Below, piece after piece: positions 1-64,000 of a stretch of 64,000 nucleotides of DNA. Source of the DNA: Nocardioides marmoribigeumensis (GTDB taxonomy: Bacteria > Actinomycetota > Actinomycetes > Propionibacteriales > Nocardioidaceae). The notes under the pieces are model-generated. The model was not told the DNA's origin, ran no database searches, and saw only the letters and a program-made list of their open reading frames with translations. The position numbers were made by a program, and so were the translations under genes. The stretch spans positions 1,364,001 to 1,428,000 of the forward strand of contig NZ_JAVDYG010000001.1 in assembly GCF_031458325.1 (NCBI RefSeq), read 5' to 3'. How positions within the stretch are numbered: position 1 is the first letter of the stretch; each line of letters starts with the position of its first letter.

Positions 1-1
1 G

Positions 2-1006
2 GCCGACCTCGACCGCGTGATCGAGAAGCACGAGGTCGACCGGCTGAGCCCGGTCTTCACGACCTACCGCTTCTTCGACCACCTGGTCTCGGTCTCGCCC
101 CAGCTGCGCGACATCAACCGGCTCGCGCTGGCGGCGTACGCCCCTCCGGAGAAGTTCCACTACGCGCTCAACACCATCGACGGCGACCACATCCTGGAGC
201 TCTCCACCCATGCGTTCTGGGGCGACGCGGTCTTCGGCCCGCCCGGGAGCTCCACCAGCGGCTCGGCGGTCGACGACGACGAGGCAGCAGCCGCTGCCGA
301 GGAGGCGGAGCAGCGCGAGGAGGAGCAGGACGACCCCGAGATGGGCGAGACGCCCACCACGGTGCAGGAGCTGGAGTCCGCGGAGAACCGCGAGGGCGGC
401 GTGCCCTCACCCGAGGACCAGCCCGGCCTGCCGGGGGCGGGCGACCGGCCGCACCGCCTGCGTCCGGTCCGTGAGCCCGGCACCACCCTGTTCATCACCG
501 TGGGCCGGCTGTCGCTGGAGAAGAACCACGTCCGGCTCGTCGACGCCTTCGCGCGTGTGCACGCCGACCACCCCGACACCCGGCTGTGGATCGTCGGAGG
601 CGGCAAGCTGGAGGGCACGGTGCGCGAGCGCATCACCCACCACGGCCTCGACCGCGTCGTCCACATGACCGGCCAGGTGGCCAACCCCTACAAGTTCATG
701 GCCAAGGCCGACTGCTTCGTGCTGTCCAGCGACTACGAGGGCCAGCCCGTCGTGATCCTCGAGGCGCGGGTGCTGGGGCTGCCGGTCATCAGCACGGCGT
801 TCGCCTCCGTCGGCGACTCCATCCCCGACGGAGCCGGGCTGGTGGTCCCGCAGTCCGTCGACGGCGTCGCCGACGGCATGGAGCGCTTCCTCGCCGGCGA
901 GGTGCACGCCAAGGTGCTCGACCACCACGACTACAACCGCCGCGCGATCGAGCAGTTCGAGCGTGCCATCCACGGCCGGCACGGCCACGACGACGACGAG
1001 GACTGA
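2..1006 (+). CDS. Glycosyltransferase family 4 (5' partial)
   Basis: The reading frame is open from the first bases of the window, so the true N-terminus lies upstream; the first in-window start-like codon is at 17. The C-terminal half is a GT-B nucleotide-sugar-binding domain: a GRLSLEKN strand-loop, then GGGKLEGTVRERI, and the E-x7-E type region SSDYEGQPVVILEARVLGLP, as in GT4 enzymes that transfer a sugar from an activated donor. Between the preceding segment and this domain lies an acidic, Glu/Asp/Pro-rich insert of roughly 70 residues that looks disordered. The tail ends in a run of Asp and Glu. It faces a convergent TagF-like gene, which suggests a role in cell-wall glycopolymer synthesis. 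Acceptor and donor cannot be told from sequence. Confidence 0.8.
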   Translation, partial: ADLDRVIEKHEVDRLSPVFTTYRFFDHLVSVSPQLRDINRLALAAYAPPEKFHYALNTIDGDHILELSTHAFWGDAVFGPPGSSTSGSAVDDDEAAAAAEEAEQREEEQDDPEMGETPTTVQELESAENREGGVPSPEDQPGLPGAGDRPHRLRPVREPGTTLFITVGRLSLEKNHVRLVDAFARVHADHPDTRLWIVGGGKLEGTVRERITHHGLDRVVHMTGQVANPYKFMAKADCFVLSSDYEGQPVVILEARVLGLPVISTAFASVGDSIPDGAGLVVPQSVDGVADGMERFLAGEVHAKVLDHHDYNRRAIEQFERAIHGRHGHDDDED

Positions 1007-1037
1007 CGAGGACTGACGCGAGCCGTCCGACGGCCGC

Positions 1038-3758
1038 TCAGGCCAGCTGCGCGAGCACCCAGTCCGCCGCGCGACCGGCGGCACGGCCGTCGTCCCACGG
1101 GCAGAACTCCTCACGGAACGCCGCCCGGGCCGCCGCCCCGGTGTCCTCGGCCCGGAGCAGGTCGACCACGTCGGAGGTCGTGCGCACCAGCTCGCCGGGG
1201 GCGTGCGACTCCAGGTCGACGTAGAACCCGCGCTCGACGTCGCGGTAGTGCTCCAGGTCGGGGGTCAGCAGGACGATCGGGCGGTCGAGCAGCGCGAAGT
1301 CGAACATCACCGAGGAGTAGTCGGTGACCAGGACGTCGGCCGCGCAGAACAGCGGCGCGACGTCGGGGAAGCGGGTCACGTCGACCACGCGCTGCGCGCC
1401 GGCGAACGCGTCCGCCGACCCGCCGGCGTTGTAGTGCCCGCGCACCAGCACGACCGCGTCGGGCAGCGCGGCGGTCACGCCCGGCGCGTCGAGGAAGAGC
1501 GGCTTGGCGTCCCGCACCCCGGCGTGCTCCCGCCACGTGGGGGCGTAGAGCACGACGCGCTGGTCCACGGAGAGGCCGAGCGCCCGGCGCACGCGCGCGC
1601 CGGTGGCGGCCCGTCGCTCCGGGTCCACCAGCAGGTCGTTGCGGGGGTAGCCCGACTCGAGCATCGGGCCGTCGTAACGGAACGCCGTGCGGAAGGCGCG
1701 GGAGGACAGCGGGTTGGCCGAGACCAGCGCGTCCCAGCCCGCTGCCTGCGCGGCGACGTCGCGGCGGTGCCGCCACACGGCCAGGTCCCCCGGGCCCCGG
1801 TCCTCGCCGATCCGCTTCAACGGCGTGCCGTGCCAGGTCTGCAGGTGGACCATCCCCGGCGGCTTGGTCCACCACGACGGCGCCGCCGCGTTGCCGACGT
1901 ACGCCGCGGCGCCGCGGAGCAGCTCGTGCCACTCCGCCGACCGGCGTACGACGGCCCGCACGCCGGGCGGGGGCGTCACCCGCGGGTCGTCGACCACCAG
2001 GGCGAGGTCGAGGTCGGGGGCGCGGTCGTGCAGCGCCCGCGCCACCGGACCGACGTTGTCGTCGGCGGAGCGGCCGTGGAAGGCCTCGAGCAGGACCGTG
2101 CGCGGACGGCGGACGGGCGGTCGCTCGCGCAGGACCCGCTGCCCCCGGGCGCTGCGCTCGGTCGTGGTGAGGGCGGTGCCGACGTGGACCTGGAGCCGGC
2201 CGGCCGGGCCGACGCCGAGCGCGACGCCCGTGGCGCCCTCGTGCAGGTCGGACGGCTCCGCGAGCAGTCGCGGGTGGGCCCCGACGTCCGGGCCGTCGAG
2301 GCGGTAGCGACCTGAGGGGAGCGGGCCGTCGGCACCGAGGCTGGTGGCGGTCAGCGGCAGCGTGAGGACGCGGCCCTCGAGCGAGCCGGCGTGGGCGCGG
2401 CCGCGTGGACCGACCAGGGTGCCCGGCCGGTCGACGGGCGCGTCGAGGGTCACCCGCAGCGTCGCGTCACCGACCTCCGCCGCCACGACGCGCGGCGCGC
2501 CTCGGGGTGGGTCGGGGATCCAGTCGGGCTCGATCACGTGGTGGCGCCCCGAGGTGCCGACCCGGACGTAGGACAGCTCGGTGCCGGTCGCCGCGACCAC
2601 CCGGAACCCGGCCGCGACGTGGTGCTCGTGCGCCCGGCCGACCGCGACGGCGACCTGGCCGTCCTCCCAGGGGCGGACGTAGGTGTCCAGCCACACCCCG
2701 CCCATGCCGAGCTGGACGTCGGGCTCGAGGCCGGGGCGGTAGTCGGTCCACGCGACGCCGAGCAGGTGGGTCTCGTCGCCCTCCCGCCAGGCGTGGAGCA
2801 GCGCGGCGTGGCTGACCCGGTCGACGTCCTCGATGCGGCGCCACTCCTCGGGCATGGTGGAGACCGCCGCGCTCAGCCCGTCGGGGAGATCGACCAGCCC
2901 GGAGGGGGCGTCGTAGGGCAGGCCGGTCGGGTGGTCGCCGTCGTGGTCGAGCAGCAGCGCGAGGTCCTCCCAGGTGCCGTGCGCCGCGGCGTACGCCGCC
3001 CGGCGGGCCGAGACCGGGACGTGCGCGACCCGGTGGCCCTCCACGAGGTCGCGAACGAGGGGCCGCAGCGCCTCGAGGTGGGCCGGGCCGCCGCCGATCG
3101 CGTCGACGTAGGCCCGCGGCAGGTGGCGGGCGAGCAGGTCCTCCTCCAGGTCGAGCGCCGCGAGCGACGGGGGCAGGTCGCGCAGGAGCTCGAGGAGGCC
3201 GCGGGTCCGCTCCTCGGCGAGGTCCACCCGGAAGCGCCGCTGCTCCGCGAGGGGCAGGTGCGAGTCCCCGGCGCCCGGGGTCCACCAGGCACCGGCCACC
3301 CCCGGCGTGGCGTCGCCCAGGGTCGCCGCCACGTCCACCGCTCGGGCGGTCAGCGGCGAGGCGTCCGTGGAGGTCCAGCGCGCCGCGGGCGCGACCACGT
3401 TGCGCGGGTCTGCCGGCCCGCCCCGGCCGGCCGGGCACACCACGGGCAGCCCCCGCTCGCGCGCGAGGTCGACCGCTCCGCGGAGCACCGCCGGGTCGAG
3501 GACCGCGTCGGGCTCGAGCCGCAGCAGCAGGTCGGTCCCGTCGCAGCCGGCCACCGGGTCGTCGTCGCCTCGGGCCACGAGGAGCACGGCCGTCGGCGAG
3601 ACCTCGCGCAGGGCCTCGGCCAGCGCGTCGAGGTGGGCCTGCGTGGTCCAGGGCTCGGGCCGCACCAGGCCGACGAGCCGGGTCCGGCAGCCCAGGCGCT
3701 CACGCGCTCCCCTGAGCCGGTGGCGAGCGGCGCGCGCGAGTCGTCCCCAGCTGCTCAT
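1038..3758 (-). CDS. CDP-glycerol glycerophosphotransferase family protein (TagF-like)
   Basis: A 906-residue protein. The C-terminal ~390 residues match the TagF/Glyphos_transf family, which polymerises or primes poly(glycerol phosphate) teichoic acids on the inner face of the membrane: WHGTPLKRIGED at about residue 642, SGYPRNDLL, an APTWRE motif, and the signature DYSSVMFDFALLDRP from about residue 813. The N-terminal ~510 residues resemble no family I can name; they are mainly charged and beta-rich, as in other long actinobacterial members that carry an extra N-terminal domain. No signal peptide is seen. The gene is convergent with the partial glycosyltransferase upstream, and the two plausibly act in one wall-polymer pathway. 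Whether the polymer is glycerol- or ribitol-phosphate is not decidable. Confidence 0.85.
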   Translation of the reverse strand: MSSWGRLARAARHRLRGARERLGCRTRLVGLVRPEPWTTQAHLDALAEALREVSPTAVLLVARGDDDPVAGCDGTDLLLRLEPDAVLDPAVLRGAVDLARERGLPVVCPAGRGGPADPRNVVAPAARWTSTDASPLTARAVDVAATLGDATPGVAGAWWTPGAGDSHLPLAEQRRFRVDLAEERTRGLLELLRDLPPSLAALDLEEDLLARHLPRAYVDAIGGGPAHLEALRPLVRDLVEGHRVAHVPVSARRAAYAAAHGTWEDLALLLDHDGDHPTGLPYDAPSGLVDLPDGLSAAVSTMPEEWRRIEDVDRVSHAALLHAWREGDETHLLGVAWTDYRPGLEPDVQLGMGGVWLDTYVRPWEDGQVAVAVGRAHEHHVAAGFRVVAATGTELSYVRVGTSGRHHVIEPDWIPDPPRGAPRVVAAEVGDATLRVTLDAPVDRPGTLVGPRGRAHAGSLEGRVLTLPLTATSLGADGPLPSGRYRLDGPDVGAHPRLLAEPSDLHEGATGVALGVGPAGRLQVHVGTALTTTERSARGQRVLRERPPVRRPRTVLLEAFHGRSADDNVGPVARALHDRAPDLDLALVVDDPRVTPPPGVRAVVRRSAEWHELLRGAAAYVGNAAAPSWWTKPPGMVHLQTWHGTPLKRIGEDRGPGDLAVWRHRRDVAAQAAGWDALVSANPLSSRAFRTAFRYDGPMLESGYPRNDLLVDPERRAATGARVRRALGLSVDQRVVLYAPTWREHAGVRDAKPLFLDAPGVTAALPDAVVLVRGHYNAGGSADAFAGAQRVVDVTRFPDVAPLFCAADVLVTDYSSVMFDFALLDRPIVLLTPDLEHYRDVERGFYVDLESHAPGELVRTTSDVVDLLRAEDTGAAARAAFREEFCPWDDGRAAGRAADWVLAQLA

Positions 3759-3790
3759 CCCACGAGCCTAGGGGAGGGCCCGCGCCGGCC

Positions 3791-4405
3791 TCACGCCCGG
3801 CGGCGCTGCTCCACGACCCGCCCCGCGGTGGCGCGCTCCTCCCACGTCAGGAGCTCGACGACGGTGTCCTGGTCGAGGCCGGGGACGACCTCCCAGGCGG
3901 CCAGCTCGTCGATCAGGTCGGGGCGGCGGTCGGCCAGCTCGGCCTCGAGCTCGGCCTCGAGCTCGACGACGCGGACCTGCGCCGTCCGTGCGCGGACCGC
4001 GGCCTGACGCGCACGGGCCTCGGCCTCGTCGGCGCGGACCTCGGCCAGCCGCAGGATCCCGCGCAGCTCGGCTGCCAGGCGCTCGGCGTGCAGCACGCGG
4101 TCACGCATGCGGGAGGCGAACAGCGTGTGCTCGGCCTTGCGCTCGAGGACCAGCGAGCGGTAGGCGCGGGCCTGGTCGACCCGGTCCTCGGCGTGGCCGC
4201 GCCGCTCGTCGAGCACCTGGTCGTGGGCCAGCCGGGCAGCCACCCAGGACAGCACGACCGCGGCGACGACGGCGGCCACGAGGGCCCCCACCGTGCCGAC
4301 CAGCAGGGCGACCACGGCGGCCGCGGTGGACAGGGAGAGGAGGGCGAGCGCGGCCACCAGGCGGCGCGGACGCTCACGACGGCGAGGGGAGGTGACACGC
4401 GTCAT
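3791..4405 (-). CDS. Small membrane protein with coiled-coil tail
   Basis: A 204-residue protein with a basic N-terminus (RRRERPRR) and two closely spaced hydrophobic segments (about residues 16–36 and 38–58), followed by a long Ala/Glu/Arg-rich helix from about 60 to 160 with heptad character, so a membrane-anchored cytoplasmic coiled coil is likely. The C-terminal part (WEVVPGLDQDTVVELLTWEE) is more globular. I do not recognise the family. It is transcribed in the same direction as the flanking genes, 33 bases upstream of the TagF-like gene and about 66 bases downstream of the DUF3180 gene. Size and topology would suit a scaffold or septum-associated protein, but that is speculation. Confidence 0.6.
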   Translation of the reverse strand: MTRVTSPRRRERPRRLVAALALLSLSTAAAVVALLVGTVGALVAAVVAAVVLSWVAARLAHDQVLDERRGHAEDRVDQARAYRSLVLERKAEHTLFASRMRDRVLHAERLAAELRGILRLAEVRADEAEARARQAAVRARTAQVRVVELEAELEAELADRRPDLIDELAAWEVVPGLDQDTVVELLTWEERATAGRVVEQRRRA

Positions 4406-4471
4406 GCGCCGAGGCTAGACCAACAGGACCGCGGAATCGTGGAGGCGAGCGTCGACCGGGGCGGCTCCCGG

Positions 4472-5008
4472 CTAGGACGCGTCGTCGTCCTTGCGGACCC
4501 GGCAGGCGCGCTCGAGCAGCAGGGACGCGACCACGATGAGGGCTCCGGCCACGCCCGCGACGGCGCTGTGGACGATGCGTTCGCCGCCGAGCTCGGCAGA
4601 CGTGCCCACCCAGGTCAGGGCGTAGCCGACGTAGCCGCCACCCACCAGCGCCCCGACCAGGGCGCACGACTTGGCCAGCACCAGGCGGTTGACCGCCTGG
4701 TGGGGCAGCAGCCGTGGGACCGGACGGCCCATCTGGGAGGGTCGCTGGAAGACCCGGTGGGTCACCCACGCGGCATAGCCCAGGATCCCCGCGACCAGCA
4801 GGAGCGCCAGGGGCGGGAGCCAGCTGACCCGGGGGGCCGGGTCGCCGAGCGCGACGGAGACCGGCCGCACGGCCCAGCCCCCGACCAGCCCGACGAGCCC
4901 GAGGACCACCAGGGGGCCGGCGGAGGTCGGACCCAGGCGACCGGGGTCGGGAGAGGCGGGGTCGGGGGGCTCTGGCGCCTCGGGGCGGGGCGCCGGCTCG
5001 CGGCTCAC
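4472..5008 (-). CDS. DUF3180 membrane protein
   Basis: I place the start at the GTG at 5008, just after the folK stop (5029), giving 178 residues; an upstream extension of this frame would lie entirely inside folK. After a Pro/Glu-rich N-terminus there are four hydrophobic segments (starting near PLVVLGLVGLVGGW, LPPLALLLVAGILGY, LAKSCALVGALVGGGYVGY and VAGVAGALIVVASLLLE), with the conserved-looking RLVLAKSCALVGAL and FQRPSQMGRPVP loops. This pattern and the position immediately downstream of folK are typical of the actinobacterial DUF3180 family, whose function is unknown. It is the last gene of the folate operon and probably co-transcribed with it. Confidence 0.8.
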   Translation of the reverse strand: MSREPAPRPEAPEPPDPASPDPGRLGPTSAGPLVVLGLVGLVGGWAVRPVSVALGDPAPRVSWLPPLALLLVAGILGYAAWVTHRVFQRPSQMGRPVPRLLPHQAVNRLVLAKSCALVGALVGGGYVGYALTWVGTSAELGGERIVHSAVAGVAGALIVVASLLLERACRVRKDDDAS

Positions 5009-5028
5009 GGGTCGGTCAGCGCCCGCGG

Positions 5029-5595
5029 TCAGACGTGCAGCTCGAGGTCCTCGCGGCGCTCGACGCCGCCGTGTCCGGTCTTCTCCAGGAGATCGGCGAT
5101 CGGGCCCTGGCCCGGGATCTCGGCGTCGGGCTCGACCTCGTGCCACGGCACCAGGACGAAGGCGCGCTCGTGGGCGCGCGGGTGCGGGAGCGTCAGGTCC
5201 TCCTCGTGGGCCTTGCGCTTGCCGACCACGATGAGGTCGACGTCCAGCGGACGGGGGGCGTTGCGCTCGCCGTTGCGCTCGCGGCCGAAGGCGGACTCGA
5301 TCGCCAGCGCCCGGTCGAGCAGGAGGTGGGCCGGGAGGGTCGAGTCCAGGAGGACCACGGCATTGAAGAACGACTCGGACCCCGCCGGGGCGTCGACCGG
5401 CTCGGTCTCGTAGACCGAGGACACCGCGGTCACGAAGACCCCGGGGGTGTCGGCCAGCGCGGCGACGGCACCCTGGAGCTTCTGCAGGCGCTCGCCCATG
5501 TTGCTGCCCAGGGCGACCACGCACCGGCGGATCGGCCGCATCTCGCCGGTGATCGTGTCGGCATCGACGATGTGCGGGTTGGGAGTCTCAGTCAT
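5029..5595 (-). CDS. folK: 2-amino-4-hydroxy-6-hydroxymethyldihydropteridine diphosphokinase
   Basis: HPPK transfers pyrophosphate from ATP to 6-hydroxymethyl-7,8-dihydropterin, the step before dihydropteroate synthase in folate synthesis. The 188-residue product has the family marks: VALGSNMGERLQ near the N-terminus, YETEPV, FFNAVV, and the nucleotide/Mg site RPLDVDLI, then LPHPRAHERAFVL. The ATG at 5595 overlaps the folB stop (ATGA), so translation is coupled. A short N-terminal extension of about 29 residues precedes the usual family start. It sits inside folE-folP-folB-folK, the usual actinobacterial order. Confidence 0.95.
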   Translation of the reverse strand: MTETPNPHIVDADTITGEMRPIRRCVVALGSNMGERLQKLQGAVAALADTPGVFVTAVSSVYETEPVDAPAGSESFFNAVVLLDSTLPAHLLLDRALAIESAFGRERNGERNAPRPLDVDLIVVGKRKAHEEDLTLPHPRAHERAFVLVPWHEVEPDAEIPGQGPIADLLEKTGHGGVERREDLELHV

Positions 5596-5993
5596 CCACG
5601 TCTCCGAGTGATGGTCAGGGCGACGTCGGAGAACGTCGCCTCGATGGGGGCGTCGGGCTTGTGCACGGTCACGTGCGCCCACGCGACCCGCTCGTCCTCC
5701 AGGCAGAGGTCGGCGATGCGCTGGGCCAGGGTCTCGATGAGGTCGACGGGATCGTGCTCGATCGCCTCCTTCACTCGCGTGCTGAGCGTCCCGTAGTCGA
5801 CGGTGTCGCGCAACAGGTCGCTGCGGGCGGCAGGCCGGGTGTCGACCCCGAGGGTCAGGTCCACCTTGAACACCTGACCGTCGCGACGCTCGTGCTCGAG
5901 GACCCCGTGATGACCCCACGCCTCGAGCCCGAGCACGCTCAGCCGGTCGCTGATCGGGTCGGGCGCGGTGGGGGTCGCGGTGGGGTGGTCCAT
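5592..5993 (-). CDS. folB: Dihydroneopterin aldolase
   Basis: FolB cleaves 7,8-dihydroneopterin to 6-hydroxymethyl-dihydropterin and glycolaldehyde. The 133-residue protein has the expected size and motifs: GLEAWGHHGVLEHER near the start (Glu/His substrate-contact region), a VDYGTLSTRV segment, and the C-terminal strand WAHVTVHKPDAPI containing the conserved Lys-Pro. It overlaps folK by four bases and follows folP after a 104-base spacer. That spacer contains a small GC hairpin (6061–6074), so folB-folK may have some separate control from folE-folP. Confidence 0.95.
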   Translation of the reverse strand: MDHPTATPTAPDPISDRLSVLGLEAWGHHGVLEHERRDGQVFKVDLTLGVDTRPAARSDLLRDTVDYGTLSTRVKEAIEHDPVDLIETLAQRIADLCLEDERVAWAHVTVHKPDAPIEATFSDVALTITRRRG

Positions 5994-6097
5994 GAGGTCA
6001 CGACACTACCTGCGGCCCCGGGCCGTCACCCATCCGGACCAGGACCCGGCGGACGTGACCCACCCCACGGGGTGATCCCTGTCTCGGCGGGGCAGGA

Positions 6098-6964
6098 TCA
6101 GCCCTCGGCCCAGCGGGCCGCGACCCGGACCGCGTCGGCGGTGGCCCGCACGGCGTGGACGCGGACGCACCAGGCGCCAGCAACCGCGGCGAGCGTGGCC
6201 GTCGCGGTGGTCGCGTCGTCGCGGTCCACGGGCGCGCGCAGCGTCTCCCCGTCGCGCAGCAGCTCGCCCAGGAACCGCTTGCGGCTCGTGGCCACCAGGA
6301 CCGGGAGCCCGAGCTGGTGGATCGCGGCGAGGCCGTGCAGCACGGCCCAGTTGTGCGCCGCGGTCTTGGCGAACCCGATGCCGGGGTCCAGGCACACCCG
6401 GTCGGGGTCGACCCCGGCCTCGGCCGCCGCGTCGACGCGCGACTCCAGCTCCCGGCGTACGTCGGCGACCACGTCGTCGTAGTCGGCGTGCTCCTGCATC
6501 GTCGTGGAGTGGCCGCGCCAGTGCATGAGGACGTAGGGGACCTCGAGCCGGGCGACGGTGGCGAACATCTCGGGGTCGGCCAGGCCCCCGGACACGTCGT
6601 TGACCAGCACCGCCCCCGCGTCGACCGCCTCCGCGGCGAGGCCCGCGCGCATGGTGTCGACCGAGACGCGCACGCCGGCCGCGCTCAGCGCCGCGACGAC
6701 GGGCAGCACCCGGGCCCGCTCCTCGTCGGGGTCGACCCGGGCCGCACCCGGCCGGGTCGACTCGCCGCCGACGTCGACGAGGTCGGCGCCCTCGGCGGCC
6801 AGGCGCAGGCCGTGGGCGACGGCGGCCTCGGGGTCGAGGTAGCGCCCGCCGTCGGAGAACGAGTCGGGGGTGGTGTTGAGCACCCCCATGACCAGGCAGC
6901 GGTCGAGACCGGCGAGGTCGGGGGGCAGGCCGGACGGCGTGCGCCGTGCGACGCCCTCGGGCAT
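6098..6964 (-). CDS. folP: Dihydropteroate synthase
   Basis: DHPS condenses hydroxymethyl-dihydropterin pyrophosphate with p-aminobenzoate. The TIM-barrel signatures are clear: VMGVLNTTPDSFSDGG near residue 26, VDVGGESTRPGA, VSVDTMRA, LVNDVSGG, LDPGIGFAKT, and SRKRFLG. The start at ATG 6964 lies two bases after the folE stop and gives 288 residues; a longer frame upstream runs through folE and is an artefact. A TTG two codons earlier is possible but less likely. The intact pABA-site loops argue for the genuine DHPS rather than the FolP2 paralogue, though this is not certain. Confidence 0.94.
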   Translation of the reverse strand: MPEGVARRTPSGLPPDLAGLDRCLVMGVLNTTPDSFSDGGRYLDPEAAVAHGLRLAAEGADLVDVGGESTRPGAARVDPDEERARVLPVVAALSAAGVRVSVDTMRAGLAAEAVDAGAVLVNDVSGGLADPEMFATVARLEVPYVLMHWRGHSTTMQEHADYDDVVADVRRELESRVDAAAEAGVDPDRVCLDPGIGFAKTAAHNWAVLHGLAAIHQLGLPVLVATSRKRFLGELLRDGETLRAPVDRDDATTATATLAAVAGAWCVRVHAVRATADAVRVAARWAEG

Positions 6965-6966
6965 GG

Positions 6967-7611
6967 TCAACGGGTCCCGTGCATGATCAGGCTCATCGCC
7001 TCGGCGCGGGTGGCCGGGTTGTGCATCGTGCCGCGGATGGCGGAGGTGATCGTCTTGGCGCCGGGCTTGCGCACCCCGCGCATGGTCATGCACAGGTGCT
7101 CGGCCTCGATCACCACGATGACGCCCTGCGCGCCGAGGATCCGCAGCAGCGCGTCGGCGATCTGGGTGGTCAGGCGCTCCTGCACCTGCGGGCGCCGTGA
7201 GAACACGTCGACCAGGCGGGCCAGCTTGGACAGCCCGGTGATCCGGCCGTCGTCGCCGGGGATGTAGCCGATGTGGGCCACGCCGGTGAACGGCACGAGG
7301 TGGTGCTCGCACATCGACCACAGCTCGATGTCGCGCACGAGGACGAGCTCCTCGTGGCCGGCGTCGAAGGTGGTGGTGAGCACCTCCTCCGGCGAGGCAC
7401 GCATTCCGGCCAGCAGCTCGGCGTAGGCGCGCGCCACGCGGGCCGGGGTGTCCTGCAGGCCCTCGCGGTCGGGGTCCTCCCCCACCGCGAGCAGCAGCTC
7501 GCGCACGGCGGCCTCGGCCCGGTCGTGGTCGTAGGCCGGCAGGTCGTCGTAGGACGGCGGGGTGATCGGCGAGACGCGCGACTCGGCGGTCGCGCCACGG
7601 TCATCGGTCAT
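6967..7611 (-). CDS. folE: GTP cyclohydrolase I
   Basis: FolE opens the guanine ring of GTP to give dihydroneopterin triphosphate, the first committed step of folate synthesis. The 214-residue protein shows the zinc-binding core MCEHHLVPF (Cys and His ligands), the second Cys in [11 protein letters not shown], the [20 protein letters not shown] stretch of the tunnelling fold, and the conserved RGVRKPGA. The chosen ATG at 7611 is preceded by an AGGA Shine–Dalgarno; the N-terminal ~30 residues are variable. It follows ftsH by 32 bases, which contain a three-copy 10-base repeat. Confidence 0.95.
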
Positions 7612-7614
7612 GCT

Positions 7615-7643
7615 CTGTCCTGCACTGTCCGGCACTGTCCTGC
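7615..7643. repeat. Three-copy 10-bp tandem repeat between ftsH and folE
   Basis: The hexamer CTGTCC recurs at exactly 10-base spacing (7615, 7625, 7635) within the short ftsH–folE spacer. It fills most of the leader of folE on the minus strand. No function is evident; it may be simple slippage. Confidence 0.6.
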
Positions 7644-9665
<2,022 letters not shown>

Positions 9666-9780
9666 GCACCGGGGCGGACCCCGACCTCCTGATGTGTCGA
9701 CGACAGGACCCGCTCCAGCCCGAAGGGGTCGACTGAACCGTACACGGCAGTCCCACGGGCGTGCCCGGGGTCACGTGTGC

Positions 9781-10332
9781 TCAGGAGTACACCGCGGGCG
9801 CGAGGGTGCCGATGCAGCGCAGGTTGCGGTAGCGCTCGGCGTAGTCGAGGCCGTAGCCGACGACGAAGGCGTTGGGGATGTCGTAGCCGACGTACTTGAC
9901 GTCGACGCTCATCTGCAGGGCGTCGGGCTTGCGCAGCAGGGTGCAGATCTCCACCGACGCCGGGCCGCGCGAGGACAGGTTGCGCACCAGCCAGGACAGC
10001 GTGAGGCCGGTGTCGATGATGTCCTCGACGATCAGCACGTGCCGGCCGGTGATGTCGGTGTCGAGGTCCTTGAGGATGCGCACCACGCCGCTGGACTTGG
10101 TGCCGGAGCCGTAGGACGAGACCGCCATCCAGTCCATCTCGACGTGGCGGCTGAAGGAGCGGGCGAGGTCGGCCATCACCATGACCGCGCCGCGCAGGAC
10201 GCCGACGATCAGCAGGTCCTTGCCCTCGTAGTCGCGCTCGACGTCCGCGGCCAGCTCGGAGAGCCGGCGGTGGATGTCCTCCTCGGTGAAGAGCACGTCG
10301 ATCAGGTCGTCGGCGATGTGAGCGGCATCCAC
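9781..10332 (-). CDS. hpt: Hypoxanthine phosphoribosyltransferase
   Basis: Salvage enzyme that joins hypoxanthine or guanine to PRPP. The 183-residue protein shows the PRPP-binding signature VLIVEDIIDTGLTLSWL, the loop GVLRGAVMVMADLAR, and the C-terminal VGYGLDYAERYRNL. I place the start at GTG 10332 (V-D-A-A-H-I), five bases after the tilS stop; the frame stays open far upstream only because it runs antiphase through tilS. The tilS-hpt-ftsH order is conserved in many bacteria. Confidence 0.95.
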   Translation of the reverse strand: MDAAHIADDLIDVLFTEEDIHRRLSELAADVERDYEGKDLLIVGVLRGAVMVMADLARSFSRHVEMDWMAVSSYGSGTKSSGVVRILKDLDTDITGRHVLIVEDIIDTGLTLSWLVRNLSSRGPASVEICTLLRKPDALQMSVDVKYVGYDIPNAFVVGYGLDYAERYRNLRCIGTLAPAVYS

Positions 10333-10337
10333 GGGCG

Positions 10338-11357
10338 TCAGCCTGCCACAGGACCGGGCAGGTCCGGCCGGGAGTCGACCAGGCGGAGGACGTCGCCCCG
10401 TCGCTCGGCCCTCACGTGGCCCGGGAGGTCGAGGTCGCGGGGCTCCCCCCGCGGGTCCTCGACCATCGCGTCGAGCGCCTGGACGTGACCGTAGGTGAGG
10501 TCCCTCGCGGGTGCCCCGGCCGCGAGCGCGGCCAGGCGCAGCACCCGGGTGCGCACGGCCCGGGTGAGCCCACGCAGGTCCTCGACCGCCACCCCCACCC
10601 CGAGGTCGTGCCGCTGCTGCTGTGCCTGCGCCTCGTCGTCGAGCGCCTCCACGTCCTCGCGCAGCAGGTGACCGGTGCGGGCGAGGGCGCGGGCGACCCC
10701 GGGTCCGAGCTCGGCCTCGAGCAGCGGCATCACGACGTGGCGCACGCGCGCGCGCAGGAACCGCTGGTCGAGGTTGTGCGGGTCCTCCCAGGGCTCGATC
10801 GCCTCGGCCCGGCAGGCGGCCTCGGTCTGGGGCCGGGTGACCTCGCGCAGGAACGGCCGCACGAACAGCGGGCCGTCGGCGCCGTCGCGGAACCCGTCCC
10901 GCATGCCCGCCAGGCTGCGGGGGCCACTGCCCTGGGTCAGCCCCAGGAGCACGCTCTCGGCCTGGTCGTCGACCGTGTGACCGAGGAGGACGGTGCCCGC
11001 TGCGAAGTGGCGGGCGAGCCGGTCGAGCGCGGCGTACCTCGCCTCGCGGGCCCCCGCCTCGATGCCGCCCGGCCCCGGGTCGACGGTGACCCTGATCGAC
11101 GCGGTCTCGTCGGCGCCCAGGTCGGCCATCTGCCGGACGACGCGGGCGGTGTGCTCGGCGGAGCCGTCCTGCAGGCCGTGGTCCACGACCGCGCCGACGA
11201 CACGGGTCGCGGTGCGTCGGGTCTCGAACACCGTGGCGGCCAGGAGGGCGAGCGAGTCGGCCCCGCCCGAGCACGCGACGAGGACCGTGCCCGCGTCGCC
11301 CACCACCCGGCGTACGGCGAGGCGGACCGCGGCGACCGCCGGGTCGGGTCCGGTCAC
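10338..11357 (-). CDS. tilS: tRNA(Ile)-lysidine synthase
   Basis: TilS ligates lysine to C34 of tRNA-Ile(CAU), making lysidine and switching decoding from AUG to AUA. The ATP pyrophosphatase P-loop VACSGGADSLALLA is near residue 22, followed by VGAVVDHGLQ and GHTVDDQAESVLLGL, with RFLRARVRHVVMP further on. The product is 339 residues, the shorter actinobacterial form with a reduced C-terminal region. The GTG start at 11357 overlaps the stop of the upstream metalloprotease-like gene (GTGA), so the two are translationally coupled. Confidence 0.93.
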   Translation of the reverse strand: MTGPDPAVAAVRLAVRRVVGDAGTVLVACSGGADSLALLAATVFETRRTATRVVGAVVDHGLQDGSAEHTARVVRQMADLGADETASIRVTVDPGPGGIEAGAREARYAALDRLARHFAAGTVLLGHTVDDQAESVLLGLTQGSGPRSLAGMRDGFRDGADGPLFVRPFLREVTRPQTEAACRAEAIEPWEDPHNLDQRFLRARVRHVVMPLLEAELGPGVARALARTGHLLREDVEALDDEAQAQQQRHDLGVGVAVEDLRGLTRAVRTRVLRLAALAAGAPARDLTYGHVQALDAMVEDPRGEPRDLDLPGHVRAERRGDVLRLVDSRPDLPGPVAG

Positions 11358-12430
11358 CCGTGCACGCGGCGGACCCAGGCGGCGGGGTCGCCGATCTCGG
11401 CCTTGGAGGGCAGGTTGTCGGGCTCCACCCACACCTTGTTGAAGCCGTCCATGCCGACCTCGTCGACGACGGCGCGGACGAATTTGGCACCGTCGCGGTA
11501 CTGCGCCATCTTGGCGTCGAGGCCGAGCAGCCGGCGGACCAGGCGGTCCAGCGAGCTCGCGCCCTTGCGGCGGCGGTTGAACCTCTCGCGGATGCGGTCG
11601 ACGCTGGGGATGACCTCGGGCCCCACCCCGTCCATCACCACGTCGGCGTGGCCCTCGAGCAGCGACATCATGCCGGTGACCCGGTCGATGATCTCGCGCT
11701 GCGCGGGAGTGGCGAACAGGTCGAGCAGGCTGCCGTCGCCCTTGCCGGACAGCACGTCGCCGGCCCGCCTCGCCGCGTCACCGAGGGCCGACACCATCGC
11801 GCCGGGTTCGAGGTCGAGACCCCCGACCAGGCCCTCGACCTGCTGCTCGAGGTGGTCGCGCATCCAGGGGACCGCGGTGAACTGCACCCGGTGGGTCTCC
11901 TCGTGCAGGCACACCCACAGGCGGAAGTCGTGGGGATCGACCTCCAGCTCGCGCTCCACCGAGACGATGTTGGGGGCCACCAGGAGCAGCCGGCCGACCT
12001 CGGCCGAGCCCGGCTCGCCGTGGAAGGGGTCGAACTGCCCGAGCACCTTGCCGGCCAGGAAGCCGAGCAGCCCGCCGACCTCGAGACCGGTGACCTTGCT
12101 GCCGATCGCGTCGGCGATGCCCTCCCCGGGGACCTTGCCGCGCTTCTCCAGCAGCTTGTCGACCACGGGGCTGAGCAGCCGGTCGAAGCCGTCGGCGTTG
12201 GCCTGCACCCAGCCGCGGCGGTCGACCACCAGCACGGGCGCGGACGCCTCCTGCGCGACCAGCCCGGTGAAGTCACGCACCAGCGGCGTCGAGCGATGGG
12301 CGTCGTCCCGCAGCTCGGCGACCACCTCGTCGGCCTCGGCCCGGCTCACCTGCGGTCCGGGGCCGGCCAGCTTGGTCGCGGCGTTGACCGCGAGGTTCCA
12401 GTCGACCATCTTCCCGCCCTGCCCGCTCAT
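11354..12430 (-). CDS. Zinc-dependent metalloprotease-like protein (DUF2342 family)
   Basis: A 358-residue protein with the sequence HEETHRVQF at residues 176–184, a His-Glu-x-x-His zinc-binding motif, and a distal ENHxxD-like region (EGHADVVMDG). These features and the neighbourhood match the actinobacterial DUF2342 family, sometimes labelled as coenzyme F420 biosynthesis-associated because of co-occurrence, not biochemistry. No signal peptide is visible, so it is probably cytoplasmic. It overlaps tilS by four bases and follows dacB by about 24 bases, a conserved arrangement. Substrate and real activity are unknown. An internal ATG (MVDWN, seven codons in) is an alternative start. Confidence 0.85.
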   Translation of the reverse strand: MSGQGGKMVDWNLAVNAATKLAGPGPQVSRAEADEVVAELRDDAHRSTPLVRDFTGLVAQEASAPVLVVDRRGWVQANADGFDRLLSPVVDKLLEKRGKVPGEGIADAIGSKVTGLEVGGLLGFLAGKVLGQFDPFHGEPGSAEVGRLLLVAPNIVSVERELEVDPHDFRLWVCLHEETHRVQFTAVPWMRDHLEQQVEGLVGGLDLEPGAMVSALGDAARRAGDVLSGKGDGSLLDLFATPAQREIIDRVTGMMSLLEGHADVVMDGVGPEVIPSVDRIRERFNRRRKGASSLDRLVRRLLGLDAKMAQYRDGAKFVRAVVDEVGMDGFNKVWVEPDNLPSKAEIGDPAAWVRRVHG

Positions 12431-12454
12431 GCCCGCGAGCCTACGTGCCGGGGC

Positions 12455-14068
12455 TCAGGCCAGGCAGGCGCACGCCGCGAGCGCGGAGGCGATGCGGTCG
12501 AGCTGGGCGCGGGTGAACAGGACGTTGGGCTCCTTGACCCGGTCGGTCAGCGCGGCGAACAGCATGACCGCGCCGTCGCGGCCGACCGCGACCCCCGCGA
12601 GGCCGTGCACCCCACGAAGGGTGCCGGTCTTGGCCCGCACCCGGCCCAGCCCCGCGTCGGCCCGGTCGTCGAAGCGCATGAGCAGCGAGCCGCTGAACCC
12701 CGCCACGGGCAGCCCGGAGGCCACCCCCTCGAGCTCGGGGTGGTCGGGGTCGACCGCGTGCGCGAGCACGTCGACCAGCGTCACCGGGTTGATCCGGTCG
12801 TCGCGCGAGAGCCCGCTGCCGTCGTACGTCGTGAGGCGGTTGAGCCGGACCCCGAGGCCACCGAGCACCGCGCGGACCGCGGCGGCTCCCCCGGCGAACG
12901 AGGCGTCGCCGCCCTGGGCGAGCGCGACGTGCCGGGCCAGCACCTCCGCGCCCTCGTTGTCGCTGGCCTCGAGGACGTGCTGGACGATCTCGACCAGCGG
13001 CGCGCTCTCCACCCTCGCGACCTCCCCGGCACCCTGCGGCGCCGTGCCCGACCGGGCGGGACCGACCCGCAGGCCCGCCCGCCGGAGCTCGTCGCGGAAG
13101 ACGCGGCCCGCCTCGGCCGGCGGGTCCGCCACGCGGGCGCCGTACCCCCCGGTGTCACGGCCCTCGTCGACCCACAGGGCGCTGATCGGGCTCACCACGT
13201 TGGTGGGGACGTAGTCCGGCTCCCAGTGCGGGTTGACCGCGGGTCCGGTGAACAGCGAGGCGTCGTAGGTCAGCCGCAGCCGTCCGGCCGGCGCCGTGCT
13301 GCGCAGCGCCCGGGCGGTGCGACGGGCCAGCGTGCGCAGGTCGGCACGGTCGGGGTAGAGGCCCGGCTCGGGCGCCCGCTCCAGCAGCGGGTCTCCCCCA
13401 CCGACGAGGGTCAGCGTGCGCCCGCTGCGCACGACCGTGGTGGCGAAGCGGTGCTGGGGCCCGACCACCTCGAGCGCGGCCAGCGAGGTGAGCAGCTTGA
13501 GGGTCGAGGCGGGCATCATCACCGCCGGCCCCGAGCGGTAGACCGGCACGCCATCGGTGCCCGCGACCACGACCGCGACGTCGCGGCCGAGCTTCTTGTT
13601 GGCCGCCAGCCGCGACACGGCCCGGCCGATGGCGTCCCGGTCCAGCTCTGCCCCGCGCAGCGCCGCGGCGACCGGCCTCGCTGCCGGGGCCTCGGGGAGC
13701 TCGAGGCCCGGGGGCGGCGCCACGGCCTGCGGCTCGAGCGCGGGGTCGGGGGCGGCCAGGCCCGTGCGGTCGCCGAGGTCGAGCACGTGGACCAGCGCCG
13801 TCGCGACGAGCACGAGCACGACGCCCGCCTCCGTCGTACGCCGGAGCAGGCGGCCGCGGTCCCGCGGCGGCTCGGCGGGCGTGGCCGGCGTTGTGGCCGG
13901 CTCGACCGGCTCCTCGTGGGGCTCGTCCCCTCCCGGTGCCTCTGCGGGCGCCTCTGCCGGTGCCTCTGCCGGTGCCTCTGCCGGTGCCTGTGCGGGCGCC
14001 TCGCCCGGTGCCGTCTCGGGGGCTTCCTCCACCACGCTCTCGGCGTGGGGTCGGTCACCTTCGGGCAT
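12455..14068 (-). CDS. dacB: D-alanyl-D-alanine carboxypeptidase/endopeptidase (PBP4 family)
   Basis: A class C low-molecular-mass penicillin-binding protein that trims peptidoglycan stem peptides. The catalytic motifs are visible: SxxK as STLK at residue 188, a second-motif region [10 protein letters not shown], and KTG at residue 480 in [16 protein letters not shown] cytoplasmic Pro/Ala/Glu-rich head of about 75 residues precedes one membrane helix ([16 protein letters not shown]), so it is anchored by an N-terminal signal anchor rather than secreted. The head contains AEAP repeats coded by a 12-base tandem repeat. It diverges from ppa across 110 bases and starts the run of genes leading to tilS. 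Confidence 0.92.
13938..14012. repeat. 12-bp tandem repeats within dacB
   Basis: About six imperfect copies of a 12-base unit of the type GGTGCCTCTGCC code, on the minus strand, for the alternating Ala-Glu-Ala-Pro segment of the cytoplasmic head of DacB. Copy number is likely to vary between strains. Confidence 0.75.
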
Positions 14069-14178
14069 GGACTGTCCCCTCGAGATGCATGGGCAGCGGG
14101 TTCTGCGGGAGACTAGCCGACGACCCCGCCCGTTCTGGTGGCAGCAACCGGCGACAGGCCGACGACTGGAGGAAGTCA

Positions 14179-14676
14179 GTGGAGTTCGACGTCTTGGTGG
14201 AGATCCCCAAGGGACAGCGCAACAAGTACGAGGTCGACCACGAGAGCGGGCGCATGCGGCTCGACCGCACGCTGTTCACCTCCACGCAGTACCCCGCCGA
14301 CTACGGCTTCATCGAGAACACCCTGGGTCTCGACGGCGACCCGCTCGACGCGATGGTGCTCCTCATGGAGCCGACCTTCCCCGGCTGCCTGATCAAGTGC
14401 CGCGCGATCGGCATGTTCCGCATGACCGACGAGGCCGGCGGCGACGACAAGGTCCTCTGCGTCCCGACGACCGACCCGCGCATGGAGCACCTGCGCGACA
14501 TCGACCACGTCTCCAAGTTCGACCGGCTGGAGATCCAGCACTTCTTCGAGGTCTACAAGGACCTCGAGCCCGGCAAGTCCGTCGAGGGCGCCAACTGGGT
14601 CGGCCGCATCGAGGCCGAGGCCGAGGTCTCCGCGTCGTTCAAGCGCGCCACGGACGCCGGCTACACCACCCACTGA
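14179..14676 (+). CDS. ppa: Inorganic diphosphatase (family I)
   Basis: Hydrolyses pyrophosphate released by biosynthetic reactions. The 165-residue protein is typical family [31 protein letters not shown], and the metal-binding signature [11 protein letters not shown] with three Asp residues, then a basic/acidic C-terminus. The GTG at 14179 is fixed by a strong Shine–Dalgarno (GGAGGAAG, 14168–14175); frames open further upstream belong to the antisense of dacB. It is followed by a palindrome–hairpin–palindrome array and a convergent acyl-CoA oxidase-like gene. Confidence 0.96.
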
Positions 14677-14690
14677 GGGCCGGTTCGGTT

Positions 14691-14775
14691 TCACTAGGTA
14701 CCTAGTGACGTTCGCACTCCCCGAGCGAAGTTTCGCTCGGGGAGTGTCAGTTTCACTAGGTACCTAGTGAAACTG
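14691..14775. repeat. Two near-identical palindromes flanking a hairpin
   Basis: The 18-base perfect palindrome TCACTAGGTACCTAGTGA occurs at 14691–14708 and again at 14754–14771. The second copy lies inside a longer perfect palindrome of 28 bases (14748–14775). Between them sits the 15-bp inverted repeat annotated separately as a terminator. The array is strictly intergenic and between convergent genes. Confidence 0.85.
14715..14746. terminator. Bidirectional hairpin terminator
   Basis: CACTCCCCGAGCGAA at 14715–14729 is the exact reverse complement of 14732–14746. A 15-bp stem with a tight loop lies midway between the stops of two convergent genes (14676 and 14784). The GAA/TTC end of the stem leaves only short A/T tracts, so termination on either strand may rely on the hairpin itself. 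Confidence 0.75.
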
Positions 14776-14783
14776 AGAGGGGC

Positions 14784-16727
14784 TCAGAAGAGCTCGGTGC
14801 GGAGCAGCTCGGGGGGTACGCCGAAGGCGTCGACCAGGTCCTCGGCGTGGGGGCGCAGCTGGCGGCACAGCTCCTCGACGGCGGCCTGGACCGCCTTGGA
14901 GCGGTCGCCCGAGAGACGGCCGTGCTCCATGAACCACGCGCGGTCGCCCTCGATCAGCGAGAGGGCGTAGAGGTCGCACAGCGCCCCGAGCGCCCTCTTG
15001 TTGGTGCCCTCGGGGGTGTTCTGCACCTTGGTCAGGAACGCCTCGTAGAACAGCCGCTCGCCGTGGGAACGGGCGGCGGCGATGATGTGCGGCTGGACCC
15101 GTGAGAAGACCTCCTCCGGGGCGGTGCCACCGTCCATGCCGGACTTGAGCCGCCGCGCGGCGCCCGAGGTCAGATGGTCCTCGCGCCAGCGCAGCATCGA
15201 CAGGTGCCAGTCGGGATCGAGCAGGCCGGCGTCCTCGTCGGAGAGGCCGCCACGGCCGGGTACGGCGTCGCGCAGCCGCTCGAGCAGCGAGCGCATCTGG
15301 GTGCGCTCGACCACGGTCTCGACGGCCAGCCCGGCGACGTAGCCCACCATGTCGACCTGGTTGAGCGAGTTGAACTCGGCGGCGAGGTCGGTGAGCCGGC
15401 CCTTGGCGACCAGCTGCAGCAGGACGGTGTTGTCGCCCTCGAAGGTGGTGAAGACGTCCACGTCGTCGTACAGCGCGGAGAACCGGTTGACCGAGAGGTA
15501 GCCCGCACCGCCGCAGGCCTCCCGGGACCGCTGGATGGTGTCGAGCGCGGCCCACGTGCCGAGCGACTTGGTGGCGGCGGCCCGCGACTCCAGCGCCTTG
15601 CGCCGGCGCTCGGAGGCGCCGTCGACGTCGCTGAAGATGCGGTGCAGGTCGGCGGAGACGCGCTCCTGGGCGAAGTGCAGCGCGTAGGTGCGGGCGATCA
15701 GCGGGATCAGCCGCCGCTGGTGCATGCCGTAGTCGAGCAGCACGATCTCGGTCTCGGAGTCCTTGGGCCCGAACTGGCGGCGCCGGTTGCCGTAGGTGAC
15801 CGCGATCTTGAGGGCGACCTTGCTGGCGTTGATCGCGCCGCCGCCGACGCACACCCGGCCCTGCACGAGGGTGCCGAGCATGGTGAAGAAGCGCCGGTCG
15901 GGGTTGTCGATCGGCGAGTGGTAGGTGCCGTCCTCGTCGACGTCGGCGTACTTGTTGAGCAGGTTCTCCCGCGGCACCCGCAGGCCCTCGAACCAGATCC
16001 GGCCGTTGTCGACGCCGTTGAGGCCGTGCTTGTGCCCGCAGTCCTCGATGCGGACCCCGTCGACGACCTTGCCCTTGTCGTCGCGCAGCGGCGCGAGGAG
16101 CGCGTGGACGCCATGGTTCTCGCCGTCGACGACGAGCTGGGCGAAGACGGCGGCCATCGTGCCGTGACGGGCGGCGTTGCCGATGTAGTCCTTGCGGGCG
16201 GAATCGTCCTGGGTCTGGAGGACGAACTCCTGCGTCTCCTTGTCGTACGTCGCGTAGGTCCCGAGCGCCTGGACGTTGGAGCCGTGGCCGGTCTCGGTCA
16301 TCGCGAAGCAGCCGAGCAGGGCGCCGCTGGTGATGTCGGCCATGTACTTCTTGTGGTGGCGCTCGGTGCCGAGCTGGAGCACGGCCCCGCCGAAGAGGCC
16401 GAACTGCACCCCGAGCTTGACCAGGACCGACAGGTCGCCGAAGGCCGAGGTCTCGAAGGCCGCCACGGACGCCCCGATGTCACCCCCGCCGCCGTACTCC
16501 TTGGGCAGGCCGTAGCCGGTCTGCCCGGTGCCGGCGAGCTCGACGACGACGTCGCGGACCCGGTCGCGGTAGTCGTCGGTCGACAGCGTCTCGGCCTCGT
16601 CGAGGATCGAGGCGTGCTCGACCAGGTTGTCCCTGACCCGGTTGCGGACGTCGCGGTAGCGGCCGTCGAGCAGGTCGCGCAGCGCGGGGACGTCGATGTG
16701 CTGGTCCTGGAGGGGGTCGGAGGCCAT
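14784..16727 (-). CDS. Acyl-CoA dehydrogenase/oxidase family flavoprotein
   Basis: A 647-residue FAD enzyme that forms the trans-2 double bond in acyl-CoA. The middle domain CFAMTETGHGSNVQAL and the C-terminal FEGDNTVLLQLVAKGRL are characteristic of the acyl-CoA oxidase branch, as is the length (650 versus about 390 for ordinary dehydrogenases), with an extra C-terminal helical domain. I chose ATG 16727; a GTG two codons earlier is also in frame and neither has a good Shine–Dalgarno. The gene stands alone, flanked by the palindrome array and by a gene-free region. Electron acceptor (O2 or ETF) cannot be settled from sequence. Confidence 0.85.
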   Translation of the reverse strand: MASDPLQDQHIDVPALRDLLDGRYRDVRNRVRDNLVEHASILDEAETLSTDDYRDRVRDVVVELAGTGQTGYGLPKEYGGGGDIGASVAAFETSAFGDLSVLVKLGVQFGLFGGAVLQLGTERHHKKYMADITSGALLGCFAMTETGHGSNVQALGTYATYDKETQEFVLQTQDDSARKDYIGNAARHGTMAAVFAQLVVDGENHGVHALLAPLRDDKGKVVDGVRIEDCGHKHGLNGVDNGRIWFEGLRVPRENLLNKYADVDEDGTYHSPIDNPDRRFFTMLGTLVQGRVCVGGGAINASKVALKIAVTYGNRRRQFGPKDSETEIVLLDYGMHQRRLIPLIARTYALHFAQERVSADLHRIFSDVDGASERRRKALESRAAATKSLGTWAALDTIQRSREACGGAGYLSVNRFSALYDDVDVFTTFEGDNTVLLQLVAKGRLTDLAAEFNSLNQVDMVGYVAGLAVETVVERTQMRSLLERLRDAVPGRGGLSDEDAGLLDPDWHLSMLRWREDHLTSGAARRLKSGMDGGTAPEEVFSRVQPHIIAAARSHGERLFYEAFLTKVQNTPEGTNKRALGALCDLYALSLIEGDRAWFMEHGRLSGDRSKAVQAAVEELCRQLRPHAEDLVDAFGVPPELLRTELF

Positions 16728-16783
16728 GGGCACATCGTGGCAGCAACGTCACGGACCGTCAGGGGGTGGCACAAAAACCGGTG

Positions 16784-16816
16784 GGCCCCGCCCGATTGGG
16801 AGGTTCGGGCGGGGCC
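16784..16816 (-). terminator. Rho-independent terminator, minus strand
   Basis: GGCCCCGCCCG at 16784–16794 pairs perfectly with 16806–16816 across an 11-base loop. Read on the minus strand, the hairpin is followed after six bases by TTTTTG, i.e. a U tract. It would end minus-strand transcripts coming from the PAP2 gene side. Confidence 0.75.
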
Positions 16817-16850
16817 AGAGACTGTCCCATTGGGAGGCTAGGACAGCCGG

Positions 16851-17000
16851 TGTGAGCCGGCGGCTCCAGGGAGAGGGACTGGGATACGAAACTCCCCCCC
16901 ACTGGCGTCCTCCACTGCGCGAGTGGGGTGTCGTGCCGCTCTGCTCTTGCGGGTCCCCCCCGGGACTCCGCATGCTGCGAGCATACATGACATCCCCACA
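16851..17000 (+). ncRNA. Candidate structured RNA with two C-rich runs (6C-like)
   Basis: In the gene-free stretch there are two C7 runs 54 bases apart in a segment rich in complementary pieces: GCCGG/CCGGC, CCACT/AGTGG, CCCCACT/AGTGGGG (mutually exclusive with the previous), GTCCC/GGGAC, ATGCT/AGCAT, and an outer helix pairing 16925–16935 with 16986–16997. Actinobacteria carry the 6C small RNA, which has two hairpins with C-rich loops; this is the reason for the name. I cannot confirm the family consensus by eye, and 5' and 3' ends are guesses. A possible -10 element (TAGGAC) lies near 16839. Confidence 0.35.
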
Positions 17001-17129
17001 ACGTAAAGAGATTCGTCCGCGTGGAATCGGGACAAGGTGGACGCCGTCCCCCGTCCGGAGGAGGCGTTCCTGGCCCTTCCGTGCGTCAGGACGGGGTCGC
17101 GGGTTGGTCCGAGAGGACCAGGGTGGACC

Positions 17130-18266
17130 TCAGGTGGTCTGGCCCACCTGGGCCGGGGACCCCGGCCCCCGACCCTCCTCCTCCTCCTCCTCCTCCTCGT
17201 CGACCGGCACGTCGGCGGTGGAGGTCGTGGGATGGGACGCGCGGCCGTAGCGGTCGAACTTCTGCCCGCTGGCGATGCCGCCGAGGTAGACCGACAGCAG
17301 GGCGATCACGGCGCCGCCGATGTCGTCGGCGATGTAGTGCCAGCCGAAGTACATCGTGGAGATCAGCGTGAGGAAGCAGTAGACCCAGCCCAGGGTCCGC
17401 AGGGCGCGGTGCCGCACGGTGTAGTGGGCGACCAGCGCGATGGTGAGGGTCAGGCCCACGTGCAGCGAGGCGAAGCCCGCCACGGACTGGATCGAGTCGG
17501 AGAACGGGTTGAGCGGGAACCGCACGTCCTGCCGGGAGTTCCACAGCCCGTCCTGGAGCTTGGTCACCCCGGTGACGTCGAGGCCGCGGTAGAGCCAGGG
17601 GTACCAGAACGCCGGGCCCATCGTGGGGATCGCGTAGTAGGAGATCGTCCCGAAGGTCCAGGTGAGGCAGTTGGCGGTGGCGTACCAGTAGCCGTAGGAC
17701 ACGTTGCGCGACCACACCAGCCACACCACGAGGCTGATCGGCGCCAGGGGGAGGTAGAGCAGGTAGATGAACGCGAAGACGTGGGCCGCCCAGGTCTCGC
17801 CGAAGACCGCGTGCAGCAGGGTCGCCGGCTCGTGGCCGAACATCAGCCAGCGGTCGAGGCTGTGCAGCATCGGGTCCTGCATGTCGGGGAACAGCCGCGG
17901 CAGGTAGTTCTTGAGGTTGCGGTAGCTGACGTAGGTGACGTAGAAGCTGGTCAGCCCGATGACCACCAGCATGATCCGCTCGCGGGTCCAGTGCTCGCGC
18001 ACCAGCCCGTTGGCCTCACGCAGGACGTTGCGCCAGCTGCGCCGCGAGCGCCACAGGGAGCGCGGGACCACGTCGAGGAGGAAGGCGCCCAGCACCATCG
18101 CGGGCAGCCGGACCCACGCGGGGCCCAGGAAGCCGTCGGGGTCGCGCAGGCGCACCCCCACCGCATGGGAGACGACGAGCGCCACGACGCCCATCAGCAC
18201 CGCGACGCCCACCACGAGTCCGTAGGCGGGGCGCTTCATCCCCGTGATTCTAGGGAGTCGGTCCAC
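17130..18266 (-). CDS. PAP2-superfamily integral membrane phosphatase
   Basis: A 378-residue polytopic protein with about six hydrophobic segments. Two PAP2 catalytic motifs are recognisable in the C-terminal half: FASLHVGLTLT (motif 2, Ser-x-His) and MYFGWHYIADDIGG (motif 3, His with a downstream Asp). The layout matches the PAP2_3 / inositol-phosphate-lipid synthase-like group, enzymes that hydrolyse or transfer phospho-head groups of lipids at the membrane. The C-terminal tail contains eight consecutive Glu coded by a CTC run. The listed GTG start has an AGGGGG upstream; an ATG at 18239 (MKRPAYG) is the alternative. Specific substrate unknown. Confidence 0.8.
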   Translation of the reverse strand: MDRLPRITGMKRPAYGLVVGVAVLMGVVALVVSHAVGVRLRDPDGFLGPAWVRLPAMVLGAFLLDVVPRSLWRSRRSWRNVLREANGLVREHWTRERIMLVVIGLTSFYVTYVSYRNLKNYLPRLFPDMQDPMLHSLDRWLMFGHEPATLLHAVFGETWAAHVFAFIYLLYLPLAPISLVVWLVWSRNVSYGYWYATANCLTWTFGTISYYAIPTMGPAFWYPWLYRGLDVTGVTKLQDGLWNSRQDVRFPLNPFSDSIQSVAGFASLHVGLTLTIALVAHYTVRHRALRTLGWVYCFLTLISTMYFGWHYIADDIGGAVIALLSVYLGGIASGQKFDRYGRASHPTTSTADVPVDEEEEEEEEGRGPGSPAQVGQTT

Positions 18267-18317
18267 ATGGTTCGGACCCCCTACGCGCCCGTCGCGGAGT
18301 TCGCGACGTGAGAGTCC

Positions 18318-19325
18318 TCACCCTGCGGGCACGGCCGCCGTGCGGGACGGGTCGAGCCCGAGCGTGACCTCGTCGCCGACCCGCACGGCCTGCGCCCAGG
18401 AGGCCACCGCGTCGAGCTCTCCGACCGCGGCGACCTCCACCCGCAGGCGCACCTGCTCCGACGCCGAGCGCAGCGCGGTGACGGTGGCCCGGACCGGTCC
18501 CCCGTCGCTTACCCGCAGCGCCGAGCGGCGCAGGGCGAGCGCCTCCCCTCCCGGCGCCAGGGGTACGCCGGCCAGCCCGGCCAGCGCGCGGGCGCGGTCG
18601 GGCGCCAGGACGGTGGCGTAGCCGAGGAACCCCGCCGTCGTCGCGTCGACCGGGGCACGCCACACCTCGTCGAGCCCGCCGGCCTGCACCAGGCGGCCGC
18701 CGCGCAGGACGGCCATCCGGTCGGCCACCGCGAACGCCTCCTCCGCGTCGTGGGTGACCATCAGGGCCGTCGTCCCGGCCTCGCGCAGGATCGTGGCGAG
18801 GTCGTCGGCCAGCCGCTCGGTGAGGTGCCGGTCGAGCGAGGCCAGGGGCTCGTCGAGGAGCAGGAGGCGGGGGCTCGCCGCGAGGGACCGGGCCAGCGCG
18901 ACCCGCTGCAGCTCGCCCCCGGACAGCTCGGCCGGCAGGCGGGCGTCGTACCCCGTGAGGCCGACGAGGTCGAGCAGCTCCGCGACCCGGGCGACGCGCT
19001 CGGCTCGCGGGCGCCGGCGTACGCGGAGGGCGTAGGCGACGTTCTCGGCCACCGTCAGGTGGGGGAACAGCTGGCCGTCCTGGAACATCAGCGCGAACCC
19101 GCGCCGGTGGGGCGGCACGCCGCGCAGGTCGTGGCCGTCGTACGCCACGCGACCGCAGGTCAACGGCTCGAGCCCGGCCACCGCGCGCAGGAGGGTGGAC
19201 TTGCCGGAGCCGGAGGGGCCGAGGACCGCGCACACCTGTCCGCTCGTGACGTCGAGGGAGACGTCGTCGACCGCGGTGACGTCGCCGAAGCGGACGGTCA
19301 CGTGGTCGACCTGCAGCGCGCTCAC
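18318..19325 (-). CDS. ABC transporter ATP-binding protein, thiamine-type importer
   Basis: A 335-residue ATPase: Walker A GPSGSGKST, Q-loop, ABC signature LSGGELQRVALARSLA, Walker B LLLLDEPLASLD and the H-loop in MVTHDAEEA. It is longer than E. coli ThiQ (about 230) because of a C-terminal ~100-residue regulatory domain of the TOBE type, as in FbpC/PotA-like ATPases. It is the last gene of a three-gene operon whose first gene follows a TPP riboswitch, so the imported solute is most likely thiamine or its phosphates. The start is two bases before the permease stop, indicating coupling. Confidence 0.88.
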   Translation of the reverse strand: MSALQVDHVTVRFGDVTAVDDVSLDVTSGQVCAVLGPSGSGKSTLLRAVAGLEPLTCGRVAYDGHDLRGVPPHRRGFALMFQDGQLFPHLTVAENVAYALRVRRRPRAERVARVAELLDLVGLTGYDARLPAELSGGELQRVALARSLAASPRLLLLDEPLASLDRHLTERLADDLATILREAGTTALMVTHDAEEAFAVADRMAVLRGGRLVQAGGLDEVWRAPVDATTAGFLGYATVLAPDRARALAGLAGVPLAPGGEALALRRSALRVSDGGPVRATVTALRSASEQVRLRVEVAAVGELDAVASWAQAVRVGDEVTLGLDPSRTAAVPAG

Positions 19326-19326
19326 C

Positions 19327-20961
19327 TCAGAACGCTCCCACGCCCGGGGGCCGGAGCCGCTCGACGGCCACGACGACCACGCTCGTCACGAGGCCGAGCA
19401 CGACGGCGGCGGCGAGGCCGGCGCCGAAGCTCTCCGCGCCCGGCCGGGAGACCAGCTGGTAGACGAGCACCGGCAGGGTCGGGTCGTCCGGCCGGGCGAG
19501 GAAGCTGGTCGCCCCGAACTCCCCCAGCGACACCGCGAAGGCGAAGCCGGTGGCCGACAGGACGGGCCGCCACACCAGCGGGAGGTCGACCGTGCCGAGC
19601 ACGCGGGACGGCCGCGCGCCGAGGGACGCCGCGGCCTCGCGGAGGCGCGGATCGACGGAGCGGAGCGCCGGCGCCACCAGGCGTACGACGAGCGGGAGCG
19701 CGACGAGCGCCTGGGCCACGGGCACGAGCCACGGGCTGCCGCGCAGGTCGAGCGGGGGCGTGTCGAGGGCGACGAGCAGGCCGAAGCCGACCGTGACCGC
19801 GGAGACGCCGAGCGGCAGCATGAAGACCCCGTCGAGGGCGGACCGGAGCCGCCGCCAGCGCCGGGAGCCCCCTCGAGCGGTGAGCCCGGCGACGACCAGC
19901 CCCAGCACCATGGCGAGCAGGGTGGCGTCGACGGCGACCCGCAGCGACGTCTCGAGCGCCTGGCTCAGCGGGACGCGCAGGGTGCCGTCCTCGGGCGGGC
20001 GCTCGAGGGCGGCGAACCGGGCGGTGGACCAGGCGCCGTCGACGCGCAGGCTGCGCACCAGCACGGCGGCGAGCGGGGCGACCACGAAGGCCAGCACCAC
20101 GGCGGTGACGGCGAGGACCGGGGCGTCGCTGCGCCGCGGGCGTCGCAGCACCGGGGCCGTCCGGTCGCTCTGCTCCCCCGGGCGCGCCCGACCGGTCAGG
20201 GCCAGCAGTCCGACGACCACGGCGAGCTGGAGGACCGACAGCGCGGCCGCCGCCGGCAGGTCGAGCAGCTGGGTGGTGAGGTAGTAGATCTCGGTCTCGA
20301 CGGTGGAGTAGCGCCCGCCGCCCATCGTGAGCACGACGCCGAACGCCGTGGCGCAGAACAGGAAGACGACCATCGCGGAGGACACCGCGGCCGGGCGCAG
20401 CGCCGGCAGCGTGACCGTGCGCAGCACCTGCCACGGGGTCGCGCCGAGCGCAGCGGCCGCCTCACCCCGCCGCGGGTCGAGACCGGCCCACGACGGGCCC
20501 ACCGTGCGGACCACGACCGAGAGGTTGAAGAACACCAGCGCCGCGATGATCGCCACCGGGGTCCCGTCGAGCCCCAGCCCGCCCAGCGGCCCGCTGGGGG
20601 CCAGCAGCCCGCGGAACGCGACCCCCACCACGACGGTGGGCAGCACGAACGGGGCCGTCACGACCCCGCGCAGCAGGGCGGACCCCGGGAGCCGCAGGCG
20701 GTGCAGGGCGTACGCCGTCGGCACGCCGAGCGCGACCGTCACCACGGTCGCGGCCGCGGCCGCCCAGACCGTGAACCACAGCACCCGGACCACCCGCGGG
20801 CGGGTCAGCGTGCCCACCACGCCACCGAGGTCGAGCCGCCCGTGGGGGGCGAGGCCGAGCCGCAGCATCTCCCCCACGGGCAGGACGAAGAAGACGCCCA
20901 GGACCGCGAGGGGGAGCGCTGCCAGGAGGACCGGGGTCAGCCGGACGTGATGTCGGTCCAC
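19327..20961 (-). CDS. ABC transporter permease, thiamine-type (fused, two BPD domains)
   Basis: A 544-residue membrane protein with about 12 hydrophobic segments in two homologous halves, each with a binding-protein-dependent permease EAA-like loop (GEAAAALGATPWQVLRTVTLP in the first half, REAAASLGARPSRVLGTVDLP in the second). This is the ThiP/FbpB architecture, where a single chain supplies both permease subunits. The only start codon before the first helix is GTG 20961, so the gene overlaps the binding-protein gene by 25 bases. It works with the flanking lipoprotein and ATPase; the riboswitch upstream indicates a thiamine-related cargo. Confidence 0.88.
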   Translation of the reverse strand: MDRHHVRLTPVLLAALPLAVLGVFFVLPVGEMLRLGLAPHGRLDLGGVVGTLTRPRVVRVLWFTVWAAAAATVVTVALGVPTAYALHRLRLPGSALLRGVVTAPFVLPTVVVGVAFRGLLAPSGPLGGLGLDGTPVAIIAALVFFNLSVVVRTVGPSWAGLDPRRGEAAAALGATPWQVLRTVTLPALRPAAVSSAMVVFLFCATAFGVVLTMGGGRYSTVETEIYYLTTQLLDLPAAAALSVLQLAVVVGLLALTGRARPGEQSDRTAPVLRRPRRSDAPVLAVTAVVLAFVVAPLAAVLVRSLRVDGAWSTARFAALERPPEDGTLRVPLSQALETSLRVAVDATLLAMVLGLVVAGLTARGGSRRWRRLRSALDGVFMLPLGVSAVTVGFGLLVALDTPPLDLRGSPWLVPVAQALVALPLVVRLVAPALRSVDPRLREAAASLGARPSRVLGTVDLPLVWRPVLSATGFAFAVSLGEFGATSFLARPDDPTLPVLVYQLVSRPGAESFGAGLAAAVVLGLVTSVVVVAVERLRPPGVGAF

Positions 20962-22031
20962 TCACGGATCCAGGTGTCGCGGTCGGCGGCCACCGTGCCG
21001 GGGTCGACCGAGTAGGGCTTCGGCGCGGGCTCGGCGTACTTCGCCCAGGCGGCCGGGAGCGTGGCGTCCGCGTCGACCGGGAAGACGTACATGTTGTCCG
21101 GCAGCGCCTCCTGCACCGCGCGGCTCTGCAGCCAGGCCACGACCTCGTGGGCGCCGTCGGGGTTCTTCGCGCCGTCGAGCACGCCGGCGTACTCCACCTG
21201 GCGGAAGCACGTGTCGAGCAGCGCGCTCGTGGTCGGCTTGGTCCCGCCCTTGGGGATCGTGAACGGCGGCGAGGAGTTGTAGGACAGCACGATCGGCCGG
21301 TCGCCCTCGCCGGAGGCGGTGAAGTCGCCCTCGTAGGCGTCGGTCCACGAGCCGGCGACGCGAGCGCCGTTGGCCATGAGCTTCTTCCAGTAGCCCTGCC
21401 AGCCCCCCTCGCCGGTGTCACCGTCGCCGTACGCCGCGACCGTCGTGAGCAGGAACGCGAAGCCGGGCGAGGACGTCGCCGCGCTCGGGGTCGAGAAGAG
21501 CCCCTTGTAGGCCGGCTCGGTCAGGTCGTCGAGCGTGCGCGGCTCGGGCCGGCCGTCCTTGCGGAACCACGCGTCGTCGACGTTGACGCACACGTCGCCC
21601 CAGTCGACCGGGGCGAGGGCGTGGCGGGAGTCGCCGGGCAGGTCGTAGGCGTCGGCCGAGGACGGCTGGTCGGTCGCGGCGTCGGGCGCCAGGATGCCGG
21701 CGTCGAGCGCGCGGGAGGCGAAGGTGTTGTCCATGCCGTAGACCGCGTCGGCGATCGGCGCGTCCTTGGTGAGCACCAGCTTGTTGGTGAGCTGGCCCGC
21801 GTCGCCGTTGGGGACGACCACGAGGTCGAGGCCGGTGTCCTTCTCGAACTGGCGGACCAGCGGCTTGGGCATGGCCCAGGAGTCGTGGGTGGCCAGGACG
21901 ACCTTCGTGGGCGCCTTGCCGCTGTCCTTCCGCGGCGCCTCGTCGTCGGCCGTCGAGACCGAGCATGCCGCGAGCGCCGCGGTGGAGGTGAGGACCGCCG
22001 CGACGACGCGGACGGATCGGGTGGTGCGCAC
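20937..22031 (-). CDS. ABC transporter substrate-binding lipoprotein, thiamine-type
   Basis: A 364-residue exported binding protein. The signal peptide ends in a lipobox (TAALAAC), so the mature protein is a membrane-tethered lipoprotein. The body fits the ThiB/TbpA group of periplasmic iron/thiamine/spermidine-type binding proteins: VVLATHDSWAMPKPLV near the start, GMDNTFASRALDAGIL, DWGDVCVNVDDAWF, and YNSSPPF. GTG 22031 is chosen because GGAGGAG precedes it; a longer frame would run into the riboswitch. Expression should fall when TPP is high. Confidence 0.9.
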   Translation of the reverse strand: MRTTRSVRVVAAVLTSTAALAACSVSTADDEAPRKDSGKAPTKVVLATHDSWAMPKPLVRQFEKDTGLDLVVVPNGDAGQLTNKLVLTKDAPIADAVYGMDNTFASRALDAGILAPDAATDQPSSADAYDLPGDSRHALAPVDWGDVCVNVDDAWFRKDGRPEPRTLDDLTEPAYKGLFSTPSAATSSPGFAFLLTTVAAYGDGDTGEGGWQGYWKKLMANGARVAGSWTDAYEGDFTASGEGDRPIVLSYNSSPPFTIPKGGTKPTTSALLDTCFRQVEYAGVLDGAKNPDGAHEVVAWLQSRAVQEALPDNMYVFPVDADATLPAAWAKYAEPAPKPYSVDPGTVAADRDTWIREWTDITSG

Positions 22032-22078
22032 TGCATGCTCCTCCGGTGAGGAGGGTCCCGCGTGAGCGGGAAGAGCTC

Positions 22079-22164
22079 GACTCCCTTCGCCGGTGCTAGC
22101 CGGAGCAGGTTCGAGGGTCTGCGGCCGATTCCGCACTCTCAGCGCCCGAGCGGCGCTCCCCTGT
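22079..22164 (-). promoter_or_regulatory. TPP riboswitch (THI element)
   Basis: On the minus strand the conserved pieces occur in order: GGGGAGCGC, the bulge/loop CTGAGAGTGCGG, GACCCTCGAACCTGCTCCGG, CTAGCACCGGCGAAGGGA. These are the P2–P3 and P4–P5 elements of the TPP aptamer. It ends about 50 bases before the start of the binding-protein gene, so it probably acts on translation by hiding the GGAGGAG, or on transcription just upstream. Confidence 0.95.
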
Positions 22165-22178
22165 CGTGTGGCCCCAGG

Positions 22179-23252
22179 CTAGCGCGGGCGGTAGACGGCG
22201 GTGCCGTCGACCTCGTCACGGACCAGCCGGCCGCGGGAGGCGAGCAGGTCGAGGTGGACCATCGTCTCCATCGTGGCCATGGCGCCGTTGAACGCGTCGA
22301 GCTCGCTGAACAGGCGCTCGTGGCGGGTCCAGGTCAGCTCGGTGGCGACGTCGTGGGCGGTGCTGCCGTCGGGGCCCACCTTGGCCAGGCACTGCTCGAG
22401 CCGGTCGTCGTGGTGGGCCAGCAGCTCGTCGACCCGGGCGTGCGAGCTCGGGGCGACCGGTCCGTGGGCCGGCAGCAGCACCAGGTCGGGCATCTCGCGC
22501 ACCTTGCGCAGCGAGCCGAGGAACGCTGCGAGCGGGTTGTCGGCGAAGACCAGCTCGAACCCGACCGACGGGGTGATGGTCGGGAGGACGTGGTCACCGG
22601 CGAAGAGCACACCGCGCTCGTGGTCGGCGAAGACGAAGTGACCGGCGGTGTGGCCCGGCGTCGGGACCGCGTGGAGCACGCGGTCGCCCAGCTCGATCTG
22701 CTGCTCCTCCTCGAGCCAGCGGTCCGGCAGCTCCCACATCGAGATGTCGGGGTCGGCCCCGCGGAACATGTCCTCCCAGCCCGCCGCGACGTCGAACGCC
22801 CCGCCCATCCTCAGCCGGGCCACGGTCGGGTCGGCCTCGAGGTCACCGCTGTTGAACAGGTCCAGGGTCGGCTTGTCGCCGACGCCCAGGTCGATGGTCG
22901 CGTTGCCGAACTCGCGCCGCACCGTCACGGCCTGCGTGTAGTGGTCGCGGTGCGCGTGGGTGACGAGGAAGCGCGTCACGTCGCGGACGTCGTGGCCGAT
23001 GCGGCGCAGCCCCTCGCCGAGCAGCTCGCGTCCCACCTCGATCGCCCAGCCGGCGTCGATGCAGGTGAGCCCGCCGGGGGTCTCGAGGACGTAGACGTTG
23101 ATCGCCCGCAGACCGTCCATCGGCAGCGGCAGCGGGACCCGGTGGACGCCCGGCGCGACCTGCTCGGTGGTCGGCTCGGTCCACTGCCCGCGACCCGCGA
23201 AGGGCCTGCCCTCGAGGTCGGTCATCGCGTCGGCGTCGGTGGGGTCGGTCAT
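22179..23252 (-). CDS. MBL-fold metallo-hydrolase
   Basis: A 357-residue protein of the metallo-beta-lactamase fold. The metal site is intact: THAHRDHYTQ (HxHxDH), a later PGHTAGHFVFAD and GDHVLP with the bridging Asp. The C-terminal ~100 residues form a winged-helix-like extension (HERLFSELDAFNGAMATMETMVHL) as found in lactamase-B-2-type relatives of LACTB2. Two start codons are in frame (23252, 23279); I use the shorter. It diverges from a PNPOx-like gene with about 60 bases between. The substrate, probably a thioester, ester or nucleic acid, is not predictable. Confidence 0.85.
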   Translation of the reverse strand: MTDPTDADAMTDLEGRPFAGRGQWTEPTTEQVAPGVHRVPLPLPMDGLRAINVYVLETPGGLTCIDAGWAIEVGRELLGEGLRRIGHDVRDVTRFLVTHAHRDHYTQAVTVRREFGNATIDLGVGDKPTLDLFNSGDLEADPTVARLRMGGAFDVAAGWEDMFRGADPDISMWELPDRWLEEEQQIELGDRVLHAVPTPGHTAGHFVFADHERGVLFAGDHVLPTITPSVGFELVFADNPLAAFLGSLRKVREMPDLVLLPAHGPVAPSSHARVDELLAHHDDRLEQCLAKVGPDGSTAHDVATELTWTRHERLFSELDAFNGAMATMETMVHLDLLASRGRLVRDEVDGTAVYRPR

Positions 23253-23311
23253 CCCGCCATCCTGCCCGGTCCGGTCCATCCGGCGCGGGGGTGGTGGCGG
23301 ATACTCCCCGC

Positions 23312-23980
23312 ATGGCCATGGACCAGCCTCTCCCCGTCGACGACGTGACCCGCGTGCGCCGGGAGCCGCACCGCCAGGTCACCGACCGCGCTGCGCTCCA
23401 CGCGATCCTGGACGAGGCGCTGATGGCGCACGTGGCCGTCGTACGGGACGGGCTGCCGCTGGTGCTGCCGTTCGCGGTGGCCCGCGACGGCGACACGCTC
23501 CTGCTGCACGGGTCGTCGGGGGCCGGTGGTCTGCGTCTGGGGGCGGGCGGCCCGGTGTGCGTGAGCGTCACGCACGTCGACGGCCTGGTGTTCGCGCGGA
23601 CGACCTTCGAGTCCTCGATGCGCTACCGCTCGGCCGTGGTCCACGGCATCGCCGAGGTCGTGCCCGACGACGACAAGGAGCACGCGCTCGAGGTGCTGTC
23701 GGACCACCTCTTCGCCGGGCGTACGGCGGAGGTGCGGCGCCCCTCGCGCAAGGAGCTCGCCGCCACGCTCGTGCTGCGGCTGCCCCTGGACTCGGCCTCG
23801 GTGAAGGTGGCCGCCGGGCCGCTCGAGGTCGACCCCGAGGACGTGGAGCCGCGCGAGGTGTGGGCGGGGATCGTGCCCATGGCGCTCACCGCGGGCGAGC
23901 CGGTCGCCGGGCCCGACGTGCCGGACGACGTCGCGGTGCCGGGGTCGGTGGTGCGGACCCGGCAGCGGTTCAGCGGCTGA
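23312..23980 (+). CDS. Pyridoxamine 5'-phosphate oxidase-like flavin-binding protein
   Basis: A 222-residue protein of the PNPOx-like split-barrel fold: ALMAHVAVVRDGLPLVLPFAVARDGD forms the first strands, LLLHGSSGAGGL the flavin-phosphate loop, and SMRYRSAVVHGIAEVV the dimer strand, as in the Pyridox_ox_2 / NimA-type group. Members bind FMN, F420 or heme and most are not true pyridoxine oxidases. ATG 23312 and ATG 23318 are both possible; neither has a strong Shine–Dalgarno. Its 3' end overlaps the convergent DapB-like gene by 11 bases. Confidence 0.82.
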   Translation: MAMDQPLPVDDVTRVRREPHRQVTDRAALHAILDEALMAHVAVVRDGLPLVLPFAVARDGDTLLLHGSSGAGGLRLGAGGPVCVSVTHVDGLVFARTTFESSMRYRSAVVHGIAEVVPDDDKEHALEVLSDHLFAGRTAEVRRPSRKELAATLVLRLPLDSASVKVAAGPLEVDPEDVEPREVWAGIVPMALTAGEPVAGPDVPDDVAVPGSVVRTRQRFSG

Positions 23981-25043
23981 CGAGGCCGCGCCCCGTCACC
24001 AGGGGCAGGTCGAGGGCGGTCACGAGACCGGGCGGCGCGTCGACCACGGCACCGACGGCGTTGACCAGCCGCATCGCGGTGACGATCATCCCCGAGACGT
24101 TGTGGTCGCCGTCCTCCCCGTGGTGGGAGAAGTCGAGGGTCATCATCGGCTCGCCGGTGATCTCGACGCGGTAGCAGCCGTCGCCCGTGGCCGGCTGCGG
24201 CCAGTCGGGCCGCTGCTCGGGGTGGGTCCGGGTGACGTGCTCGAGCGCCACCCGCGGGACGCCGTCGACCTTGCCGACCACCTGGAACCGCACCGCGCAC
24301 CGGGTGCCGGCGGGGACCTCACCGCTGACGGTGGAGTAGTCGCGCTCGGCCTCGGCGAACTCCACCTGCTCCTCGAGCGGCTCGTCGAGGGTCAGGTCGA
24401 GCCCCGCCGCGATGATCCGCACGACCGAGCCCCACGCCATCGTGAGGATGCCGCCGGAGAACAGCGGGGGCACCTCGTCCATCGGCTTGCCGAAGCCGTA
24501 GAGGGTCTGGTTGACGAACGGCTGGTAGTAGGTCGAGTAGTCGGCGATCTCGTAGCACCGCACCTGGTCGATGCGCTGCGACAGCGAGGTCATCACCAGG
24601 GGCAGCACGTCGTTGGCGAAGCCCGGGTCGATGCCGTTGACGTGCAGCGAGGCGCCGCCGCGCTCCCCGGCGTCCTGGAGGCCCTGGACCATCTCGTCGG
24701 GGATGACGCCGTGCGGCCACTGCAGGAAGACCGGTCCGCTGGAGACCACGTCGATGCCGGCCGCGAGCAGCTCCTCGAACAGCGTGAGCGCGGCGAACGG
24801 GTCGGCGTCGGTCATCGCGGTGTGCACCACGACGTCGGGCCGCAGCGCGACCAGCTCGTCCTTGTGCATGGTGGCGGTCAGCCCGATCGGCTCGCCGCCG
24901 CACAGCTCGCCCACGTCCTTGCCGTGCTTCTCCTCGCTGGAGACCCAGACGCCCACCAGCTCGAGGTCGGGGTGGGCGAGGATGCCCGCGATCGCGTGCT
25001 TGCCGACGGTGCCGGTCGACCACTCGACCACGCGCAGGGTCAT
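23970..25043 (-). CDS. NAD(P)-dependent dehydrogenase, DapB-like (amine dehydrogenase family)
   Basis: A 357-residue protein with an N-terminal Rossmann fold of the dihydrodipicolinate-reductase type ([17 protein letters not shown], then [15 protein letters not shown]). The remaining two thirds correspond to the family annotated as NAD(P)H-dependent amine dehydrogenase, related to 2,4-diaminopentanoate dehydrogenase; in actinobacteria such genes often sit in steroid or terpenoid degradation loci. It is the third gene of an operon with an SDR and an old-yellow-enzyme homologue and its start overlaps the SDR stop (ATGA). Substrate unknown. Confidence 0.8.
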
Positions 25044-25876
25044 GACTGCTCCTTGACGGTGAGGTCGGGCAGGCCCAGGTCGAGGTTGGGCCGGTCGAGG
25101 CCGCCGTCGACCTCGATCACCTTGCCGGTGACGTAGCCGCCGGCGCGGCTGGCCAGCCAGAGGGCGGTGGCCGCGATGTCCTCCACCTCGCCGATGCGGC
25201 GCAGCGGGGTGACCTCCTCCATCGCGTGGCGGGTCTCCTCGTGGCCGGCGACGAACTCCAGCGCGGACGTCATCACCGAGCCGACCGCGATCGCGTTGAC
25301 CGTGATGTGCGGGTCGAGGTCGCGCGCCGCCAGGCGGGTCCAGTGGCTCAGCGCCGCCTTGGCGGTGCCGTAGGCGAGGTAGCCGCGACCGGCCACGCGG
25401 CCCATCACCGAGGAGATGTTGACGATGCTGCCCGCGCGGGCCGGGCCGTCGCCCTGGTCGTCGGCGGACGCGAGCATCAGCGGCACCGCCGCGCGGCTCA
25501 GCGCGTGGGCGGTCGACACGTTGAACCGGAACGCCTCCTCGAGGTAGTCCGGCGTCGTGTCGAGGAAGGCGTTGGGGATCGTGCCGCCCACGTTGTTGAC
25601 CACGACGTCGAGGCGACCGAGGTCGTCGTACGCCCGCTGGGCGAGGGCGGCGACCTGGTCGAGGTCGCTCAGGTCGGCGGGTACGAGGACCGCGCGCCGG
25701 CCGAGCGCCTCGACCTGCGCGGCGACGTCGGCGAGCTGGGCCTCGGTGCGCGAGGACAGGACGACGTCGGCCCCCGCCTCGGCCAGGGCGAGGGCGCAGC
25801 CGGCGCCGATGCCGCGCCCGGCGCCGGTGACCACCGCGACCTTGCCGTCGAGGCGGAAGCGGTCGAGGACGGTCAT
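25040..25876 (-). CDS. Short-chain dehydrogenase/reductase
   Basis: A 278-residue classical SDR: cofactor loop [26 protein letters not shown], catalytic Ser in IVNISSVMG and the YxxxK pair in [10 protein letters not shown], then [13 protein letters not shown]. The acidic end of strand 2 is absent (SSRTEAQ), so NADP(H) or mixed specificity is plausible. The start is fixed by the ATGA overlap with the upstream oxidoreductase gene. With the flanking genes it forms a coupled redox operon preceded by a KstR-type site, compatible with steroid or acyl-CoA side-chain metabolism. Confidence 0.9.
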
Positions 25877-27084
25877 GAGGCTGCTCCTTGGCGGGTGATC
25901 TGGAGGGGTTCGGGGTCGTCGAGCAGGCAGCGCGTGCCGGAGTAGATGCTCGGCATGCAGCGGTTGCAGTGGATGCAGGTCGAGCGGCGGGCCTCGCCGG
26001 ACTCGAAGCGCCGGGGCAGGTCGGGGTCGCGCACGAGCGAGCGGCCGAGCGCCACGAACTCGAAGCCCGCCTCGCGGGCCCGGGTCATCGCGTCGGCCGT
26101 GTCGAGCCCACCGAGGGCGACCAGCGGCAGCTCGAGGCGCTCGCGGAAGCGGATCGCGGTGTCGAGCAGGAAGGCGGGCTTGTAGGGGTACTCCTTGAGG
26201 AACCGGCCGCCCCACCGCGCCATCCCCCAGCTCAGCGGCTTGGGCATCGCGGCCGCGAACTCCTGGAGCGGCACCGGGCCGTGGAAGAGGTACATCGGGT
26301 TGAGCAGGCTCGACCCGGCCGAGAGCTCCATCGCGTCGAGGCAGCCGTCGGCCTCCAGCCAGCTCGCGACGTCGAGCGCCTCCTCGACCTGGAGCCCACC
26401 GCGCACGCCGTCGGTCATGCCGAGCTTGGCGTAGACGGCGACCTCGTCGCCCACCTCCTCCTTGACCGCGCGCACCACCCGCCGGGGGTAGGCCGCGCGG
26501 TTGCCCAGGCTGCCGCCGTACGCGTCACGACGGCGGTTGCTGAGGGGGCTGAGGAAGGAGGAGAGGAGGTAGCCGTGGCCGAGGTGGAGCTCGAGGGCGT
26601 CGAAGCCTGCCCGCACGGCCAGGCGGGCGCCCTGGACGTAGTCACGCAGGACGCGGTCGAGGTCGGCGGAGCTCGCCCGGCGCACCATCTGCATGCTCAT
26701 CGGGTTGGGCATGGCGGTCGGGGCGATCGCGTGCCTGCCGTTGGAGCGGCCGTTGGCGACCGGCCCGGCGTGCCCGACCTGCGCGGCGACGTGGGCGCCC
26801 TCGGCGTGGACGGCGTCGGTGAGCCGGACCAGGCCGGGCAGGGCCTCCTCGCGGAGGTGCACCTGCTCGCGGTGCGTGCGGCCCTCGGGGGCCACCGCGA
26901 CGTAGGCCATGGTCGTCATCGCGATGCCGCCGGCGGCGATGCGCCGGTGGAACTCGACGAGCTCGTCGGTGACCAGGGCGTCGGGGGTCCGGCCCTCGAA
27001 GGTGGCCGCCTTGAGCAGGCGGTTGCGCAGCGTGAGCGGCCCGAACGGTGCGGGCTCGAAGACGGTCGGCGGCGTCGCTGGCAC
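25873..27084 (-). CDS. NADH:flavin oxidoreductase (old yellow enzyme family)
   Basis: A 403-residue FMN TIM-barrel enzyme: [14 protein letters not shown] at the N-terminus, [29 protein letters not shown] with the active-site His region, [12 protein letters not shown], and [12 protein letters not shown] near the end. It ends with CIHCNRC...C, the spacing of the iron–sulfur ligands of the 2,4-dienoyl-CoA reductase group, yet it lacks that group's C-terminal FAD/NADPH domain. The start at GTG 27084 lies only nine bases from the KstR-type palindrome, so the mRNA leader is very short or absent. Substrate class is likely an alpha,beta-unsaturated ketone or acyl-CoA. Confidence 0.87.
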
Positions 27085-27092
27085 CGCGAAAC

Positions 27093-27106
27093 TGTAACAG
27101 GTTCTA
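27093..27106. promoter_or_regulatory. KstR-type operator
   Basis: TGTAACAGGTTCTA matches TnnAACnnGTTnnA, the published consensus of the TetR-family steroid regulator KstR, at every fixed position. It lies nine bases from the start codon of the oxidoreductase operon, where a bound repressor would block the promoter, and also upstream of the divergent gene at 27234. Confidence 0.6.
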
Positions 27107-27233
27107 GTTCTGGGCGGCAGGGTGGTGCAGCCCACCCCTAAGGGCGGTTCGGGGGCGTCCTCCACGGGGGATACCTCTCCGGACGACACGGGCACCGCCG
27201 CACCCGCGCGGCACGAGATCGAGGGAGACCCCC

Positions 27234-28094
27234 ATGACCGACCACCAGGGCCTGAGCGCCGAGGAGCTCGCCGCCGAGAGCGTGTCCGCGCTGCCGGACA
27301 AGGAGGTCGTCTCGATCCTCGACCTCGACCTCGACGTGGACCTCGCCATCGACGCGGCCGCCCCGATCGACCTCGCCGTGGCGGCCAACGCCAACATCGC
27401 CGCCCCGATCGACGCGGCCGTCAGCGGCAACATCCTGTCCGAGGGCTCGACCGCCCAGGCGCTGTCCGACCAGGGCGTGATCATCGACCAGGGCCTCGAC
27501 GCCGACGCGACGGCCACCTCCGACCAGACGTCCGGCATCGACCAGGGCAACGACGTCGTCGACGCCGGCACGACCGACCCCGCCACCGCGACGGACCCGG
27601 CCGCAGCGACGGACCCGGATGCGGCGACGCTGGCCGCGGACGGCACCGGTGGGCTCGTGGACGGCGCCGTGGACGGTGCGACCGGCGCTGTGGGCAGCGC
27701 CGTGGACGGCACGGACGGCACGCTCGACGGGACCGTGGGCGGCGTGACCGACGGCGTGACCGGCACCACCGACGGCGTCGGCGGCGTCGTGGACGGCGTC
27801 GGTGGCGCGGTGGACGGTGCGGCCGGCTCGATCAACACGACCGACGCCCTCAACGGCAACCTGCTCGACCTCAACGTCAACGTCGACGCGGACGCCGACC
27901 TGTCGGCCCCGATCGCCGGCGGCGTGGCGGCCAACGCCAACGTCGCGGCGCCGATCGACGCCGCCGTCGCGGCCAACGTCGGCTCGGTCGACTCCGACGC
28001 GGTCGCGGTCTCCCAGCAGGACGCGATCATCAACCAGGACCTGACCGGCACGGCAGACGCCAACGCCGCGCAGGACTCCGACATCACCCAGTAA
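27234..28094 (+). CDS. Acidic two-domain repeat protein, putative precursor/substrate
   Basis: A 286-residue, very acidic protein with hardly any aromatic or Cys residues. A leader-like N-terminus (LSAEELAAESVSALPDKEVV) precedes a domain with AAPIDLAVAANANIAAPIDA, and a second copy near the C-terminus reads SAPIAGGVAANANVAAPIDA; both are followed by a similar ...DQGVIIDQGL / ...QDAIINQDLT element. Between them lies an Asp/Gly/Thr-rich linker of DGxV-type repeats. No classical signal peptide or transmembrane segment is present. ATG 27234 has a good Shine–Dalgarno (GAGGGAG). The stop at 28094 is immediately followed by the start of an M50 protease with a PqqD-like domain, so this is a candidate substrate for that protein. 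No described family recognised. Confidence 0.8.
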   Translation: MTDHQGLSAEELAAESVSALPDKEVVSILDLDLDVDLAIDAAAPIDLAVAANANIAAPIDAAVSGNILSEGSTAQALSDQGVIIDQGLDADATATSDQTSGIDQGNDVVDAGTTDPATATDPAAATDPDAATLAADGTGGLVDGAVDGATGAVGSAVDGTDGTLDGTVGGVTDGVTGTTDGVGGVVDGVGGAVDGAAGSINTTDALNGNLLDLNVNVDADADLSAPIAGGVAANANVAAPIDAAVAANVGSVDSDAVAVSQQDAIINQDLTGTADANAAQDSDITQ

Positions 28095-30416
28095 GTGACG
28101 GTCGACGCCCAGGCGCTGCAGCGCGCCGAGGGCCTGACGCTCATCGGCGAGATGGAGGGGTCCGGCTACCGGACCCCTCCCGCTCTCGTCCGGCGCGCCG
28201 ACGGCCAGACGCTGCAGGTGACGCCGCTGCTCTACGTCCTGCTCGAGGCGGTCGACGGCCGGCGTACGCCCGAGGAGGTCGCCCGGGTCGTCGCCGAGCG
28301 CACCGGCAAGCCGGTGTCGGCGGCCAACGTGGAGACGCTGGTCGAGGACCAGCTGCGCCCCCTCGGCCTCCTCACCCGCGCCGACGGCAGCGAGCCCGAG
28401 CTCAAGCGGTCCAACCCGCTGCTCGGGCTCCGCGGCAAGGTGGCCGTCACCGACCCCGACCGGACCCGCGCGCTCACCGACCCGTTCCGGGTGCTGTTCT
28501 CCCCGCTGGTGTGGGTGCCGCTGGTGGCCGGCTTCCTCCTGCTGACCTGGTGGCTGTTCTTCGACAAGGGCCTGGCGAAGTCGGCCAAGGACGCCTTCGA
28601 CCGGCCCCTGCTGCTGCTCCTGGTGTTCGTGGTGACGGTCCTCTCGGCCGGGTTCCACGAGTTCGGCCACGCGGCCGCGGCCCGCAAGGGCGGGGCCCAG
28701 CCCGGGGTCATGGGCGCCGGCATCTACCTGATGTGGCCGGCGTTCTACACCGACGTCACCGACAGCTACCGGCTCGGCCGGCTCGGCCGGCTGCGCACCG
28801 ACCTCGGCGGTCTCTACTTCAACGCCATCGTGGCCGTCGCCATCACCGGCGCCTGGTGGGCGACGGGTTGGGACGCCCTGCTGCTGGTCGTGGTCACCCA
28901 GATTCTCCAGATGATGCGCCAGGTGATGCCGCTGGTGCGGTTCGACGGCTACCACGTGCTGGCCGACCTCACCGGCGTGCCCGACCTCTACTCGAGGATC
29001 GGCCCGATCCTCACCTCGCTGTGGCCCCCGCGCTGGAGCAAGGACGCGCGGGTCACGCAGCTCAAGACCTGGACCCGCGTCGTGGTCACCGCGTGGGTCC
29101 TGGTCACGGTCCCGGTGCTGCTCATCGGTCTCACGGCGATGGCTCTGAGCCTGCCCCGCGTGGCCGCGACCGCCTGGGCCTCGCTCGGGCGGGAGGCCGA
29201 CGCCGTCCAGCAGGCCGCCTCGCAGATGGAGGTCGTCGACCTCCTCGCCGGCCTGCTCTCGCTGGTGGCCATCGCGTTCCCGGTCCTGGCCAGCGCCATG
29301 ATCCTGGTCCGCCTCGTGCGCCGGCTGCTCACCACCGGCTGGCGGCGTACGGCGGGCAGCAGGGTCAAGCGCGCGCTGTTCCTCCTGCTGGTGGGCGCCG
29401 TCGTGGCCGGCCTGGCGTTCGCCTGGTGGCCGCGCACGGGCAGCTACCGGCCGATCCGGGAGGGCGAGCGGGGCACCCTGACCGACCTGGTCTCCGCCAC
29501 CGGCGCCGCCCGCGTGGCACCGGTGTCCGCCTCCGGGCGCGCGCAGACCCACCCCCGTGGTCGCGCCGTCACGGTGCTGCCCCAGGGCAAGGCGCTCCCG
29601 ACGGAGGCCGAGCCCATGCAGGCGCTCGTGCTGGTGCCGACCGGGACCACCGGCGACGGGACCACGGGCACCACCAGCGCGAGCGAGGCGCCGACGTGGG
29701 TCTTCCCCTTCGACCAGCCGCTGCCGCCCGGCGAGGGCGACACCCAGGCGATGGCGGTCAACACCACCGACGGGTCGGTCCAGTACGACGTCGCGATGGC
29801 GATGGTGTGGGTCGAGGACGGCGCCGAGCAGGAGGTCGACAACACCAACGAGGCCTACGCCTTCGCCTCCTGCAAGGACTGCGTCACCGTCGCGGTCTCC
29901 TTCCAGGTCGTGGTGGTCGTCGGTCAGGCCGACGTCGTGGTGCCCAAGAACGTCTCGGCCGCGGTCAACTACGACTGCTTCGAGTGCCTCACGGCGGCGG
30001 TCGCCAAGCAGCTCGTCGTGACCGTCGACGCGCTGCCCGGCAAGGAGCAGCTCGTCGCGCTGAGCGACATCTGGGCCGACCTGGCCGAGTTCGCGCAGAC
30101 GATCCCGACGCTGTCGCTGCAGGAGCTGATGGACCAGCTCGAGGACTTCGAGGAGCAGATCAAGCAGGTGCTCACCGGCGCCGTGGAGCAGGCCCCGCCC
30201 GTCGCCTTCCCCACTGCCGGGCCCACCGCCGGCCCCACGGCCGGCGACGACCCCTCGGCGAGCCCGACGGCGACGCCGACGGATGCGGAGTCCAGCGCGC
30301 CGTCACCCTCGGGCTCGGCGACCTCCTCGCCGACTCCGACCGGGAGCGCGAGCCCGACCGGGACGCCCTCGGCGGCGGAGACGACGCCGGTCGCCGAGGA
30401 GAGCCCGACCTCCTAG
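28095..30416 (+). CDS. Membrane M50-type metalloprotease with PqqD-like N-terminal domain
   Basis: A 773-residue protein. Residues ~35–100 (LYVLLEAVDGRRTPEEVARV onward) look like a PqqD/RRE-type winged helix that binds peptide leaders. Hydrophobic segments follow, with HEFGH at 188–192 in the second one and FDGYH with Asp284 as third ligand, the site-2-protease pattern of M50; several more helices end near residue 455. The C-terminal region is extracytoplasmic-like, with two CxxC-type pairs (CKDC, CFEC) in a beta-rich domain, then a Pro/Thr/Ser/Gly tail. The GTG start directly abuts the stop of the acidic repeat gene, so translation is coupled. Role inferred: processing and/or export of the upstream protein. 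Biochemical function is unknown. Confidence 0.82.
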   Translation: MTVDAQALQRAEGLTLIGEMEGSGYRTPPALVRRADGQTLQVTPLLYVLLEAVDGRRTPEEVARVVAERTGKPVSAANVETLVEDQLRPLGLLTRADGSEPELKRSNPLLGLRGKVAVTDPDRTRALTDPFRVLFSPLVWVPLVAGFLLLTWWLFFDKGLAKSAKDAFDRPLLLLLVFVVTVLSAGFHEFGHAAAARKGGAQPGVMGAGIYLMWPAFYTDVTDSYRLGRLGRLRTDLGGLYFNAIVAVAITGAWWATGWDALLLVVVTQILQMMRQVMPLVRFDGYHVLADLTGVPDLYSRIGPILTSLWPPRWSKDARVTQLKTWTRVVVTAWVLVTVPVLLIGLTAMALSLPRVAATAWASLGREADAVQQAASQMEVVDLLAGLLSLVAIAFPVLASAMILVRLVRRLLTTGWRRTAGSRVKRALFLLLVGAVVAGLAFAWWPRTGSYRPIREGERGTLTDLVSATGAARVAPVSASGRAQTHPRGRAVTVLPQGKALPTEAEPMQALVLVPTGTTGDGTTGTTSASEAPTWVFPFDQPLPPGEGDTQAMAVNTTDGSVQYDVAMAMVWVEDGAEQEVDNTNEAYAFASCKDCVTVAVSFQVVVVVGQADVVVPKNVSAAVNYDCFECLTAAVAKQLVVTVDALPGKEQLVALSDIWADLAEFAQTIPTLSLQELMDQLEDFEEQIKQVLTGAVEQAPPVAFPTAGPTAGPTAGDDPSASPTATPTDAESSAPSPSGSATSSPTPTGSASPTGTPSAAETTPVAEESPTS

Positions 30417-31180
30417 CCCGTGGCCCCGGTCGTCCGCAGCACGACGTCGGCGACCATCGCCGGGTCGTCGAGCATCGGCACGTGCCCGAGCCCGGGGAGG
30501 ATCACGAAGCGAGCGCCCGGGACGGTCCGGCGGGCGGCCGGCAGGCCGTCGCGCATCGGGAGGATGCGGTCCCGCTCCGACCACGCGATGGTGACCGGGC
30601 ACGGCAGCGGGTCGAACGGGTCGACCGCCTCGTCGGTGTCGAGGATGTCGTCGAGGACCAGGCAGCCCGCGAGGTCACGGGCCGCCTGGACCGAGGTCGT
30701 CGCGCTCACCAGGTGACCGCGAGCCGACACCCCACCCAGCGCGGTCCGTCGTACGACGCCCAGCCGGTGCGGCAGCGGGCCGAGGGGACGGCTCAGCCTC
30801 TCCAGGAGCGCGATCCTGCGCAACGCCCTGACCGGTGCCCCGCGACCACGCCCGTCCTCGCCCCAGAACCCGCCGGGCGACAGGGCGGTCGCGGAGAGGG
30901 CCCGTCCCCGACGGGCGAGCTCGATGGCCATCCAGCCGCCGAGCGAGTTGCCCGCCACGTGGACCCGGTCGAGACCGTCGGCGTCGAGGCGTCGCTCGAG
31001 GTCGTCGACGAGGTGGGTGACGCGCACCGGGCGCTCGGCGACGGGCTCGCCGCCGCGGTGGCCGAGGGCCGTCGGGGTCCGGACGTCGTGATGACCCGCG
31101 ACCAGGGGGATCACCGGGCGCCAGACGCGCCCGGACATGGTCACGCCGTGCAGCAGGACGAGAGGAGCGCGATCGGTCAC
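30413..31180 (-). CDS. Alpha/beta hydrolase
   Basis: A 255-residue alpha/beta-hydrolase: oxyanion motif LVLLHGVTMSGRVW, nucleophile elbow GNSLGGW, acid in WSERDRILP, and catalytic His in LPGLGHVPMLDDP. The GTG start at 31180 (VTDRAPLVLLHG) begins exactly at the first strand; earlier in-frame codons would add an unrelated segment over the intergenic region. No signal peptide. It is convergent with the M50 gene, overlapping by four bases at the stops. Ester- or lactone-type substrate cannot be predicted. Confidence 0.88.
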   Translation of the reverse strand: MTDRAPLVLLHGVTMSGRVWRPVIPLVAGHHDVRTPTALGHRGGEPVAERPVRVTHLVDDLERRLDADGLDRVHVAGNSLGGWMAIELARRGRALSATALSPGGFWGEDGRGRGAPVRALRRIALLERLSRPLGPLPHRLGVVRRTALGGVSARGHLVSATTSVQAARDLAGCLVLDDILDTDEAVDPFDPLPCPVTIAWSERDRILPMRDGLPAARRTVPGARFVILPGLGHVPMLDDPAMVADVVLRTTGATG

Positions 31181-31358
31181 CGGTGCATCATGACGGACCG
31201 AGACCGAACGTCCTGCCGTGGTGGCTAAACGTCCCGAACCGAATAGCCCGTTGTGGTCTGGACCGAACACCCAAAGGTCCCAGGATCTAGGTCCCGAGTC
31301 GGTCATCTGGTGCTTCACTCTCTTTCATCGTTCGCCACCTGATATTGGGAGAGATCCG

Positions 31359-32903
31359 GTGCTACGTCCCCCCACCTCTGCTGTCCTCGCCGCTGCCGTC
31401 GCCGGCTCGGTCCTCGTCTCGGGACTGCTCAGCCCCGCCGAGGCCGCCGGCAAGAAGGGCCCGACCGACAGGTCGGCCCCCACCGTCTCGATCACCGCGC
31501 CGAGCTCGTCGAGCTCGGTCGGGGGCACCGTGTCCGTCAAGGGCTCCGGCAGCGACAACGTCGCGCTGTCCTCGGTCTCGGTCTCCGTGGACGGCGGCGC
31601 CTGGAGCACCGCCTCCGGCACGTCGTCCTGGAGCTGGTCCTGGAACACCGCGTCGCTGTCCGACGGCAGCCACACCGTCGCCGCCCGCGCGGTCGACACC
31701 AGCGGCAACGCCTCGACCTCGAGCGTGACGGTGAACGTGAGCAACACCAGCGTCGCCTCCGCCGACACCACCGCCCCGACCGTGGCCTTCTCGGCCCCCG
31801 CCGCCGGCTCCACCGTCTCCGGCTCGGTCGCCGTGAAGGGCGGCGCCGCGGACGACTCGATGCTCGCCAAGGTCGAGGTCAGGGTCGACAGCGGCACCTG
31901 GCAGGTCGCCTCCGGCACGTCCAGCTGGTCCTGGACCTGGCCGACCGGGTCGTACGCCGACGGCGGGCACACGCTCTTCGTCCGCGCCACCGACGGCGCC
32001 GGCAACGTGAGCTCCACCGGCACCCGCTCGGTGACGGTGTCCAACACCTCTGCCGACACCACCGGGCCGGCGCTGGCGATCACGACCCCGTCCAACGGCT
32101 CGACCATCACCGGGACGGTCAGCGTCCAGGGGACGGTGTCCGACCCGAGCGGCGTCTCCAAGCTCGAGGTGTCGGTCGACGGACGGGCCTGGCAGAACGT
32201 GATCGTGCGCTCGTCCTGGTCCTGGGCGTGGGTGACCGGCCGGCTGTCCAACGGCGCGCACACGCTGAGGGCCAGGGCCATCGACGCCACGGGCAACGCG
32301 AGCATCACCTCGCTCCAGGTGAACGTCGACAACCCCTGCCTCAGCGGCGGCCCCGTGCTGTCGCAGTCGGTGACCGCCGAGGGTGTCGTGATCCGCATCT
32401 GCACCACGACCGGAGGCTGGACGACGTCGGCGATCGAGAGCCTGCTGCGGGACAACGCGCGCGACCTCGTCGCCGTCGGACCGGACCTCGTGCTCGAGAT
32501 CCAGACCGCCATCCCGACCAGCGAGGCCACCGGCGTGGGGTCCGAGGGTCCCAACTCGGTGGTCTACCTCAACTCGGGCTCGTCCTCGAGCTTCCAGAGC
32601 CTCCCGCAGGCCCTGATGGCCCACGAGTACGGGCACGCCTGGACGAACCACTGGTTCTACGCCAACCCCGCCGACGGTCGTTCCTGGGACGGCTATCTCG
32701 CGGCTCGGGGTCTGACCGGGGACCCCCGGATCGACAGCTCCTACAACTGGACCACCGGCGAGATGGCGGCCGACGACTACCGCCGGCTCTTCGGGAGCCC
32801 GCTGGCTCAGTCGCAGATGAAGTACCTCAACTCCGACGTCCCTGACTCGCAGGCCGTCGCAGGGCTGGCCGACTTCTTCACCAACCAGTTCGCGATGCCC
32901 TGA
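31359..32903 (+). CDS. Secreted protein with three Ig-like repeats and HEYGH metallopeptidase-like domain
   Basis: A 514-residue exported protein. The GTG at 31359 follows GGGAGAG and starts a Sec signal peptide ending near AEAAG. Three Ig-like repeats of about 95 residues follow, each beginning with D-x-x-x-P and containing SSWSW, ending in a Val/Asn strand; this is the Big-type fold used for adhesion. The C-terminal ~170 residues contain LMAHEYGHAWTNHW with His422, Glu423, His426, and GEMAADDYRRLFG about 60 residues on, a gluzincin-like zinc site. No sorting motif or C-terminal helix is present, so it is probably released. Likely a secreted peptidase; substrate unknown. Confidence 0.75.
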   Translation: MLRPPTSAVLAAAVAGSVLVSGLLSPAEAAGKKGPTDRSAPTVSITAPSSSSSVGGTVSVKGSGSDNVALSSVSVSVDGGAWSTASGTSSWSWSWNTASLSDGSHTVAARAVDTSGNASTSSVTVNVSNTSVASADTTAPTVAFSAPAAGSTVSGSVAVKGGAADDSMLAKVEVRVDSGTWQVASGTSSWSWTWPTGSYADGGHTLFVRATDGAGNVSSTGTRSVTVSNTSADTTGPALAITTPSNGSTITGTVSVQGTVSDPSGVSKLEVSVDGRAWQNVIVRSSWSWAWVTGRLSNGAHTLRARAIDATGNASITSLQVNVDNPCLSGGPVLSQSVTAEGVVIRICTTTGGWTTSAIESLLRDNARDLVAVGPDLVLEIQTAIPTSEATGVGSEGPNSVVYLNSGSSSSFQSLPQALMAHEYGHAWTNHWFYANPADGRSWDGYLAARGLTGDPRIDSSYNWTTGEMAADDYRRLFGSPLAQSQMKYLNSDVPDSQAVAGLADFFTNQFAMP

Positions 32904-32927
32904 TCGACGACCACGAGGAACGACGGC

Positions 32928-32953
32928 GGGGCCGGTGCAGGTGCACCGGCCCC
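32928..32953. terminator. Bidirectional terminator hairpin
   Basis: GGGGCCGGTGC at 32928–32938 pairs perfectly with 32943–32953 across the loop AGGT. It sits between two convergent genes ending at 32903 and 32981. No long U tract on either strand. Confidence 0.8.
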
Positions 32954-32980
32954 GTCGCCACGTCCTGGGTCTGGCCCCAG

Positions 32981-35900
32981 CTACAGGACGTTGTTGTTGT
33001 ACTTGTCCAACGTGGTGGCCAAGGCGTTCATCGCCGTCTTGTCCGCCGCGCTGATCGTGGCGTGGGTGTTCCCGTTGAAGTTGTACTTCCCGAGGAGCTT
33101 CACGGCCTGGTTGATCTGCGTCGTGACCGTCGTCGCGGCACCCGCCTTGTAGTTCAGCTGGGCCGCCACGAGCTGGGCTGCCATGTTGAACGCCGGGTCA
33201 CTGGCCATCTTCTTGCCGGTGAAGGTCGACTTGTTGAGCAGCGCCACAGCCTTGGCACAGTCGACGGCCTTGTTGGGGTCCGACCCTGCGTAGAGCTTCA
33301 GGTCGTCCGGCGTGCTCGGGTCGAACAGCGGCCAGCCACCGTTGTCGGCGGCGACCACCATGCCGGCGGTCCCGTAGAGGAAGAGCGCCTGGTCGAGGCT
33401 GTTCTTCTTCTTCAGGGCCGACTTGGTGCACGAGGACCAGTTCTTCCAGTAGCCGATGGTCAGCGCCGAGCCGCCCGGCGGACGCCGGTTGTTGACGTTG
33501 AACACCGTCGGGTCGGGGCCTGGCTGCGCGACGAAGTCGACGCAGTAGGTGTCGTTGACGACGCCGGGGTTGAGGGTCGTGCCGTCCGCGAGGAACTGCT
33601 CGGGCACGAACTGGGTGGCGCCCAGCTCGACCTCCCAGCCGACCGCCGGCAGCGTCTCGCACAGCTGGTAGTGGCTGCCCGGGGTCAGCGAGGCCGCGAA
33701 GCTGATCACTCCGCCGTTGGCCGCGTTGGCCGTGCCGGACTCCACCAGGCTGCAGGGGTGGCCGATGATCTTCGTGGCCCCGGTGCACAGCTTGAAGGCG
33801 AAGGAGTCCGAGCCACTGGGAGCAGCCTTGCCGCTGCCGTCGCTGGCCGAGACCGTCTTGACCACCTTGGCCTTGCCCTTGCGGGTGTTGGTCACCGTCG
33901 ACGCGGCGGTGCTGCCGGTGGCGCCGGGAGCCACGTTGACGCTGGAGGGGCTGATGGTCTTGATCCACTCGATGCCCGGGTCCTGCTCGGTCACCGTGTA
34001 GGTGCCCGGCTTGATGTCCGTCCAGAGGACGTCACCGCCGCCGATGCCGACCGACTTGCAGTTCGGGGTCGCGTAGCTCGGACCCGCGATGCAGATGTTG
34101 AACGACGTGCCGACCAGCGTGCCGCCCGCGTCGTTGACGTTGACGGTCTTGTGGACCTTCAGGGCGCCACGCTGCGTGTTGGTGATCTGGCAGGAGTCGA
34201 ACACCTGGTCTGCGTCCTCCGGGTAGTTCACCGTGAACGAGCAGCCCGTGCTGCCCGTCTGGTCCCAGCCGGACTTCGCCGTCTCCGTGATGGTGTAGGT
34301 GCCCTCCTGGAGCGGCGTGGTGAACGTGGCCACGCCATTGGCGTCCGTCGTCGCGGCCTCGCCCGTGGCGCCCGTGCCCGGCCCGGACAGGGTGAAGACC
34401 CATCCCGCCGCCAGGCCGTCCGTGTCGGGCACGGTCAGCTTGGTCGCCTTGGCGGTGGCGGGTCCGTAGCGGTTGTTGAAGGTCAGCTCACCGGAGCAGC
34501 CGTTGGGCAGGAACCCGTCGAGCGTCGCCGACTGGTCGGTCTGCGCGACGTACGGCGGGTTGGTGACCTCCGAGACGGTGTACTGGTCGGGCGCCAGGCC
34601 GGTGATCGCCGGGAGCAGCTTGTTGAACTCGCCGGCGGTGAAGGTCACCGACGGCGTGGCCACGGTCTCCAGCGCCGAGTTCTTGACCACGAAGTCGAAC
34701 GTCTGCGTCTCGCTGCCGGTCAGGTCGTTGGGGATCGTCTTGCGGATCCCCAGCGCCACCGTGGTGTCGACGTCGACGTCGATGTTCTGCTGGTCGCTGT
34801 TGACCGGCGTCCCACCTGTCGGCGACGCCGTGGCGACGTCGGAGAGCACAGCGCTGGCGATGTTGCCCTGGGTGGAGGTGATCGTCTTGGTGAACGTCAC
34901 CGAGCCGCCGCCGTCCACCGAGCCCGAGGACCAGCCGACGTGGGTGGCGCCCGAGACCGGTGTGCCGGCCACGTAGCCGCCGGTGAACGAACCCGTCGAC
35001 GGCGCGGCCACGGAGAAGCTGACGCCGGTGGCCGAGGTGCTCCACCACTCGTCGTCGGTGATGACGGCGGTGTCCCCTGAGCCGCTGGACCCCTGGACGA
35101 CGGTCGCGGTCTTGAACGCGGTCGTGTTGCCGGGCACCGCGACGCCGGTGGCCTCGTCGGTGTAGGTCGCGGTCGCGCGGTCACTGACCACACCGCCCGT
35201 CACGTCATCCGGGTCGAGGGTGAACGATGCTGTGACGATGGGCAGGGACGTGTTGGCGGGGACCGTGGCGGAGCCGCTGAGCGTCTGGAGGACCGTCCCC
35301 GTGCCGGTGTCGTTGCCGTAGACGAGGTCGGTCACGCTGACGTCGATCGGGCGGGACGCCGGGTTGACCGCCGTGACCGTGGTGGTCACGTTGATCATGC
35401 CGCCGACTCCCTCGTTCTTGGTCCAGGTGACCGTGATCTCGGCCGTGCCCGTGCCGCTGTCGGGCGCACAGGTGTCACCGAGGTCGACGCGGGCCGGGCC
35501 CCTCTTGCTGACGCCCCAGGTGTAGTCCGTGCCCTGGGAGGCGTTCATCGACTTGGTCAGGTCCTGGGGAAGGATCTCGTTGACCGGGATCGACACCTCC
35601 TTGGAACCGATGCCGGCCGTGGTGAGCCCGTCGTTGGTGAGGTTGAAGTGGAGCGAGCTGCCGGAGTACAGGTGCGAACCCAGCGCGAGCCGCGCGTAGG
35701 CGTCGTACACGCACCTGGAGTTCTTGGCCTGGCCCGTGACCGACACGGTGCGGTAGAGGCTGTCGTCCGTGCCGCCGAGGCCCGGGAGCTTGTGCAGCTG
35801 GCCGGAGACGCTTGCCGTGCCGCACGTGCCGGAGCTGAGAGCGGCGTTGAGGACCGGCTCGGAGAGGACGTCGTAGCCCGGCTTGCCCGCGTCCTTGTAG

Positions 35901-36241
35901 TCGACCACCAGGGCGAACGTCAGGTTCTGCGTGCTCGGCGCCGAGTTGCCGGCCGCAACCGTGACGCGGGCAGGCACGAGGTCGAGCTCGTTCCAGCCCT
36001 TGCCCAGGTTGCCGGTGGTGTAGGCCGACGTGGGGCAGATGAACTTCCCCGCGATCGGCAGCGTGATGTCGCCGTTGTTGCGACAACCCTCGAGCGTGTA
36101 GCTGACGCCGTCGCCCGTGGTGGCGGCGGTGGCAGCAGGTGCGGTGACGACCATCGCAAGGCCGCTCACCGTGACGGCCGTCACCGCGGTCGCGGCGATC
36201 GGTCGACGAAGTGACCGCAGGGCGGTCCGGAGCTTGTTCAT
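32981..36241 (-). CDS. Large secreted surface protein with prealbumin-like repeats
   Basis: A 1086-residue exported protein. A signal peptide (RRPIAATAVTAVTVSGLAMV ... ATAA) is followed by an N-terminal domain of about 230 residues, then DUF11-like and SpaA/Cna-B-like prealbumin modules recognisable by repeated GTYTVTE, GTYTITE, DQYTVSEV endings and by N-T-[QR]-[RK]-G linkers. The C-terminal ~180 residues form a separate domain starting GSALTIGYWKNWSSC, seen in other actinobacterial surface proteins. There is no LPxTG motif or terminal hydrophobic helix, so attachment to the envelope is not by sortase. The ATG is preceded by a 226-base region shared with a divergent exported-protein gene. Confidence 0.8.
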   Translation of the reverse strand: MNKLRTALRSLRRPIAATAVTAVTVSGLAMVVTAPAATAATTGDGVSYTLEGCRNNGDITLPIAGKFICPTSAYTTGNLGKGWNELDLVPARVTVAAGNSAPSTQNLTFALVVDYKDAGKPGYDVLSEPVLNAALSSGTCGTASVSGQLHKLPGLGGTDDSLYRTVSVTGQAKNSRCVYDAYARLALGSHLYSGSSLHFNLTNDGLTTAGIGSKEVSIPVNEILPQDLTKSMNASQGTDYTWGVSKRGPARVDLGDTCAPDSGTGTAEITVTWTKNEGVGGMINVTTTVTAVNPASRPIDVSVTDLVYGNDTGTGTVLQTLSGSATVPANTSLPIVTASFTLDPDDVTGGVVSDRATATYTDEATGVAVPGNTTAFKTATVVQGSSGSGDTAVITDDEWWSTSATGVSFSVAAPSTGSFTGGYVAGTPVSGATHVGWSSGSVDGGGSVTFTKTITSTQGNIASAVLSDVATASPTGGTPVNSDQQNIDVDVDTTVALGIRKTIPNDLTGSETQTFDFVVKNSALETVATPSVTFTAGEFNKLLPAITGLAPDQYTVSEVTNPPYVAQTDQSATLDGFLPNGCSGELTFNNRYGPATAKATKLTVPDTDGLAAGWVFTLSGPGTGATGEAATTDANGVATFTTPLQEGTYTITETAKSGWDQTGSTGCSFTVNYPEDADQVFDSCQITNTQRGALKVHKTVNVNDAGGTLVGTSFNICIAGPSYATPNCKSVGIGGGDVLWTDIKPGTYTVTEQDPGIEWIKTISPSSVNVAPGATGSTAASTVTNTRKGKAKVVKTVSASDGSGKAAPSGSDSFAFKLCTGATKIIGHPCSLVESGTANAANGGVISFAASLTPGSHYQLCETLPAVGWEVELGATQFVPEQFLADGTTLNPGVVNDTYCVDFVAQPGPDPTVFNVNNRRPPGGSALTIGYWKNWSSCTKSALKKKNSLDQALFLYGTAGMVVAADNGGWPLFDPSTPDDLKLYAGSDPNKAVDCAKAVALLNKSTFTGKKMASDPAFNMAAQLVAAQLNYKAGAATTVTTQINQAVKLLGKYNFNGNTHATISAADKTAMNALATTLDKYNNNVL

Positions 36242-36467
36242 GTGTCTGTGCCCCCAAGCAGCAGATGGATGGCCGATCCCAGACTCGGCCGTTTGGCCTC
36301 ATCGTCTGCCCTGTCGGCCGATGCGCCCTACAGCGAATGGGCACGCCAAACCCACCGAAGGTCACGAGATTTCGAGGACTTGAGGTCCCTGTCCGGACAA
36401 AGGGCCCGATGCGTAGCCCATCCCGTGCCGACTCGTTGGACAGCAGAGGGCCGGACGAGGAGGGACC
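36242..36467. promoter_or_regulatory. Shared divergent promoter region of two exported-protein genes
   Basis: This 226-base stretch contains the promoters of both the large surface protein (minus) and the propeller protein (plus). A perfect 10-base palindrome, TGTCCGGACA, lies at 36390–36399 and extends imperfectly with CCC/GGG on each side; it could be an operator. Clear -35/-10 pairs were not obvious by eye. Confidence 0.4.
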
Positions 36468-38165
36468 ATGCGAGCGACCACACGGCGTACGACCGCACTG
36501 CTGGGTGCGGCCCTGGTGGCCGGCGTGGTCTCGAGCTCACCGGTCGCGACCGCGAGCGAGGCGAACCCGCGCGACGGGCTGCGCGACGTGATGTTCGTGG
36601 GCAACAACTGGTCGGGCAACGCCTCGATCGTCGACGCGCACTCGCTCACGATGCTCAAGACCGGCATCGACCTCGTGCCGGACAAGAGCCAGGAGCTCGC
36701 CGACATCCAGAAGACCCCCGACCGGCTGGCCTACTTCATGCTCATCCAGCAGGGTCCCGGCGAGGGGCACAACCAGTACGTCGACGACATGTTCACCACC
36801 CGCAACGGGAAGTACCTCGCGGTGTCCCGCCCGAGCTTCGGTGACGTCGTCTGGATCGACATCGCCAAGGCGACCGCCGGGCGGCGCGACAGCATCGTGC
36901 GGGAGCAGTCGATGGACGGCTACCGCACCGACCACATGGGGCTCTCCCCCGACGGCCGGCGGCTGCTGGTCTCCGACTCGACCGAGCGTCAGGTGATCGA
37001 GTTCTCGATGGTCGACGAGACCATCGGCGGCAGGCGGATCAGGATGGGCGACCGGCTGCGGACCTTCCCGACCGGGGAGACGCCCCACGAGAGCAACTAC
37101 ACCGACGACGGCAGCCGGATCTTCCACGCCTCGATCGGCAAGGTCTACACCCCCGGCGACGACGCCCACTCGGGGCCGGTCAAGCTCACGCCCGCGCAGG
37201 ACGCGATCAAGGGCGACCGGTGGTTCCAGGTCGTGCGCAACAAGGACTTCAAGATCCTGCAGCGCTGGGACATGGGCAAGGAGCTCGCCGAGTCCGGGCA
37301 CCCCGACATGAGCTCGGCCGTGCGCCCGATGGCGATCTCTCCCGACGAGCGGTTCATCTACTACCAGGTCTCCTACTTCCACGGGTTCGTCGAGTTCGAC
37401 ACCCAAGCGCCGGACCGGAACGGCAAGGTCGACTACGAGACCGAGGGCATCCCGGAGCCGCGGCGCGGCGCGGTCAAGCGGGTCGTCGAGCTGCCCAACC
37501 GGGTGCCCGACATGCCGCTCACGCAGTACGTCAACGACTCCGCCCACCACGGCCTGTCGATGAACTCCGCCGGCACCAAGCTGTGCGTCGCCGGGACGAT
37601 GGACGACTACGCCGCGATCGTCGACCGCACGTCGCTGAAATATCGTCTCTATGACACGAAGTCGACCGGCCACTACTACGGCAAGCCCTACTGGACGACC
37701 GAGGGCCTGGACAACCGCTGCTGGATCTCGCTGAGCGACGCCGACGCGGTCGCCGTGCTCGACTTCCGCACCGGCCGCGAGCTGGCTTATCTCAAGGTGG
37801 GCGACCACCCGCAGCGGGTGCGCCACGGCTACGTGTCGAACGCGCTGGTGCGCTCGTGGCGCGGCAACAAGTCGGTCGAGGAGAAGCCCGGCACCGACGA
37901 CCCCGCCGCGGCGCTGCTCGAGGCCGAGTCGTCGGTCGGCTCGGTCCCGCAGGACGCGAGCAAGGGCGAGGTCGACCCCGGCACGCTGGCCGAGGCCGGG
38001 GCTGCCCTCGAGCGCACCCGGGCGTCGCGGTCGCACCGGGCTCCCGGGCAGGACGTCTCCCTGGTGAGCGACGTGGCCCAGGACCCGCGCACCCCCTGGC
38101 TCGTCGTCGCGTTCCTCGGCGGGGTCGGGCTGCTGGCAGCCCGTCGGCGTCGCCGCGTCTCCTGA
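36468..38165 (+). CDS. Secreted beta-propeller (YncE/YVTN-like) protein with C-terminal anchor
   Basis: A 565-residue exported protein. It has a signal peptide (TALLGAALVAGVVSS...ATAS), then repeated blades with motifs such as TRNGKYLAVSRP, SPDGRRLLVSDS, SPDERFIYYQVS and DADAVAVLDFRTGRELAYLK, as in seven-bladed YVTN/lactonase-like propellers. After an acidic linker a single hydrophobic segment (TPWLVVAFLGGVGLLAA) and a short Arg-rich tail form a C-terminal membrane anchor resembling sorting-type tails without a clear sorting motif. It diverges from the large surface protein gene. Ligand or enzymatic role unknown. Confidence 0.78.
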   Translation: MRATTRRTTALLGAALVAGVVSSSPVATASEANPRDGLRDVMFVGNNWSGNASIVDAHSLTMLKTGIDLVPDKSQELADIQKTPDRLAYFMLIQQGPGEGHNQYVDDMFTTRNGKYLAVSRPSFGDVVWIDIAKATAGRRDSIVREQSMDGYRTDHMGLSPDGRRLLVSDSTERQVIEFSMVDETIGGRRIRMGDRLRTFPTGETPHESNYTDDGSRIFHASIGKVYTPGDDAHSGPVKLTPAQDAIKGDRWFQVVRNKDFKILQRWDMGKELAESGHPDMSSAVRPMAISPDERFIYYQVSYFHGFVEFDTQAPDRNGKVDYETEGIPEPRRGAVKRVVELPNRVPDMPLTQYVNDSAHHGLSMNSAGTKLCVAGTMDDYAAIVDRTSLKYRLYDTKSTGHYYGKPYWTTEGLDNRCWISLSDADAVAVLDFRTGRELAYLKVGDHPQRVRHGYVSNALVRSWRGNKSVEEKPGTDDPAAALLEAESSVGSVPQDASKGEVDPGTLAEAGAALERTRASRSHRAPGQDVSLVSDVAQDPRTPWLVVAFLGGVGLLAARRRRRVS

Positions 38166-38166
38166 G

Positions 38167-39480
38167 CTACTCCGAGCGGAGGCGCTCCAGGTAGAGCCGC
38201 AGGGCGACCACGCGGGTCGCGGCCTCGGTCAGCCGCTCGCGTGGGAGGCGGCCGGACTCCAGCGCCCGGCGTACGGCGCGGAAGGCCTGGCCGGGCATCG
38301 GCGAGTTGAGCACGAGGTCCTCGCCGGCGAGCAGCGAGCGGACCGCCCCCTCGCCCGAGCCGAACGGCTCGTAGATCGGCGCCATCCCCTGGCTGTCGGT
38401 GACCGCGACGCCCTGGAACCCGAGCTCGTCGCGCAGCAGGCCCTGCACCACGTCGGGGTCGACGGACGAGGCGAGGTGGTCGTTGATCTCGTCGACGGCG
38501 ATGTGGGAGGTCATCACGACCGGCGCACCCGACCGGATCGCGCGACGGAAGGAGACCAGGTCGCGGCTCTCCAGCTCGTCGAGCCCTGCGGTCTGGTGCA
38601 GCAGCGCCCCGTGGCTGTCGCCGGAGACCGTGCCGATGCCCGGGAAGTGCTTGACCACCGGGATCACGCCGGCCTCGAGGTAGCCCTTCATCGACGCCAC
38701 GACCATGCGCGCGTTGAGACGCAGGTCGCGGCTGTAGGTGCGGCTGCCCATCGCGGAGTAGCCGGTCGGGTCGTAGTCGGCCACGGGCGCGAAGACCAGC
38801 GTGACGCCGAGCTCGCGGAGCGCCTGCCCGTTGTCGCGCGCGACCTGCCGGGCGTGGTCGAGGTCGCCGGTCGCGCCGACCTCCTGCGCCGAGGGGACCG
38901 GGTCGACGCCGTGCTGCAGGCGCTGGACCGCGCCGCCCTCCTGGTCGATCCCGACCAGCAGCGGCAGCCCGTCGGGCCGGTCGCCGGCCTGGTGGAGCAC
39001 GACGTCGAGCGCGCGGACCTGGTCGGCGTCCTGGATCACCTCGGGCCGCAGGAAGACCCCGCCGAGCTGCCGCTTGCCGAGCGCCTCCTCGGCCGAGTCG
39101 ACGCCGTGCATCTGGCGGTTGGCCTCGGCCTCGGACTCGCTGGGCGAGCGGCCGTCGTACCCCCAGAAGCCGGGCATGAGGACCGCCGCGGCCAGCGCCG
39201 CGTCGTCGTACGTCGAGACGAGCTGGGCCGCCTGGGTGAGCTCGCCGACGGTCGGGCCCCAGCCGGACGGGGTGTCGGGGTCGCTGGTCGGGCCGATGGT
39301 CGACGGCGCGAGGGACGGGGGCACCGGCTGGACGGGAGGGGCGGGCGACGGGCTCGTGCGGGTGTCGGCCCCCGACACCTCGTCGACCACGTCCCCGACC
39401 GCGGCGCAGCCCACGACCGGGAGGACGGCGAGCAGCACCGCGGGGAGCGTGGCTCGCCGGAGCGGTCGGGTGCGGGTCAT
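38167..39480 (-). CDS. Beta-N-acetylhexosaminidase-like lipoprotein (GH3)
   Basis: A 437-residue glycoside hydrolase family 3 protein with a lipobox signal (AVLPVVGC). The NagZ-type signature is present: LVGIDQEGGAVQRL and KHFPGIGTVSGDSHGALL, the latter carrying the His/Asp dyad region of NagZ that acts as acid/base, with VVMTSHIAVDEI and VAVTDSQGMAP containing the nucleophile Asp. It should release GlcNAc from muropeptides or other beta-GlcNAc glycans outside the membrane. ATG 39480 is favoured over ATG 39489 because the GAGAGGA sits at the right distance only for 39480. Confidence 0.88.
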   Translation of the reverse strand: MTRTRPLRRATLPAVLLAVLPVVGCAAVGDVVDEVSGADTRTSPSPAPPVQPVPPSLAPSTIGPTSDPDTPSGWGPTVGELTQAAQLVSTYDDAALAAAVLMPGFWGYDGRSPSESEAEANRQMHGVDSAEEALGKRQLGGVFLRPEVIQDADQVRALDVVLHQAGDRPDGLPLLVGIDQEGGAVQRLQHGVDPVPSAQEVGATGDLDHARQVARDNGQALRELGVTLVFAPVADYDPTGYSAMGSRTYSRDLRLNARMVVASMKGYLEAGVIPVVKHFPGIGTVSGDSHGALLHQTAGLDELESRDLVSFRRAIRSGAPVVMTSHIAVDEINDHLASSVDPDVVQGLLRDELGFQGVAVTDSQGMAPIYEPFGSGEGAVRSLLAGEDLVLNSPMPGQAFRAVRRALESGRLPRERLTEAATRVVALRLYLERLRSE

Positions 39481-39500
39481 CCCGTGCATCCTCTCAGGAC

Positions 39501-39540
39501 GATGTCGGTGGATGTCGGTGGACGTCGGTGGATGTCGGTG
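39501..39540. repeat. Four-copy 10-bp tandem repeat
   Basis: GATGTCGGTG is repeated four times without gaps (third copy GACGTCGGTG) in the 80-base space between the divergent NagZ-like and MoxR-like genes. It replaces much of the expected promoter spacing for both. Confidence 0.85.
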
Positions 39541-39560
39541 GTCCCGACTAGGTTCGGCCT

Positions 39561-40685
39561 GTGCCCGCGAAGCCCCGCCCCGAACCATCCGCCCCCGTCC
39601 GGGCGGCGATCCGGCTGCCGGCCGAGCTGGTCCACGCCGACGAGCTGGCCCGGCTGGCGGCCGCCGACGACGCCGACCGGCCCGAGGGCTGGCGGCTGTC
39701 CCCGCGCGCGGTCCGCTCCTTCGTGGTGGGCGACCCGTCGCTGGAGGTCTCGCGCAAGTTCTACGGCGACGACGCGCTGGTCGAGCGCTGCATCGTCACG
39801 CTGATGAGCAACCGCGGCCTGCTGCTGGTCGGCGAGCCGGGCACCGCCAAGTCGATGCTCTCCGAGCTCCTCGCCGCCGCGGTGAGCGGCGACTCGACCT
39901 GCACCGTCCAGGGCACGTCCGGCACGACCGACGACCAGATCACCTACTCCTGGAACTACGCGCTCCTGCTCGCCGAGGGACCCACGCCCCGCGCGCTGGT
40001 GCGCGGGCCGGTGCACCGCGCGCTCGGCGAGGGCCTGGTGTGCCGGTTCGAGGAGGTCACCCGGGTCCAGCCCGAGATCCAGGACACGCTGATCGGGGTG
40101 ATGAGCGACAAGATGCTCCACGTCCCCGAGCTCGACGGGGACGACGCCCTGGTGCTGGCGACGCCGGGCTTCAACGTCCTGGCGACGGCCAACCTGCGCG
40201 ACCGCGGCGTGCACGAGATGTCGAGCGCGCTCAAGCGGCGGTTCAACTTCGAGACCGTGCGCCCGGTCTCCGACCGCCGGCTCGAGGCCACCTTGATCAA
40301 GGAGCAGACCGCCGAGCTGCTCGCCCGGTCCGGCGTCGACAGCGCGCTCCCCGACGACGTGGTCGAGCTGCTGGTCAGCACCTTCGCCGACCTGCGCACC
40401 GGGGTCAGCGAGGAGGGCACCGCGATCGAGCGGCCCAGCGCGGTCCTGTCCACCGCCGAGGCCGTCGCGGTGGGTCACGCCGCCGCGCTCGACGCCCACT
40501 TCTTCGAGGGCGGCCCGGCGACGGGGGCCCACGTGGCGCGGCAGCTGATCGGCACCGTCCTCAAGGACAACCCCGAGGACGGCGCCAAGCTGCGCCACTA
40601 CTTCGACGTCGTGGTCAAGAAGCGCGCCAAGCGCGGCAACCAGTGGCACAAGCTGCTCGAGGCACGTCGGGAGCTGGACCGCTGA
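39561..40685 (+). CDS. MoxR-family AAA+ ATPase
   Basis: A 374-residue ATPase with Walker A GEPGTAKS at residues 91–98, a FEEVTRVQPEIQD Walker-B/sensor region, VLATANLRDRG sensor 1, and an ALKRRFNFETV arginine-finger segment. MoxR-type AAA+ proteins pair with VWA-domain proteins as chaperones or effectors. Here it is the first gene of a four-gene unit with a DUF5682 protein and a VWA protein, a conserved set in several actinobacterial and other genomes. The GTG start lies just past a four-copy tandem repeat. Role in the cell is not established. Confidence 0.88.
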   Translation: MPAKPRPEPSAPVRAAIRLPAELVHADELARLAAADDADRPEGWRLSPRAVRSFVVGDPSLEVSRKFYGDDALVERCIVTLMSNRGLLLVGEPGTAKSMLSELLAAAVSGDSTCTVQGTSGTTDDQITYSWNYALLLAEGPTPRALVRGPVHRALGEGLVCRFEEVTRVQPEIQDTLIGVMSDKMLHVPELDGDDALVLATPGFNVLATANLRDRGVHEMSSALKRRFNFETVRPVSDRRLEATLIKEQTAELLARSGVDSALPDDVVELLVSTFADLRTGVSEEGTAIERPSAVLSTAEAVAVGHAAALDAHFFEGGPATGAHVARQLIGTVLKDNPEDGAKLRHYFDVVVKKRAKRGNQWHKLLEARRELDR

Positions 40686-43126
40686 GCGCACTCGACGACC
40701 TGCTGACCGCCGAGGGGGTCCGGGACCTCGCCGCGCGGATGGTGACCGACGACCTCGTCGTCCTGCCGGTGCGTCACCACAGCCCGGCCTGCGCCTGGCA
40801 CGTCGGTGAGCAGGTCCGGCTGCGGCGCCCGAGCGTGGTGCTGGTCGAGGGCCCGCGGTCCTTCGACGCGCTCGTGCCGCTCCTCGTGCACCCCGAGGCC
40901 GGGATGCCGCTGGCGGTCTACACCTGGTTCGTCCGCAAGGCTCCCGGGGCCCGGCCCGGCGACCCGGTCGAGCGTGGCGGCGCCTTCTACCCGTTCTGCG
41001 ACTACTCCCCCGAGCTGGTCGCCCTGCGCACCGCCGCCGAGCTCGGGATCGAGTCCAGGTTCGTCGACCTCGAGCTGGCCGAGCTCGCCGTGGTCTCGAC
41101 AGGCTCGACCACCGACGGGGTGCAGAGCCTGCTCGACGAGCACGTGTTCTGGCGCAGCCGCACGCTCCGGGCGCTGGCCGACCGGCTCGGATGCCGCGAC
41201 GACGAGGACCTGTGGGAGCTGCTGTTCGAGGCCGCCCCGGTCGCGTTCGAGGAGCACCAGGCCGCGATGACGGCGTACTGCCTGCTGGCACGGCGCGACG
41301 AGAGCGAGGCCTCCCTCGAGGCCGAGGGCACGCTCGCGCGCGAGGCCGAGATGGCCTGGCACGTGCGCCGGGCGCTGCGCGCGCGGCAGCCCGGCGACGG
41401 TCCGGTGCTGGTCGTGCTCGGCGGGCTGCACGCCGTGGTGATGCCCGACCTGGTCCGCGGCCGCAAGGCGCCGGCTCGACCGCGGGTGAGGACGGCCCGC
41501 ACCACGACCGAGTCGGCGCTGGTGCGCTCGACCTTCGACCAGCTCGAGCGGCTCAACGGCTACGCCGCCGGGATGACCTCCCCGGGCTGGCACCAGCGCT
41601 GGTGGACCCACCTCCGCGCCGGGGCGGAGCGGCCGCGCGTGGACGCGACGCGCGAGGCGCTGCAGGCGGTGGCGCACGAGCTGCGGCGTCGACACCGCGT
41701 GCACGTCCCGACCCCCGACGTCGTGGCCTCCGTCGGCCAGGCCATCCGGCTCGCCGAGCTGCGGCGGCGGCCCGCGCCCCTGCGCAGCGACCTGCTCGAC
41801 GCCGTGACCAGCACCCTGGTCAAGGGCGAGGGCGACGCCGAGGGTGCGCGCGTGCAGCGTGCCGTCCGGCGGGTGCTGACCGGCGACACGGTCGGGGTCC
41901 TCCCGCCGGGGGCCGGGTCCCCGCCCCTGGTCGCCGACGCCCGGGCACGCCTCAAGCGGGCGCGGCTCAAGCCCGACGCGACCGACCCGCAGGTCGCCCG
42001 GCTCGACCTCTACCGCCGGCCCGCCCACCGCGAGACCAGCCGGCTGCTGCACGGCCTGCGCTACCTCGACGTCGCGTTCGCGCGGGTCGACCGTGGCCCC
42101 GACTTCGTCCGGGGGCGCCGCACCGAGCTGATGCAGGAGCAGTGGACCTACCGCTGGACCCCTGACACCGAGGCGGGGCTGGTCGAGGCCTCGCTGCTCG
42201 GCGGCACCCTCGACGAGGCCGTCCGGGAGAAGTTCGCCCGCGAGGTCGGCCGGGTCGCCTCGCCCGACGCTCCCCACGACGCCGAGGGCGCGGTCGGGCT
42301 GCTCGCGCTGGCCTGCGTGCTCGGCCTGCACGACCGTGCCGAGCAGGCGACCGCGGTCGTGCGCGCCGGGCTCGCCGCCGACGAGTCCTTCCCCCGCGTG
42401 GCCGGCGCGACCGCCCAGCTCGGCCTCATCTGGGAGGCCCGCGAGCCGCTCGAGGCCCACCGGCTCGGCGACCTGGCCTCGGTGCTGCAGGACGCGTTCG
42501 CCCGAGCGCTCTACCTCGGCCGCGACCCCGAGGGCTCGGCGAGCGACCCCCAGCAGACCGTCCAGGGGCTCGTGGCGCTGCGCGACCTCCTGGCCGCCGA
42601 GTCCGGCGCCGCCCTCGATGCCGACCTGTTCTGGAGCGTCGTGTCCGCCCACCTGACCCACCCGACCTCGGCACTGCTGCGGGGGGCGGCGACCGGCCTG
42701 CTGTGGTCGGCCGGCCGCGCCGACGACCACGCGCTGGCCGCCGCGGCGGGCGGGCACCTGGGCGGCGCCGTACCTCCCCCCGAGGCGGTCGGCTTCGTCA
42801 CCGGGCTCGTGACCACCGCCCGCGAGGCGGCCTGGCAGAGCCCGGCGCTGGTGACCGCCCTCGACGACACGGTCCGGGCCTGGGACGACGACACCTTCGT
42901 CGAGCACCTGCCCCACCTGCGCCTGGCGTTCGCCTCGATGACCCCGCGCGAGACCGACCGCCTCGCCGGCCAGGTCGCGGTGCTCCACGGCCTCACGCCC
43001 GGGGCCGGCCTCGAGCTCACCGCCGAGCTGCCGACCGCCGCGGACGACGACCTGCGCCGCTTCGCCGACGCGTCCGCGCTGGTCGCGGACCTGCTGCGGC
43101 GCGACGGCCTGGCGCGGTGGGTGTGA
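40682..43126 (+). CDS. DUF5682 family protein
   Basis: A ~814-residue protein of the DUF5682 family, seen with MoxR ATPases and VWA proteins. N-terminal landmarks are VVLPVRHHSPACAWHVGEQV, LVEGPRSFDALVPLL and VVLGGLHAVVMP, which hint at a Tiki/EreA-like fold with conserved His residues; the C-terminal half is helical and repeat-like. The only way to start near the family N-terminus is CTG at 40682, which overlaps the MoxR stop as CTGA and follows GGGAG by eight bases; the first ATG is at 40739. I prefer the CTG but the start is uncertain. It overlaps the VWA gene by one base (TGATG). Confidence 0.82.
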   Translation: MSALDDLLTAEGVRDLAARMVTDDLVVLPVRHHSPACAWHVGEQVRLRRPSVVLVEGPRSFDALVPLLVHPEAGMPLAVYTWFVRKAPGARPGDPVERGGAFYPFCDYSPELVALRTAAELGIESRFVDLELAELAVVSTGSTTDGVQSLLDEHVFWRSRTLRALADRLGCRDDEDLWELLFEAAPVAFEEHQAAMTAYCLLARRDESEASLEAEGTLAREAEMAWHVRRALRARQPGDGPVLVVLGGLHAVVMPDLVRGRKAPARPRVRTARTTTESALVRSTFDQLERLNGYAAGMTSPGWHQRWWTHLRAGAERPRVDATREALQAVAHELRRRHRVHVPTPDVVASVGQAIRLAELRRRPAPLRSDLLDAVTSTLVKGEGDAEGARVQRAVRRVLTGDTVGVLPPGAGSPPLVADARARLKRARLKPDATDPQVARLDLYRRPAHRETSRLLHGLRYLDVAFARVDRGPDFVRGRRTELMQEQWTYRWTPDTEAGLVEASLLGGTLDEAVREKFAREVGRVASPDAPHDAEGAVGLLALACVLGLHDRAEQATAVVRAGLAADESFPRVAGATAQLGLIWEAREPLEAHRLGDLASVLQDAFARALYLGRDPEGSASDPQQTVQGLVALRDLLAAESGAALDADLFWSVVSAHLTHPTSALLRGAATGLLWSAGRADDHALAAAAGGHLGGAVPPPEAVGFVTGLVTTAREAAWQSPALVTALDDTVRAWDDDTFVEHLPHLRLAFASMTPRETDRLAGQVAVLHGLTPGAGLELTAELPTAADDDLRRFADASALVADLLRRDGLARWV

Positions 43127-44241
43127 TGGACGACCTCGACCGCTGGCGCCTGGTCCTCGGCCGCTACGCCCACGAGCAGCTCGGCGAGTCCGCCGGCGAG
43201 GAGGAGCGGCGGCGCGAGGAGGCGCTCGACTTCCTCTACCAGCGGGAGTACGCCGGCCGCGACGTCCGCGGGCCCGACGACACCAGCTCCGACGACGGGC
43301 CCGGGCTGCCCGAGCTGGTGGCCTGGCTCGACGGGGTGCGCGAGCTGTTCCCCGGCTCGACCGCCGAGGTGGTCGAGCGCCACGCGCTGGAGCGCTACGG
43401 CCTGGTCGAGCTGATCGGCGACCCCGACGTGCTGGCGCGGCTCGAGCCGAGCCCGGCCCTGCTGGCCACCGTCCTCGCCCTGCGGGAGCACCTCGCCCCC
43501 GAGGTGCTCGACGTGGTGCGCGAGCTGGTGCGCAAGGTCGTCGAGGAGCTCACCGGCCGGCTCCAGCTCGACGTCCGCCGCGCGCTGACCGGCCGCCGCA
43601 GCCAGCACCGCCACTCGCCGATGAAGGTCGCGGCCAACTTCGACCCGCGCGGCACGATCCGCCGCAACCTGCGCCACGTCGACCCGCGCACGCGCCAGAT
43701 GGTGCTGGCCGACGTGCGGTTCTTCGAGCGCAACGCGCGCCACCTGCCGTGGGACGTCGTGCTGTGCGTCGACCAGAGCGGGTCGATGTACTCCTCGGTC
43801 GTGCACAGCGCGGTGATGGCCTCGATCCTCTCGGCGCTGCCGGCCTTCCGGGTGCGGCTGGTCGTGTTCAGCACCGAGGTGGTCGACCTGACCCCGGTCG
43901 TCGACGACCCGGTGGAGACGCTGATGTCGGTCAGCCTCGGCGGGGGCACCGACATCGCGCGGGCGGTCGGCTACTGCGCCGGGCTGGTGGAGAACCCCGC
44001 CCGCACCGTGCTCGTGCTGGTCACCGACTTCCAGGAGGGCGGGTCACGGCGCGACCTCGTGCGGCAGGTCAAGCGCCTGGCCGAGTCCCGGGTCCGGCTG
44101 CTCGGGCTGGCCGCCCTCGACAAGGACGCCAAGCCGTCCTACGACCGGGAGATGGCGGCCCGCCTCGCGGCCTGCGGCATGGAGATCGCGGCCCTCACCC
44201 CCGACAGGCTCGCGGCCTGGCTGACCGAGGTGACGTCGTGA
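43126..44241 (+). CDS. VWA domain protein (CoxE-like)
   Basis: A 371-residue protein. The C-terminal half is a von Willebrand A domain with an intact metal-ion-dependent adhesion site: DQSGSMYS starting at Asp216, a Thr in GGGTDIA, and Asp in LVTDFQEGG. The N-terminal half is helical and acidic. No signal peptide, so it works in the cytoplasm, most likely as the partner of the MoxR ATPase encoded two genes upstream. Translation is coupled to the DUF5682 gene. The stop is followed by a 38-base near-duplication before the next gene. Confidence 0.9.
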   Translation: MDDLDRWRLVLGRYAHEQLGESAGEEERRREEALDFLYQREYAGRDVRGPDDTSSDDGPGLPELVAWLDGVRELFPGSTAEVVERHALERYGLVELIGDPDVLARLEPSPALLATVLALREHLAPEVLDVVRELVRKVVEELTGRLQLDVRRALTGRRSQHRHSPMKVAANFDPRGTIRRNLRHVDPRTRQMVLADVRFFERNARHLPWDVVLCVDQSGSMYSSVVHSAVMASILSALPAFRVRLVVFSTEVVDLTPVVDDPVETLMSVSLGGGTDIARAVGYCAGLVENPARTVLVLVTDFQEGGSRRDLVRQVKRLAESRVRLLGLAALDKDAKPSYDREMAARLAACGMEIAALTPDRLAAWLTEVTS

Positions 44242-44280
44242 GGCCGGTTCGGAAACCGACCCCCGAGGTGACCTCGTGAG
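44227..44280. repeat. Short duplication spanning stop and start codons
   Basis: GAGGTGACGTCGTGAG (44227–44242) recurs 38 bases later as GAGGTGACCTCGTGAG (44265–44280), 15 of 16 bases identical. The first copy holds the VWA stop; the second supplies the Shine–Dalgarno and GTG of the next gene. Confidence 0.8.
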
Positions 44281-45649
44281 CGCGGTGTCGGCGGCGCGTG
44301 AGGTCGAGCGGGCCGAGGCGCGGGAGCGGGTCCGCGCGGCGACCCGCACGCTGCTGCACGACCTCGTCAGGGTGGGGGTCGCGCACCTGTCCCCCGACGC
44401 CCGGCAGCGCGTCGAGACGACCGCGCTCTGGGCCCAGTCGGCCGACTACTGGCGGCTGGCCGACCTGCTGCGCCGCGTCGAGGACCAGGCCGAGCTGCTG
44501 CTGACCCGGTCCTCCCGCGGCGACGAGCGGACCCTGCTCGACCTGGTCGCCCTGGCGGCTGCGCTCGTCGACGCGCTCGACGCCTCCCCCGACGAGCCCC
44601 GGCTGGTCGGCAGCGCCCGGCAGCGCTACGAGCCGGTGTCGGGCATCGACCTGGTCGGGCTCGGCGGCATGGCGTGGGCGCGCACCGGCTACGTCGGGCT
44701 CACGTGCCTCTTCTGGCAGCCCGACGAGCTGCGCTTCCTGTCCTGGACCGACGCCCGTCCCGACTCGATGTGGGGCTTCGACGCCCGCAAGAGGTATGAC
44801 GCCTACGGCCCGTGGACGGGTCTGGGCAGCCCCCGCCGGGCCACGGGCCGCGGGGTGTTCCTCGAGGACGCCCGGATCAGCGAGCAGGGCCGCATCTCGG
44901 GGGTCGAGGCCACCCAGGCCCGGATGGGGCCGGGCCGCGGCCGGCTCCGCACCCTCGACGTCGTGTCGCGGTGGGCCGAGCTCGGCCGCCGCGAGCACCG
45001 GTCGCTGCTCGACCCCGGCAACCCCCTGCTGGAGTGGGCCGTCCTCCGGCCCGACGAGGTCGGTCCGGCCCGCTTCGACCCCGTGCGCCAGGTGGTGCGC
45101 CGCGAGCTGGTCGACGAGGCCGGCGACGTGCTGCCGCTCGAGCTGCGATGGACCCCGGCGACCGCGCACGCCGTGGCCCGGGTGGAGGGGCTCGACCTCC
45201 CCGAGGGCGCGTGGCTGGTCTGCCGGGTCCCCCGCACCTCGGCCGGGTTCGTGGCCGAGCCGCTGTCCGTCGTACTCCCCGACGAGGGGCGGGTCGACTG
45301 CCTGCACTTCGACGACGCACCAGGCGCCGAGCAGGTGCGCGAGCGCCGCAGCCAGGTCGGCCCGGACCCGGACGACGAGCCGGAGACCGAGGTCGAGGCG
45401 CGTGACCGGCTGCGTTCGGGGCTGCCCCGGCCCGCCCAGGTGCTCGACGCCTGGCTGGTGCGCCAGCTCGAGCGGGGCACGGGCGCGACCGCGGCCGGCC
45501 TGCTCCGGGCGACGCTCGACGCCCACCACCGGGAGTGCCGCGCGGTCGGCCTGTCGGTCTACCCGGTCGTGGGCGCGGACGCCGACCCCGCGCAGGCGCT
45601 GCTGCGCTCGCTGCACGTGACCCGCCAGCTGGCCCAGGTCCTGGCCTGA
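44276..45649 (+). CDS. Uncharacterised protein of the MoxR–DUF5682–VWA cluster
   Basis: A 457-residue, soluble protein rich in Arg, Glu and Ala. No motif I can assign: there is no SWIM-type CxC...CxH pattern, although SWIM-zinc-finger proteins commonly accompany this gene set elsewhere. Recognisable landmarks are SGIDLVGLGGMAWART, FWQPDELRFLSWTDARPDSM and a C-terminal PAQVLDAWLVRQLERG segment. The GTG start is preceded by GAGGTG, one half of the local duplication. Position, same strand and tight spacing make it the fourth member of the module. Function unknown. Confidence 0.6.
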   Translation: MSAVSAAREVERAEARERVRAATRTLLHDLVRVGVAHLSPDARQRVETTALWAQSADYWRLADLLRRVEDQAELLLTRSSRGDERTLLDLVALAAALVDALDASPDEPRLVGSARQRYEPVSGIDLVGLGGMAWARTGYVGLTCLFWQPDELRFLSWTDARPDSMWGFDARKRYDAYGPWTGLGSPRRATGRGVFLEDARISEQGRISGVEATQARMGPGRGRLRTLDVVSRWAELGRREHRSLLDPGNPLLEWAVLRPDEVGPARFDPVRQVVRRELVDEAGDVLPLELRWTPATAHAVARVEGLDLPEGAWLVCRVPRTSAGFVAEPLSVVLPDEGRVDCLHFDDAPGAEQVRERRSQVGPDPDDEPETEVEARDRLRSGLPRPAQVLDAWLVRQLERGTGATAAGLLRATLDAHHRECRAVGLSVYPVVGADADPAQALLRSLHVTRQLAQVLA

Positions 45650-45655
45650 GCGCAC

Positions 45656-45672
45656 CGGACCTGATCGGTCCG
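45656..45672 (+). terminator. Weak terminator-like hairpin
   Basis: CGGACC pairs with GGTCCG across the five-base loop TGATC, seven bases after the last gene of the MoxR module. No U tract; possible terminator before the next promoter. Confidence 0.4.
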
Positions 45673-45697
45673 TGGCGGAAAAGGTGACCCCGGGCCC

Positions 45698-45766
45698 TTG
45701 ACGCGGTGTGGTCCGCACCACAGACTCAGTGCATCGTCACCGGGCAGATGAATATTTATCACTCAT
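45698..45766 (+). promoter_or_regulatory. Promoter and TGAATA operator of the first catabolic operon
   Basis: TTGACG at 45698–45703 and CAGACT at 45721–45726 (spacer 17) form a sigma-A-type promoter. TGAATATTTATCACTCAT follows at 45749–45766, about 16 bases after the expected start site, and matches the element at two other promoters of this region. A GATGA...TCATC inverted repeat spans it. Confidence 0.55.
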
Positions 45767-45792
45767 CGCCCCCGCCAGTGCCAGGAGGACCC

Positions 45793-47025
45793 ATGCCGGA
45801 GTACAACGTCGAGCCCTTCACCATCCACATCCCCGACGAGGACCTCGCCGACCTGCGGGAGCGCCTGGAGCGGACCCGCTTCCCCGACGACTTCGCCAAC
45901 GACGACTGGTCCTACGGCTACAACACCGACTACCACCGCGAGATGGTGCGCTACTGGCTCGAGGAGTACGACTGGCGTGACGTCGAGCGCCGGATGAACG
46001 AGCTCCCCCACTTCAAGGTCGACCTGATGGGGGTCCCGCTGCACTTCATCCACGTCAAGGGCAAGGGCGACAACCCGATGCCGCTGCTGCTGCACCACGG
46101 CTGGCCCTGGACCTTCTGGGACGTCCGCAAGATCATCGGCCCCCTGACCGACCCCGAGGCCCACGGCCTCGACGGGGCCGACTCCTTCGACGTCGTGCTC
46201 ATCTCGCTGCCCGGCTACGGCTTCTCCTCGCCGCTGCGCGAGACCGGCTGGAACTGGTGGCGCACCGCCGACCTCGAGAACACCCTGATGAAGGACGTCC
46301 TCGGCTACGAGAAGTACGCCACCGCCGGCGGCGACTGGGGCGCGCTGGTCGCCCAGCAGCACGGCCACAAGTACGAGGACGACGTCATCGGCGTCTACAC
46401 CCACTTCCCCGCGCAGATGAGCCACTACCTGCCGACCCACCCCGACCAGCCGCCGGGCGTCGAGTTCGACCCGCACCTCGGTCTCCCTGCCGAGAGCGAG
46501 TACGGCGAGGGCGAGGAGGGCTGGTTCGAGCGCGGCAAGCTCTTCGTGGAGAACGAGAGCGGCTACGGCGAGATCCAGCTGACCAAGCCGCAGACCCTCG
46601 CGGCCCTGGTCGCGGACTCCCCCGCCGGCCAGCTGGCCTGGATCACCGAGAAGCGCTACTTCTGGGGCCTCGCCGAGCGGGGCACCGGCACCGAGGCCTT
46701 CGAGAAGGTCTGGCCCAAGGAGGACCTGGTCACCACGGCGGCGGTCTACTTCCTCACCGGCACCGGCGGCACGTCCTCGCGCTACTACTACGAGTGCCGC
46801 AACAACCCCTGGAAGCCCTCGCACGACCGGTTCCCGGTGGTGGGCGTGCCCACGGCCATCGGCATCTACCCCGGCGAGATCTACAAGCCGCCGATGAGCT
46901 GGACCGAGAAGTACTTCAACCTCCACCAGTACCGCGTGCACGACGACGGCGGTCACTTCGCCCCGCTCGAGGTGCCGAAGACCTACGTCGACGACGTCTC
47001 GACGTTCTTCCGCCAGTTCCGCTGA
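45793..47025 (+). CDS. Epoxide hydrolase-family protein (EHN + alpha/beta hydrolase)
   Basis: A 410-residue protein with the N-terminal EHN domain (PFTIHIPDEDLADLRERLER...) of microsomal-type epoxide hydrolases, followed by an alpha/beta-hydrolase domain: oxyanion motif LLLHHGWPWTFWD, nucleophile Asp181 in GGDWGALVAQ, lid region with Tyr residues, and catalytic His388 in DDGGHFAPLE. The ATG is fixed by AGGAGG at 45783. It opens an operon with a G1P-dehydrogenase-like protein, a kinase and a phosphatase. True epoxide substrate is not implied by the context; it may hydrolyse an ester or related group of the imported compound. Confidence 0.87.
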   Translation: MPEYNVEPFTIHIPDEDLADLRERLERTRFPDDFANDDWSYGYNTDYHREMVRYWLEEYDWRDVERRMNELPHFKVDLMGVPLHFIHVKGKGDNPMPLLLHHGWPWTFWDVRKIIGPLTDPEAHGLDGADSFDVVLISLPGYGFSSPLRETGWNWWRTADLENTLMKDVLGYEKYATAGGDWGALVAQQHGHKYEDDVIGVYTHFPAQMSHYLPTHPDQPPGVEFDPHLGLPAESEYGEGEEGWFERGKLFVENESGYGEIQLTKPQTLAALVADSPAGQLAWITEKRYFWGLAERGTGTEAFEKVWPKEDLVTTAAVYFLTGTGGTSSRYYYECRNNPWKPSHDRFPVVGVPTAIGIYPGEIYKPPMSWTEKYFNLHQYRVHDDGGHFAPLEVPKTYVDDVSTFFRQFR

Positions 47026-47048
47026 CCGCCCCCACAAGGAGCACCCCC

Positions 47049-48518
47049 GTGCCTGCCTCCTCCCCCGCGGTCGAGTCCGTCGACGTCGGGACCCTGCTCG
47101 CCGAGGTCGACCCCGACGGCACCACCGCGCCGTGCCGCCTGCGCAGCCTGCTGCTCGGCGACGTCGTCGACGAGGTCGTCGCCACCGTCGGCGAGCTGCT
47201 CGGCGGGGTCACGTCCGGGGCCCGGGTCGTGCTGCTCGTCGACGCGGTCCCCATCCTGCGCGACGGGACGGACCTCAAGGAGGCCGTCGCCGCGCGGTTG
47301 GGGCAGGACCACGACGTGGTCGTCAGGGTCCTCGACGACGGCTCCCCGGAGCTGCACGTCGTGGACGAGGTCCTCGATCGCGCGACGTCGGCGGTCACCG
47401 GCGCCGATGCCGTGGTCGCCCTCGGGGGCGGCACGATCAGCGACATCGGCAAGGTGGCGGTCGCCCGCGCTCGCGGCGAGGGCGCGCGCCCGGTGCTGCT
47501 GACCCTGCAGACCGCCGCCTCGGTCGACGGCTACACCGACGACGTCTCGGTGGTCCTCCGGGGCGGGGTCAAGCGCACCGTCCCGTCGTGCTGGCCGGAC
47601 GCCGTCCTCGCCGACTCGGTGACCATCGCCGGGGCGCCCGCGCGCATGAACAGCGCCGGGTTCGGCGAGATGACCTCGATGCTCGTCGCCCCCGCCGACT
47701 GGCGCCTGGCGGCCCTGGTCGGGGTCGACCCGACCTTCCAGGAGGGACCCGTCCGGCTCCTGGGCCGCCTCGGCGCCGACCTCGGGTCCTTCAGCCACGG
47801 CGTGGCCGCGGCCGACCCCGACGCCGTCGCGCAGCTCACCCGCGCCCTCGCGCTGCGGGGCATCGCCACCGGGATCGCCGGCACCACCGCCGTGCTGTCC
47901 GGCATGGAGCACCTGGTCAGCCACATGCTCGACCAGCACCACAGCCAGCACCACCTGCCGATGGGGCTGCACGGCGCCCAGGTGGGGGTCGCCTCCGTCG
48001 TCGCCGCCGCGGCCTGGGAGATGCTCGTCGAGCGGCTCGACGCGGGCCGACCGGCCGACGTGCGGGTCGACCACCTGCAGCCCGACGCCGCTCGCGCTCG
48101 GGTCGAGAGCGCCTTCGGCCACCTCGACGAGGAGGGCCGGGTCGCCGCGGAGTGCCTGGCCGACTACGGCAAGAAGGCCACCACGATCACCGCGCACCTG
48201 GACGACGTACGCCGGCTGCTGGCCGCCTGGTCCGACCACCGCGCCGACCTGACCCGGCTGCTCACGCCGTCCTCCGAGATCGCCGCCGGGCTCCGCGCCG
48301 CGGGCACCGCGGTGACGTTCGAGGAGCTCGACCCCCGGGTCGGGCCGGAGCTCGCACGCTGGGCGGTGGAGAGCTGCGCCCTGATGCGCAACCGCTTCAC
48401 GGTCGTCGACCTGCTCGACCTCCTCGGCTGGTGGGAGTCCGCCGACGTCGACGAGGTGATGGACCGTGCGGAGCGCGCCGTCGCGGCCGCCGACGCCATG
48501 GACAGGGTGGAGGCCTGA
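47049..48518 (+). CDS. sn-glycerol-1-phosphate dehydrogenase-like protein (AraM/EgsA family)
   Basis: A 489-residue member of the iron-containing alcohol dehydrogenase superfamily, G1P-dehydrogenase branch: NAD-binding ALGGGTISDIGKVAVARARG, TLQTAASVDGYTDD, and metal-binding His clusters in HLVSHMLDQHHSQHHLPMG. Family members reduce dihydroxyacetone phosphate to sn-glycerol-1-phosphate or act on other polyol phosphates. The C-terminal ~100 residues are a helical extension. The GTG start is set by AAGGAG seven bases upstream. In Bacillus subtilis the homologous araM sits with araB and araL; here the same three types occur in a different order, suggesting a polyol-phosphate role. Confidence 0.85.
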   Translation: MPASSPAVESVDVGTLLAEVDPDGTTAPCRLRSLLLGDVVDEVVATVGELLGGVTSGARVVLLVDAVPILRDGTDLKEAVAARLGQDHDVVVRVLDDGSPELHVVDEVLDRATSAVTGADAVVALGGGTISDIGKVAVARARGEGARPVLLTLQTAASVDGYTDDVSVVLRGGVKRTVPSCWPDAVLADSVTIAGAPARMNSAGFGEMTSMLVAPADWRLAALVGVDPTFQEGPVRLLGRLGADLGSFSHGVAAADPDAVAQLTRALALRGIATGIAGTTAVLSGMEHLVSHMLDQHHSQHHLPMGLHGAQVGVASVVAAAAWEMLVERLDAGRPADVRVDHLQPDAARARVESAFGHLDEEGRVAAECLADYGKKATTITAHLDDVRRLLAAWSDHRADLTRLLTPSSEIAAGLRAAGTAVTFEELDPRVGPELARWAVESCALMRNRFTVVDLLDLLGWWESADVDEVMDRAERAVAAADAMDRVEA

Positions 48519-48519
48519 G

Positions 48520-50031
48520 ATGAGCTACGACTACGTCATCGGCATCGACTGCTCGACGACCGCCGCCAAGGCCGTGGTGTGGAACGCCTGGGGCGAGGCG
48601 CTGTCTGAGGCCCGCGTCACCTTCGAGCTGATGCAGCCGCGACCCGGCTGGGGGGAGCAGAACGCCGAGGACTGGTGGGCCGCCACCGCCGGCGCCGTGC
48701 GCCGTGCGGTGCAGACCGTGGACGCCTCGCGCATCGGCGCGCTGTGCATCACCCACCAGCGCGAGTCCTTCGTGTGCGTCGACGACTCCGGGCACCCGCT
48801 GCGCCCGGCCATGCTGTGGCTGGACACCCGCGCGACGGCCGAGGTGGAGAAGCACGGCACCTCGGAGGTCCACCGGATCACCGGCAAGCCGCCGAACCCC
48901 ACGCCGGCCTGGTACAAGCTGCTCTGGCTGCTCGAGCACGAGCCCGACCTGTTCGACCGCCTCGACAAGGTCGTCGACGTGGCGGGCTTCCTGGCCCACC
49001 GCATGACGGGTCGGTGGGCCACGTCGTGGGCCAGCGCCGACCCGCTCGGCCTGGTCGACATGGCCACCTTCGACTACGACGACGGGTTGCTGGAGGCAGC
49101 GGGGCTGTCCCGCAGCCAGGTGCCCGAGCTGTGCGCCCCGGGCAGCGTCCTGGGCGAGCTCCGGCCCGAGGTGACCGCCCAGCTCGGGCTGCCCGCCGGC
49201 CTCCCGGTGGTCGCCGGCGTCGGTGACGGGCAGTCCGCGCAGCTCGGCACCGGCATCACCGAGCCCGGCCGCGCCTACCTCAACCTGGGCACCGGCATCG
49301 TGTCGGGCACGTTCAGCGAGACCTACTGCTACGGGAGGGAGTACCGCACCCTGGCGGCCGCCGTGCCCGGGGCCTACACGCTCGAGACGTTCATCGGCGG
49401 TGGGACGCACAACCTCAACTGGTTCGTCCAGAAGTTCAGCGGCGTGGACACACGTGCGCTCGGCCTCGACCTCACCCCCGAGCAGGTCCTCGAGACGGCG
49501 GCGGCCCAGCTCCCACCGGGCTCGGAGGGGCTGCTGGCGCTGCCCTACTGGACCGGCGCCCTCACGCCGTACTGGGACCACAACGCGCGCGGCGTGCTGC
49601 TGGGCCTGACCGGTGCGCACGGCAAGTCCCACGTCTACCGGGCGCTGCTGGAGGGCATCGCCTTCGAGCAGCGGTTCCTCACCTCGGGCGCCGAGGAGGC
49701 GCTGGGGGCGCCGGTCACCGACGTGATCGCGCTGGGTGGCGGGACCCGCAGCAGGGTGTGGTGCAAGATCATCGCCGACGTCATGCAACGCCGCGTCACC
49801 GTCGTCAAGGAGCCGGAGAGCACCTGCCTGGGATCGGGGATGCTCGCGGCGGCCGCCGTGGGCATCCACGAGTCGATCCCGGCCGCGGCGGCCGCGATGA
49901 GCGGCACGGCGAAGTCCTACGAGCCGGACCCGGTCAGGGCGCGCACCTACGACCGCCTCTACGAGGTCTACCGCGACATCTACCCCTCGACCCGCGACCT
50001 GTTCGCCCGTCTCGCCGAGGCGACCTCATGA
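48520..50031 (+). CDS. FGGY-family carbohydrate kinase
   Basis: A 503-residue kinase with the FGGY architecture: GIDCSTTAAKAVVWNAWGEA phosphate-1 strand, ITHQRESFVCVDDSG, MLWLDTRA, GVGDGQSAQLGTG with the catalytic Asp, and ALGGGTRSRVWCKIIADVMQ in the C-terminal domain. Such kinases phosphorylate xylulose, erythritol, ribulose, autoinducer-2 and related compounds; sequence alone does not choose. ATG 48520 follows GGTGGAGG. It is the likely first enzyme acting on the imported solute. Confidence 0.9.
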   Translation: MSYDYVIGIDCSTTAAKAVVWNAWGEALSEARVTFELMQPRPGWGEQNAEDWWAATAGAVRRAVQTVDASRIGALCITHQRESFVCVDDSGHPLRPAMLWLDTRATAEVEKHGTSEVHRITGKPPNPTPAWYKLLWLLEHEPDLFDRLDKVVDVAGFLAHRMTGRWATSWASADPLGLVDMATFDYDDGLLEAAGLSRSQVPELCAPGSVLGELRPEVTAQLGLPAGLPVVAGVGDGQSAQLGTGITEPGRAYLNLGTGIVSGTFSETYCYGREYRTLAAAVPGAYTLETFIGGGTHNLNWFVQKFSGVDTRALGLDLTPEQVLETAAAQLPPGSEGLLALPYWTGALTPYWDHNARGVLLGLTGAHGKSHVYRALLEGIAFEQRFLTSGAEEALGAPVTDVIALGGGTRSRVWCKIIADVMQRRVTVVKEPESTCLGSGMLAAAAVGIHESIPAAAAAMSGTAKSYEPDPVRARTYDRLYEVYRDIYPSTRDLFARLAEATS

Positions 50032-50864
50032 CCGCGACCCCGGTGCGCCCCGGCGTACGACGGCGTGCCGAGCGGCTCTACGACGGCTACCTGTTCGACC
50101 TCGACGGCACGATCTACCTCGGCGACACGCTCCTGCCGGGCGCCTTCGAGCTGGTCACGCGGCTGCGCGAGGCGGGCCGGGAGACGCTCTTCCTCAGCAA
50201 CAACCCCACGCGCGACCCGCAGATGTACGCCGACAAGCTCGGCCGACTGGGCCTGCCCACCCCCGTGGATCGCATCGTCAACCCGGTCGTCACCATGGCG
50301 GCCTGGATCTCGCAGGAGATGCCCGGGGCGACGGTGTTCGTCATCGGCGAGGAGCCGCTGACCCGCGCGATCCGGGCGACCGGCTGCCGGATCTCGGAGG
50401 ACCCTGCGGAGATCGACCTGGTCGTGGCCAGTTATGACCGCGGGTTCGACTACCGCAAGCTCCAGATCGCCTTCGACGCGCTCTGGCAGCACGGCCGGGC
50501 GCGCCTGGTCGCGACCAACCCGGACGCCTACTGCCCGTTCCCAGGAGGCCGGGGAGAGCCGGACGCGGCGGCGATCATCGCGGCCGTCGAGGCGTGCACC
50601 GGCAGACGGTGCGAGATCAACGTCGGCAAGCCCGACCCCCTCATGCTGCACACCGCGCTGGGCGCCATCGGGCTGCCCGGCGAGTCGTGCGTCATGGTCG
50701 GCGACCGCCTCTACACCGACATCGCCATGGCCGTCGACGCCGGCATCCCGTCGGCCCTGGTCCTGACCGGGGAGAGCACGCCCGAGATGGTCGAGCAGCT
50801 CCCCGAGGACCGCCGTCCCACGCTTGTGCTGGATCGCATCGACCACCTGCTCCCACCCGTCTGA
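50028..50864 (+). CDS. HAD-IIA sugar phosphatase (AraL/NagD-like)
   Basis: A 278-residue HAD hydrolase, subclass IIA: nucleophile motif DLDGTIYLGD with Asp24 and Asp26, SNNPTRDP (motif II Ser/Thr), a C2 cap, and NVGKPDPLM ... MVGDRLYTDIAMAVDAG (motifs III/IV). AraL of B. subtilis, a relative in an arabinose operon, removes phosphate from sugar phosphates that accumulate by accident. It overlaps the kinase gene by four bases (ATGA), so kinase and phosphatase are made together, fitting a damage-control role. It is followed by a strong terminator hairpin. Confidence 0.87.
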   Translation: MTATPVRPGVRRRAERLYDGYLFDLDGTIYLGDTLLPGAFELVTRLREAGRETLFLSNNPTRDPQMYADKLGRLGLPTPVDRIVNPVVTMAAWISQEMPGATVFVIGEEPLTRAIRATGCRISEDPAEIDLVVASYDRGFDYRKLQIAFDALWQHGRARLVATNPDAYCPFPGGRGEPDAAAIIAAVEACTGRRCEINVGKPDPLMLHTALGAIGLPGESCVMVGDRLYTDIAMAVDAGIPSALVLTGESTPEMVEQLPEDRRPTLVLDRIDHLLPPV

Positions 50865-50872
50865 GCCCTCCC

Positions 50873-50913
50873 CCGAGCACCCGGCCGTCCCGCGAGGACC
50901 GCCGGGTGCTCGG
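50873..50913 (+). terminator. Terminator hairpin after the first catabolic operon
   Basis: CCGAGCACCCGGC at 50873–50885 pairs perfectly with 50901–50913; the 15-base loop has its own GTCC/GGAC pairing. It begins nine bases after the phosphatase stop. Confidence 0.85.
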
Positions 50914-50964
50914 CGTGCTCCGAGGCCGGGTCCCCGAGGCCCGGGACCCAGGTCACCACTTCGA

Positions 50965-51066
50965 TTCAGGTCTTGAATAAATCCGCACGTGACCCTTGAC
51001 ACATCGGATGACGCGGGCGAACACTAGGTGACATCCCGATTCGGCATCTGAATATTGATGCAAAGG
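50965..51066 (+). promoter_or_regulatory. Promoter of the ABC transporter operon with two TGAATA operators
   Basis: TTGACA at 50996–51001 is a consensus -35; a -10 near 51019–51025 is weak. Two copies of ATTC-N7-GAAT bracket it: ATTCAGGTCTTGAAT at 50965–50979 and ATTCGGCATCTGAAT at 51040–51054. The downstream copy continues as TGAATATTGATG and lies about 53 bases from the -35, almost as at the first operon. Confidence 0.6.
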
Positions 51067-51097
51067 CTCCTCAGGAGCCCGACCCCCAGGAGTCCTC

Positions 51098-52234
51098 ATG
51101 TCCCTCACCAAGAGCCGCCGGCGCACGCTGGCCGCCGCGGTCGCGGCGAGCACGGTGCTCGCCCTGACCAGCGCCTGCTCCACCACCTCGAGCGGGGGTG
51201 CGGCCGGCAAGCCCATCGACAAGAAGGACCTCGTGATCGTCGCCTCGGTGATCAACACGACGAACCCCTACTTCGCCTCCAACATCGAGGGCGCCAAGCT
51301 GCTCGGCAAGAAGCTCGACATCCCGGTCAAGATCGTCGACTCCGAGGGCTCCTCGCAGAAGGAGATCTCGAAGATCCAGGCCATCCTGGCGCAGGGCAAG
51401 AAGGCCATCGTCTTCGTCAACACCGTCGCCAGCTCCGACGTCCCGCCGATCATCAACTCCTGCAAGCAGGCCGGCGCCTACTGCACGATCTGGTGGAACA
51501 AGCCCGACGACTACGAGCCCTGGGACCAGGGCAACAACTTCGTCGCCTTCCAGAAGCACGGCGGCGTCGACAGCGGCCGCTGCACCGCCAGCACGCTGGC
51601 CGAGGCCATCGGCACCGGCGGCATCCTCGCCCTGGGCGGCGTCCAGGACAGCACCACCAGCCAGACCCGCGTCGCCGGGCTCAAGGACGAGCTCAAGAAG
51701 TACCCGAACGTCGACCTGCTCGAGGTGCGCCCGGCCAACTGGGACCCGCAGCTGGCCTTCCAGGAGACCCAGAGCGCGATCGCGAAGTACGGCGACAAGA
51801 TCAAGGGCATCTGGGCCGCCGACGACGGCATGATCATCGGCGCCAAGGAGGCCGTCGACAAGTCCGAGCTCAAGGGCAAGGTCAAGTTCTCCTCCGACGG
51901 CCTCTACCCGCCGGTCATCGACGTCATGAAGCAGAAGGACAACCCGATCGTCGGCGAGACCTTCCACCGCGGCTACATGGCCTCCTCCATCGGTCTCTAC
52001 ACCGCCTACCTCGCCGCCACCGGCAAGATCGACCCCTCGAAGCTGCCGCACGAGAAGCGGGACAGCCTCTTCAAGATCAGCTGTGTCACCCCGGAGAACC
52101 TGGCCGACTACACGAAGTACGACACCCAGGCCTACAAGGACCAGTTCATCGACGGCCTGATCAAGAACGGCCCCTGGGACGCCCAGCCCGTCCCGCTCGT
52201 GGGCGGCGGCCCCGAGAAGCTGCCCAACAGCTGA
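51098..52234 (+). CDS. Sugar-type ABC transporter substrate-binding lipoprotein
   Basis: A 378-residue binding protein of the ribose/autoinducer type (Peripla_BP_4). The signal peptide ends in a lipobox (ALTSAC), so it is membrane-tethered. LVIVASVINTTNPYFASNI, FVNTVASSDVPPIINSCKQAG, and GIWAADDGMIIGAKEAVDK are the typical hinge and ligand-lobe strands. AGGAG five bases upstream fixes the ATG. It heads an operon with two permeases and one ATPase. The ligand is unknown; the bound type in this family is usually a monosaccharide, polyol or furanosyl compound. Confidence 0.9.
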   Translation: MSLTKSRRRTLAAAVAASTVLALTSACSTTSSGGAAGKPIDKKDLVIVASVINTTNPYFASNIEGAKLLGKKLDIPVKIVDSEGSSQKEISKIQAILAQGKKAIVFVNTVASSDVPPIINSCKQAGAYCTIWWNKPDDYEPWDQGNNFVAFQKHGGVDSGRCTASTLAEAIGTGGILALGGVQDSTTSQTRVAGLKDELKKYPNVDLLEVRPANWDPQLAFQETQSAIAKYGDKIKGIWAADDGMIIGAKEAVDKSELKGKVKFSSDGLYPPVIDVMKQKDNPIVGETFHRGYMASSIGLYTAYLAATGKIDPSKLPHEKRDSLFKISCVTPENLADYTKYDTQAYKDQFIDGLIKNGPWDAQPVPLVGGGPEKLPNS

Positions 52235-52315
52235 CCACACGTCGGCTGGTCGCACGTCCCCCTCGACGTGCGGCCAGCCGGCCCCTCCCCCTCCACTCGC
52301 CACCAAGGGAAAGCC

Positions 52316-53347
52316 ATGACCGACACCAACACCAGGCTCGCGCCGCCGCCGCGGCAGGAGACGAGCCACACCACTGCCCAGCCACGCAGGAGGTTCGACC
52401 TCCGTCAGGGCGGCGAGGTCTTCGCCCTGGTCCTGCTCGTCGTGGTCTTCACCCTGATCAACCCCGACTCGTTCCTCACCGTCGTCAACGTGCAGACGAT
52501 GCTGGACCAGGCCTCGACCCCGCTGATCATCGGCGTGGGAGCGACCCTGGTGATCCTGCTCGGCTGCATCGACCTGTCGGTCGAGGGCCTGATGAGCGCC
52601 TGCGGCCTCGCCTTCGTCCTCCTGTCGGCCAACAGCCGTGACACCGCCGACCTCGGCGCCTGGGCCATCCTCATCGGCGTCCTCCTCGGCGCGGCCCTCG
52701 GCCTGGCCAACGGTCTCGTGCACACCGTGCTCAAGATCCCCTCGTTCATCGTCACGCTCGGCATGGGCTTCGTCGGCTTCGGCATCGCGACCCTGCTCTT
52801 CGGCGACTCCCAGCTGCCCTTCCTCAAGAGCAACGGCCTCAAGGACTGGCCCACCGACAAGCTGCTCGGCCTGACCCACTCCTTCTGGCTCGCCGCCCTC
52901 GTCGTGGCGGTCGGCCTGGTCGTCACCCGCTTCACCAAGCTGGGCCGCTACACCTACGCGATCGGCAACAGCGAGCCGATCGCCCGCGACAACGGTGTCG
53001 CCGTGGCGCGCTACAAGGTGGCGGTGTTCACCATCGCGGGCGCCTGCAGCGGCCTGGCCGGCGTGCTCACCACCATGCAGCTCGGATCGGCACCCGCCCG
53101 CATCGGCATCGGGATGCTCTTCCTCACCATCGCCGCCGTCGTGATCGGTGGCACCTCCCTCGGAGGCGGCAAGGGCGGCATCTTCCGCACCACCATCGGC
53201 GTCCTGATGCTCACCGTCATCAACAACGGGCTCATCCAGTCCGACGTCAGCCCCAACGTCCAGACCGCCGTGTCCGGCGGGGTCCTCGTGCTCGCGATCG
53301 TCGCGGCGTCGTGGCCCCACCGCAGTCGCCTGAGGATCATGAAATGA
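52316..53347 (+). CDS. Sugar ABC transporter permease (RbsC family), first
   Basis: A 343-residue membrane protein with about eight to ten helices and the BPD_transp_2 loop AVARYKVAVFTIAGACSGLAG, plus LVILLGCIDLSVEG typical of ribose/AI-2 permeases. It differs clearly in sequence from the second permease of the operon, so the channel is probably a heterodimer, as in LsrC/LsrD or RhaP/RhaQ. ATG 52316 lies 82 bases after the binding-protein stop. Its stop overlaps the ATPase start (ATGA). Confidence 0.9.
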   Translation: MTDTNTRLAPPPRQETSHTTAQPRRRFDLRQGGEVFALVLLVVVFTLINPDSFLTVVNVQTMLDQASTPLIIGVGATLVILLGCIDLSVEGLMSACGLAFVLLSANSRDTADLGAWAILIGVLLGAALGLANGLVHTVLKIPSFIVTLGMGFVGFGIATLLFGDSQLPFLKSNGLKDWPTDKLLGLTHSFWLAALVVAVGLVVTRFTKLGRYTYAIGNSEPIARDNGVAVARYKVAVFTIAGACSGLAGVLTTMQLGSAPARIGIGMLFLTIAAVVIGGTSLGGGKGGIFRTTIGVLMLTVINNGLIQSDVSPNVQTAVSGGVLVLAIVAASWPHRSRLRIMK

Positions 53348-54900
53348 CCACGCAGCTCTTCGCCCACGGGACCCGCCCCGACCAGGACGCCCCGGCCCTC
53401 CGTCTCACCGGCGTCTCCAAGTCCTTCAGCCGCGTGACCGCGGTCCAGGACATCACCCTGGAGATCAAGCGCAACCAGGTCGTCGGCCTGATCGGCGAGA
53501 ACGGCGCCGGCAAGTCCAGCCTCCTCAAGATCCTGACCGGCATCTACCAGCCCGACTCCGGCACCATCGAGGTCCTGGGCAAGGCCGTGAAGTTCCGCCG
53601 CCCGCAGGACTCGGTCGCCGCCGGCATCGGCGTGGTGCACCAGGAGCAGTCGCTGCTGACCAACCTGTCGGTCGCCGAGAACATCGCGATGAACGCGGTG
53701 GCGAGCAAGGACGCCGCGGTCAAGCTCGGCTGGTACCGCTGGAAGCGCCTCAACCAGGAGGCGGCCGAGGTCCTGTCCAAGGTCGGCTCGACCGTCGACC
53801 CCCGCACCGTCGTGGGCGACCTGCCGTTCGTCGACCGCCAGATGGTCGAGATCGCCCGGGCCCTGCGGGTCGACGAGCACACCCACGCCTCCCCCCTCGT
53901 CATCCTCGACGAGCCCACCGCGGTGCTCGAGCGCGACGAGACCGCGATCCTCGAGCGGGAGATCCGGGCGCTCCGCGAGCTGGGCTCGGTGATCTTCGTG
54001 TCCCACCGCCTCGACGAGGTCATGCGTGTCTGCGACCGCATCCTGGTGATGCGCCAGGGCCGGCTCGTCGCCGACCGGGCCACCTCCGACGTCACCCAGG
54101 AGGAGCTGTTCCAGCTCATGGTCGGCCACGCGCAGCGGTCGCCCCAGCGGTCCGCTCCGCAGCACGAGTCCGAGACCCCCGCCCTCGAGATCGAGGGGCT
54201 CGGCCTGACCGGCACCTTCCGCGACGTGTCGCTGACCGTCCACCCCGGCCAGTGCGTCGCCCTCGTGGGGACGATCGGGTCGGGCCGCGAGGAGGTGTGC
54301 CGCGCCGTGTTCGGTGCCGGCGACTACGACACCGGCACGGTCCGGGTCGACGGCAAGGAGATCCGCCACTGGCGGATGGGCAAGGCCGTCCGCAGCGGTG
54401 TCGCCTACGTGCCGGCCGAGCGCAAGACCGAGGGCATGGTCGGCGGCCTGTCCGGCGCCGAGAACCTGACCCTCGCCAAGCCGGGAGCCGCGGTCTCCGG
54501 ACCGCTGCTCCGGCCGCGTGCGCGCAAGCGGCTCGCGGAGGAGTGGTTCGAGACCCTCGACGTCCGCCCGCGCGACCCCGATCTGCACCTCGAGCGCTTC
54601 TCCGGCGGCAACCAGCAGAAGGTCGTCATGGCCAAGTGGCTGATGGACGAGGACCTCAAGGTCCTGGTCCTCGACCACCCGCTGCGCGGCCTCGACGCCG
54701 GCGCCGCGGAGACCGTGAACGAGCAGATCCAGGCAGCCTGCGCCCGCGGCACCGCCGTCCTCCTGATCGCCGACACGATCGAGGACGCGCTGGAGTCGGC
54801 CCACGTCGTCGTCGTCATGCGCGACGGCGAGGTGACCGCCACCTACGACCTCTCCGTCGAGTCCGCCACCTCGCTCGACCTCCTCGAAAGGATGGTGTGA
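53344..54900 (+). CDS. Sugar ABC transporter ATPase (duplicated, RbsA family)
   Basis: A 518-residue ATPase with two ABC domains. The N-terminal domain has Walker A GENGAGKS, a divergent signature around VGDLPFVDRQMVEIARAL and Walker B LVILDEPTAVLE; the C-terminal domain has a degenerate P-loop (VGTIGSGREEV), a good signature FSGGNQQKVVMAKWL, and a Walker B ending LVLDHPLRGLDAG where the usual Glu is His. This asymmetric pattern is standard for the MglA/RbsA family except for the DH ending, which removes the catalytic Glu in that half. It energises the two adjacent permeases. Confidence 0.92.
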   Translation: MTTQLFAHGTRPDQDAPALRLTGVSKSFSRVTAVQDITLEIKRNQVVGLIGENGAGKSSLLKILTGIYQPDSGTIEVLGKAVKFRRPQDSVAAGIGVVHQEQSLLTNLSVAENIAMNAVASKDAAVKLGWYRWKRLNQEAAEVLSKVGSTVDPRTVVGDLPFVDRQMVEIARALRVDEHTHASPLVILDEPTAVLERDETAILEREIRALRELGSVIFVSHRLDEVMRVCDRILVMRQGRLVADRATSDVTQEELFQLMVGHAQRSPQRSAPQHESETPALEIEGLGLTGTFRDVSLTVHPGQCVALVGTIGSGREEVCRAVFGAGDYDTGTVRVDGKEIRHWRMGKAVRSGVAYVPAERKTEGMVGGLSGAENLTLAKPGAAVSGPLLRPRARKRLAEEWFETLDVRPRDPDLHLERFSGGNQQKVVMAKWLMDEDLKVLVLDHPLRGLDAGAAETVNEQIQAACARGTAVLLIADTIEDALESAHVVVVMRDGEVTATYDLSVESATSLDLLERMV

Positions 54901-55931
54901 CCTCCATGAGCACCGACACCAAGCAGCCCGGCACCACCGACACCGGTCAGTCCGGCGCGACCGCGCCCTCCGCGGCCGGCCGTTCCGGGCGGACCGCCCA
55001 GGTCTGGCGCACGGCCGGCCCGGTGGCCGTCACCGCGCTGATGATCGTCGTGGTCCTGGTCAGCAACCCGCGGTTCTTCAGCGGTGGTGGCCCCGGCATC
55101 CTCGCGATCCAGGCGACCTTCATCCTGCTGGCCGCGCTCGGCCAGTCCTGCGTGCTCAACATCGGCAGCATCGACCTGTCCAACGCCGCGCTCGCGGTGC
55201 TCGCGGCCATGATCCTGGCGATGACGCTGGGCAGCATGGGTCCCCTGGCCCTCGTGGTCGCCATCGGGCTGTCCACGGTCATCGGCATGGTCAACGGCTT
55301 CGTCATCGCCTATGCCCAGGTGCCGTCCTTCGCCCTCACCCTCGGCACCCTCGGCATCCTGCAGGCGGCCTCGCTGGTGATCAGCAAGGCCACGACGGTC
55401 TACGTCAAGGGCAGCTCCGACGTCCTGACGCCGCTGTTCGGCTCGGCCATGGCCGGCCTGCCGACCGCGTTCTGGCTCTCCGTGGTCCTCGCGGTCGCTC
55501 TGTGGTTCGTCACCAAGCGCACCCGCTTCGGGCAGTCGATGACCGCGGTCGGGATCAACGAGACCGGGGCGATCTTCTCCGGCCTCTCCAACCGTCGGGT
55601 CAAGATCCTCGCCTTCGGCATCTCCGGCTTCTTCTCCGGGGTCGCCGGCGTCATGATCATCGCCCAGGGCGGCGCGGCGTCGTCCTTCGGTCTCGGCAGC
55701 GACCTGCTGCTCCCCGGCATCGCCGCGGCCATCGTGGGAGGCACCGCCATCACCGGCGGCGTCACCAACCCGCTGCTGGTCGTGTTCGGCGCCCTCACGA
55801 TCGCACTGATCCCCATCGCCGCTGCGGTGCTCGGGGTGCCCGCGTCCGCCCAGAGCCTGGTCTACGGCCTGGTGATCATCGTCGCCGCCGCGCTGACCAT
55901 GCAGCGCAGGTCCAGCCGCACCGTCAAGTAG
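54897..55931 (+). CDS. Sugar ABC transporter permease (RbsC family), second
   Basis: A 344-residue permease of the same family as the first, recognised by VLNIGSIDLSNAALAV, the loop NRRVKILAFGISGFFSGVAG and GGTAITGG. A GTG at 54897 overlaps the ATPase stop and follows AAAGGA at a short distance; ATG 54906 is the alternative, three codons later. The cytoplasmic N-terminus of about 35 residues is Thr/Gly/Ser-rich. Together with the first permease it should form the membrane channel. Confidence 0.9.
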   Translation: MTSMSTDTKQPGTTDTGQSGATAPSAAGRSGRTAQVWRTAGPVAVTALMIVVVLVSNPRFFSGGGPGILAIQATFILLAALGQSCVLNIGSIDLSNAALAVLAAMILAMTLGSMGPLALVVAIGLSTVIGMVNGFVIAYAQVPSFALTLGTLGILQAASLVISKATTVYVKGSSDVLTPLFGSAMAGLPTAFWLSVVLAVALWFVTKRTRFGQSMTAVGINETGAIFSGLSNRRVKILAFGISGFFSGVAGVMIIAQGGAASSFGLGSDLLLPGIAAAIVGGTAITGGVTNPLLVVFGALTIALIPIAAAVLGVPASAQSLVYGLVIIVAAALTMQRRSSRTVK

Positions 55932-55984
55932 CGCTCCCCGCTCCACCCACACCTCCTCACACCCGAACGAAGGAAGAAACCGTC

Positions 55985-57448
55985 ATGTCCGTCCTGGAGA
56001 ACCTGGAGCCCCGCGAGGTGCTGCAGTACTTCGAGATCCTGTCCGACATCCCCCGCGGCTCGTGCAACGAGAAGCAGGCCGCCGAGTGGGTGGTCGACTT
56101 CGCCACCAAGCGTGGGCTCGAGGCCGTCAAGGACGACCTGCACTGCGTGCTGGTCCGCAAGCCCGGCCAGGGCGGCCTGGAGGACGCGGAGCCGCTGATC
56201 CTCCACGGCCACCTCGACATGGTGTGCGAGAAGTCCGAGGGCGTCGAGATCGACTTCGAGACCGAGCCGATCACGCTCGTCGTCGACGGCGACTTCATCA
56301 AGGCCGACGGCACCTCGCTGGGTGCCGACAACGGCATCGGCGTCTCCTACATCCTCGCCCTGCTGGCCTCGGAGGACATCCCCCACCCGCCGCTCGAGGC
56401 CGTCCTCACCGCGATGGAGGAGAAGGGCAAGGTCGGCGCGGCCAACTTCGACACCACGCAGCTCAAGGGCCGCCGGATGATCGACTTCAACTGGATCACC
56501 GACAAGGAGATCCTGGCCGGCTGCAGCGGCGACGTCACCTTCACCGTCGACGTGCCCGCCGAGTGGGAGGACGTCCCGGCGACCCATTCCGAGACCCGTC
56601 TGCTCAAGGTGCGCGGCCTGTCCGGCGGGCACTGCGAGTTCGACATCCAGCTCGAGCGGGCCAACGCGGTCCAGGTGCTCGCCCGTGTGCTCAACGCCGT
56701 CGCCGCGCGCGCCGACGTACGCATCAGCGAGCCGCACGGGGGCGCGCAGAACAACGCGATCCCGGCCGACGCCCAGGTGGTGCTCGCGATCCGGCCCGAG
56801 GACGTCTCCACCGTCGAGGACGTCGTCAAGCAGCTCGACCAGGACCTGAGCACGGAGTACGCCATCGCCGACCCCGACGTCCGGCTCGAGCTCGACGCCG
56901 CCGAGGCGCCCACCCGCGTGTTCTCCGCCGAGGCGGGCGCCCGCCTGTCCCGGCTCACCGCCCTCGTGCCCAACGGCGTGATCAGCTGGAGCCTCTCGGT
57001 GCCCGGCATCGTCGAGAGCTCCAACAACCTCGGCACGGTGCGCACCACCGACGAGGGCGCCCGCCTGATGTCGACCATCACCGCGGCGGTCACCTCGCGC
57101 AAGCACGAGATCCTCGACCGCGTCCGGGCGCTCGCCGCGCTCGCCGGTGGTGGCGTGACGGTGGAGGAGTACGGCCTCGACGCCCCGGAGTTCCCCTTCC
57201 GGCCGGACTCGCCGCTCCTGGCGGTGGCCGCCCAGGCCTACCGCGACGTGATCGGCGAGGAGCCGGAGACGCACGTCTCGCAGTGCAGCCTCGAGCTCGG
57301 CATGTTCAGCCGCCGCGTCCCGGTCGAGGACATCATCTCGATCGGCACGGAGCTGCACGCCCTGCACTCCCCCGCCGAGAAGGTGAACCACACGTCCGTG
57401 GCGAAGGTCTGGCCCCTCGTCCGGGAGGTCGTCAGCCGCCTGGGCTGA
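55985..57448 (+). CDS. Aminoacyl-histidine dipeptidase (PepD, M20C)
   Basis: A 487-residue M20 metallopeptidase with the PepD layout. Zinc ligands are visible: HGHLDMVC starting at His74 (ligand, then catalytic Asp78), GADNGIG (bridging Asp), the EEK pair in AMEEKGKVGA, and the last His in SPAEKVNHTSV. It hydrolyses Xaa-His or related dipeptides in the cytoplasm. Its place inside a sugar-transport operon, 53 bases after a permease and nine before a SorC regulator, is unusual and hints that the imported solute carries an amide- or peptide-like bond, or that the enzyme has drifted in specificity. Confidence 0.9.
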   Translation: MSVLENLEPREVLQYFEILSDIPRGSCNEKQAAEWVVDFATKRGLEAVKDDLHCVLVRKPGQGGLEDAEPLILHGHLDMVCEKSEGVEIDFETEPITLVVDGDFIKADGTSLGADNGIGVSYILALLASEDIPHPPLEAVLTAMEEKGKVGAANFDTTQLKGRRMIDFNWITDKEILAGCSGDVTFTVDVPAEWEDVPATHSETRLLKVRGLSGGHCEFDIQLERANAVQVLARVLNAVAARADVRISEPHGGAQNNAIPADAQVVLAIRPEDVSTVEDVVKQLDQDLSTEYAIADPDVRLELDAAEAPTRVFSAEAGARLSRLTALVPNGVISWSLSVPGIVESSNNLGTVRTTDEGARLMSTITAAVTSRKHEILDRVRALAALAGGGVTVEEYGLDAPEFPFRPDSPLLAVAAQAYRDVIGEEPETHVSQCSLELGMFSRRVPVEDIISIGTELHALHSPAEKVNHTSVAKVWPLVREVVSRLG

Positions 57449-57457
57449 CGGGACCTC

Positions 57458-58480
57458 ATGACCACGACGACCTCGGCGACCTCGACGGCCTCGACGGCCT
57501 CGTCGGAGAGGCTGCGCCTCATGGCCGTGGTGGCGCGCCTCTACTACGTGCACCGCCTGCGTCAGCGCGACATCGCCGAGCGCCTGGGGCTCTCCCAGGC
57601 ACGGGTGTCCCGCGTCCTGCAGCAGGCCGTCGAGCACGGCTTCGTCCGCACCGACGTGGCCGTCCCGGTCGGGCTGCTGCCCGAGCTCGAGGAGGAGATG
57701 GAGCGGCGCTACGGCCTGCAGGAGGTGCACGTCGTCGAGGTCCCGCCCGGGACCACGGACCTGGCGCCCGTCCTGGGGAGGGCGGCCGCCGGCTACCTGG
57801 TCGAGGCCGGCATCTCCGGCCGCACCGTCGGCTTCACCTCGTGGAGCACGACCCTGCAGGCCATGGCGTCCGCGCTCCCCGACCTGCCTCGCTCCGGGAC
57901 GAGCCACGTGGTGGAGATGCTGGGCGACCTCGGGTCGCCGGCGCTCCAGCACGCGGCGGCGCGCTCGACGCAGCGGCTGGCCCGTGTGCTGGGCGCCGAG
58001 CCCGTCTTCCTCCGCACCCCGGGGGTCGCCGCGACCCCCGACCTGCGCCGGCGGGCGCTCGAGGACCCCTACGTCCGTCGCGCGGTCGAGCTGCTGGACG
58101 ACCTCGACGTCGCGTTCGTGGGCGTGGGACCGGTGGCGGTGCACAGCATGCTGACGCCGGACGACAACTACTTCAGCGACGCCCAGCTCGTGCGCGCCCG
58201 GGTCGCCGGCGCGGTCGGGCAGCTCGACCAGCGCCTGCTCGACGCGGCCGGTGAGCCGGTCGTCACCGAGCTGGACGACCTCGTGGTCGGCGCGACCCTC
58301 GACCAGGTGCGTCGGGCCGGCCGCCGCGTCGTCGTGGCCGGCGGCGCCAGCAAGCTCGAGGCGATCGCCGCCGCGCTCGCCGGGGGCTGGGTGGACGTGC
58401 TGGTCGTCGACCTCGGCACGGCCCAGGCCCTGGCGACCAGGACCACTGACCCCTTGCCGACGGTGGCGCCGGCCGTTTAG
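57458..58480 (+). CDS. SorC-family sugar-responsive transcriptional regulator
   Basis: A 340-residue regulator: an N-terminal helix-turn-helix (RDIAERLGLSQARVSRVLQQ) followed by a sugar-binding domain of the SorC/DeoR type (GRTVGFTSWSTTLQAMASAL; FVGVGPVAVHS; VVAGGASKLEAIAAAL). Such proteins bind a phosphorylated sugar that releases or strengthens DNA binding; LsrR and EryD are relatives. It closes the ABC operon. The TGAATA elements at three neighbouring promoters are its probable targets. Confidence 0.9.
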   Translation: MTTTTSATSTASTASSERLRLMAVVARLYYVHRLRQRDIAERLGLSQARVSRVLQQAVEHGFVRTDVAVPVGLLPELEEEMERRYGLQEVHVVEVPPGTTDLAPVLGRAAAGYLVEAGISGRTVGFTSWSTTLQAMASALPDLPRSGTSHVVEMLGDLGSPALQHAAARSTQRLARVLGAEPVFLRTPGVAATPDLRRRALEDPYVRRAVELLDDLDVAFVGVGPVAVHSMLTPDDNYFSDAQLVRARVAGAVGQLDQRLLDAAGEPVVTELDDLVVGATLDQVRRAGRRVVVAGGASKLEAIAAALAGGWVDVLVVDLGTAQALATRTTDPLPTVAPAV

Positions 58481-58512
58481 CATGGTCATGCGCACTTTGA
58501 ATAAATACTCGC
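58454..58512 (+). promoter_or_regulatory. Promoter and TGAATA operator of the dehydrogenase operon
   Basis: TTGCCG at 58454–58459 and TAGCAT at 58478–58483 (spacer 18) are a possible promoter lying over the end of the regulator gene. TTTGAATAAATACTC at 58496–58510 follows the expected start site, matching TGAATAAAT upstream of the ABC operon. Part of an ATGC-N7-GAAT repeat is preserved. Confidence 0.5.
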
Positions 58513-58532
58513 TACGAACCGAACGAGGACCC

Positions 58533-59546
58533 ATGACTCCCTCCCACGACACGCTGCTCGAGATGCAGCGCCGCATGCTGCGGATCCGTCGCTTCGACGA
58601 GCGCGCCTCCAAGATGGTCAAGCGCGGCCACATCCCCGGCACCGTCCACACCTCCATCGGCCAGGAGGCCCAGGTCGTCGGCGCCGCGATGGCGCTGGCC
58701 GACGGTGACTACACCGCGGGCAACCACCGCAGCCACGGCCACCCGATCGGCAAGGGGTCCCCCCTCGGCCCCCTGATGGCCGAGCTGGTCGGCAAGGCCA
58801 CCGGCGTCTGCCAGGGCAAGGGCGGCTCGCTGCACCTCGCCGACTTCGCGGTCGGCAGCCTCGGCGAGTCCGGCATCGTCGGCTCCTCGATCCCGATCGC
58901 CACCGGCGCCGCCCTGTCGAGCAAGGTGCTCGGCAACGGCAAGGTCTCGCTGGCCTTCTTCGGTGACGGCGCCGCCAACCAGGGCTGCCTCTACGAGGCG
59001 ATGAACATCGCCGGCGTCTGGAACCTGCCGATCGTCTTCCTCTGCGAGAACAACCAGTACGCCCTCTCCACCCCGGCGCACACCGTCACCTCCGGCGTCA
59101 TCGCCGACCGGGCGGCCGGCTTCGGGATGCCCGGCGTGCGCGTCGAGGAGGGCCAGGACGTGCTCGCCGTCTTCGACGCCGTCACCGAGGCCGTCGACCG
59201 CGCCCGCCGCGGCGACGGACCGACCCTCGTCGAGGTCGTCACCTACCGCTTCAACGAGCACTCCGAGGGCCTGCGCCTCGGCGTCGACTACCGCAACGCC
59301 GACGAGAAGGCCCTGTGGCTCGAGAAGGACCCGATCGTCCTCTTCCGCCGGCACCTCGTCGCCGAGGGCATCGCCACCGAGGAGGAGATGGACGCCCTCG
59401 AGGCCGAGGTCCTCGCCGAGGTCGACGAGGCCGTGCGCTTCACCGACGAGAGCCCCTTCCCCGACCCGAGCGTCGCGTTCGCCGACCTCTACACCGACCC
59501 CACCCCCGGCCCCAGCGTCGACAACCTGATCGGAGCCACGGCATGA
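58533..59546 (+). CDS. Thiamine-PP dehydrogenase E1 alpha (acetoin/2-oxoacid type)
   Basis: A 337-residue E1 alpha subunit: RMLRIRRFDERASKMVKRG, HTSIGQEAQVVGAAMAL, GKGGSLHLADF, and the TPP/Mg motif GDGAANQG from residue 144 with ENNQYALSTP nearby. It belongs to the AcoA/PdhA group that decarboxylates or cleaves an alpha-keto or alpha-hydroxyketo substrate and passes the acyl unit to lipoyl. ATG 58533 follows GAGGAC. It is coupled to the beta subunit by an ATGA overlap. Confidence 0.9.
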   Translation: MTPSHDTLLEMQRRMLRIRRFDERASKMVKRGHIPGTVHTSIGQEAQVVGAAMALADGDYTAGNHRSHGHPIGKGSPLGPLMAELVGKATGVCQGKGGSLHLADFAVGSLGESGIVGSSIPIATGAALSSKVLGNGKVSLAFFGDGAANQGCLYEAMNIAGVWNLPIVFLCENNQYALSTPAHTVTSGVIADRAAGFGMPGVRVEEGQDVLAVFDAVTEAVDRARRGDGPTLVEVVTYRFNEHSEGLRLGVDYRNADEKALWLEKDPIVLFRRHLVAEGIATEEEMDALEAEVLAEVDEAVRFTDESPFPDPSVAFADLYTDPTPGPSVDNLIGATA

Positions 59547-60562
59547 CCGTCATGAGCTACCTCGGCGCGATCGGCGCCGCCCAGCGCGAGGCCATGGAGG
59601 CCGACGAGCGCGTCGTCATCATCGGCGAGGACGTGGAGGCCAACGTCTACGGCACCACCGGCGGCGCCGGCAAGTCCCGCGCCGACAAGGGCGACTTCCT
59701 CCAGATGTTCGGCGCCAACCGCATCCGCAACACCCCGATCTCGGAGGAGGTCATCGTCGGCTCCGCGATCGGCGCCGCGATGACCGGCCTGCGCCCGATC
59801 GTCGACCTGTCCTACTCGTCCTTCCTCTACATGGCGATGGACCAGTTCGTGAACCAGGCGGCCAAGAACCGCTACATGTTCGGCGGCCAGGCCTCCCTGC
59901 CCGTGGTGTTCCGGTCCGCGATGTTCTACGGCCTCAACACCGGCGCCCACCACTCCGACCGGCCCTACCCGATGTTCATGAACGTCCCGGGCCTCAAGAT
60001 CGTGGTGCCCGCCTCGCCGTACGACGCCAAGGGGCTGCTGCGCGCCGCCGTCGACAGCGACGACCCGGTCCTCATCTTCGAGGCCTGCATGCTCTGGGGC
60101 ACGAAGGGCGAGGTCCCCGAGGAGGAGTACACGATTCCCTTCGGCAAGGCCCGCACCGTCCGCGAGGGCACCGACGTCACCGTCGTCGCGATCTCCAGCG
60201 CGGTCCCGGAGGCAGCGGCGGCCGCCGAGCAGCTGGCCGAGGAGGGCATCTCGGTCGAGGTGATCGACCCGCGCACGCTCGTGCCGCTCGACCGCCAGGC
60301 GATCCTCGACTCGGTCGGTCGCACCGGCCGCCTGGTCGTGGCCGACCCCGCCCACCGCACGTGCTCCGCGGCCTCCGAGATCTCCTCGATCGTCGCGGAG
60401 GAGGCGTTCGACGCGCTCCGTGCGCCGATCAAGCGGGTCACCACCCCCGACACCCAGATCCCCTTCAGCCCGTCGCTGGAGAAGCAGCTCTACCCGGCCC
60501 GTGCCGGCATCGCCGACGCCGTCCGCTCGGTCGTCGGAGAGCGTCAGCTGGCCCGGTCCTGA
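59543..60562 (+). CDS. Thiamine-PP dehydrogenase E1 beta
   Basis: A 339-residue E1 beta subunit with the transketolase-like pyrimidine-binding domain (VVIIGEDVEANVYGTTGG, PISEEVIVGSAIGAAMTGLR), AHHSDRPYPMFMNVPGLKIV, and the transketolase C-domain ISSAVPEAAAAAEQLAEEG ... VIDPRTLVPLD. With the alpha subunit it forms the heterotetrameric E1. It lies 43 bases before the free lipoyl protein gene. Closest general type is acetoin dehydrogenase AcoB; real substrate unknown. Confidence 0.9.
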   Translation: MTVMSYLGAIGAAQREAMEADERVVIIGEDVEANVYGTTGGAGKSRADKGDFLQMFGANRIRNTPISEEVIVGSAIGAAMTGLRPIVDLSYSSFLYMAMDQFVNQAAKNRYMFGGQASLPVVFRSAMFYGLNTGAHHSDRPYPMFMNVPGLKIVVPASPYDAKGLLRAAVDSDDPVLIFEACMLWGTKGEVPEEEYTIPFGKARTVREGTDVTVVAISSAVPEAAAAAEQLAEEGISVEVIDPRTLVPLDRQAILDSVGRTGRLVVADPAHRTCSAASEISSIVAEEAFDALRAPIKRVTTPDTQIPFSPSLEKQLYPARAGIADAVRSVVGERQLARS

Positions 60563-60605
60563 GCACCCCACCCCCGACGTACGACACAACCAAGGAGAAA
60601 TAGTC

Positions 60606-60848
60606 ATGGCGACAATCGAGGTCCTGCTTCCGCAGTGGGGCATGGGCATGAGTGAGGGCACCATCACCAGCTGGCTCAAGGGAGTCGGCGACACGGTGGA
60701 GGAGGACGAGGCCCTGGCCGAGGTGGAGGCCGAGAAGGTGGAGGAGACCCTCGAGTCCCCCGCCGCCGGCACCATCACCGAGATCGTGGTCCCCGAGGGT
60801 GAGACGGTCGAGGTGCGCACCATCGTGGCGCGCATCGAGACCGCCTGA
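60606..60848 (+). CDS. Stand-alone lipoyl (biotinyl/lipoyl) carrier domain
   Basis: An 80-residue protein that consists of one lipoyl domain only: EVLLPQWGMGMSEGTITSWL, an EAEKVEET hairpin with the predicted modified Lys44, then ESPAAGTITEIVVPEGETV. In most complexes this domain is fused to the E2 acyltransferase; here the E2 core is a separate gene one position further on. It is the swinging arm that would carry acyl groups from E1 to E2. The gene is flanked by E1 beta and the aldolase. Confidence 0.92.
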   Translation: MATIEVLLPQWGMGMSEGTITSWLKGVGDTVEEDEALAEVEAEKVEETLESPAAGTITEIVVPEGETVEVRTIVARIETA

Positions 60849-60873
60849 CCCCGAGACCGGACAGGAGCCAGTC

Positions 60874-61731
60874 ATGGGCCAGGTCGACCCGCGGGGACTC
60901 GTCTCCGCCGCCAGCGACGGCGGCTACGCCGTCGGCGCGTTCAACATGCACAACCCGGAGACCACCGAGGCGCTCGTGCTCGCAGCGGAGGAGGCCGCCT
61001 CGCCGGTGTTCCTCCAGGTGGGCCGCGCGATCGTCCCCCACATGGGGATCCGCAAGGCCTACGAGATGACCAAGCGGATCGCCGAGGAGTCGGAGGCCGA
61101 CTACGTCATCCACCTCGACCACGGTCCGTGGGACGAGGTCTTCGAGGCGATCAAGCTCGGCTTCACCTCGATCATGTACGACGGCGCGCACCTGCCGTTC
61201 GAGGAGAACATCCGCACCACGCGCAAGGTGGTGGAGGTGGCCCACTCCTTCGGCATCCCGGTGGAGGCCGAGCTGGGCAAGATCCCCGACGCCGACGAGC
61301 AGGTCGACTGGCAGTCCTACTACACCTCCGTCGACGAGGCCGAGCGCTTCGTCGCCGAGACCGGTGTGGACTGGCTGGCGATCTCGGTGGGCATCGTGCA
61401 CGGCGTGCCGCTGGCCACCCCGCAGCCGCTGGACATCCAGCGGATCAAGGAGATCAAGGCCGTCACCGGCATCCCGCTGGTGCTGCACGGCGCCTCGGGC
61501 GTGCCCGAGGACGAGATCCGGGCGGCGACGGCGGCCGGCGTGCACAAGTTCAACGCCGACACCGACCTGCGCCACGCGTTCCGCTCCGGCATCGAGTCGG
61601 TGTGGAGCCAGGGCGACCGCCAGCTCGAGGAGGCCATGGCCGAGGGCCGTCGCCGGATGGTCGAGGCCACGGTCGACAAGATGAAGCTCTACGGCTGCGC
61701 GGGCAAGGCCGACGGGCTGGTCCTGGCATGA
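60874..61731 (+). CDS. Class II fructose-bisphosphate aldolase-family protein
   Basis: A 285-residue class II aldolase: AVGAFNMHNPETTEAL at the N-terminus, metal-binding HLDHG (His80, Asp82, His83), GFTSIMYDGAHLPFEENI, VEAELGKI with Glu, SVGIVHGVP with another His ligand, and LVLHGASGVPEDEI. The scaffold condenses or cleaves aldol bonds using DHAP or a related ketose phosphate. Insertion between the lipoyl protein and the E2 core genes is not the arrangement of glycolytic aldolases, so a substrate particular to this pathway is likely. AGGAG precedes the ATG. Confidence 0.9.
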   Translation: MGQVDPRGLVSAASDGGYAVGAFNMHNPETTEALVLAAEEAASPVFLQVGRAIVPHMGIRKAYEMTKRIAEESEADYVIHLDHGPWDEVFEAIKLGFTSIMYDGAHLPFEENIRTTRKVVEVAHSFGIPVEAELGKIPDADEQVDWQSYYTSVDEAERFVAETGVDWLAISVGIVHGVPLATPQPLDIQRIKEIKAVTGIPLVLHGASGVPEDEIRAATAAGVHKFNADTDLRHAFRSGIESVWSQGDRQLEEAMAEGRRRMVEATVDKMKLYGCAGKADGLVLA

Positions 61732-62396
61732 CCGCCACCGCGACCGAGGCCGGCTCGACCACGACGCCGCTCAAGGGCATCCGGCGCACGGCCGCCCGCC
61801 GCATGGTCGCGGCTTGGGAGGCCCCGGTCTTCCACCTCAACGTCGAGGTGGACATGACTCGGGCCCTCGCGGTCAAGGAGCGCCAGCCCGGCGCGACCGT
61901 GACCGACGAGCTGCTCAAGGCGTGCGCCACCGCGCTCGCCGCGCACCCGGCGCTCAACGCCCACTACGGCGAGGAGTCGGTCACCACCTTCGAGCAGGTC
62001 AACCTCGGCCTGGCCGTCGCCACCGACGCGGGGCTGATGGTCCCCGTCATCCACGACGCGGGGTCGAAGGACCTCGCCGAGCTGGCCGACGCGCGTCGCG
62101 ACGTCACCGGCCGGGCCCGCGAGGGCAAGCTGGCGATGGCCGACGTCACGGGCGGCACGTTCACGGTGTCCAACCTCGGGATGATGGGCATCGACCGCTT
62201 CGACGCCATCCTCAACGTGCCGCAGGTGGCGATCCTCGCCGTCGGCAGCACCCGTCAGCGACAGGTCTGGAACGACGGCGACCCCGTCTGGCGACCGGTC
62301 GCGGAGCTCACCCTCACCTGTGACCACCGTGCGATCGACGGTGCCACCGGCGCGGGCTTCCTGTCGTCCCTGCGCACCTCCCTCGAGCAGGGCTGA
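61728..62396 (+). CDS. 2-oxoacid dehydrogenase E2 catalytic core, stand-alone
   Basis: A 222-residue acyltransferase with only the catalytic domain: KGIRRTAARRMVAAWEAPVF, VTDELLKACATALAAHPALN, FTVSNLGMMGIDRFDAILN, and the active-site CDHRAIDGATGAGFL with His200 and Asp204. It lacks the lipoyl and peripheral subunit-binding domains that normally precede it. It must therefore work with the separate lipoyl protein encoded two genes upstream. It moves an acyl group to CoA. The ATG overlaps the aldolase stop (ATGA). No E3 gene is in the window. Confidence 0.9.
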   Translation: MTATATEAGSTTTPLKGIRRTAARRMVAAWEAPVFHLNVEVDMTRALAVKERQPGATVTDELLKACATALAAHPALNAHYGEESVTTFEQVNLGLAVATDAGLMVPVIHDAGSKDLAELADARRDVTGRAREGKLAMADVTGGTFTVSNLGMMGIDRFDAILNVPQVAILAVGSTRQRQVWNDGDPVWRPVAELTLTCDHRAIDGATGAGFLSSLRTSLEQG

Positions 62397-62399
62397 CCC

Positions 62400-63266
62400 A
62401 TGGTCCCGGCGCCGGGTCCAGCCCGACCCGCCCCTGATGTCCCCCCAGGCGAGTGGAGCGTGGACGAGGAGGTGGGTGGCTGGCCCGGCGCCGCGGGAGT
62501 CGCCGTCGTGGGGCCCTCGGGGGTCCTGGCCGCGACCGGTGCCGACGAGCCCTACCCGTGGGCCTCGGTGACCAAGATCCTGTCGGCGCTGACGATCCTG
62601 CTCGCCTGCGCCGACGGGGTCCTCGACCTCGACGACCCGGCGGGCCCCCCGGGCGCCACCCTGCGCCACCTCCTCGGCCACACCTCCGGGCTGGCGTTCG
62701 ACGCCGACCGCACCCTCGCCCCGCCCGGCAAGCGGCGTATCTACTCCAACCGCGGCATCGAGGTGGCCGCCGAGGTGCTCGAGAAGCACACCGGCCGACC
62801 CTTCGCGGACCTCGTGACCCAGCACGTGCTGGTCCCGCTCGGCATGACCCGCAGCCGGCTCGACGGCTCCCCCGCCCGCGACGGCTCCGGACCCGTGTCC
62901 GACCTCGCCCTCCTGGCCCACGAGCTGCTCGTGCCCCGCGTGCTCGACCCGGCGCTGGTCGCCCTGGCCGGCACGACGTCGTACGCCGGGACCGCGGGGG
63001 TGCTGCCCGGCTTCGGGCGCCAGGACCCCAACGACTGGGGGCTCGGGCTCGAGGTCCGCGGTCACAAGTCCCCGCACTGGACCTCGCCCCTCAACAGCCC
63101 GTCCACCTTCGGCCACTTCGGCCAGAGCGGCTCGTTCCTCTGGGTCGACCCGGTCGCGCGGCTGGCCTGCGTGAGCGCGGGCGACACCCCCTACGACACC
63201 TGGGCGGCCGAGGCCTGGCCCCGGCTCTCGACCCGCGTCCTCGAGACCCACAGGAGCACGTCATGA
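62400..63266 (+). CDS. Serine hydrolase of the beta-lactamase/PBP-like fold
   Basis: A 288-residue beta-lactamase-like serine hydrolase: SxxK as SVTK at residue 56, YSN as IYSNRG, and a third motif HxG in FGHFGQSG. No signal peptide is evident, so it may be cytoplasmic, as are many esterase-type members. It begins four bases after the E2 core and overlaps the next gene by four bases, hence operon membership. Esterase, peptidase or transacylase activity is possible; it could free part of the imported compound. Confidence 0.85.
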   Translation: MVPAPGPARPAPDVPPGEWSVDEEVGGWPGAAGVAVVGPSGVLAATGADEPYPWASVTKILSALTILLACADGVLDLDDPAGPPGATLRHLLGHTSGLAFDADRTLAPPGKRRIYSNRGIEVAAEVLEKHTGRPFADLVTQHVLVPLGMTRSRLDGSPARDGSGPVSDLALLAHELLVPRVLDPALVALAGTTSYAGTAGVLPGFGRQDPNDWGLGLEVRGHKSPHWTSPLNSPSTFGHFGQSGSFLWVDPVARLACVSAGDTPYDTWAAEAWPRLSTRVLETHRSTS

Positions 63267-64000
63267 GCGGACGTCTCGGTCCCGACGAGCACGCCGCGGC
63301 CTGGGACCGCCTGGCCGGCGGTCACGTCGAGGTCCTCGTCATCGGTGGCGGCGTCACCGGTGCGGGGGCGGCGCTGGACGCGACGACCCGTGGCCTGTCG
63401 ACCGCCCTCGTCGAGGCGCGCGACTTCGCCTCCGGCACGTCGTCGCGCAGCAGCAAGCTCTTCCACGGCGGCCTGCGCTACCTCGAGCAGCTCGACCTGC
63501 CCCTGGTCCGCGAGGCCCTGCGCGAGCGCGAGCTGATGCTCACCTCGCTCGCCCCGCACCTGGTCACGCCGGTCTCGTTCCTCTACCCCCTGACCCACCG
63601 CGCGTGGGAGCGGGCGTACGTCGGCGCCGGCCTCGCGCTCTACGACCGCCTCGGCGGCAGGAGCTCGCTCCCCCGGGCCCAGCACCTGACCCGCACCAGG
63701 GCCCGCGCGCTCGCGCCGGCCCTGCGGCCCGACGCCCTGGTCGGCGCGGTCCGCTACTACGACGCCCAGTGCGACGACGCCCGCCACACGATGACGCTGG
63801 TGCGCACCGCCGCGGCGCACGGGGCCGTCGTACGCTCGTCGACCGAGGTGGTCGGCCTGCTGCGCGACGGCGACCGCGTCGTCGGCGCCGTGCTGCGTGA
63901 CGTCGAGACCGACCGGCAGTGCGAGGTCCGCGCCGACGTGGTCCTCAACTGCACGGGCGTGTGGACCGACGACGTGCAGCACCTGTCGGGTGACCGGGGA
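63263..64000 (+). CDS. FAD-dependent glycerol-3-phosphate dehydrogenase family (3' partial)
   Basis: The first 246 residues of a GlpD-like flavoprotein run to the end of the window: FAD loop VLVIGGGVTGAGAALDATTRG, VEARDFASGTSSRSSKLFHG, GLRYLEQLDLPLVREALRER, and YYDAQCDDARHTMTLVRTAA. It oxidises glycerol-3-phosphate or a polyol phosphate relative (EryB type) to the keto form, feeding electrons to quinone. The ATG at 63263 overlaps the serine hydrolase stop (ATGA). Its location in the catabolic operon favours a polyol phosphate over housekeeping use. Confidence 0.88.
   Translation, partial: MSGRLGPDEHAAAWDRLAGGHVEVLVIGGGVTGAGAALDATTRGLSTALVEARDFASGTSSRSSKLFHGGLRYLEQLDLPLVREALRERELMLTSLAPHLVTPVSFLYPLTHRAWERAYVGAGLALYDRLGGRSSLPRAQHLTRTRARALAPALRPDALVGAVRYYDAQCDDARHTMTLVRTAAAHGAVVRSSTEVVGLLRDGDRVVGAVLRDVETDRQCEVRADVVLNCTGVWTDDVQHLSGDRG

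Follow-up and report, generated by a model that had tools for sequence, protein, structure and literature searches.

A leader-bearing acidic repeat protein encoded beside an RRE–site-2 protease fusion: a likely three-part maturation and export system of actinobacteria

Results

Within the window (the whole 64,000-nt stretch of Nocardioides marmoribigeumensis DNA that was analysed), two adjacent genes encode an acidic repeat protein with a leader (P0001) and a membrane protease in which an RRE/PqqD-like domain, a site-2 protease core and a CxxC outer domain are joined (P0002). Judged by sequence comparison, the pair is a fused and enlarged form of a three-part system of precursor, RRE/site-2 protease and CxxC partner, because elsewhere the precursors are short and the CxxC domain is encoded separately. 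The set is found in many actinobacteria and appears related to the apparatus by which small natural-product peptides are matured. The parts very probably form a single functional unit, and a conserved actinobacterial maturation and export system, present here in its fused form, is the best explanation of the whole and on balance a likely one.

The gene pair and its layout

The pair described in the first-pass annotation is real: we recovered the leader-like start, two VAANAN.AAPIDA copies, the PqqD-like domain, the HEFGH motif and the Cys-containing domain, together with the junction at which the GTG of P0002 abuts the TAA of P0001 (28092-28094) (Table 1). Both open reading frames are more than chance, since conserved orthologs of each were found. 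Compared with a same-genus ortholog, dN was below dS in the leader, the cores, both linkers, the RRE, the protease region and the outer domain, and the P0002 tail alone was near neutral. An antisense frame of 346 aa (27104-28144, minus strand) without a Pfam match overlaps the P0001 gene, the sense frame being the conserved one. A promoter and terminator scan found none.

Table 1 Features of the gene pair (window coordinates)
Feature	Position	Strand	Basis or remark
Ribosome-binding-like GAGGGAGA	27221..27228	+	Sequence; 5 nt 5' of the ATG of P0001
P0001, acidic double-core repeat protein with leader, 286 aa	27234..28094	+	ORF (ATG start, TAA included); ortholog alignment
P0001 leader, residues 1-32 (LSAEELAAE..ALPDKEVVSILDL)	27234..27329	+	Conserved; aligned with 6 short-precursor leaders from 2 loci
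P0001 core copy 1, residues about 33-105	27330..27548	+	Alignments
P0001 D/G/T/V-rich variable linker, residues about 106-203	27549..27842	+	Mean majority fraction 0.45
P0001 core copy 2, residues about 204-286	27843..28091	+	Alignments
P0002, RRE/PqqD–site-2 protease–CxxC outer domain, 773 aa	28095..30416	+	ORF (GTG start, stop included); orthologs
RRE/PqqD-like winged helix, P0002 residues 5-98	28107..28388	+	Model and fold matches
Site-2 (M50) protease membrane region, P0002 residues 113-450	28431..29444	+	3b4r fold match; NF041824
HEFGH zinc motif, P0002 residues 188-192	28656..28670	+	Second motif FDGY at residues 283-286
Last hydrophobic segment ahead of the outer domain, P0002 residues 423-447	29361..29435	+	Hydropathy; modelled helix 423-444
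Outer domain with CKDC and CFEC, P0002 residues 535-695	29697..30179	+	Alignment of CxxC domains
P/T/S-rich tail, P0002 residues 696-773	30180..30413	+	Sequence; dN about equal to dS

A repeat protein that shares its leader and core with short precursors

P0001 begins with a leader-like N-terminus, LSAEELAAESVSALPDKEVVSILDL, and carries two core copies of ~70-80 residues with the VAANAN.AAPIDA motif. It contains 49 acidic residues, no Cys and a single Lys/Arg, which lies in the leader, and its C-terminal residue is Gln. The mean majority fraction was 0.79-0.84 in the leader and cores, against 0.45 in the linker. Inspection by eye showed no signal peptide, and hydropathy gave no clear membrane segment (best 19-residue value 1.36), which is awkward for an intramembrane substrate; the structure model of P0001 was unusable (pLDDT 38.7). 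In other lineages the precursor takes the form of one to three short RiPP-like peptides with the leader LxxEEL...LPERE and a single core. Sequence comparison found leader and core to be common to P0001 and these short forms, with LxxEEL...LP[DE][KR]E as the leader motif across the family. Pfam and NCBIfam scans of P0001 and four short precursors gave no usable family and reached no curated cut-off.

An RRE-like domain fused to a site-2 protease

The model of P0002 and its alignment to solved folds identify an RRE fused to a site-2 protease, the RRE fold match not being exclusive. Residues 5-98 superposed on TbiB1 (5v1v) with Z 8.5 and an rmsd of 2.8 over 84 aligned residues, on TruD (4bs9) with Z 7.0 and on ThcOx (5lq4) with Z 6.8, the region being modelled at pLDDT 78-91 over residues 31-100. 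These proteins serve lasso and cyanobactin pathways, and the TbiB1 structure was solved together with leader peptides. The winged-helix match is non-specific, as an Rv2067c domain (Z 8.6), Rickettsia PKMTs and GdmN scored about equally, and a weak NCBIfam match of residues 39-94 to ApyI (E 0.0046) lay far under its cut-off. The first-pass annotation held that the PqqD domain recognises the repeat protein, and homology lends this weight: short RiPP-like precursors encoded next to this protease at other loci have the same leader motif, and the structure model of the domain is that of an RRE. On sequence and model we regard recognition of the leader by the RRE as probable.

The membrane region of P0002 shows the M50/site-2 hallmark, an HExxH motif and a distal Asp motif in membrane helices; H188, E189, H192, D284, G285 and Y286 were invariant in all 8 aligned sequences, two of which are distant. 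Residues 113-285 aligned with 3b4r at Z 7.2 and rmsd 3.9 over 117 residues, a Z value in the common range of the method. Pfam gave no match whatever on P0001 or P0002, M50 and curlin included, and P0002 and three protease relatives stayed below every curated Pfam and NCBIfam cut-off. A Foldseek search with the P0002 model gave no hit that reached E 0.001, and the fourth-ranked hit, FapC (E 0.57, probability 0.07), does not count as evidence.

Conservation of the trio and the neighbourhoods of its genes

The first-pass annotation would have been contradicted by a pair that was not conserved together; across the sampled genomes the pair travels together. A close protease (347 bits or more) was present in 13 of 55 sampled genomes, and the precursor family occurred in 11 of these 13 and in 0 of the 42 others (Fisher 6.5e-10, the 55 genomes not being independent); the split between strong and weak proteases (347 vs 81.5 bits) was set after the scores were seen. 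Outside the window, a precursor match was found at 23 of 27 strong loci (16 of 20 among loci not used in model building) and a CxxC match at 24 of 27, fused in 17 and separate in 7 (10 of 13 among loci not used in model building), while the CxxC gene was undetected at L012, L077 and L079. None of the five weak PqqD-M50 loci had a precursor or CxxC match, and in two of the 55 genomes (G073 and G034) a CxxC gene was present but no protease was detected. Searches of phage records gave no match. Plasmid searches returned two distant Streptomyces forms and a weak Muribaculaceae match; the Streptomyces protein as query retrieved genes annotated as mpaP and, in Hymenobacter and Gemmatirosa, a few weak matches, and a separate CxxC protein found its own record alone. 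Two annotated plasmid relatives carry the label hypothetical protein.

The 28 loci were compared over stretches of 4.9-17 kb by clustering (blastp at 1e-12, by which unshared enzymes would be missed), and no modifying enzyme, exporter or sigma factor was common to the neighbourhoods. Pfam scans of the 11 neighbouring ORFs in the window (19330-38162) and of 8 neighbours at L072 gave ordinary metabolic genes or nothing. One window neighbour, encoded on the opposite strand amid metabolic genes, is an SDR (PF13561). A family common to L069, L072 and L073 proved in L072 to be an aldehyde dehydrogenase, and a histidine-kinase family present in 8 loci was set aside, its positions and orientations varying.

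These neighbourhoods bear on two other explanations. The genes could belong to an ordinary RiPP pathway, with tailoring enzymes that are remote or locus-specific, a protease that frees a modified bioactive peptide (an antimicrobial or a signal) and the double-core protein as an enlarged precursor. It is typical of RiPPs to have several short precursors that share a conserved leader, and the proteases nearest to P0002 are those of daptides and epipeptides; against this stand the lack of a common modifying enzyme in the 28 loci, leaving room for a remote or unshared one, and precursors of more than 200 aa whose very acidic, linker-separated cores are unlike small bioactive peptides. We consider such a pathway unlikely. 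Site-2 proteases commonly act by regulated intramembrane proteolysis, and P0001 might accordingly act at the surface or in the envelope as a sensor or regulator that is cut like an anti-sigma factor. This is highly improbable, given that P0001 lacks a clear transmembrane segment, that no sigma factor is common to the loci and the histidine kinases shift their places, that an RRE-like domain stands where the PDZ domain usual in proteases of this mode would be expected, and that the precursors at other loci are short.

The CxxC outer domain and its partner form

In other lineages, for example at L036 and L037, the CxxC domain is a stand-alone protein. By eye, the N-termini of the separate proteins of L013, L036, L037, L073 and L078 are signal-like, which makes a position of the domain outside the cell probable. 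Its strands in P0002 were modelled at low pLDDT (46-69), and a Pfam/NCBIfam scan of one separate CxxC protein gave no usable family. In PDB sequence searches, the CxxC-domain alignment A5 matched short C-terminal helical stretches and at best a lectin region at E 0.0019, none passing alone; alignment A3 had no match and alignment A6 one at 0.073, nothing meaningful.

An outward CxxC domain, with no other exporter common nearby, also fits a P0002 that is mainly a leader-dependent translocator or anchor, with little proteolysis and a repeat protein that remains bound to the CxxC domain. The invariance of the zinc-site residues in the 8 aligned homologs favours catalysis, and we hold this alternative to be improbable.

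A weak motif, N.AvAxN..[S/C]..[S/C]..A.A.Q, is common to the core and the CxxC repeats. The hhalign probability was 21.8% on hand-cut windows and 2.3% against the uncut domain, a value that 7 of 300 shuffles reached, and A6 against A5 gave 1.0% in a different register. With a core-only HMM, three CxxC proteins ranked 31, 34 and 35 of 6232 frames, beside the most diverged precursors; the Mann-Whitney value on these ranks is not independent evidence, the CxxC proteins being related and long. The top CxxC proteins scored 13.8, 12.8 and 10.1 bits. With reversed sequences as the control, one precursor frame in reverse scored 14.1 bits and the highest of the other frames 8.6; the scores are suggestive only. 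The common motif is a hint that the two might co-assemble outside the cell.

Discussion

In the maturation and export system that we favour, the RRE of P0002 would bind the N-terminal leader of the precursor in the cytoplasm, and the site-2 core would cut near a moderately hydrophobic stretch directly past the leader and thereby free the core protein on the outside. There the CxxC domain, possibly built of similar strand-turn-strand repeats, would receive, fold or nucleate the cores at the cell surface. Cleavage of the precursor by the protease is likely in view of the conserved zinc site; for export through or with the protease the chances are somewhat below even, and co-assembly of the cores and the CxxC domain is proposed only tentatively. 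On a more speculative reading, the leader-guided protease could serve unmodified repeat proteins as a gate and as scissors, with the outward CxxC domain as a version of the substrate repeat that nucleates polymerisation. If this surface-assembly reading is true, RiPP-style leader recognition would have been redirected from peptide natural products to an extracellular structure. The maturation and export system as such would show RRE-guided recognition and intramembrane proteolysis acting on large secreted proteins without common modifying enzymes, and would offer actinobacterial leader-bearing proteins that lack Sec-type signals a route of maturation or export that can be tested.

Comparison with known systems

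Curli are made of a secreted repeat subunit and a surface-held partner, CsgA and CsgB. The likeness here lies in a presumably secreted repeat subunit and a surface-held partner that possibly has similar repeats, the repeat resemblance being weak, and P0001 and P0002 differ in having no Pfam curlin match. TbiB1, TruD and ThcOx resemble P0002 in the fold of its first domain, which is here joined to a membrane protease.

The epipeptide protease EpeP/YydH/LiaK (NF058609) is likewise an M50 membrane protease; P0002 matched its model at 1.8e-6 with 27.8 bits, far under the cut-off of 225, and three relatives at 39-58 bits. EpeP is believed both to cleave EpeX and to export it (PMC10885120; PMC7614699), some EpeX was still produced after deletion of epeP (PMC10885120), and the epe cluster includes a radical SAM epimerase (PMC7614699); no such epimerase was found among the 11 window neighbours.

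The first-pass annotation knew of no described system with such a pair. The open-access literature searched did not describe the trio, a protein-sized substrate, the absence of common tailoring enzymes or the CxxC partner, though a description elsewhere is possible; to call the system wholly undescribed is nevertheless too strong, because daptide loci are known to encode RRE–site-2 protease fusions next to leader peptides, and the protease is of this known kind. The daptide report places an RRE at the N-terminus of the intramembrane site-2 protease MpaP/DapP, encoded beside multiple leader peptides, and assigns leader removal to MpaP (PMC10036551). P0002 matched the daptide_HExxH model NF041824 over residues 30-298 (E 7.3e-31), scoring 107.6 bits where the cut-off is 300, and its three relatives scored 105.6, 109.2 and 77 bits, also short of that cut-off. 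A daptide aminotransferase, iron-type alcohol dehydrogenase, oxidative decarboxylase or methyltransferase was neither among the 11 window neighbours (Pfam) nor common to the 28 loci. The leader here is LxxEEL...LP[DE][KR]E, whereas the published daptide leader is ELExMEAP, and P0001 ends in Gln where daptides have a C-terminal Thr. The system here also differs from daptides in that the substrate is a large acidic protein and the protease carries a CxxC outer domain.

The pair forms an isolated unit with an acidic, leader-bearing first product

The genes for P0001, the acidic double-core repeat protein, and P0002, the membrane protease with a CxxC outer domain, constitute an isolated two-gene unit on the plus strand, and the TAA of the first directly abuts the GTG of the second, stop-to-start. 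According to Pfam, the 11 neighbouring ORFs (19330-38162) include genes of transport, hydrolase, oxidase and dehydrogenase type, one protein with Ig repeats and one with a SpaA domain; one further ORF had no match. An SDR (PF13561) among them lies on the strand opposite to the pair, and none of the 11 was identified as an aminotransferase, an iron-type alcohol dehydrogenase or a methyltransferase.

Coordinates of the pair, its neighbours and features at related loci
Feature	Location	Coordinates	Strand	Remark
NADH:flavin oxidoreductase	window	25876-27195	-	flanks the pair
P0001	window	27234-28094	+	
P0002	window	28095-30416	+	
Alpha/beta hydrolase	window	30416-31318	-	flanks the pair
Ig-like repeat ORF	window	31218-32903		three repeats (Pfam Big_7), HEYGH near C-terminus; possibly a metallopeptidase
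Surface-type protein	window	32981-36241	-	1086 aa, SpaA domain (Pfam 9.3e-10)
Short precursor	L036	8522-8737		...LSKEELEALAGEELPERAVMSLINANIAAPINAALALNVLSDNSTAIAQATQVAPITQTN
Lipoprotein-like gene	L036	4964-6052		
Lipoprotein-like gene	L037	5169-6014		no Pfam match at cut-off
Lipoprotein-like gene	L072	8884-10464		
Lipoprotein-like gene	L073	5050-6099		
Lipoprotein-like gene	L074	9778-10719		
Small ORF	L037	9331-9582		upstream of short precursors; has a core-like stretch (INAVIAANVGEKGSVSHVSSKQ) but lacks a leader; may be a degenerate core peptide
Protease frame	L078	6611-8899		ATPase domain of ParA/CbiA type at the C-terminus (Pfam CbiA 5.4e-10)
CxxC gene	L080 (G073)	8131-8775		
CxxC gene	L081 (G034)	8282-8923		locus at contig edge

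P0001 runs from a leader (LSAEELAAESVSALPDKEVVSILDL) through a core and a variable linker to a second core. It holds 49 acidic residues and one Lys/Arg, and because the latter sits in the leader, the protein is free of Lys/Arg beyond residue 32. Its most hydrophobic 19-residue stretch (residues 33-51), of only moderate hydropathy, directly follows the leader motif, and the four short precursors examined have theirs at a similar place. The structure model gave no usable fold (pLDDT 38.7). Leader and cores are the best-conserved parts across the seven sequences of the ortholog alignment, with mean majority fractions of 0.84 for the leader, 0.82 and 0.79 for the cores and 0.45 for the linker. The leader has a dN/dS of about 0.27 (Nei-Gojobori, with the ortholog of G002, from the same genus, as the reference), the two cores have 0.40 and 0.45, and the linker has 0.61. 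In the precursors of L009, L017 and L020, the inter-core linker is made of DSAGNVIG..D..TGNVV-like repeats, which we take to be adhesin-like, whereas that in the window is D/G/T/V-rich.

Precursor and protease occur together in a patchy distribution

Scanning genome contigs with P0002 yielded six relatives (three from Nocardioides, one each from Arthrobacter and Geodermatophilus, and one under a Chloroflexi label). In each of them a P0001-like gene lies immediately upstream of the protease, as also in G002, G015 and both copies in G027. L004 bears a Chloroflexi MAG label, yet its two proteins share 64% and 60% identity with the pair in the window; it is possibly a mis-binned actinobacterial contig.

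The system is patchy in occurrence. It was found in 2/5 genomes of the genus sample, the window's own included, while the family sample had the full-length protease (>1100 bits) in 4/26 genomes and weak tail matches only in two more. In the class sample, 13/55 genomes had a protease of at least 347 bits, the next score down being 81.5. The precursor model matched 11 genomes, all within these 13 carriers, and 0/42 others (Fisher 6.5e-10, a p-value that ignores relatedness, three genomes being of one genus). It missed two carriers, G088 and G111, both of which contain diverged ORFs with a leader; those of G088 reached 2.1e-5 and 8.3e-7 when only loci were scanned, and the assignment in G111 is by eye. 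Within the window's own genome, the model matched the two cores of P0001 only, with E up to 1. The phylum sample had the strong protease in 4/55 genomes, all four with the CxxC domain; G034 and G073 had a CxxC gene and no protease detected by the protease model.

A CxxC domain accompanies the pair in two layouts

A precursor match lay in the same stretch in 23 of the 27 loci outside the window with a strong protease score; as the precursor model was built from seven of them, the independent count is 16/20. Among the four without a match, L073 is truncated by the end of its contig, with three precursors on a different contig of that genome; L012, L013 and L079 contain small ORFs with an LLPxR leader, identified solely by pattern and eye. 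The CxxC domain was detected in 24 of the 27 (10/13 independent of the 14 used for its model), fused to the protease in 17 and as a separate gene in seven, and was not found at L012, L077 and L079. The weak PqqD-M50 loci L038, L039, L044, L082 and L083 had neither precursor (0/5) nor CxxC domain (0/5). In two other weak PqqD-M50-type proteins (L028, L033), the C-terminal stretches resemble two cyclic-nucleotide-binding repeats by eye.

Loci of the split layout have short precursors, with three each in L036, L037, L072 and L074, two in L078 and one in L077; those of L036 are oriented divergently from the protease. The stand-alone CxxC gene lies after the protease gene in L036 and L037, and its product has, by eye, a signal-like start. 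Aligned with six short precursors, P0001 has the leader and core in common with them, the two being separated by an inserted stretch of about 22 residues. Since leader and core are common to both and the CxxC domain is separate elsewhere, P0001 reads, from sequence, as a precursor enlarged to two cores, and P0002's outer domain as the fused version of a stand-alone CxxC partner. Adjoining the CxxC gene, five split-layout loci have a further common gene (listed in the table by its frame), whose lipoprotein-like product we presume to resemble LppX/LprG. The CxxC protein of L078 contains three CxxC motifs.

P0002 combines an RRE-like domain, a site-2 protease and an outer domain

P0002 begins with a domain of about 100 residues, continues with a membrane region (HEFGH, FDGY) and an outer domain (CKDC, CFEC) preceded by a hydrophobic segment (residues 423-447), and ends in a P/T/S-rich tail. 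Its AlphaFold model, from seven sequences (mean pLDDT 62.6), was fair to good at residues 31-100 (block means 78-91). By VIA-align, residues 5-98 matched TbiB1 with leader peptide (Z 8.5, rmsd 2.8, 84 aligned) and other RREs (TruD Z 7.0, ThcOx Z 6.8). Fold alone does not prove RRE identity, because a domain of Rv2067c (Z 8.6) and the Rickettsia PKMTs and GdmN (Z 7.0 to 7.7) score comparably. Residues 113-285 matched the Methanocaldococcus site-2 protease 3b4r (VIA-align Z 7.2, rmsd 3.9, 117 aligned), and H188, E189, H192, D284, G285 and Y286 were invariant in 8/8 sequences, two of which are distant forms from Streptomyces plasmids. The outer domain was modelled as six strands pairing into three strand-turn-strand units, followed by a helical hairpin, with low to modest pLDDT in the strands (46-69). 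Compared with the G002 ortholog, the RRE has a dN/dS of 0.36 and the protease region one of 0.41; the ratio is 0.60 in the outer domain and about 1 in the tail.

The core weakly resembles the second CxxC repeat

The core (P.[DN].AvAxN..S..S...A.A.Q) and the second CxxC repeat (P.N.A.A.N..C..C...A.A.Q) align in register without a gap. With windows picked after the likeness was noticed, hhalign gave P 0.00098 and a probability of 21.8%, and 0/5000 column permutations of these hand-picked windows did as well. Against the uncut CxxC alignment, the core's score was equalled by 7/300 shuffles; alignment A6, compared with the outer-domain alignment A5, gave a different register (probability 1.0%). 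A core-only model over 6232 frames ranked 3/26 CxxC frames 31st, 34th and 35th (E 0.02 to 0.28), amid the most diverged precursors, and in the reversed-sequence control one reversed precursor frame scored equally high (14.1 bits). These comparisons are a hint, not proof, of a repeat common to the core and the CxxC domain.

Putative mechanism and relation to known systems

In the proposed mechanism, the RRE would hold the leader in the cytoplasm, and the site-2 protease would cut at the moderately hydrophobic stretch past it, a natural site. The C-terminal domain of P0002 probably faces outward, because its separate relatives have signal-like starts. The known relatives MpaP and EpeP have comparable roles: leader removal in daptides is assigned to MpaP (PMC10036551), and EpeP is described as thought to cut and export EpeX, whose production was not fully abolished by epeP deletion (PMC10885120, PMC7614699).

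No modifying enzyme common to the 28 loci was found. The first-pass annotation had proposed a possible new maturation or export system. Our search of the open-access literature turned up no account of such a protease acting on a protein-sized substrate with a leader, or of the CxxC partner. The RRE-site-2-protease architecture is already known and not new, because such fusions served the discovery of daptides (PMC10036551). Against the daptide protease model, P0002 scored 107.6 bits, compared with a cut-off of 300.
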